IMG/VR virus record: IMGVR_UViG_3300025168_000453
Location: 1-28,916 of that record
Length of the DNA stretch: 28,916 nt
Strand: one strand, 5' to 3'
Source: a virus
This document shows positions 1-28,916 of this stretch, piece by piece (the stretch's first letter is position 1; each line of letters begins with the position of its first letter). Below the pieces are notes generated by a model that was not told the DNA's origin, ran no database searches, and saw only the letters and a list, made by a program, of their open reading frames with translations. The position numbers were made by a program, and so were the translations under genes.

Positions 1-2
1 CC

Positions 3-1031
3 ACACGACGTTTTCAAGTAAATCAGGCTATTGAAAGTCGGGGCGGATTACGTTTCAATTACGCTTATGGAGTGAAAGGTGAAACGAGGGCGAGCCAATT
101 TATAATACCTACCCAACATAGCAAAAGCACTGCAGTAAGATGGCTTCCTTTCTACGAGAACCCTTTAATTGTAGAGAGTCGGCGCGCTAAATATGCGCAG
201 ACGGACATCTTCCTCCGCAACGAACCTATTAGACTTTACACAGGAGCAGAGGCTCGTAAGTTTAAAGTTGATATTCATTACAGCATTTATCACATGGCTA
301 TGATGTGCCCTACCTCCCTTCTTTTACAAATGTTCACGGGAGAAGAAAGAGATTTCGCCACCGAAGAAATGCAATCAATTAAACGGTACGTTCGAGATGT
401 TGTAAGTAGGGATGTAGGGGTAGCAGATAATTCCCACGGAAACTACAATTCTATGAAAGAGGCAATCGCGCAGATGCACGAAAGAGCTGCAGACGGTACA
501 GAAGGTCCTTATGGTCCTATCCCAGGTAAAGTAGATTCCCAGTTCAATGTAGGGTTGGTATACACAATGTTTGTTACCAAGGGATACCAAGAAATATTCG
601 GTCTCCTTCAATACGCCCTTAACCATATCCGCAGTTCAGTAATAGGAACCAACGCTATGCCAGTAAAAGGTCCTCCAATAGTTGAGTTGAAGTGGGGTAC
701 AATGTATAACTTTGTCCCGTGCATCGTAACCGATTACAGGATACAGCCGATAGAGGAAGCAGGTTATGACCCTAAGTCCTTATTTTCCCAAAGGTTAAAA
801 GTATCTTTAAGTCTCGAGGAATTCCGTGCTCAGCATGGCAACTTATGGGGAGACCCTTCAGTAACTGGTGACCTTCCAGGCTGGGATACTGTTATGGCTT
901 TAGGAGGTATGGAAGATTACGCAGGTACTCATATCTCCACTGAAGCAACCGACTATCAATCGATTAAAAATCAAGTTAGAAATAGGACGAACCCGGAACC
1001 TGTACCTCTAGTTGATGGGGGAGGAGAATAA
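3..1031 (+). CDS. Probable tail-tube initiator / tube-baseplate connector protein (5' partial)
   Basis: The reading frame is open to the left edge of the window (first full codon at 3), so the gene starts upstream. The GTG at 72 could be proposed as a start, but in-frame residues before it (ending RFNYAYG) look like normal coding sequence and no ribosome binding site precedes it. The visible part is about 343 residues. It has an N-terminal block rich in aromatic and charged residues (RNEPIRLYTGAEARK). Near the C-terminus it has PPIVELKWG followed by a region ending in VSLSLEEF. A PPxVxxxWG strand followed by an LxLEE strand is a pattern I associate with tube-initiator, gpU-like and LysM-type connector proteins (T4 gp48/gp54, Afp7-like). 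The gp53-like gene follows 2 nt after its stop, behind a strong ribosome binding site, which supports a baseplate role. The exact family is uncertain; it could be another baseplate structural protein. Confidence 0.6.
   Translation, partial: TRRFQVNQAIESRGGLRFNYAYGVKGETRASQFIIPTQHSKSTAVRWLPFYENPLIVESRRAKYAQTDIFLRNEPIRLYTGAEARKFKVDIHYSIYHMAMMCPTSLLLQMFTGEERDFATEEMQSIKRYVRDVVSRDVGVADNSHGNYNSMKEAIAQMHERAADGTEGPYGPIPGKVDSQFNVGLVYTMFVTKGYQEIFGLLQYALNHIRSSVIGTNAMPVKGPPIVELKWGTMYNFVPCIVTDYRIQPIEEAGYDPKSLFSQRLKVSLSLEEFRAQHGNLWGDPSVTGDLPGWDTVMALGGMEDYAGTHISTEATDYQSIKNQVRNRTNPEPVPLVDGGGE
1017..1026 (+). promoter_or_regulatory. Strong ribosome binding site for the gp53-like gene
   Basis: GGGGGAGGAG ends 7 nt before the ATG at 1034 and overlaps the last codons of the upstream gene. 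It is one of only two near-consensus Shine-Dalgarno sites in the window, so it stands out and fixes the start at 1034. Confidence 0.75.
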
Positions 1032-1033
1032 TT

Positions 1034-1333
1034 ATGGCAATGTACAATGACAGAGCCCAGATTTTTGCAGGTAAGGTTGTTTCCCATAGAGGAAAAACTT
1101 TAACCGATATAGGAAGTTCTACAGATTATATACAATTTATGCAAAATGTTTCTGACGCAACCAATAGTAAAGTTGCTATTATACCTGTAGGAATGGAAGC
1201 CCGTCCGGACTTACTTGCTTATGCTGCCTATGGAAACGAACTTTTATGGTGGTTGATAGTAGCCGCAAATAGTGCGTATGATTACGAAGTAGACCTAGCC
1301 GCGGGCAACCAAATTCTAATCCCGCAAGTTTAA
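1034..1333 (+). CDS. Baseplate wedge protein, T4 gp53-like
   Basis: This 99-residue protein has the core signature of gp53-type wedge subunits: RPDLLAYAAYGN (residues 57-68), two tryptophans (72-73), N79, and a C-terminal GNQILIP (91-97). That ending resembles the LysM-like 'G..L.IP' seen in this family. In T4, gp53 helps join neighbouring wedges around the hub. The length is short compared with T4 gp53 (roughly 200 residues), as in many distant relatives that keep only the conserved core. The ATG at 1034 follows a strong ribosome binding site and lies 2 nt after the upstream stop. The next gene starts 1 nt after this stop. Function is assigned from motif and context; no search was run. Confidence 0.75.
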   Translation: MAMYNDRAQIFAGKVVSHRGKTLTDIGSSTDYIQFMQNVSDATNSKVAIIPVGMEARPDLLAYAAYGNELLWWLIVAANSAYDYEVDLAAGNQILIPQV

Positions 1334-1334
1334 T

Positions 1335-4300
1335 ATGCCTAAGTTCAATGACCGTCCGGATGCCGCTGAAGTAGTTTCCAATACGAATACCCGTGCCTAC
1401 AATGCAAATGAAGTAGCTCAGGTCTTTATGTCATTTAACAGGAACGATTTAATAACGGCACCTTCTGGGTCCACTTTATTAGAGCCAGGCTTCTACGGTA
1501 TGTCCGACCCTATGGGGATGAGAAGTACCTTAGAAAGATTTGAAGTAAACTTTGCTTATGGAAGTAATACGTCTATGTACAAAATTAGGCTATTAAACCC
1601 AACGACTGAATTAGAGTATCAGTTTGCACAATTCTTCCAACAGATTTACCCAACCGCGCACGGGGTTGTGGATGGGTGGATAAGTGATGAGAAAAGAAGA
1701 GAGCACTTAAATAGTGTTACAGGCGACCGAGATGATTACTACCTTAATACTGGCGACGGTTCACGAAATGTAGTACCTACCACTTATATTAGATGGGGTT
1801 ATGGTACAGAAGAGGAAAACGGGTTATCACAAATTCACAAATGTCGTGTAACTGACGTAAAATACCACATGAACGCTAATGAAGATAAAGTAGTAGAGCT
1901 CATGTTAGTAGATTTATTTACTTTTACGCGCACCTCTAATACTTTTAATAAGCGCGAGCATATTGCTATGGTTCCATGGAAAGACCCGTCAAATCCTGAG
2001 GGTAAACTGGTCTCTCAGATGTTAATGGAAGTTCTTGGAGGATTTGCTTCTGTATACCCCGAACTAGAAGTCATCTCTAATTTAGGGAATACAAGTGATG
2101 CTCAAAAGTCTTTTGCAAATAAAATTGATACTCACGTTGCTGGTGTGGAAAGGTCTTTAGCTAAGACTGCACAACAGAAAGCCGAGGCTGCTTTCAACCA
2201 AGGACGTTCTCTGCTTCTTACACAAGCGGAGCTCGGCGCGAATGCCAGACCTCCCTCATCCTCAACTCGCGGCACCGATGACAAAGTCAGCTCCCAAGGA
2301 GAGGACGACCCAGGACAAGCGGCAAGACCTAGAGAAGATTGGGATGCTGTATATCAAAGACTAAAAGATGACCCTGGAATGAAAGCACTGTTTGAACAAA
2401 ACCTAAATGCTCCTATCGCGAGTATGAAACAGTGGGATAAAGAAAGAAAAAAGACTGGAGAAGTAACAGAAGCTATTAAATTGCAAGCTTATAAAATTTT
2501 CTTTGAGCAAGTAGGTTTACACTGGGAAGTTAACGCTGAACAGAATCTTGAAGTCTTTACAAATGGAGTAGTTGCTCCAAAACAATTAGACGATGGCATT
2601 GAGTCCAGTAAAGACGCTTGGGACCGCTCTGAAAAGCAGTACGACGAAGCTATATCTATTAACTTATTCGATTACGTCACAGGCGCCGACCGAGGAGTTA
2701 AACCAGAGCTACGAGGGTACCAAAACGTGCAGCACGGCTCTGCAGAAGAGGTTCGAGCTGAAGAAAGATTAACTTTTTGGCCGCCCATTTTAGACTTTGT
2801 AGATGCACCAGAAATTATAGGACAAAGTCTTGCAGGTGTTACAAATATTGAAATTAACGGAAGCGGAACTTATGTTAAGGAGTATAATTTCGGCACAGCG
2901 CCCGAGGACTTCTACGAAATAGAAGATGCAATACTAGTTCATTTTGATGAGGTTATGCTGGACAACGTTTTTCAGTACCAAGGTTATGACAGCGTCAACG
3001 AGCGAGATGTGTTTACTTTTGAGGATAGTATCGAAGAGGTTAAATTTTTCGATATAAATGGTGCGGTAGCCCTTAATTCGGAGACAGATACTGGCGAAGC
3101 GGCGATACAAACTTTTTGGCTGTTCAACCCAAACACCACCACACCATCAGGAAACCCTATCAACACAGCCTTTTTACTGCGCGATAAACCTACCGTTTAC
3201 TCAGACGCAATAGACAGTATTCTTACAGCCTCGGACATTGACGGAATTCTGCCTTTTGAGCCGAGTCCATCCGGTGCTATTTACTCCATAACCTCCGAAA
3301 AGAAATCACCGCCGTCCGATTCCCCTAGAGCACTACGTGCCATGACTCACGACGAAAAAGTTAGAGCTTCGTCCAATCAAGCAGCGCCGTTATGGTTACG
3401 ACCAGGACCAGTAAACCCTCCTCTTAACCGGTATAAGGAACCCTTCCGAATGGGAGCTCAGGAAGGTCAACTGAACTATTTCCAAAGCTTTGAGGAAGAT
3501 TATCGATTCTCCTACGGAGACTTGTTGAAAATGTTTCCTCGGGAGATATACCTCCGTGCTATGGAAGGAAACCCTCTAGACACTACCTTCCCTTTAATAC
3601 TTACTGATGTACGCACCCCTTATCAATTTGAGATGGGTCGGTATGATGAAGAAACCTTACAAAGCACTCGAAGGTACATGCCTTACTACGCTCCCTCCTA
3701 CGTTCTTAATAGGAGAAATAAGAACGCTTTAGGTACGGTAGACAACACCGTTTCGCAGGACTATACTGTCCTTAAACAGTTTCCACCCCCGATAGATAAA
3801 TCGTTTCACCCTAATACTTATCCTGTTATAGATAAATCGACCATGGAACTCCTACCGTTCTTCTCTACTCCTGAGATGGGTTACGAGCCCTCTGCAATCC
3901 TAGGAACTCGAAACGAGTTTGCTACATGGAGAGAGACGTATTGCCCTGAAGCGGAAAAACATGTTGATGGGTCGTACCGCGCGTTATTCCCTGCTGATTG
4001 GGGATACGGTTTGGGGTATGGAACTTCGGCCAAGGCAGCCGGGAGCCTGGATAATTGGCAAAGAATTGAAAATCAGAAATTGTATTTAGAACCTACGGCT
4101 GAAACATGGGATTACCTATCGAAAATACCGACCCAGATATTTAATGATAAAGGACCTCGCGACGAAGCATACAACGAGTTGACCGAACCTCCCCCACTAG
4201 AAAAACCTAAAGAGGTCAAGGTTACTGAACCCCCACCCACAAATGGCTTTCTTTCTCTGGGAACTGAGGGCGAAGCCCCTAATGTCTCAATCGCTTTAGG

Positions 4301-5531
4301 AAAGATAAAGGATGCTCTTAACAGCTGGTTAGCAGATTCCGCTGCAAAAATTCAAATTATAGTTTTCGAATTAAGTAGATTGACAAAATCTCAACAAGAT
4401 GACTTTATATCGAGTGTAGACCTTCTCCCCTCTTATACGACAACGGAGAAAACTGCTTTAGTAAAAGAGAACAGAACCCTATTGTTTGTAGCTTCGGACG
4501 ATATCCTCAATTCCTGGTCCGGTCGCTTTATTAATCGCATTCATTCGTTTCCTGAAATAGCCGTCAAGGGTGATGGGATGGAGGGAATCATCTATTTAGA
4601 TTATGCTACCAAAGATTCAATTGTTACCAACCTCAAATTTGAGGGAGAGTATAGATGGCTGTTAGGTATTTCCCAAGCTACGTTTATGAACAGGTACTTT
4701 GGAAGTATAAACGAGTACTTTGATACAGGCGCAGCACAAGGACGTATAGTCAATAGATTCCTAGGTCAAGAATTACAGGCTCGTATTAATAGGTTACGCG
4801 AGCACCCAGAAGACGTAACTGAAGGAGGGTTTACCCTAGCCGAGACTCAGGAGTTATTTGAAAGGTATAACCGAAGACCGGGACAGATAGAGTCTAACAT
4901 GTATATCGATTCTGACGTACTAGCTTTACTTCCAGGACTAGTAGGATTTTATAGCTTCGGAAATCTTTCCAAGATAGTGGGACAGCAGTCTGCTAAAGAC
5001 TTAACGATAATTTCCGCTTTGGTAAATGACACCTTCACCTTAAAGATGTTATTCCCAGAAATGGAGTTCGAGGCAGGCTCTAATCTGAAGACATCACGCA
5101 ATACTTATGGGACAGTAACTAAATCGTATACTACCCCTATTATAACCAGAAGAGTAGATTTCCAAACGACCTATATGCGTTTGGGGGAAGACAACCAACG
5201 AGAATTACAAAGAAAAATGATGGACACCAACTTCTTCTTCACTCAAGCTATGCAGCAGACCATGTGGCAAGTAGAGATAGAAACCCTTGGTATACCAGAA
5301 ATTGACAATCCCGTTGTTGAGTTTACACAAAGAGATGTTATTTTAAGGGTATACGATTCAAGGCTTTCTACAAATACACCTCATTGGTTAAGTGGACCGT
5401 ACCGCATCATAGGTATTGAACATGCAATAAGCCCGGGTGATGGGTATAAAACTAAATTACGAATGCACCGCTCTGATTCACATAGACGAACTATCAACCT
5501 TGCTAAAGGTTTGGAGGTAAACAATGCCTGA
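1335..5531 (+). CDS. Giant baseplate hub protein
   Basis: This 1398-residue structural protein probably forms the central hub that holds the spike. Three parts are visible. The N-terminal part (about 1-295) contains Y-I-R-W-G-Y-G near residue 153 and alternating strands, like the tube-like first domain of hub proteins. A polar linker rich in P, S, D and G (about 300-340) leads to a middle part (340-945). A second proline-rich linker carrying TEPPP twice (about 949-972) leads to a C-terminal part that ends in SGPYRIIGIEHAISPGDGY (about 1351-1369) and then TKLRMHR. A 'G-Y-x-I-x-G-x-x-H-x-I-x-x-G-x-G-Y-x-T-x-L' ending is typical of gp27/gpD/VgrG-type hub domains. T4 gp27 is about 390 residues, so this hub is greatly enlarged. 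The start ATG at 1335 has no Shine-Dalgarno and sits 1 nt after the gp53-like stop (TTTAATATG). The gene ends in TGA, overlapping the spike gene by 8 nt. Confidence 0.7.
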   Translation: MPKFNDRPDAAEVVSNTNTRAYNANEVAQVFMSFNRNDLITAPSGSTLLEPGFYGMSDPMGMRSTLERFEVNFAYGSNTSMYKIRLLNPTTELEYQFAQFFQQIYPTAHGVVDGWISDEKRREHLNSVTGDRDDYYLNTGDGSRNVVPTTYIRWGYGTEEENGLSQIHKCRVTDVKYHMNANEDKVVELMLVDLFTFTRTSNTFNKREHIAMVPWKDPSNPEGKLVSQMLMEVLGGFASVYPELEVISNLGNTSDAQKSFANKIDTHVAGVERSLAKTAQQKAEAAFNQGRSLLLTQAELGANARPPSSSTRGTDDKVSSQGEDDPGQAARPREDWDAVYQRLKDDPGMKALFEQNLNAPIASMKQWDKERKKTGEVTEAIKLQAYKIFFEQVGLHWEVNAEQNLEVFTNGVVAPKQLDDGIESSKDAWDRSEKQYDEAISINLFDYVTGADRGVKPELRGYQNVQHGSAEEVRAEERLTFWPPILDFVDAPEIIGQSLAGVTNIEINGSGTYVKEYNFGTAPEDFYEIEDAILVHFDEVMLDNVFQYQGYDSVNERDVFTFEDSIEEVKFFDINGAVALNSETDTGEAAIQTFWLFNPNTTTPSGNPINTAFLLRDKPTVYSDAIDSILTASDIDGILPFEPSPSGAIYSITSEKKSPPSDSPRALRAMTHDEKVRASSNQAAPLWLRPGPVNPPLNRYKEPFRMGAQEGQLNYFQSFEEDYRFSYGDLLKMFPREIYLRAMEGNPLDTTFPLILTDVRTPYQFEMGRYDEETLQSTRRYMPYYAPSYVLNRRNKNALGTVDNTVSQDYTVLKQFPPPIDKSFHPNTYPVIDKSTMELLPFFSTPEMGYEPSAILGTRNEFATWRETYCPEAEKHVDGSYRALFPADWGYGLGYGTSAKAAGSLDNWQRIENQKLYLEPTAETWDYLSKIPTQIFNDKGPRDEAYNELTEPPPLEKPKEVKVTEPPPTNGFLSLGTEGEAPNVSIALGKIKDALNSWLADSAAKIQIIVFELSRLTKSQQDDFISSVDLLPSYTTTEKTALVKENRTLLFVASDDILNSWSGRFINRIHSFPEIAVKGDGMEGIIYLDYATKDSIVTNLKFEGEYRWLLGISQATFMNRYFGSINEYFDTGAAQGRIVNRFLGQELQARINRLREHPEDVTEGGFTLAETQELFERYNRRPGQIESNMYIDSDVLALLPGLVGFYSFGNLSKIVGQQSAKDLTIISALVNDTFTLKMLFPEMEFEAGSNLKTSRNTYGTVTKSYTTPIITRRVDFQTTYMRLGEDNQRELQRKMMDTNFFFTQAMQQTMWQVEIETLGIPEIDNPVVEFTQRDVILRVYDSRLSTNTPHWLSGPYRIIGIEHAISPGDGYKTKLRMHRSDSHRRTINLAKGLEVNNA
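5513..5518 (+). promoter_or_regulatory. Strong ribosome binding site for the spike gene
   Basis: GGAGGT lies 5 nt before the ATG at 5524, inside the last codons of the hub gene. With the site at 1017-1026 it is one of only two consensus-like sites in the window, which supports the chosen overlapping start. Confidence 0.75.
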
Positions 5532-6615
5532 TTTTCTTGGACCGAAATCGGAAGTTAAAGCTTTTGGAAAGGAGTACACCCCTATCCAAGAAGAGATAGC
5601 AACACAGACAGCAGACAAGACACCTTTTTTAGCATTCGGAACAGTCACTCAGTGTCTAGATATAGAACATTCTGGAAGATTGATAGTTGATTCACCAGCA
5701 TTTGCTCACGGTCCAATGGCATGTGATTATGTATCTCCTATTGGAGGTGGTGGTTACGGCTTCTTCGCGCTACCGGGAATAGGAGCCACTGTTCTGGTCG
5801 GCTCAGTACCCTTCAATGACCCGCCAACCAAATATTTCTGGATGGGCTGTTTGTACGCTGCCGGGCAAGAACAAAGTGATACCTTACGAACCCAGCCGTA
5901 TTACGTTGGACAGTTAGACCCTAACGGAAAACAGTTAAGTAGGACTGAGGTTAAGGACGACGATTCGGGTCCTATCTCCGACTTTGTTCAAACCACTTAC
6001 GGGGTTCCTAACGCGGCGAATACTTACGGTACAAATGATTTACCGGATTCTTACGTATTTAAACATCCTTGTGGTCATGTTATATCCATGAGCGATAAAC
6101 GCTCTGACGTACTTATAAACGAAATTAAATTAAAGACCGCCGAAAACAAGAGGATTATTATGAGCGACGCACCCCCTGCCGCGGGAGGTGAGTGTATTCA
6201 GTTAGTGGACGAGAATAATAATTCCATTAGGATTACAAGCCAAGGGGATGGGAAGACCATAGGAGATAACTCCATTATCGCTGAGGCTAAGCAAGATATT
6301 GACCTTATCTCTAAGGAAGGTTTTGTTTCTTTGACCGTAAGTGACAAGTCCAAAGAACATATCGACTTAACAAACGCAGGCACAGGTGACATTCGGCTGG
6401 ACGCTATGCAAGGGAAGGTTCGGATTGACGCAGATACCTCGATAACTTTAGCGGTTGGAGGGTCTACGATTACAATCTCTGAATCAGGAATTGATATTAG
6501 TGCTAATAAAATTACCATAAACGGTAACTCCGGCGACGTAGTAGTCGCAACAAAGAGCCTTGTAAATCATAAGCATATTGGTAATAAAGGCGCCCCAACA
6601 AGCCCTCCATTTTAA
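5524..6615 (+). CDS. Baseplate central spike, gp5/VgrG/gpV type (no lysozyme domain)
   Basis: This 363-residue protein is the likely membrane-piercing tip under the hub. Residues about 38-115 form an OB-fold-like region: AFGTVTQCLDIEHSGRL, then YVSPIGGGGYGFFALPGIG and VLVG, then a WMGCLY strand. This is the order typical of gp5/gpV/VgrG N-terminal domains. Residues about 195-345 are short repeating strands with D/N/G turns (ITLAVGGSTITISESGIDIS and similar), as expected for a triple-stranded beta-helix spike. The C-terminus carries H349-K-H351 and then GNKGAPTSPPF. An HxH pair at the spike tip coordinates iron in P2 gpV and phi92 gp138 (established knowledge). No lysozyme domain separates the OB-fold and helix, unlike T4 gp5. 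The start overlaps the hub gene by 8 nt, and the stop overlaps the next start (TAATG). Confidence 0.85.
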   Translation: MPDFLGPKSEVKAFGKEYTPIQEEIATQTADKTPFLAFGTVTQCLDIEHSGRLIVDSPAFAHGPMACDYVSPIGGGGYGFFALPGIGATVLVGSVPFNDPPTKYFWMGCLYAAGQEQSDTLRTQPYYVGQLDPNGKQLSRTEVKDDDSGPISDFVQTTYGVPNAANTYGTNDLPDSYVFKHPCGHVISMSDKRSDVLINEIKLKTAENKRIIMSDAPPAAGGECIQLVDENNNSIRITSQGDGKTIGDNSIIAEAKQDIDLISKEGFVSLTVSDKSKEHIDLTNAGTGDIRLDAMQGKVRIDADTSITLAVGGSTITISESGIDISANKITINGNSGDVVVATKSLVNHKHIGNKGAPTSPPF

Positions 6616-7706
6616 TGAAATATATCACAAAGACTTTAAAAGGCACCGATTTATCTTGGGACGGCTCCGTTAACCAGCGACCTCCGTACAGCATGGGTGC
6701 CAACCAATCCTTCCAGATTACGGACAATGCAGTTGAGATATACCGTGGTTCGGAAGAGCAACCAGATAACTCTCCTAGACCTGCGATAAAAGTTCATCGT
6801 ATAGAACTTCTTCCCGAGTGGGACGCTGACTTCTTAGCTAACCAATCCCACTGTATTTATAATGTTGAAGTTATCCCTTTCATAACTACTTTAGGACAGG
6901 GATGGAAAACTTCGAACAACAATGAAGCTACAACCTCAAACATTGTTTTTTCCGCTAATACAAACGCGGAGTGGGAATTAAACGCATTCTCAGGGACCTC
7001 CCAAGGAATCCCCAATGATAGGATATACACCGACCCCTTTATTATCCACCCGTATGAATCTCTTTTCGTACGCTTACACTCAATAGAGAGACTTGGTGGG
7101 CAAGCAGCAACCTTCACATCCTTCTACCAGGACGAAAGCGTCGTTACCGTCAGAATAGCCTATGAAGATTACGACCCTAATGAGCGGTACTATGGAAGAG
7201 TAACCACCAACGATACTTTCGGTTCCGCCGGCGCTGCAAAACCACCAGAGTTCACTACTGAGCAGCGGGCTACAGGGTACATAGACTTTCCTATTATAGA
7301 TTTGTACGACAACAGCCCACTACTCCAAGAAGACCCTTTTACGGACCTTACACCTGACAACAGTTTTCATCTAGACAGCCTTTCTTTTAGAAGTGGTTAC
7401 CCTTTCGGCGGGTTTACAGACACCGGCGCAAGCGCCTCAAACTATATGTACGACATCATGGTTAGTACAGAAGATAACCCTCCTGCGCTCTATACATTAC
7501 GTAAATACATGTCATACACTGCTGGCAACACAGGAGCTGTATTAGATTTCCAAGAGTTGCTTAAAGATACTGTTCTTCTTCAAAAAGGGCAACGACTTTT
7601 TACTCGGATATATCTCGAAGGCTCAGCCCTTGGGGGAGCGACCAATAATCAGTATTATTACCGACAAGCACCCGCTTTTTGGTTTGATGGGACTGTACCT
7701 AAATAA
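6615..7706 (+). CDS. Baseplate-associated structural protein of unknown family
   Basis: I do not recognise this 363-residue protein. It has no signal peptide, membrane segment or catalytic motif. It is rich in beta-strand-like stretches and aromatic residues. The N-terminal (59-183) and C-terminal (251-358) halves look related. Each has a strand opening with an alternating hydrophobic pattern. Each then has a strongly similar core: PFIIHPYESLFVRLHSIERL at 141-160 followed by GG, and TVLLQKGQRLFTRIYLEG at 319-336 followed by SALGG. This suggests two copies of one beta-sandwich domain. It starts at an ATG overlapping the spike stop (TAATG) with no Shine-Dalgarno, so translation is probably coupled to the spike gene. 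Its position between the spike and a LamG protein suggests a baseplate decoration or fibre component (inference). Confidence 0.7.
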   Translation: MKYITKTLKGTDLSWDGSVNQRPPYSMGANQSFQITDNAVEIYRGSEEQPDNSPRPAIKVHRIELLPEWDADFLANQSHCIYNVEVIPFITTLGQGWKTSNNNEATTSNIVFSANTNAEWELNAFSGTSQGIPNDRIYTDPFIIHPYESLFVRLHSIERLGGQAATFTSFYQDESVVTVRIAYEDYDPNERYYGRVTTNDTFGSAGAAKPPEFTTEQRATGYIDFPIIDLYDNSPLLQEDPFTDLTPDNSFHLDSLSFRSGYPFGGFTDTGASASNYMYDIMVSTEDNPPALYTLRKYMSYTAGNTGAVLDFQELLKDTVLLQKGQRLFTRIYLEGSALGGATNNQYYYRQAPAFWFDGTVPK

Positions 7707-7715
7707 TAACACACA

Positions 7716-10700
7716 ATGACTATATTTACAGAAAAATCGTTAAAGTTAATGCCTTCGAATGCATTGACCGGGTTAAGTAATTCCTTGATGGTAGAAAAAA
7801 ATAAAAAACTTAGCGAGCAGCAATCCGCTACCGCCAAGGTTTCTAAGCTACAAGGAACCGCAGTTATTAAAACCCCTACGTCTGGAAGACTTACAGTAAA
7901 CCAAGGGGGAGAAGATAGTGCGACCGCAGTACAGCAAGGGATGTCATCCCCCGCTTTAGCGTGGACTAACGGAGCTAATGTCCTTAATAGTGGACTTACC
8001 AACCCTCAAGATATTCCTGTATTCGTCCCAGGTACGACGGACCCAAATATAACGAATCAAGATGTATCCGAAATGAACGCGGAAATAACATCGTTCTTCG
8101 AAGAGAGTTCCCCCTCCAAGAAATCTCCTAGACTAGAATCAGCAATAGCTCTGTTAAACCAAAAGGCTACCAGTTTGCAAGCGGACATCAACCAAATAGA
8201 TGTAAGCCAAAGCCTTATATCAGATATACTTAAGCGTAGAGCTGATGGCGACCTCCCTGAACCACAACTTAATTTAAAGGAATTGGATTTAGATACAATT
8301 CCTCCTGCTTTAGCAAAAATGGTTGCCTCTTCCAAGGAGAATTTAGCAGAGTTCGTTGAAAATACTATCATAGCGCCTTTTGCGCAAAACGAAGTATTTT
8401 TAGAATCTCTGAACGCTCAGCTATCAGGGCTAGATGTTCTCTCCCCTGTTTTTGATTTAGAGTACGGACCTCCAATCTCCGCAGGAAATAAGTTTGTCCT
8501 ATCGCAAGACGGCTTGTATTACGACTCGCGCAGTAGTCCAGTACCTAATATTGTACCTAACCCCGTGTCTTCGACTATGTGGACTCTGGATTACGATTCC
8601 AATAAAGGTGGTAGAGGTGAGCAGTTTAGAGAAGAGGATGGGTATGAACAAGTTGGTACTATATTTTCCTTAGAAACCGACTTAGGGGAAAACAGTCAAA
8701 GGGTACTAGATTTTTATACGTACGATGACGTGTTACAACAATTTGCTGATGACCGCCAGGCGCAACTCACGCAAGTCTCTGGGTACATCTCTGAAATTAA
8801 GACGGCAGGGTATAGCGAAACCGATGCAGTCGTAAGGTCATATTACTCCCAACTAGGAACAGTCGTAGCTACTTACGACACTAAAATACGTAAAAGAAAG
8901 AGACAGTTAGAGATAGCTGCGATTTATGGTCGTAACTCTTTTATGGTGACAGACAGAAGCCACCCTTTAGGTGAAGGTATATTTTTTGAATATGTAGCAC
9001 CTACAGGAAAACTGTTTGAGTACAAGCTTAAGTACGACGACCAAACAGACAACATGAAGAGTATTTCTTTCCTTAAAGGAGAAGGCGGCGCAGTCGTTGC
9101 GTGGAATACCACGACCAACAGTATAGACGACATTCCTAATTCAAATAATATTATAGCTATTCAAGGAAACTGGAAAGAAATTCCTAGAATACCAATTAAT
9201 AACTTTTCTTATTTAAGAAGTGAGGATGTACCTCTCGGTGTTCAGAGAAAACTAACCCTCTTCTCCGAAGACTTAGACACCATTATAGCTCCGTACCAAG
9301 CGCAGTATGTAGTCGCACCAGATTCACCAGAAAACTTCACAGACGCGCTTGCTGTTGATATGATAGGGTATGGCGACTGGGTCCACCGAGAATCATCTGG
9401 AAGTATAAGCTCTATCACCCCTTCTTATAAATCTCTTACCGATGACATTGTGTCTGACGAACTTCTTGGATGTTACAATTTCTTAGACCCTCAAGCGCTT
9501 ACCCAACCTTCAGGAACTCTATACGGATTAAACAACGCGGCTGAAGGTTCCCCCCGTTTGGACGCTAAACTCGTTGGATACAACCAATCCTTCGTGTTTC
9601 CTTCAGGGGTAGGTACCGCATACCTAGCAGGAACGATATTCGACGAAGAGGCAAAGTACGGCACGAACTGGGCTGATGTTAAGGGGTCCTACGTGAGACT
9701 CCCCAACATCACAAAAGGTTACGAAGATTTCTCAACTCCATACAACGGAAGTAAATCACTAGACAATCTTTTTTATACTAACAGTGGGGTAAGTTTCGAT
9801 TTCTGGACATACGCGCCAACATTGATAAGTGATATGAGTACCTTTCACAGATACAAACTTATTCTGTCTAACGAAAATAGTGGACCCGTAGTAAATGATT
9901 ATGTAAATGCAGGAATCATAAGTAAAAATTCAGGACCGCCTACCCTAGGAAACCCTCCTACTACAAATCGAACGACTGGTTTTATGATGGGCTGGCGAGA
10001 TAGAGGGGCTCCAGATGGAAACGGAGCAACTAAACACACGTCACCAAGTGGTTTAGAGTTTATTATAAGCCCTACTGTATCTCAAAACCAATATTACACT
10101 GAAAACCCTTCGACCTCATGGGGGCATAGCGTCTGTATTGCAGAAACGTGGGACGGTAAATCTCTGGCACCAGCCTCTGGAGACACCACTCAAGTAGGGT
10201 TATATGTTACAAGTGCAGTTAGAACCTCTGCAGGTGTAGGAGTCGGAGATGTAAGCGGCGCGTTCACGCATTTTAATGTTTCTTTTGATTACCTTAAAGA
10301 TGAAACTCGGATAATGGTAGACGGGAAGCTCTTAACCACCTCATCAGTAACTGATGTTCTAGGTATCGACCCCGTCTTTTTACAGGTTCCAACAGCTGTC
10401 CGGATAGATTTGAACGACACAACCCAGAACATTGTTTATAATAATCCTATGCGAGAGTCGTTTCTAGGAAATAATATTTATGATGAGTACGTCACTCCGG
10501 AGCGAGTAGCCTTCCCGGTCTTTACCCCGTGGATAATTGGGGGAGGGTATACGGACAATTTACCGAGTATCGCAGGTACAGCTTACAGACCTATGGGATT
10601 CATGGGAAGCAATACCAATAACACCTACCAAGGAACCACTATGGGAGAACCCGTCGCCACGGATACGGTTGGTAGTTTCGGAGATATGATTGTAGGTCAG

Positions 10701-10880
10701 CACACACCTCCCCTAGCCAATGGCTCAGGCGGTTCAGCAGGCACTCGCTTCCAAATACCTAGAAGTGGTTTAAATGGTTATGTAGGAAGTTTTAAGATTT
10801 ACACAAAACCTCTATCTACTAAAGAGGTTGAAGACAATTTTGAGTCACAAAAAGGCTTCTTTAAAAATATATTATTATAA
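7716..10880 (+). CDS. Large structural protein with coiled coils and a LamG/concanavalin-like lectin domain
   Basis: This 1054-residue protein probably lies on the baseplate or fibre surface and binds glycans. Residues about 110-235 and 345-405 are charged, heptad-like helical segments. QDGLYYDS near residue 265 is a motif I associate with marine-phage LamG proteins. From about residue 575 a laminin-G/concanavalin-like lectin domain is suggested. It opens with LLGCYNFLDP, contains SYVRLPNI (about 659), VSFDFWTYAP and HRYKLILSNEN, then FNVSFDYLKDETRIMVDGKL. It closes with LNGYVGSFKIYTKPLSTKEV (about 1020), the typical last strand plus helix of LamG-fold domains in phage proteins. The ATG at 7716 lies 9 nt after the previous stop with no Shine-Dalgarno. 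The next gene begins 2 nt after this stop. The glycan-binding role is inferred from the fold. Confidence 0.7.
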   Translation: MTIFTEKSLKLMPSNALTGLSNSLMVEKNKKLSEQQSATAKVSKLQGTAVIKTPTSGRLTVNQGGEDSATAVQQGMSSPALAWTNGANVLNSGLTNPQDIPVFVPGTTDPNITNQDVSEMNAEITSFFEESSPSKKSPRLESAIALLNQKATSLQADINQIDVSQSLISDILKRRADGDLPEPQLNLKELDLDTIPPALAKMVASSKENLAEFVENTIIAPFAQNEVFLESLNAQLSGLDVLSPVFDLEYGPPISAGNKFVLSQDGLYYDSRSSPVPNIVPNPVSSTMWTLDYDSNKGGRGEQFREEDGYEQVGTIFSLETDLGENSQRVLDFYTYDDVLQQFADDRQAQLTQVSGYISEIKTAGYSETDAVVRSYYSQLGTVVATYDTKIRKRKRQLEIAAIYGRNSFMVTDRSHPLGEGIFFEYVAPTGKLFEYKLKYDDQTDNMKSISFLKGEGGAVVAWNTTTNSIDDIPNSNNIIAIQGNWKEIPRIPINNFSYLRSEDVPLGVQRKLTLFSEDLDTIIAPYQAQYVVAPDSPENFTDALAVDMIGYGDWVHRESSGSISSITPSYKSLTDDIVSDELLGCYNFLDPQALTQPSGTLYGLNNAAEGSPRLDAKLVGYNQSFVFPSGVGTAYLAGTIFDEEAKYGTNWADVKGSYVRLPNITKGYEDFSTPYNGSKSLDNLFYTNSGVSFDFWTYAPTLISDMSTFHRYKLILSNENSGPVVNDYVNAGIISKNSGPPTLGNPPTTNRTTGFMMGWRDRGAPDGNGATKHTSPSGLEFIISPTVSQNQYYTENPSTSWGHSVCIAETWDGKSLAPASGDTTQVGLYVTSAVRTSAGVGVGDVSGAFTHFNVSFDYLKDETRIMVDGKLLTTSSVTDVLGIDPVFLQVPTAVRIDLNDTTQNIVYNNPMRESFLGNNIYDEYVTPERVAFPVFTPWIIGGGYTDNLPSIAGTAYRPMGFMGSNTNNTYQGTTMGEPVATDTVGSFGDMIVGQHTPPLANGSGGSAGTRFQIPRSGLNGYVGSFKIYTKPLSTKEVEDNFESQKGFFKNILL

Positions 10881-10882
10881 TT

Positions 10883-11293
10883 ATGGGTAATTTCGATTTA
10901 GAATACGTAAGCGTTCCTGGGAAAAATAGAATTCTAGGACTAGCATTCCCTATGAGAACTGATGGGGTAGGAGGGTTCTTAACCTCCAATGAAAATCTTG
11001 GTTCCTTGCGCGACTGCGTTATACAGCTAATAATGACTAGAAGGGGAGCCCGTGTAATGAGACCTGATTTTGGAACCGATGTACGGCAAGCCGTTTTCGA
11101 ACCGCTGGACTCACGTCTTGTAGACACTTTAAAATCCCAAATATCCTCCACTATAGCTAAATACGAACCTCGTGTAATTATCAAAAATTTAACTATAACC
11201 CCTAACTGGGAAGAAAATAGACTAACTATCAAGTTATCTTTAAGCTCAAAAGATGACTTACTTAACACTGAATTTGTGGAGCTTCTAGTATAA
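10883..11293 (+). CDS. Baseplate wedge protein, T4 gp25-like
   Basis: This 136-residue protein matches the gp25/GpW family closely. It has the IQLIMTRRGARVMRPDFGTD block (about 47-66), followed by VFEP (about 71-74). The family's conserved E-P-R triad is in YEPRV (about 94-98), where it contributes to the sheath-initiator interface in T4 gp25 and type VI TssE proteins. Length is normal for the family (about 130 residues). The start lies in an A/T-rich leader with no Shine-Dalgarno, 2 nt after the LamG gene stop. The stop overlaps the next start as TAATG, giving tight coupling with the gp6-like gene, its usual partner in phage tail operons. Confidence 0.93.
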   Translation: MGNFDLEYVSVPGKNRILGLAFPMRTDGVGGFLTSNENLGSLRDCVIQLIMTRRGARVMRPDFGTDVRQAVFEPLDSRLVDTLKSQISSTIAKYEPRVIIKNLTITPNWEENRLTIKLSLSSKDDLLNTEFVELLV

Positions 11294-12915
11294 TGGCAAA
11301 CCAAACCGACTACAATAAATTTTTCCAAGGTCTATACAATGTATCTGGCTTTGATGGCTCCATTGAATCTGATTTCTTAAAATTAGGGCAAGTACCAGAT
11401 GACAGAAAATCAAATCTTATTGATTATAACCTGAAAGGGTTTGATGATTATCGCGTCGCGCTTCAAAACTACCTAAAAGCTGTATACCCTTTAGATTACA
11501 ATAACTTTGCTTCATCTGATTTAGGTCAAATGCTGGTGGAGATGTTCGCTTATATGGCGTCAGTTGTAACCCTTAGAGCTGATATGACAGCTAACGAAAT
11601 GTACATTGATACAGTCAAGGATGAAAATAATCTAAAAAGATTACTTCAATTGATTGGCGTGTCAATGAAAGGACCAACAGCCTCGCGCGCAAGCGCATCG
11701 CTCACAATACCTGCTAATGTTACGTTAGGTGGAGACGACATTATAATAAGTGAAGCTCAACGTAGAATTAACATCACTAATCAGAGAAGTGGTACCCCAT
11801 TAACCTACACAATTTGCCAACAAAAAGCCAACGGAACCTTAGACCTATTTACCCAGGACTTATCAGTAACAAATGCTGATTTTACGAATAATGTTAATAC
11901 GTCTTTACTTCTTTTAGAAGGCGCTTTGCAATCTCAGTCTGGTAAGTTTAATACCGCCGACATCCGACAAACTATAACCATTACAGAAGGACCTATTATT
12001 GAAGGGAGTATAGGTGTATCATCTACTGAAAACGATGGAACAGAGTACAATGAAATATCTAACCTATTCGTTGCATCTGGAGGAGGTCAACCCGTATTTC
12101 AAAAGCAGTACATTGACGGCTTCGGAGCAGTGCTAGAGTTTGGAGACGGTGTCAGAGGGCGCCTCCCTACGCCTGGAGCAACTTACATCGTAACTTACCG
12201 CCAAGGTGGGGGAGTTAATGGTGATATAGTAAGAGGCAATGTTAACCAAAATATCGCGGTGAGAGTAGGTACCCAATCAGTCCAAGGAGTTCTTACTAAC
12301 ATTACCAAAGGCACAGGAGGACACGCAGCAGAAACTGTTGAACATGCCAAACGCTACGCCCCCTACTTCTTCAGAACTCAGTACCGAGCCGTTACAGGAG
12401 AGGATTATAACGCATTAGCCAACTCGTTTGTTGGTAATACAGGAGTTACCGCAAAAGCAATGGCTTCTTTACGTAAAAATGGAGCTGCGGCAAACACTAT
12501 TGATTTATTTATTTTAGCCAAAGCATCTAACAACCAATTAGAAAGAGCTTCCATAGCTTTCAAAAAAGAAATGTTAGATTATTTTAAAAGTTATAAAATG
12601 CTTACGGATGAGATTGTAATATCGGATGGAGTTGTGCGTACGCTAGATATTGTGGCTACTTTATTTATTGATAAATCACAACGAGCATTTTCTGACAATA
12701 TAAAAGCTAAAGCAGCAAATCGATTAGTAGAATATTTTAATATCGATAATGTAGCATTCGGACAAAAGATATCCATTGCAGATATAACCAACTTTATGTT
12801 GGAAGTACCTGAAATTAGATTTTTTAATGTTGATAATCTTCCTGCTGATGTATTTCTAAACTTCAATGAGATTGCACAGATAAACAACTTTGAGTTTACC
12901 ATAGAGTTCGTATAA
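11293..12915 (+). CDS. Baseplate wedge protein, T4 gp6 / Baseplate_J-like
   Basis: This 540-residue protein is likely the wedge core that dimerises around the hub. An early block (about 73-118) contains SSDLGQMLVEMFAYMASVV and then ANEMYIDT and LKRLLQLIG. This is the characteristic N-terminal helical signature of gp6 and Baseplate_J proteins (the protein connects wedges and is found by its 'L.E..A......' helix). A central region (about 300-335) has glycine-rich GGGVNGD. The AETVEHAKRYAPYFFRTQYR block with RAVTGEDY (about 345-372) matches the core motif of Baseplate_J. The C-terminus alternates strands and helices and ends in an FEFTIEF strand. It follows the gp25-like gene with a one-base TAATG overlap and passes to the next gene the same way. 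Identification is strong on motif and order. Confidence 0.92.
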   Translation: MANQTDYNKFFQGLYNVSGFDGSIESDFLKLGQVPDDRKSNLIDYNLKGFDDYRVALQNYLKAVYPLDYNNFASSDLGQMLVEMFAYMASVVTLRADMTANEMYIDTVKDENNLKRLLQLIGVSMKGPTASRASASLTIPANVTLGGDDIIISEAQRRINITNQRSGTPLTYTICQQKANGTLDLFTQDLSVTNADFTNNVNTSLLLLEGALQSQSGKFNTADIRQTITITEGPIIEGSIGVSSTENDGTEYNEISNLFVASGGGQPVFQKQYIDGFGAVLEFGDGVRGRLPTPGATYIVTYRQGGGVNGDIVRGNVNQNIAVRVGTQSVQGVLTNITKGTGGHAAETVEHAKRYAPYFFRTQYRAVTGEDYNALANSFVGNTGVTAKAMASLRKNGAAANTIDLFILAKASNNQLERASIAFKKEMLDYFKSYKMLTDEIVISDGVVRTLDIVATLFIDKSQRAFSDNIKAKAANRLVEYFNIDNVAFGQKISIADITNFMLEVPEIRFFNVDNLPADVFLNFNEIAQINNFEFTIEFV

Positions 12916-15900
12916 TGCCAATTAACCCCAACCGTAAAAACGCTGGATACCGACCTACTCGAAATACTGATGTAGGTCCAAACCAACAACACTTCAAGTC
13001 TAATTACATTGAAGTGTTACAACGTATTGTCCCCGAGTTTTACGAAGATACAGAGTACGCTCTCTTTGGAGAAGAAGAAGACCTACAGTACAATGTACTA
13101 GCCCGACTACTCAGCCTTGCAAGCAACCTCTCTTCAGTTATCGCAACTCCAGAGGCAACGCAAGCTTCATCTTTTAGTAGCAACCACTCCCTAATCCCGT
13201 ACTTCGTACCGTTTAATAAATTAACGGATGTATCACCGCAACGCTTCGAGAACCACATCTTGCGCCCTTTAGGTAAGACATTCGGAAGCTTTGAAAATGT
13301 ATCAGACTTTAGCTCCTTCGTAGTTGCAACCGCATTACCCGCAACGCATTTAAATGAAGTAACCACCTCCTTCGCGACCGATTACTCGGCTATCGTAGAT
13401 AATACGGCAAGCTCAATAGGGTTAGTACAAGAGAAGCTTATTGAGGAGTTAGGTTGGTTATATTTACTAAACACAAACGGGTTAATCGAGGACGCAACTT
13501 CTATAGCGCCTAGCTCTGTATTGGTAAGCTCGTTGAACGAGGATTTATTTTACGGTAAAAAGTACACGACCGAATCAGGGGTCTCCGACTTAGTTAAGTG
13601 GCTCGCCTTGAACGTACAAGGGGGTGGTACTAGTTGGGACACAGTAGGAGCTAATTATATTAGCCCCCCTTTCAACTCACCGTCATCTACCCAGTCCGAT
13701 AATTACTGGGCTTCTGGAGGACAACTTGTAAGCTCTTTAGATACAATGGTTAAGGTGTGGGTAAACGAGGATGACCCAAACTCTCTTTACTTTAGAGATA
13801 TTGTTAACGCATCACTTTTAGGCTTAAACGTTTCTAGAATGGAGAACGCAGGTCCAATGGGCAAAATGCTTAAAGCCTTAGCCTACGGATTTTATGATAT
13901 AAAGAATACAGTTAGGGATGTACAGTTTCTCCTCGATATTGAAGAATGTCCTGAGGAGTTTTTACAGTACCTAGGAAGATACCTGGGGTGGACATTCTTC
14001 ACAACCGACCCGGCGCTCTGGAGAGACCAGTTAAAACAAGCCATCTATCTGTATAAAGCTAAAGGGACTAGACAAGCATTAGCAAATGCTGTTAATATGG
14101 TAATACCTTCTTCTGTGTATAATGTAAATGCAGAAACTAGCGGTCTTCAAGAGTTATGGGAATCTTATTTTCCCAACCTTATTTACTACACGATTAAAAC
14201 CGAAACAAATATAGCTACTGACCCTAGAGAATACTTAAGGGTAGCTAATGCCTGGAAGACTAGATTTAGCTCATCAGGTATAGGGATAAATACAAAACCT
14301 TACGACCCTGTTAACCCTGATAACAATGCGAGGTACTTAGTTGATTTTATTTTAACTTATCTTAATGTAACGAACCCTTATTTAGTAATAGCAAATGAAC
14401 CTGTTAGCTCAACTGCGTACATAAGCTCTCAAGTAAGTGCTAACCATCTGGAAGGCTCCTATTTTTACAGAGGGTATAATTTCCAGATACCGCCTTGGGA
14501 AGAACAGAGGTTCTACCAAAACTGCACAATAACCGAACCTTTGGTAAGGAGTATGTCCGCATTAATGGAGAGACCTATTCAGCAGTTAGGGCTAGGGATT
14601 GCGACTTCGAGTTGCCACGCAGTAGCGGAGTACATCGTGAGCTCTATAGGCATAAAAGACCAAGATGGATTTTTAGAACCAGGCTTTGGAGATAATAACT
14701 CGTTTCGATTTATGAGTTCATCTCTCAATCTTCCTTATAATTATGAAACAATAATTCGGGAAGGTAACATAGATGGGATGTCTGTGTTCGATTATTGGAA
14801 TGGTAAATCGTCTGAAGTTCACTCTAAATTTCATTTATCTTCAATTGATTTCACTCAAGACGATTTCTTAGATATTTCTAAAACAACTCTGGGAAGAAAA
14901 GGAATCCCTACGATAATAGATATTTTCAGGCAGTTCGCTCCGTTCCATACAATTAATAAAATTTATACGGGCTCAGGGATTACCGACAACTACGGAGGAA
15001 GACGTAACGCTCCCGGAGACGACGACCCAACAAGCTCTTGGTCCGGCGTCAACGACCTACAAATCATCAACACCATACAGTCTGATGCTGACCAGTTCAA
15101 TAGTTCCTATGCGTACGATGGATTTCCTGGCACTCAAGGTGCGGAGACCGGCTATTTCTCTAGTGTGGGTATTGCTCCGAGTGTGTATAATCCTAAACAG
15201 GCGCGCTGGATACCTTCCGCAACCCTCTTAACAGATGGTTATTTTTGGAGTGGTGGTACTGTTACAGGACCAAGTGCATTAAAATCAATCACTACTATCC
15301 CGCGTACAGCAGGAAGACGCAGGAATTTAAAATACAAATTCACAGGGTGGGCTCAGAACAGAGAAGGGTTAAACCAACCCAACCCTACCGATTACTTTTT
15401 ATCAGGAACCAATACCCAACGAAGTTTACAGATACCGGGATTTGTCCCTAAAGGATTTAATTTTTCTTCCCAACAATATGTGAATACAAGCGGAAGCCTT
15501 TCTGGGGTATACTCTCAGTACAACACTTCGGCAACACCGTTCTTTGAATTCGCAGGCTCATCCAATTTTCCTATAAGGGCTGTGTCCGATTACGAGACGA
15601 ATGCGTCAAGCTGGAACCAGATGAGAGATGTTTTTGGTTCTCAAATTTTAAGAGCCCTTACCCAAATTTTTGTAGTAAGAAGCGAAACGGATACTCGTTG
15701 GCTGGACTTTAGCAATAAAGGATTTCAAAACTTTAAATTTGGTAAAAATATATTAAAACTATACCAAGAGTATAACACCCATTTTAACCGACAACTTACA
15801 AACCTAGTCCCGGGAGATACCCTCCAACAACGCCAACCTTACGCAGGAGGATTTAACATTCTCTCTCATGTATTTGGTCCAGGGTTATTTAATAATATGT

Positions 15901-17762
15901 TTTCTATAAAAGGAAGTATTACTTCAAACCTATCATCGATAGCGATAAACCAAAGAACTGGGACAATAACGGAGTTTCATAAGGATTGGAGTGCCGTCGC
16001 CGCCACCCAAGCAATTGTAGGGGATTTCCACCTCTTTACCTCAGACGGACGAGGTAAAGACCTAAGCGAAGGAATTCTTCAAGCCGGGGGGTATAATACT
16101 TATAACCATCCAATTGACACCTTCGAACTTCCTAATGATATAGTGTATTCTAACGGCTCACTACTGTCCGGAATTGAACTGGTATCTCAAGCTGTAAACG
16201 CTTTGGCGGTATGGAACGCACCTGAGAATACACATTATAATGTAGACAATACTAAAGCTAACGGTCTTACTTTAATACAACGAACTAACACAGGTAATGT
16301 AATGGGGGGAATGAGGGTAAGATTCCCGTTGAACGGTAATATTAATTATTCATATAACGGGAAATTAAAGTACCCGTCTTTAGATGGAGCAGCCACCAAC
16401 CCTTCTTTATCCGCTGTTGCAGGTTGGCAAATGGTCGACCAATTTAGAAGCCCTAACATCTCGCAATATGACGGCGCCCTTACGATTGCAGCCGCTCGCA
16501 CCGCATCGTATCAATTTACCCCCGGAGCCAGCTCCCTTCCTATTGTCGTACTGAGCGGAAAAGGGCGCGGAAACATTGATAGTGCGGGAACTAAACCTCT
16601 AGGAAATCAAAACAACCCAGCTTTTGCTACAGTTGCTCAGGTACAGAACCGTCAAACGCCAAAAAATTTACGAGACCTAGAACCGAATACTAGGTACAGA
16701 GTTAATTTTGAGGCGTCGGCAGTACACTCCGACGGAACCCCGCAAATAGCAGGAGCTATCTTTAATACAACTAAAGGAAAACACTGGACAGGCAGCACAT
16801 GGGCAACTACTACTAATGCATTATCCGGAAACTCAGTATTCACTTTTGTTAGCGGGTTCAATCCCGTAACCTCCGCTACCCAAGGAACCTTAACCTTCAA
16901 AGAATACACCACAGATTTCACGACTGACTATTCTTTTGAAAAAGGTGACTCCTATCAATTATGGATAACACCTATTAACCTTGATGCCGCACACACCCTG
17001 GGTATTGGAGTGCGGGATATTGAGACCCGTTACGAAGGACCTCCACAAATAACTAAAAGTTTTTACGGAGCTGACGGGAATAAACTATTTCCCAACCAAG
17101 AGTATGACTTGAATATACGTGCTCGAGTAGCTTCGTTAAACGAAGGATTAAGTGGGGTTGACGAAACTCTTCGCGCAAGAGTAGTGGTCGAACAAAAACC
17201 ATTTGTTGGGAACGGCTGGGAGAAGTTCGCGAAGATGTGGGCATACAACTGGACTACTAAGATGTGGGTCGAGTCTACCCGCGCAAATCTTCAGGACACA
17301 TGGAAACGGTTGGATGTACGTGCTACGGAAGCGGCAGGAGAAGAATTTAACTTAACGTTTAATACATTCAATTGGAGAACCCCGTTAAGCTACAAGTCTT
17401 TAGCAGGACCTTTAGATGGATATTTCGCCTCCGCTGGACCTGTCCACGATAGTAATTCTGTTTACTATATTGAAATAGGAAAACCTACTATGACTGGGTT
17501 AAATAATGGTGTAACTTTAATAGACACAAGTTTAGTAAATAAAAACTATAATATATATGCTAGGGATTATAGAAGAAAAGACTTTGTTGATGTTTTCGAG
17601 TTCTTTGACGATTTAAATAAGAGCAAGTCTTCCCGGGATTCTGTAAATTCTTCTGGAACCTACCTAAGGTATGGAGGTTCTCGAAATGAATACATGGAGT
17701 ATTGGGGAGGTAGTCACTCCGCTACTAATGGAGTATATGGGTTTGTAGATAATGAAAGGTAA
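12915..17762 (+). CDS. Giant wedge/adhesin protein: tail-protein-I-like N-terminus with beta-sandwich modules
   Basis: This 1615-residue protein seems to combine a baseplate wedge domain with a large host-contact part. Residues about 320-395 contain a block starting ECPEEFLQYLGRYLGW (344-359) and then WRDQLKQAIYLYKAKGTRQA, followed by LANAV. This 'LGWxF...WR..L...I.L.K.KGT' block is the hallmark of P2 gpI and other tail-protein-I wedge proteins (roughly 180-250 residues). About 1,200 residues follow it. Near the C-terminus two beta-sandwich modules resembling carbohydrate-binding modules are visible: LEPNTRYRVNFEA (from 1255) with W1291, and LFPNQEYDLNIRA (from 1391) with MWAYNWTTKMWVE (from 1441). 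The ATG at 12915 overlaps the gp6-like stop (TAATG). The stop overlaps the next gene by 11 nt. In T4 a large wedge protein (gp7) occupies a similar place, but I cannot show homology. Glycan binding is inferred. Confidence 0.75.
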   Translation: MPINPNRKNAGYRPTRNTDVGPNQQHFKSNYIEVLQRIVPEFYEDTEYALFGEEEDLQYNVLARLLSLASNLSSVIATPEATQASSFSSNHSLIPYFVPFNKLTDVSPQRFENHILRPLGKTFGSFENVSDFSSFVVATALPATHLNEVTTSFATDYSAIVDNTASSIGLVQEKLIEELGWLYLLNTNGLIEDATSIAPSSVLVSSLNEDLFYGKKYTTESGVSDLVKWLALNVQGGGTSWDTVGANYISPPFNSPSSTQSDNYWASGGQLVSSLDTMVKVWVNEDDPNSLYFRDIVNASLLGLNVSRMENAGPMGKMLKALAYGFYDIKNTVRDVQFLLDIEECPEEFLQYLGRYLGWTFFTTDPALWRDQLKQAIYLYKAKGTRQALANAVNMVIPSSVYNVNAETSGLQELWESYFPNLIYYTIKTETNIATDPREYLRVANAWKTRFSSSGIGINTKPYDPVNPDNNARYLVDFILTYLNVTNPYLVIANEPVSSTAYISSQVSANHLEGSYFYRGYNFQIPPWEEQRFYQNCTITEPLVRSMSALMERPIQQLGLGIATSSCHAVAEYIVSSIGIKDQDGFLEPGFGDNNSFRFMSSSLNLPYNYETIIREGNIDGMSVFDYWNGKSSEVHSKFHLSSIDFTQDDFLDISKTTLGRKGIPTIIDIFRQFAPFHTINKIYTGSGITDNYGGRRNAPGDDDPTSSWSGVNDLQIINTIQSDADQFNSSYAYDGFPGTQGAETGYFSSVGIAPSVYNPKQARWIPSATLLTDGYFWSGGTVTGPSALKSITTIPRTAGRRRNLKYKFTGWAQNREGLNQPNPTDYFLSGTNTQRSLQIPGFVPKGFNFSSQQYVNTSGSLSGVYSQYNTSATPFFEFAGSSNFPIRAVSDYETNASSWNQMRDVFGSQILRALTQIFVVRSETDTRWLDFSNKGFQNFKFGKNILKLYQEYNTHFNRQLTNLVPGDTLQQRQPYAGGFNILSHVFGPGLFNNMFSIKGSITSNLSSIAINQRTGTITEFHKDWSAVAATQAIVGDFHLFTSDGRGKDLSEGILQAGGYNTYNHPIDTFELPNDIVYSNGSLLSGIELVSQAVNALAVWNAPENTHYNVDNTKANGLTLIQRTNTGNVMGGMRVRFPLNGNINYSYNGKLKYPSLDGAATNPSLSAVAGWQMVDQFRSPNISQYDGALTIAAARTASYQFTPGASSLPIVVLSGKGRGNIDSAGTKPLGNQNNPAFATVAQVQNRQTPKNLRDLEPNTRYRVNFEASAVHSDGTPQIAGAIFNTTKGKHWTGSTWATTTNALSGNSVFTFVSGFNPVTSATQGTLTFKEYTTDFTTDYSFEKGDSYQLWITPINLDAAHTLGIGVRDIETRYEGPPQITKSFYGADGNKLFPNQEYDLNIRARVASLNEGLSGVDETLRARVVVEQKPFVGNGWEKFAKMWAYNWTTKMWVESTRANLQDTWKRLDVRATEAAGEEFNLTFNTFNWRTPLSYKSLAGPLDGYFASAGPVHDSNSVYYIEIGKPTMTGLNNGVTLIDTSLVNKNYNIYARDYRRKDFVDVFEFFDDLNKSKSSRDSVNSSGTYLRYGGSRNEYMEYWGGSHSATNGVYGFVDNER
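16671..17494 (+). repeat. Tandem beta-sandwich (CBM-like) modules in the tail-protein-I-like gene
   Basis: Two consecutive modules can be read. The first opens with LEPNTRYRVNFEA and has its aromatic hairpin at KHWTGSTW. The second opens with LFPNQEYDLNIRA and has its hairpin at MWAYNWTTKMW. The shared 'L-x-P-N-x-x-Y' opening and tryptophan hairpin indicate duplication of one beta-sandwich module type. Nucleotide identity between the copies is low, so this is an old or recombination-derived repeat visible only at protein level. Confidence 0.5.
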
Positions 17763-20700
17763 CATACAAGTAATTCAAAATTATGGTGATAGCCAAAAGG
17801 TCATATTTCAACAAGACAATATGGCAGTAGATGGTGTTCGTAAAACCATAGCGGACATAATGACCTATAAACCTAACCCGAGCGGAACTGCCGCTCCGGC
17901 ATACATGGAGGTCGGAGTCAGCTCCGTTTCCAGCTACCAAATCCAAGCAATGACCTTAGGCAGCGCTAAAGGGTATTACGATAAAAGGGATAGTAGATTT
18001 TGGTACAGTGCTACAGAGTACTCATCAACAAATTACCAACAACTTCCCCTGAAGCCAAATGACTACTTTGAGATGTTCGATAGTTACTCAGCCATTGGGT
18101 ACAACTCTTGGATGTACGACAATGTAGTGGACGCTAACATATTACAATCCCCTACTCTCTCCAATCTGCGGAAGTGGGAAGTTATATACAAAGTTCCTGA
18201 GGACCCTAGCAACCCAGCCATGTCTAGACAAGAAACATCGGTTGAAGGAGCTCCAACAAATGTCACACGTTTTGAACTTACAAAAGGGCAGCAGGCTGTT
18301 ACGTTACGCCAACAAGTCCCAGTGCGTCTAGGAGAAAATTATTATTTATACACCAACGGTAAATCTTACCAAGCAACTTTCGATTTTAGAATTGGAAGAG
18401 GGCGCAACGGTATCACTTTTGAATATTACGATTTTAACAACAGAGAGTTTGTCCCTAAGACTAATTTAGATTCTATGACGCGTGAAACTATTTTATTAAA
18501 TAGTACCTTTGATGTTAACGAGTTTCGCTTCCAACTAAAAGGAAATGAGGTAGACCAAGCTCTGGAACTTAATAACGAATATTATGTAGAGTACGTCTTC
18601 CCAGCTCAGTCATTCGTCGACTCTGAGTTTTCCCCATGGGAGAATGACCAACAAAACCCATACGTAGACATCGCTCGTTTAGAATTATGCGACGCTTCCC
18701 ACCAAATCCTTAAAAATCCAAATTTTTTAACTAGTCAAAGTAGGATGATTAACAATGATTTTCGAATCATAAATGACTTGACGGAATTCAACGCAGTAAG
18801 ACCAGGTCTTTCTAATAGCCTAGGATACAGACACTTGACGGGCTGGTCTGTCGTAAACCCTATCTTAAATTCTGCTGACCCGGGGACTGAGGAACTTAAC
18901 GGGGACATAGGTTCTATAAAACCTGCAATCACTTCACACCTAGAGGCAACAGTCTTTTCGTCAATGACGGACGGCGTAATTCTATACACATCCGGGACGA
19001 ATTTAATTGATTCCAGTGGCGCTGTTTCCCTAACACAAAGTTTTGGTTTGGGGGACGAGGTTAGAAACGACTACGCCTTCCCTAGCCTACTGTCTGATGT
19101 CCCGACCAATTTAAACGCCGCCAACGGTCAGTCAGATAACAACACTACCTTCATGCTCTCCCTAGAGACGATGGTATCAGGTACAAGCACAGCCGCCAAC
19201 TCGGGACACCTACAAATTTCCTTGCTTAGAAATTCGGACGCGTTCTTCTATAGTTTTAACCAAAACTCTGTAACGAACCTTTCCAATAAATTTGAAGCTG
19301 AGGACATACCACTAACAATACCTTATTCAGTAAAAGATTCTTGGTTACAGGTCGGGGTCCCAGTCGTATTACCAGCAGACGCTAACAGGGACTCATACAC
19401 CCTATCAATCAAAGCCTCTGGTCGTACTGACGCAAATGGGTTTTGTAATTATGCAATAAAAGATTTTTCATTTGGAGAATTACAGGGTTGGAGAACGTAC
19501 ATGTACGACCAAAGCGGGTTAGCCTTATGGAGTCTCAGCTCCCAAGGATACACTAACATGACATCAGGATACCTGTACTCTGGATTATCGTTTAGTGGTC
19601 CTACCACACAGGAATTTGGTTGGAGCGCGGGTTATCTCGAAGCAGTTAACGATACTAGAACATCGTTTAAAAATCAGATAGTCCAGAATTTTGGAGGGTT
19701 AGAACCTACTAAAAGTTATCGACTTTCTTTAAAAGGTAGTGCTAAAGGAGATTCTTTTGGAACCGCACCAACGTCTACCGACAACAATGCATTTCTTGCT
19801 CTTTTGAAAGCTCGGGCAAAAATAAGACAATCGGGGAAAAATAATATACTTTCTCAATACATGAAAGATGCAGCAGTGTATAGTGGAAGCACGTACCCTA
19901 TATCTAACCTCAATCCTTACTCTAACAACGGACAGTCGTTTAGAAGGACCTTCCCGCAATTTCAAAAAACATTAAAAGACTCAACAACAAAACCTACGGA
20001 CTGGGGCATTTTGCTGGAAGCTTCCGGCACTGGAGTAAATAACTATGCTTTTGAAGAGTCCAGAGGTAATAAAGGAAATTACACATTGTCAATGGATGTT
20101 TTTAATTCGCATGACGAAGGCTCGTATTTTGTTTTAAGCAGCGCTCCCGGCGCCTTCTATGATTGGGAACTTGCCGACTGGGTAGTTTTTAACGCTGGAA
20201 GCTCGTACCAACCGGAGTATTTGACGACTACCTCTGGGTCATTTTTTCTACCGTTACCTAAAGAAAGGAATACTGACGATTATACTTCTTTTGAATACCC
20301 TCACCCTATAAATTTTCAAAGTGTTGATTTAGAGCCGACAGATGACCCAACACCCGATAACACTGGTTCTCGAGGAACTTACAAAATTACAGCCGGTTTA
20401 TTCGGACCCGCCGCTGCCGAAGGAAGTACCTTAGTTAAAAATATTAGTCTCGCGGGCGCGGGAGAAGAGCCGAACGTAGACATGTGGAAAGACCTTTATT
20501 ATCAATGGGAAACCGGGCGGTGGAGTCCGATACCAAACCAAGGTAATATCAATGCCAATATGAGCAATGCCAACCACCCGGTCAGAAACTTCGTAGCCGC
20601 ACCTTCCGCCATTATAACCAACATGTGTTTATATGGGCTAGGAAAAGATACAGAGTACCAACTTAATATTATTAATACTTCGGGCGGGGAGTTTACGTTT

Positions 20701-22215
20701 AATGATGTGGCTTTAACTGACACTGCGCTAATTGCAAACCCTGGAACCGATAGGTGGGTAAGAGACTCGTCAATTTTTACTAGCGAATTTTACGGGAACA
20801 GCCACTATAAAAATTATACTAATGGAGTTGTTATAAAATATCATAGCACTCTAGATGAAGTAAGTGACCCGTCAAGTCTAACTCCACCACGACCCGCCCA
20901 AACTCCTAAGTTCGCATCGGTAGCATCACAGGTCTCATCACTCGGAGTACCTACCCTTACATTCCCAGCTGTAAATACTTCCATTCCTCGATACCCATGG
21001 ATATTATCTAATTTCACATTAGATGACTATGGTTTGCAGGGAGGAGACGAGTTCGCTTTTGGGTACGATACCCTTTTAACCTTGGAAAATGGAGATGTTA
21101 AAGGGTATGTATCCATGGAAGTCGAGTCTGATGGTAATGTCTACCAATATGATTTTACCACTAAAAACTGGACACCCGGCAGCTCACGCAGAGAGATGGT
21201 TTTTACTATTGAGCCGAACAACTCAAGCGTCATTTCAAACGACACTACTTCTTTCTGGACTAAAATAGCAACCCCTCAAATTACCGCACCTACCTTTGGT
21301 CCTAACACAAAGATGGTGGCGTCCTTAAGGATTGTCCCTTCCTCTGATTCTAACAGTGATATTCTTGTAAAGGATTTCCGAATGTATAAAACCATAGAAG
21401 CTAGACGACAAGATGCTGCAAACTTATTAGGTACGGAGTACCGAGTTTCTGGGGACACATTCCTTTTCCCTGAATTCCCTACCCCCATGGACGAGTCATT
21501 ACAGTCTAAAGGTAAGACAGGAACTCCAGGTGAACTAGGTCATTTCTTAAATAGAATTCCATACTTTGAAGCTTCGTCTTATGCCCTTAACCTCGTTCGT
21601 ACGTATAATAGCCCAGCAGACCCATCAATAACTGGCGAGAAGACTTTGGAAGAAGCAGTTTCCATGGGCGCTTACCTCCCTTCTGAAGGATTCTACTTCG
21701 GACCTGGAGCTTTCGGAACCTCTGGAGTATCAGGTCTCATATCCGGGACACTGAATGCGGTGGGCGTTGTAAATAGTGATGGGTATATCTACCAACATCC
21801 ATTCGCGGCTACCAACGAAAACGACGCTAGTGCAGGGTTTGTAACCTCTTCCTACGTACACAACCCTTACGGTGGATGGACTCACAAACCCAAAGTAAAT
21901 CGGTATATCCTTAAAGTCCATAAGAACGATTGGAAATTTATAGATTACTACATGGGAGGCATTGGCGCCCTTGGTCTAAACGTTTTTGATTATAAGAAAA
22001 CGCATGAAAAATTGGGAACTTCTTTGATGGTAAGTTCTAACAGTGTATCATATTCACAGGGAAGTAGAGTGGCACTATATAATGTAGCTGACCCTTCCCG
22101 GAACCCAGTGTTTAGATTAACCAATAAAAAAGTTACTTTTGCCCCAGGCTTACATATTGATTATCAAAATACGGATTGGCTAACTATAATATGGGATATA
22201 GACTTTCTTAAATAA
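17752..22215 (+). CDS. Giant baseplate-adhesin: small tail-protein shell with ~1,280-residue insertion
   Basis: This 1487-residue protein is probably a fibre- or adhesin-type protein attached to the wedge. Residues 1-57 (GNIQVIQNYGD..., a conserved N at 23, TIADIM, then YMEVGVS) and the last ~45 residues (ending WDIDFLK) resemble the two ends of the 201-residue protein encoded just downstream. The middle therefore looks like a huge insertion. That insertion has repeated beta-sandwich modules with an aromatic hairpin motif: YYDFNNREF (225-233), YDWELADW (803-810), YYQWETGRW (916-924) and YQYDFTTKNW (1131-1140). It also has 'L-x-P-x-x-x-Y' strand starters such as LEPTKSY (650-656). These resemble carbohydrate-binding modules; that role is an inference. 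The ATG at 17752 lies 11 nt inside the previous gene. An alternative start would need the next methionine, M24, which would remove the conserved N-terminus. Confidence 0.72.
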   Translation: MKGNIQVIQNYGDSQKVIFQQDNMAVDGVRKTIADIMTYKPNPSGTAAPAYMEVGVSSVSSYQIQAMTLGSAKGYYDKRDSRFWYSATEYSSTNYQQLPLKPNDYFEMFDSYSAIGYNSWMYDNVVDANILQSPTLSNLRKWEVIYKVPEDPSNPAMSRQETSVEGAPTNVTRFELTKGQQAVTLRQQVPVRLGENYYLYTNGKSYQATFDFRIGRGRNGITFEYYDFNNREFVPKTNLDSMTRETILLNSTFDVNEFRFQLKGNEVDQALELNNEYYVEYVFPAQSFVDSEFSPWENDQQNPYVDIARLELCDASHQILKNPNFLTSQSRMINNDFRIINDLTEFNAVRPGLSNSLGYRHLTGWSVVNPILNSADPGTEELNGDIGSIKPAITSHLEATVFSSMTDGVILYTSGTNLIDSSGAVSLTQSFGLGDEVRNDYAFPSLLSDVPTNLNAANGQSDNNTTFMLSLETMVSGTSTAANSGHLQISLLRNSDAFFYSFNQNSVTNLSNKFEAEDIPLTIPYSVKDSWLQVGVPVVLPADANRDSYTLSIKASGRTDANGFCNYAIKDFSFGELQGWRTYMYDQSGLALWSLSSQGYTNMTSGYLYSGLSFSGPTTQEFGWSAGYLEAVNDTRTSFKNQIVQNFGGLEPTKSYRLSLKGSAKGDSFGTAPTSTDNNAFLALLKARAKIRQSGKNNILSQYMKDAAVYSGSTYPISNLNPYSNNGQSFRRTFPQFQKTLKDSTTKPTDWGILLEASGTGVNNYAFEESRGNKGNYTLSMDVFNSHDEGSYFVLSSAPGAFYDWELADWVVFNAGSSYQPEYLTTTSGSFFLPLPKERNTDDYTSFEYPHPINFQSVDLEPTDDPTPDNTGSRGTYKITAGLFGPAAAEGSTLVKNISLAGAGEEPNVDMWKDLYYQWETGRWSPIPNQGNINANMSNANHPVRNFVAAPSAIITNMCLYGLGKDTEYQLNIINTSGGEFTFNDVALTDTALIANPGTDRWVRDSSIFTSEFYGNSHYKNYTNGVVIKYHSTLDEVSDPSSLTPPRPAQTPKFASVASQVSSLGVPTLTFPAVNTSIPRYPWILSNFTLDDYGLQGGDEFAFGYDTLLTLENGDVKGYVSMEVESDGNVYQYDFTTKNWTPGSSRREMVFTIEPNNSSVISNDTTSFWTKIATPQITAPTFGPNTKMVASLRIVPSSDSNSDILVKDFRMYKTIEARRQDAANLLGTEYRVSGDTFLFPEFPTPMDESLQSKGKTGTPGELGHFLNRIPYFEASSYALNLVRTYNSPADPSITGEKTLEEAVSMGAYLPSEGFYFGPGAFGTSGVSGLISGTLNAVGVVNSDGYIYQHPFAATNENDASAGFVTSSYVHNPYGGWTHKPKVNRYILKVHKNDWKFIDYYMGGIGALGLNVFDYKKTHEKLGTSLMVSSNSVSYSQGSRVALYNVADPSRNPVFRLTNKKVTFAPGLHIDYQNTDWLTIIWDIDFLK
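18300..21300 (+). repeat. Diverged CBM-like module array inside the insertion of the 1487-residue gene
   Basis: Four aromatic hairpins (residues 225-233, 803-810, 916-924 and 1131-1140) recur, each preceded by an alternating hydrophobic strand pair (for example KSYQATFDFRIG, NYTLSMDVFNSHDEGSYFVL and GDEFAFGYDTLL). They resemble the two modules at the end of the preceding gene. Boundaries are approximate, and copies are recognised only by protein pattern. Confidence 0.4.
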
Positions 22216-22218
22216 AAA

Positions 22219-22824
22219 ATGAAATTTTCTGAAATAAACAAAGATATAAACGGACATCTAGAGATATGGAAACACTTCTCAGATGGCTCCAAAGAACTGC
22301 ATTGGGAAGACAAAAATGTCATCTGTAGTGGTATGGGCGCAACTCTAGCTGAGATGTTCGACGCTGCAAAGACTGTTGATGTGCAAAATTTTCAAATGCC
22401 GTACTTTCGGGTAGGTGTTTCTGGTTCTACTCAACAACAAGTATCCTCAACGGGCGACCTTTCTGCTGCACTAACACAAGCGCAATACGGGACTGGCAAT
22501 TTAGCCGTGTCAGTACACAACACCATAATTAATGGAACAGCTGCCACCAACAAAGCATTTGGAGTAATCCCTACTTCTTATGTAAAAAGAGTAACTGATA
22601 CTAAATGCATGTGGCAAATAGTTTTAGATGAACAGACAGCGAACGTAGGAGAATCGCCTTTCGGACCAGGAAGCGCAGAAGCTCTTAACGAAGTGGGGTT
22701 ATACAGTCAAAACCCATACATACAATCACCCAAAGGCTCTCTTTTATGTGCCTATAGGTACTTCAAACCCGTATATAAAACCGATGCCTTTATACTTGTG
22801 TTTAGGTGGACAATAGAATTCTAA
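22219..22824 (+). CDS. Small tail/baseplate protein, the short paralogue-like partner of the upstream gene
   Basis: This 201-residue protein starts GHLEIWKHFSDGSKELHWED (12-31). It carries N33, G38, ATLAEMF (41-47) and YFRVGVS (62-68), and ends in FKPVYKTD then FILVFRWTIEF. The ending 'F-x-[PK]-V-x-K-[ST]-D...W-x-I-x-F' is common at the C-terminus of phage baseplate and fibre-adaptor proteins. The same N- and C-terminal blocks appear in the 1487-residue upstream protein, suggesting the same fold without the insertion. The ATG at 22219 lies 3 nt after the upstream stop behind AAATAAAAA, with no Shine-Dalgarno. The stop overlaps the next gene as TAATG. The molecular role is unknown; a baseplate or fibre-attachment role is inferred from context. 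Confidence 0.72.
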   Translation: MKFSEINKDINGHLEIWKHFSDGSKELHWEDKNVICSGMGATLAEMFDAAKTVDVQNFQMPYFRVGVSGSTQQQVSSTGDLSAALTQAQYGTGNLAVSVHNTIINGTAATNKAFGVIPTSYVKRVTDTKCMWQIVLDEQTANVGESPFGPGSAEALNEVGLYSQNPYIQSPKGSLLCAYRYFKPVYKTDAFILVFRWTIEF

Positions 22825-25800
22825 TGGTAAGTTTCAAAGATATAACAAGCTCAGGTGGAACCGCAATCTCCCCACTAAATTTCAGCGAAGGCGTACCTAA
22901 GTACGACCCTAGTTCCTTCTATAACTGGGAACAGGATAATATTCCATTATGGGTTTTAGAAGAAAGAGGAAATACTCTCTGGGCTCAAGCTGGCTTCCCC
23001 GGAGGAAACCCTGGAGGTATAACCTTTGTCCTGTCCTCATTAGGAAGCTTCGACGAATCTAAAGGAATCTACGATAACATAGATGACATTATTGAGCGTA
23101 TACCAAAACGACTTAAGTTCCCTGTACTAGTAGAGTTATGTACCTACGGTGCATTAGGAAAACTAGACGTAGCTAACATAACCTGTGAAGGAGACGGTAG
23201 ACTAGAGTTTAGAAACCAAACATACTTCGAGGACATTAACGCCTCTGCAACTTCCGTACGGGACTTCGTTACCAGCCCGATGGGAGAAGCAGCTACTCTT
23301 GTAAGCTCTATCTCTTTAGAAGCATCTTCTATGATGCTAGGCGTCTCCTCTGTACGAGGCGGTAATGTGTATGGAGACCAGGCAAGCTGGAATTCCAATG
23401 CCCGTACGTTTACGATGCAAGGTCCAGATACCGACAGGCAAGCGAACAACCTAACAGTATCCATTTTTAGTGGGAACGACTTAGGCGCCTATCAAGGTGG
23501 GTTTACCAACGGAGGGTTCTCCCTACCTCCATACACTTCAGGTGTAGACTACACAATCCCAACGGGTGACGCCAACCCTGTTTACGGCTCCGGTACCGCC
23601 TCAGTGCGGACAGGTGACATTATGGCTATGGCACAAAAACGAGAAAGCCAACTAACACGAGGTCAAAGTACTTTAGTGGGTTATGGTAACTGGTTCTCTG
23701 GGGTTAACGTTAAAGATTGCCAAGGAACTATAATCTTTAGAAATATTCTTACAGACGGCTCAAATCAATTATCGGATAACGCCACCGCAGGATGTATCCA
23801 CACCACGGAAACGGGTTGGAATATAGAAAGCAGCGATGTTATTTTGGATAATACAGCCTCTATCCGAAACTCGGCGAACGGCTATTTCTTTAAAAATTCA
23901 CGTATGAGACTAACCGGTCACTTCATGTCTTGGAGAAACTACACTAAAACTGGTAAACTTGCTGCTAATCGTAAGCAAGACGGGACAGGCGTTTTAGCCG
24001 TGAACACCGATTTGTTATGGGATACAACGTATTACCCTAACAGCCGCAAGTACTTGAATTGGTTTGGAAAGAGTAATCGAGGGATAGAACTTAGAAACAG
24101 TACAATGCGAGGGGGCATATACTCAACTAACGTTTCCGGAGTCCCTAACGGAGGCTCACAAAGCCTAGGTATGAATGTTAATACCCCCCACGGCACCTCA
24201 CTACTATATTGCTCAGGCGCTGGAGGCGACATCGCAACCACACTTATCAACACTCCAGACTGTAACGAAGCCGGTATCTACCTCGAAGGTAGCGATGTAG
24301 AATTCCAAGGAAGATTAAATAGTTATTTAAATGAAGGCGATGGCATAAAAGCTAACCGGTCTCAAATAAGGCTACCTCAATTCACTCTTAACCATAATGG
24401 TGGGTATGGACTAAATCTTAATGGGTCCCAACTAACATATGGTTGGGGGGTAGACGATATTATCACCGACACAGGCACTAATTTTAGAAAATTAGATAGC
24501 TATGACAGTACAGTCTACACTAATACAACTATTAGTAATGACGCGCCCAACACAGCCCTCCGCATTAGAAATAGAGCGCAGTTCCATTGCAGCGACAACA
24601 ATCAAAATATTTTAGCCGCCAAATCCTCTTCGATAAGCCCATTGAGAATGAACAATATCCCTGGCTACTATGGCAGATGGGGCGGAGCCGACTGGGTCGC
24701 TACTGGAGCAGGTGGGTTCCAAATAGGAGCAGTACCTGCATTTTATACCCCCATGACACATTTTGGCGCTACTCCTTACAGAGAAAATAATTTGCCGGGA
24801 ATGGTTATTACCAATAACTCCGACGCCGAGCTGGTTAATGTAAACTACTGTCTCTCCTCCGTAGATACAGGTAAAGGTAAAGTAGCTGTAGCAAGTAATG
24901 GGTCCAACGTAACATTCAGAGGAACATCAGGTTGTACCACAACCTTAAACTATTTCCCGATTACAAGCGAAGCTATGCAATTTAGAAGTTGGCTTGCGGC
25001 AGCTGTCGTAGGTACCGATAACTCCAACGTGGAAATGACAGGACCTACTAAGATAGCTAGATTTGGTATCCCTATTCTAACGGAGAACAATTCTAATTTT
25101 TCTGTTAATCCTCCTACGTTGGTAGGCACTGATAATATTCTAGACGTATCTGGATATAATCTTATTGACCCTACCGGAGGTACTGATACATCTTCTAATC
25201 ACACTTCAATAGAGCTACACTCGACACGAGCATGTATGGTCGCAAACAAGCAGTCTAATATCAGAATGTACGCATTAGGAGGAAAGGTCATCGGAGACGC
25301 TGATGGCGATGACCCAGCAAACTCTGTAGACGTTTTGGCGACAGGGTATGCTGACGCCTTCCTAGGTGACCAAAATAACCAGTTCGCTCTTTCTACCTCT
25401 GGAGGGTACGCGAAGTTTTACCCGAACGCATTTGTAAGTGGTCTTACTTTGGATAATGGACCTACATTAGCATACGAAGCAACCCTAAACCCTAGCCTTC
25501 GATACCTATTAAATAACGAAGCCACGGCTACCGATGAGCGGCACGCTGTAGGAACCACAGGCGGAATGGTCGTCCGCGCGGTAGGTGGAAGTAACTTGGA
25601 TTTAAATCTGGTTAACTTCCAAATGTTCTGCCAACCGGGAACTTTATCTGGAGCCTTCTTCAACTGGGCTGGAAGTGGATGTGAATCTATCGTCGATGTA
25701 GGTGGTGGAGATACAGGAGATGTAGACCCTCCTGATGGACCTGGATACACTAACGAGGGTTCGCCCGGCTCCGCAGCTATTGAGGCTGGCGCTATGCCAG

Positions 25801-27017
25801 CTGGAGACCAAGACGGCGGCTCCACAAATTCTGTTCGAACCGCAAGAACTGTAGGAAGGATTCAGAACCAACCCGGTGTTACCAACAGTGTTGGAACGAC
25901 TGCACCTAACAATAATGATAGCCAAGGAACAATCTATACAGCAGCAGGCAAAGGAAATAACAATAACGCCAGATTCCAAAATAACGCTCAGCCCGGAAGC
26001 ACCGAGGTATTCGGCGACGAATTTACCGGCACCCGCTCTACTAGGCTAGGTATGTACTACCGAAATGAAGATGGTACTAACCCTTCAACAGAATTGTCCG
26101 CAAACCCGTACTGTATGGGAAGCCCAATTCATATCTGGAACCTTGCCGACACATCTAGGATTCATGCAAGTAACCTGCTTATTAATGGTTTAGACCCTGA
26201 AACCGCATCTTTAGGAACCAATGCAGCTGGCGACAATGCCCAAAACTTCCATGGTCCAGGCGGCAAATGGTGGAATGGAGTATCTTTGGATTACTTTGGA
26301 GCAGGTGGTAGAAGAACTACTTATGGAGCTCTAGGAAACCAATTCGCCAACTGTGGAATCTTCCGAATCATGTTGTCTACACGAGGGGACCTTAAAGGGA
26401 TGTATGATGTAAGTACTTTAAGTGGGAACTCGTCAAATAACCAGGGTTGGGAAGGTACTGTATCCGCTGGCGGCTCTTTCGTAGACCAGATTAACGGTGC
26501 AGGTTACACTCACTTCACACAGAACACCAGAATGTTAGGCACCGCGGACAACCGAAGTATAACTAACACCGACTCTGACATGCCCGGCGGAATCTATCAG
26601 CTTTCTAGCTGTTTAAGAGTCTTTGGCTGGGGTCATCCGTCGAGGGTTCCTAATACAGGCGCGGCGCAAATTGGAGCACGAATGGTCGGCTTTAGTGCTG
26701 TTCAAGCGCTATCCTCTAATGACAATTGTGATGATGCTTACATATGGACCAACGCAGCGCCAGCGATGCCTATACCCCCTCTCCATATGGATTGGCAAGG
26801 ATATCTTAGAAACTGGTTGGATTACACCGCGGCTAACGTATTCCAAAATGCAAAACATTTAGCTGAGGACAAGGTAAATGGGTTATCTATTTATCGGTCG
26901 CATCGAGGTTCTATGTCCGGAGGAGAGGGACGAGAAGCGGGGGATGGCTCCGAAAATATATCATACGGTAAAGGAGTAAGGTCCTTAAACTTATTCGATT
27001 TTGAGAGGTTAATGTAA
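22824..27017 (+). CDS. Giant beta-helix tail fibre / baseplate protein
   Basis: This 1397-residue protein begins with a probable attachment motif: D28-P...Y33-N-W-E-Q-D-N-I-P-L42...L45. From about residue 120 to 950 it is built from short repeated strands: NVKDCQGTIIFRN, ESSDVILDNTA, LEGSDVEFQGRLN, NRSQIRLPQFTLNHNG, DNSNVEMTG and NNSNFSVNPP. The recurring 'x-[NG]-S-x-[VI]-x-[FLM]-x' coils indicate a right-handed parallel beta-helix of the pectate-lyase or tailspike kind. A low-complexity linker rich in G, N, D, P, S and T (about 958-1075) separates a C-terminal region of about 320 residues. I see no confident catalytic triad, so enzymatic depolymerase activity is unproven. The start is set at the ATG at 22824, which forms a TAATG overlap like other junctions here. 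The in-frame GTG at 22806 would add six residues and extend the overlap to 19 nt. Confidence 0.75.
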   Translation: MVSFKDITSSGGTAISPLNFSEGVPKYDPSSFYNWEQDNIPLWVLEERGNTLWAQAGFPGGNPGGITFVLSSLGSFDESKGIYDNIDDIIERIPKRLKFPVLVELCTYGALGKLDVANITCEGDGRLEFRNQTYFEDINASATSVRDFVTSPMGEAATLVSSISLEASSMMLGVSSVRGGNVYGDQASWNSNARTFTMQGPDTDRQANNLTVSIFSGNDLGAYQGGFTNGGFSLPPYTSGVDYTIPTGDANPVYGSGTASVRTGDIMAMAQKRESQLTRGQSTLVGYGNWFSGVNVKDCQGTIIFRNILTDGSNQLSDNATAGCIHTTETGWNIESSDVILDNTASIRNSANGYFFKNSRMRLTGHFMSWRNYTKTGKLAANRKQDGTGVLAVNTDLLWDTTYYPNSRKYLNWFGKSNRGIELRNSTMRGGIYSTNVSGVPNGGSQSLGMNVNTPHGTSLLYCSGAGGDIATTLINTPDCNEAGIYLEGSDVEFQGRLNSYLNEGDGIKANRSQIRLPQFTLNHNGGYGLNLNGSQLTYGWGVDDIITDTGTNFRKLDSYDSTVYTNTTISNDAPNTALRIRNRAQFHCSDNNQNILAAKSSSISPLRMNNIPGYYGRWGGADWVATGAGGFQIGAVPAFYTPMTHFGATPYRENNLPGMVITNNSDAELVNVNYCLSSVDTGKGKVAVASNGSNVTFRGTSGCTTTLNYFPITSEAMQFRSWLAAAVVGTDNSNVEMTGPTKIARFGIPILTENNSNFSVNPPTLVGTDNILDVSGYNLIDPTGGTDTSSNHTSIELHSTRACMVANKQSNIRMYALGGKVIGDADGDDPANSVDVLATGYADAFLGDQNNQFALSTSGGYAKFYPNAFVSGLTLDNGPTLAYEATLNPSLRYLLNNEATATDERHAVGTTGGMVVRAVGGSNLDLNLVNFQMFCQPGTLSGAFFNWAGSGCESIVDVGGGDTGDVDPPDGPGYTNEGSPGSAAIEAGAMPAGDQDGGSTNSVRTARTVGRIQNQPGVTNSVGTTAPNNNDSQGTIYTAAGKGNNNNARFQNNAQPGSTEVFGDEFTGTRSTRLGMYYRNEDGTNPSTELSANPYCMGSPIHIWNLADTSRIHASNLLINGLDPETASLGTNAAGDNAQNFHGPGGKWWNGVSLDYFGAGGRRTTYGALGNQFANCGIFRIMLSTRGDLKGMYDVSTLSGNSSNNQGWEGTVSAGGSFVDQINGAGYTHFTQNTRMLGTADNRSITNTDSDMPGGIYQLSSCLRVFGWGHPSRVPNTGAAQIGARMVGFSAVQALSSNDNCDDAYIWTNAAPAMPIPPLHMDWQGYLRNWLDYTAANVFQNAKHLAEDKVNGLSIYRSHRGSMSGGEGREAGDGSENISYGKGVRSLNLFDFERLM

Positions 27018-28579
27018 TGACAAGAATTAATGAAGATATCAGGTTTTACCTGCCCGCAGACCCTTACTACTACCAAGTAGATAACCTCCCCCTAAAGGAT
27101 TTATTAAATAATGATGTTAGGCTCCAGGACCAAATCGATGTGTTAACCGCTGATAATACTTCAACGGTAAGCAGAGATGGGTTTACAGAGCTTCAACCTT
27201 TTATTAATGGAGGCTTACCGGGCACAGTGTCAGTAAGACCAGGAAATTTCATAGGTAGGGTACAACGAACTTCAGATGGTGAGCTGCCGGGCTCGACTGT
27301 CGATAGAATGAATCAAGGAATTCAAGAAATAGGGTTTACGCCCACAACCCCAGCTGGCGACTACAATGTAAATGTTAACAACGCAGTCGATGTTGGTACC
27401 TCTAACATAGACCCAGATAAGTTTGTAGGACGAACGTCTGTATTCAATTTCTTTGGAGGAAGTATTAACATTGATGGATTTGATTTTACCGCCTTCGAAG
27501 GTGCAGGAGGAGTTACACCTCCCCTAGGAAGAATTGACTTAGTAGGCATCACCACTGTAAACGGTGCAATGGATGACCCCTTTCTTCCAGGTAACCCTAC
27601 AGGTACGGGACAAGTAATTGGTGACGGCTATCCAAAACTAGCTGTTGTCCAAGGCGCTGGAATCGTACAAGAGAACAATAACGTAAGAGAAGTTGTTATA
27701 GGTGAGAAGTACATCACCGTAGGCACTCCTCAAGAAGGTCTTAACGATTACGGCAGAGACCTGAACGGAACCGTAGTCCCTAACCCAACGTTTGGAACTG
27801 TCCCTTCTCCTGATGATATTGTTAATGTTTGTTTTTCAAACGATACGGTTATGACCGAGCTAGGCACACTTGCCGCAGCAAACCAAAATGCTTCTTTCTT
27901 TCTCCCTATCGCATATGTTTACGTGCCACAAAGCCATGTAAACGGTAACCCTATACCTAGACAGAACTTAAAGGATATTAGACCTTTTCTACGTACGGCA
28001 GAGCTAAGCCTACAAGAAAGACAGTCTTTAGCTGCCGCCGTAAACCCTAGTTACCATAACCCGGTTATAACTAACACTTCTCTTGAGACAAAGTTTTTAG
28101 AGGAAATCGATAGAGATAACGGCTCCCCGACTATTCAAACCCAGATTCAAGACCTTAGAGATGAGGTACAAACGATAACAGTTGAGCGAAGTCATCTGTG
28201 CGACACTCCATATCTGTTTAGGTCAGGTGGAATTTCCAACGGCGCTACTTATAACGTGACGAATGCCATTCTACCGGAACATCGAGCAAAAACTATTAAA
28301 ACTCTTTATGTTTATATGAGACCGTATGGAGGTACTGGTGATATTGGTACTGGGTGGGTCGGCGTCGAAACCCTTGGAGGCTTTGCTTTGTGGCTAATGA
28401 ACTGGGGAAACAGAGTCGAACACACCAGCACTATCACTGCTGCACCAGGAAACGGGAACGTAGCCGCTAGAGTTGACGGCGATGGAAACGTAACCGTTAA
28501 AACTCGAAAAAGTGGAACCTCTCAAAGTGTCTACGCATATATTGCCGGATATAGTTACGAAGATACTATTACTTTATAA
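27017..28579 (+). CDS. Tail fibre / baseplate protein sharing the 'DNLPL' N-terminal anchor
   Basis: This 520-residue protein begins with RFYLPADPYYYQVDNLPLKD (9-28). D15-P, Y18 and D22-N-L-P-L26 match the same features in the preceding beta-helix protein, suggesting a common way of docking to the baseplate. A long glycine- and proline-rich beta region follows (about 45-340). A short helical stretch (about 365-400, FLEEIDRDNG...QIQDLRDEVQTI) may be a trimerising coiled coil. The C-terminal ~120 residues look like a compact beta-sandwich head (strands KTLYVYMRPYG, GFALWLMNWG and SVYAYIAGYSYEDTITL), a likely receptor-contact or knob domain. The start at 27017 overlaps the preceding stop (TAATG), with GAGAGG about 8 nt upstream as a weak ribosome binding site. 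This is the last gene of the long structural run; a short non-coding gap follows. Confidence 0.75.
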   Translation: MTRINEDIRFYLPADPYYYQVDNLPLKDLLNNDVRLQDQIDVLTADNTSTVSRDGFTELQPFINGGLPGTVSVRPGNFIGRVQRTSDGELPGSTVDRMNQGIQEIGFTPTTPAGDYNVNVNNAVDVGTSNIDPDKFVGRTSVFNFFGGSINIDGFDFTAFEGAGGVTPPLGRIDLVGITTVNGAMDDPFLPGNPTGTGQVIGDGYPKLAVVQGAGIVQENNNVREVVIGEKYITVGTPQEGLNDYGRDLNGTVVPNPTFGTVPSPDDIVNVCFSNDTVMTELGTLAAANQNASFFLPIAYVYVPQSHVNGNPIPRQNLKDIRPFLRTAELSLQERQSLAAAVNPSYHNPVITNTSLETKFLEEIDRDNGSPTIQTQIQDLRDEVQTITVERSHLCDTPYLFRSGGISNGATYNVTNAILPEHRAKTIKTLYVYMRPYGGTGDIGTGWVGVETLGGFALWLMNWGNRVEHTSTITAAPGNGNVAARVDGDGNVTVKTRKSGTSQSVYAYIAGYSYEDTITL

Positions 28580-28597
28580 AAATAAAACCTATATAAT
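28569..28597 (+). promoter_or_regulatory. Possible promoter before the terminal small-gene pair
   Basis: The 23-nt gap before the ATG at 28603 is one of only a few gaps in the window and is very A/T-rich. TATAAT at 28592-28597 is a perfect sigma-70 -10 hexamer. TTACTT at 28569-28574 is a weak -35 at 17-nt spacing. However, this -10 would give a nearly leaderless mRNA for the 28603 start. Alternatively, TATAAAAA at 28575-28582 resembles the T4 late-promoter box (TATAAATA) and would leave a more usual leader. The two readings cannot be separated from sequence alone, and an A/T-rich translation leader is also possible. Confidence 0.3.
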
Positions 28598-28602
28598 AGA
28601 CT

Positions 28603-28812
28603 ATGTGGAAAACAATTCTAAATAATATCAATACTCTCATCTTAGCGAACTGGAAAGCTCTTTTCATGTTTGTACTGGGAGCTCTCGCAGGTGTATTCCT
28701 GCTTTCATGTTCTATGGTTAATACTGCTGTTGACGCAACGCAAGAAGCTGTCACCGATGTGGTAGAATATGTAACCGGTTCTGACGACGAGGAAACTCCA
28801 GACGCTGAATGA
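28603..28812 (+). CDS. Small membrane protein or lipoprotein, candidate lysis/envelope gene
   Basis: This 69-residue protein has an 18-residue polar N-terminus ending in K18. A hydrophobic segment (19-35, ALFMFVLGALAGVFLLS) follows, ending at C36. F-L-L-S-C satisfies a loose lipobox (though L at -2 is unusual), so it could be a lipoprotein with a long n-region or a single-pass inner-membrane protein. The remaining 33 residues are short, alanine/threonine/valine-rich and then strongly acidic (SDDEETPDAE). It overlaps the next lipoprotein gene by ATGA. A small membrane protein plus an overlapping lipoprotein gene is the layout of spanin pairs in Gram-negative phages, but this one lacks a clear periplasmic coiled coil. 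The spanin reading is only a possibility. Confidence 0.6.
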   Translation: MWKTILNNINTLILANWKALFMFVLGALAGVFLLSCSMVNTAVDATQEAVTDVVEYVTGSDDEETPDAE

Positions 28813-28916
28813 AACTTTTAATAAGCATTCTGCTGCTAACCTCTAGCTGTTCAACACTAGCCCCCATCTTTGGTGGCGCAGCTGGAGCAGCGGCAGGAAG
28901 TTTAGGCGGACCAGCA
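28809..28916 (+). CDS. Glycine-zipper lipoprotein (3' partial, runs off the window)
   Basis: The first 36 residues are visible. A short basic start (MK) is followed by a hydrophobic run (LLISILLL) and a lipobox-like T-S-S-C14, a good type II signal peptide. Immediately after the cysteine comes PIFGGAAGAAAGSLGGPA, in which G22, G26, G30 and G34 form a GxxxGxxxGxxxG glycine zipper. That motif packs helices in membranes and occurs in outer-membrane and surface lipoproteins. The ATG at 28809 overlaps the stop of the upstream small gene (ATGA). Its closeness to another membrane protein gene suggests a lysis or envelope-acting pair (o-spanin-like), but the rest of the protein is needed to judge. 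Confidence 0.6.
   Translation, partial: MKLLISILLLTSSCSTLAPIFGGAAGAAAGSLGGPA

Follow-up and report, generated by a model that had tools for sequence, protein, structure and literature searches.

The window analyzed here, the whole of a virus record in IMG/VR containing 28,916 bases, carries a contractile-tail baseplate operon on its plus strand, on which all of the features described below are encoded. The phage is marine. A gp53-like wedge protein is encoded at 1034-1333, and a possible spike region lies between this gene and that of gp25. The operon then follows the order gp25-gp6/J-gpI-long-short, with two large putative fibre proteins behind it. The gp25-like baseplate wedge protein (136 aa; 10883..11293) has PHROG baseplate wedge matches (E values of 6e-24 and 7e-16), and the gp6/J-like baseplate wedge protein (540 aa; 11293..12915) matches the baseplate wedge family phrog_219 (E value of 1.5e-33). 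The gpI-like wedge protein, in the BW3 position (1615 aa; 12915..17762), matches phrog_48 and Pfam Tail_P2_I, the latter at residues 318-397 with a score above the family cut-off; it has a large extra C-terminal part, its counterpart in the relative L077 having only 995 aa. The two genes of interest encode a long protein of 1487 aa (17752-22215) and a short, connector-like paralog of 201 aa (22219-22824), the latter characterized by phrog_5417, an AlphaFold2 model, and PDB comparison; their coordinates are unchanged from the earlier note on this DNA. Behind the short gene, a putative fibre protein of ~1,400 aa (22824..27017) is placed by its relatives' starts and the junction sequence. Its start is likely the ATG at 22824 (MVSF...) rather than the GTG at 22806, and relatives of this protein begin with MVSF or MASY.

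Among the relatives, long proteins mostly measure 1,440-1,952 aa, and two orthologs are found without an insert. That of L077 (309 aa; 7353-8282) stands between gpI and the short gene and adjoins both, and that of L078 (316 aa; 4260-5210) also follows gpI directly, with the contig ending behind it. Both align end to end with residues 1-90 and 1239-1487 of the window's long protein. For L077, the matches cover residues 1-73 (E value of 6e-14) and 1286-1478 (E value of 1e-52), and 112 of the 294 shell positions are identical. In the insert-free orthologs both ends are joined, which confirms that they form one unit in the long protein. The earlier note's idea of a single unit that occurs both with and without a giant insertion is thus borne out by proteins at the same locus, aligned at both ends. 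The same alignments set the sizes: the insert amounts to about 1,150 residues, not to the ~1,280 residues previously estimated, and the shell that holds it has ~340, more than the short protein, with whose 201-residue fold it had been equated.

The long protein can accordingly be divided into three regions. The N-terminal shell (residues 1-90; 17752..18021) aligns to the start of L077 and L078 and to the short family. The inserted region, a putative adhesin (residues 91-1238; 18022..21465), is absent from L077 and L078 and less conserved; its boundaries hold to within about 15 residues on either side. The C-terminal shell (residues 1239-1487 and the stop codon; 21466..22215) aligns to L077, L078, and L079. 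The shell is conserved above the insert in 10/10 pairwise comparisons of long proteins. Between the window and L001, for example, the shell halves are 79% and 76% identical and the insert 64%, and the corresponding values for L091 are 42%, 45%, and 27%. Within the nearer clade, the C-terminal shell retains 57-76% identity, and the insert can be aligned over its length (27-64% identity). Insert length among the long proteins ranges from about 990 to 1,590 residues.

Database searches with the long protein gave little. It has no Pfam match over its 1487 aa, and the inserted region has no sequence match in Pfam, PHROG, or the PDB, nor was a known carbohydrate-binding family recognized in it by sequence. 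Against phage genomes, the long protein had no match by tblastn, a consensus over its last 102 residues returned only two matches, both at chance level, and the insert-free L077 protein likewise gave chance-level matches only; a scan of genome contigs returned no match. Internal repeats in the insert, and a likeness between the insert and the C-terminal part of the gpI-like protein, are weak hints that we do not assert (P values of 0.004-0.008).

Other relatives carry inserts elsewhere in the shell. The L079 long ortholog (591 aa) is without the big insert and instead contains an RCC1-type propeller in a later loop (Pfam RCC1_2, E value of 5e-26). In L070, the big insert is accompanied by a second one in a third loop, which lies between the G-x-I-G-L strand and the conserved strand that follows it. 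The window's insert shares homologous domains with the L070 insert (E values of 7e-21, 2e-7, and 1.5e-12) and with that of L046 (E value of 2e-9). As L070 and L046 are deeply separated, sequence homology indicates that the insert in the long proteins is old. Two trees bear on its history, both of which have long branches and unresolved forks: the short-protein tree groups L077 and L079 with L046 and L051 (support of 94 and 97), and in the shell tree L077-L079 fall together with L046 and L070, not outside them.

Taken together, the homologous inserts and the tree placement make one loss in the L077-L079 line more economical, and the insert-free state of L077 and L078 may be a secondary loss rather than a pre-insertion relic. 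We therefore consider it fairly probable that the insert is ancestral to all of the long proteins known here, that L077, L078, and L079 lost it, and that L079 then gained its propeller at another place. Against this stand the long branches and open forks of the trees, and homologous modules could have entered the same loop more than once; independent gains of the insert are possible. This question touches history only and is compatible with the interpretation favored below. At some depth the plain state precedes the inserted one, because the paralog and the solved connectors are without an insert.

The short protein has no Pfam match over its 201 aa. Together with its relatives, it falls into phrog_5417, a family of phage proteins of no known function: the L046 member matches with an E value of 6e-12 over 9-156/156, L079 with 7e-11, and GR7B with 2e-20. 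The window's own short protein gives a partial match (E value of 0.0025). In the group of the window, both genes always occur together, adjacent and in the same orientation, wherever the stretch is readable, with the long gene upstream of the short one, and this includes contigs that were found by the short protein alone. Elsewhere, the short gene stands alone directly after gpI, namely, in the lineages of Vibrio phage GR7B, Salmonella phage Arash, Vibrio phage D69, and Pseudomonas phage Peetri. A profile of the long C terminus had no match in these four complete genomes. The N-terminal profile matched GR7B near queC (E value of 0.002), which we read as chance or distant. The short-only lineages fit a later duplication or acquisition of the long gene.

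The earlier note held that the long and short proteins share both ends. A single-pair BLAST of the two window proteins (E value of 0.045) is too weak to decide homology. Profile-profile alignment by hhalign gave a P value of 1.6e-7 at the N terminus with 18 sequences from IMG/VR and, with larger family sets, a P value of 4e-8 (probability of 95%) over 59 columns at about 24% identity. Of 100 column-shuffled controls, none did better than a P value of 0.018, and the reversed profile gave 0.074. At their N termini, the two proteins are paralogs, judging by these profiles. The alignment pairs VQNFQMPYFRVGVSG of the short protein with SVSSYQIQAMTLGSAK of the long protein (residues 58-73); within this long-protein segment, L, G, S, and A are each retained by 22-23 of the 24 ortholog rows. 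By hhalign register and conservation, the true counterpart of the short motif is VSSYQIQAMTLGSA (residues 59-72; 17926..17967). This lies ~13 residues beyond YMEVGVS (residues 51-57; 17902..17922), which had previously been paired with the short protein in a YxxVGVS register. That register is rejected: orthologs have YLEPGVS, AGPIGAS, GIEDGTS, and others at this site, with the Y present in 7/24 rows and the first V in 9/24.

The C termini do not give a comparable match. The W-[DT]-I-[DE]-F resemblance is colinear, with whole-profile P values of 0.04-0.08, and a P value of 0.004 is reached only with both sides cut to their ends. The best alignments extend to both ends, pairing residues 147-193 of the short protein with ~258-309 of the long one in L077 numbering (P values of 0.004-0.04). 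Hence, of the proposed common ends, the N-terminal one holds, and the C-terminal one is weak by sequence and not significant in the whole-profile search. A tandem duplication followed by insertion, as suggested earlier, keeps its N-terminal paralogy and gains an insert that is old, and we regard the duplication as likely only, because its support lies in the N-terminal half.

A long protein that came as a separate connector family from another phage, its N-terminal likeness to the short protein reflecting ancient superfamily homology and not tandem duplication, would account for the low N-terminal identity (~24% over 59 columns), for C-terminal halves that are barely comparable by sequence, and for an L077 shell (309 aa) that exceeds every short homolog read. 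We consider such an origin rather unlikely, given that the two genes lie side by side, point the same way, and always occur together in the group wherever readable, that the short-only lineages have the short gene directly after gpI, and that, by sequence, neither protein stands closer than the other to a solved family.

Structural comparison brings both proteins close to the same set of tail proteins. The AlphaFold2 model of the short protein has a pLDDT of 81. Foldseek found no PDB match for it at an E value of 0.001, the top rows being unrelated. A second-look aligner returned the HFTV1 tail (Z of 7.8), phiKZ gp139 (7.2, two entries), Klebsiella KP1 (6.6), and Listeria phage A511 gp105 (6.5); these five PDB entries head the list and belong without exception to tails or baseplates, and the next, unrelated rows have a Z of 4.2. 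Every structural Z is below 8, so the likeness is at the fold level only, and at this level the short protein is predicted to have the connector fold. The insert-free L077 long protein yields a model of low confidence (pLDDT of 44, with ends mostly at 60-70), for which the entries with Z of at least 2 are phiKZ gp139 (4.5, two entries), HFTV1 (3.9), a T4 baseplate chain (3.5), and KP1 (2.5). These are tail or baseplate entries only, the same set as that of the short protein. The T4 chain has 334 residues and is most likely gp8, since T4 gp8 has 334 aa. In addition, secondary structure elements at the ends follow a similar order in the two models. With a model this poor, the L077 matches are support, not proof. 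By sequence, hhalign found no match between the window families and T4 gp8 or A511 gp105, phiKZ gp139 has no match to them either, and no window protein matches Pfam PF25691, the best value being that of the D69 short homolog (E value of 0.11, below the cut-off). The long and short proteins are thus proposed to work like gp8/gp105 connectors and are not sequence members of PF25691.

The explanation that we favor, with a probability of roughly 0.75, is a duplicated gp8/gp105-like baseplate-to-fibre connector of which one copy has become a platform for an adhesin-like insert. Observed in its favor are the baseplate operon around the two genes, orthologs that lack the insert, paralogy at the N termini, inserts in other loops, and the common structural matches. 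Counted against the connector reading are the C-terminal sequence comparison, which is not significant, the absent sequence match to gp8, gp105, or gp139, the L077 pLDDT of 44, the Z values below 8, and the lack of a carbohydrate-binding family match in the insert. Both proteins would be baseplate-to-fibre connectors of the T4 gp8/A511 gp105 fold type, encoded directly after the gpI-like protein. The short protein would be the plain connector, present in many phages, and the long protein its diverged second copy, with ~1,150 residues of extra modules in the strand-connecting loop that follows an N-terminal beta-beta-alpha-beta unit. From position, fold, and precedent, we infer that the peripheral arm of gpI provides the docking site for the long shell, which would sit there next to the short copy or form a chain with it. 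The inserted modules would then be held outward as an auxiliary host-binding element, probably a glycan-binding one.

Alternatively, the insert could be structural, acting as a spacer or contacting the wedge or sheath, and not an adhesin. The lack of a carbohydrate-binding family recognizable by sequence would suit such a role, as would an insert that can be aligned along its length in the nearer clade (27-64%). However, the insert is missing in L077 and L078 and L079 has a propeller at another site, its length varies (about 990 to 1,590 residues) while it diverges faster than the shell, and the analogous added modules of Bacillus phage Vp4 Gp119 go with host-cell binding (PMC11406892), which together make a structural role unlikely. 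That the terminal similarity of the long and short proteins is chance or composition, as the single-pair BLAST value and the coincidental YxxVGVS motif might suggest, is highly implausible given a profile P value of 4e-8 against a shuffled best of 0.018, and for the joining of the two ends it is refuted by the insert-free orthologs that span both.

More broadly, and tentatively, since we put this at slightly under an even chance, the shell of ~300 residues of the duplicated connector may be a general insertion platform, in which unrelated modules are gained, lost, and exchanged in at least three loops, and one gene per pair becomes free to vary its contact with the host, the structural role being left to the plain paralog. 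The modules named in this respect are arrays of 1,000-1,600 residues and the RCC1 propeller. In the phages of this group, a baseplate connector, and not the tail fibres alone, appears to bear large modules that are candidates for host binding. Relatives without an insert, with a propeller, or with two inserts form a natural series of sites at which the connector can be opened while its ends are retained. This series allows a direct test of the idea and points to a neglected place in which uncultured phages may have host-range determinants.

Connectors of the gp8/gp105 kind have been named baseplate wedge 3-tail fiber network (BW3TFN) connectors in work on phage Milano, and their dimers join the fibres to the baseplate (PMC10811340). 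The BW3TFN connectors A511 gp105, T4 gp8, and Milano gp125 and gp127 (PF25691) have a fold like that predicted for the short protein (gp105, Z of 6.5) and weakly like that of the L077 model (T4 chain, Z of 3.5). The gene order gp6-gpI-long-short parallels T4 gp6-gp7-gp8 and A511 gp104-gp105: in the window as in T4 and A511, the connector genes come directly after the gpI/gp7/gp104-type wedge protein. In contrast, T4 and A511 have one such connector gene at that place in the regions read, and the window has two candidates. The sequence homologs of the short protein in phrog_5417 (GR7B_00151, Arash gp15, D69_0016, and Peetri_00118) occupy the same place after gpI and, unlike the window, have no long gene beside them.

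Pseudomonas phage phiKZ gp139 is among the best structural matches of both the short protein (Z of 7.2) and L077 (4.5), across most of the length, and its 298 aa are close to the size of an insert-free long protein. Reading phiKZ gp139 and gp140 as an equivalent pair was rejected, gp140 being a RuvC-like resolvase and not a paired connector. The 'evolved' distal tail proteins of siphophages are also small tail scaffolds, with glycan-binding CBM inserts in their loops; they differ from the long protein in scaffold fold and in tail type.

The nearest experimentally tested precedent is Gp119 of Bacillus phage Vp4. This connector is of the gp105 kind and has two carbohydrate-binding modules, both missing from Deep-Blue Gp177; host cells were decorated by GFP-Gp119 but not by Gp177 (PMC11406892). 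Like the long protein, Vp4 Gp119 is an enlarged connector that adjoins a wedge protein and has added modules absent from its homologs (Deep-Blue Gp177 and A511 gp105); for the long protein, there are none in L077 and L078 and different ones in L079. Gp119 differs in having 831 aa, two recognized CBMs, and a Bacillus host, and the long protein in placing ~1,150 aa in one loop, in having modules unrecognized by sequence, and in having a plain paralog next door. The route that the earlier note considered unusual therefore has a precedent in Vp4 Gp119 (PMC11406892). Among connectors with added modules, the long protein is a large and new variant, and the pattern extends a recently reported means by which phages fasten host-binding parts to their baseplate.

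Among the related loci, the inserts within the long protein differ in kind. In the L079 locus, the corresponding phage baseplate protein (5889-7664) carries a propeller inside, composed of RCC1-type repeats (Pfam RCC1_2 and WD40_RLD). In the L070 locus (4779-9227), the C-terminal shell holds a second insert at residues of about 1240 to 1435, which by eye resembles a carbohydrate-binding jelly-roll. The upstream gpI-like baseplate wedge protein varies strongly in length, from 1,615 aa in the window (12915-17762) to about 1,150 to 1,170 aa in L011-L015 and 995 aa in L077 (4366-7353), although contig ends may cut some of the shorter copies. This variation suggests that the gpI-like protein also has optional C-terminal modules.

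The gene downstream of the short one is listed with a GTG start (22806), which gives it a 19-base overlap with the short gene. In relatives, this gene starts at the equivalent of the ATG at 22824. The two putative fibre proteins encoded here (22824-27017 and 27017-28579) have a common N-terminal motif (SFYNWEQDNIPLW / DPYYYQVDNLPLKDL type) that recurs in relatives and is possibly a shared attachment segment. The start of a small lipoprotein-like ORF (CSTLAPIFGGAAGAAAGSLGGPA) lies at the window's end (about 28600-28916), and in relatives this ORF is conserved downstream.

The model of the short protein (m71a921b24c4a) was compared to BFVD, yielding fold matches to archaeal virus proteins with E values of 3e-7 to 5e-4. 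These belong to the archaeal tailed viruses HGTV1 and HHTV-1 and to filamentous archaeal lipothrixviruses (e.g., B2CRN3, Q914H2, and A7WKQ9), the latter being unexpected for a tail connector.
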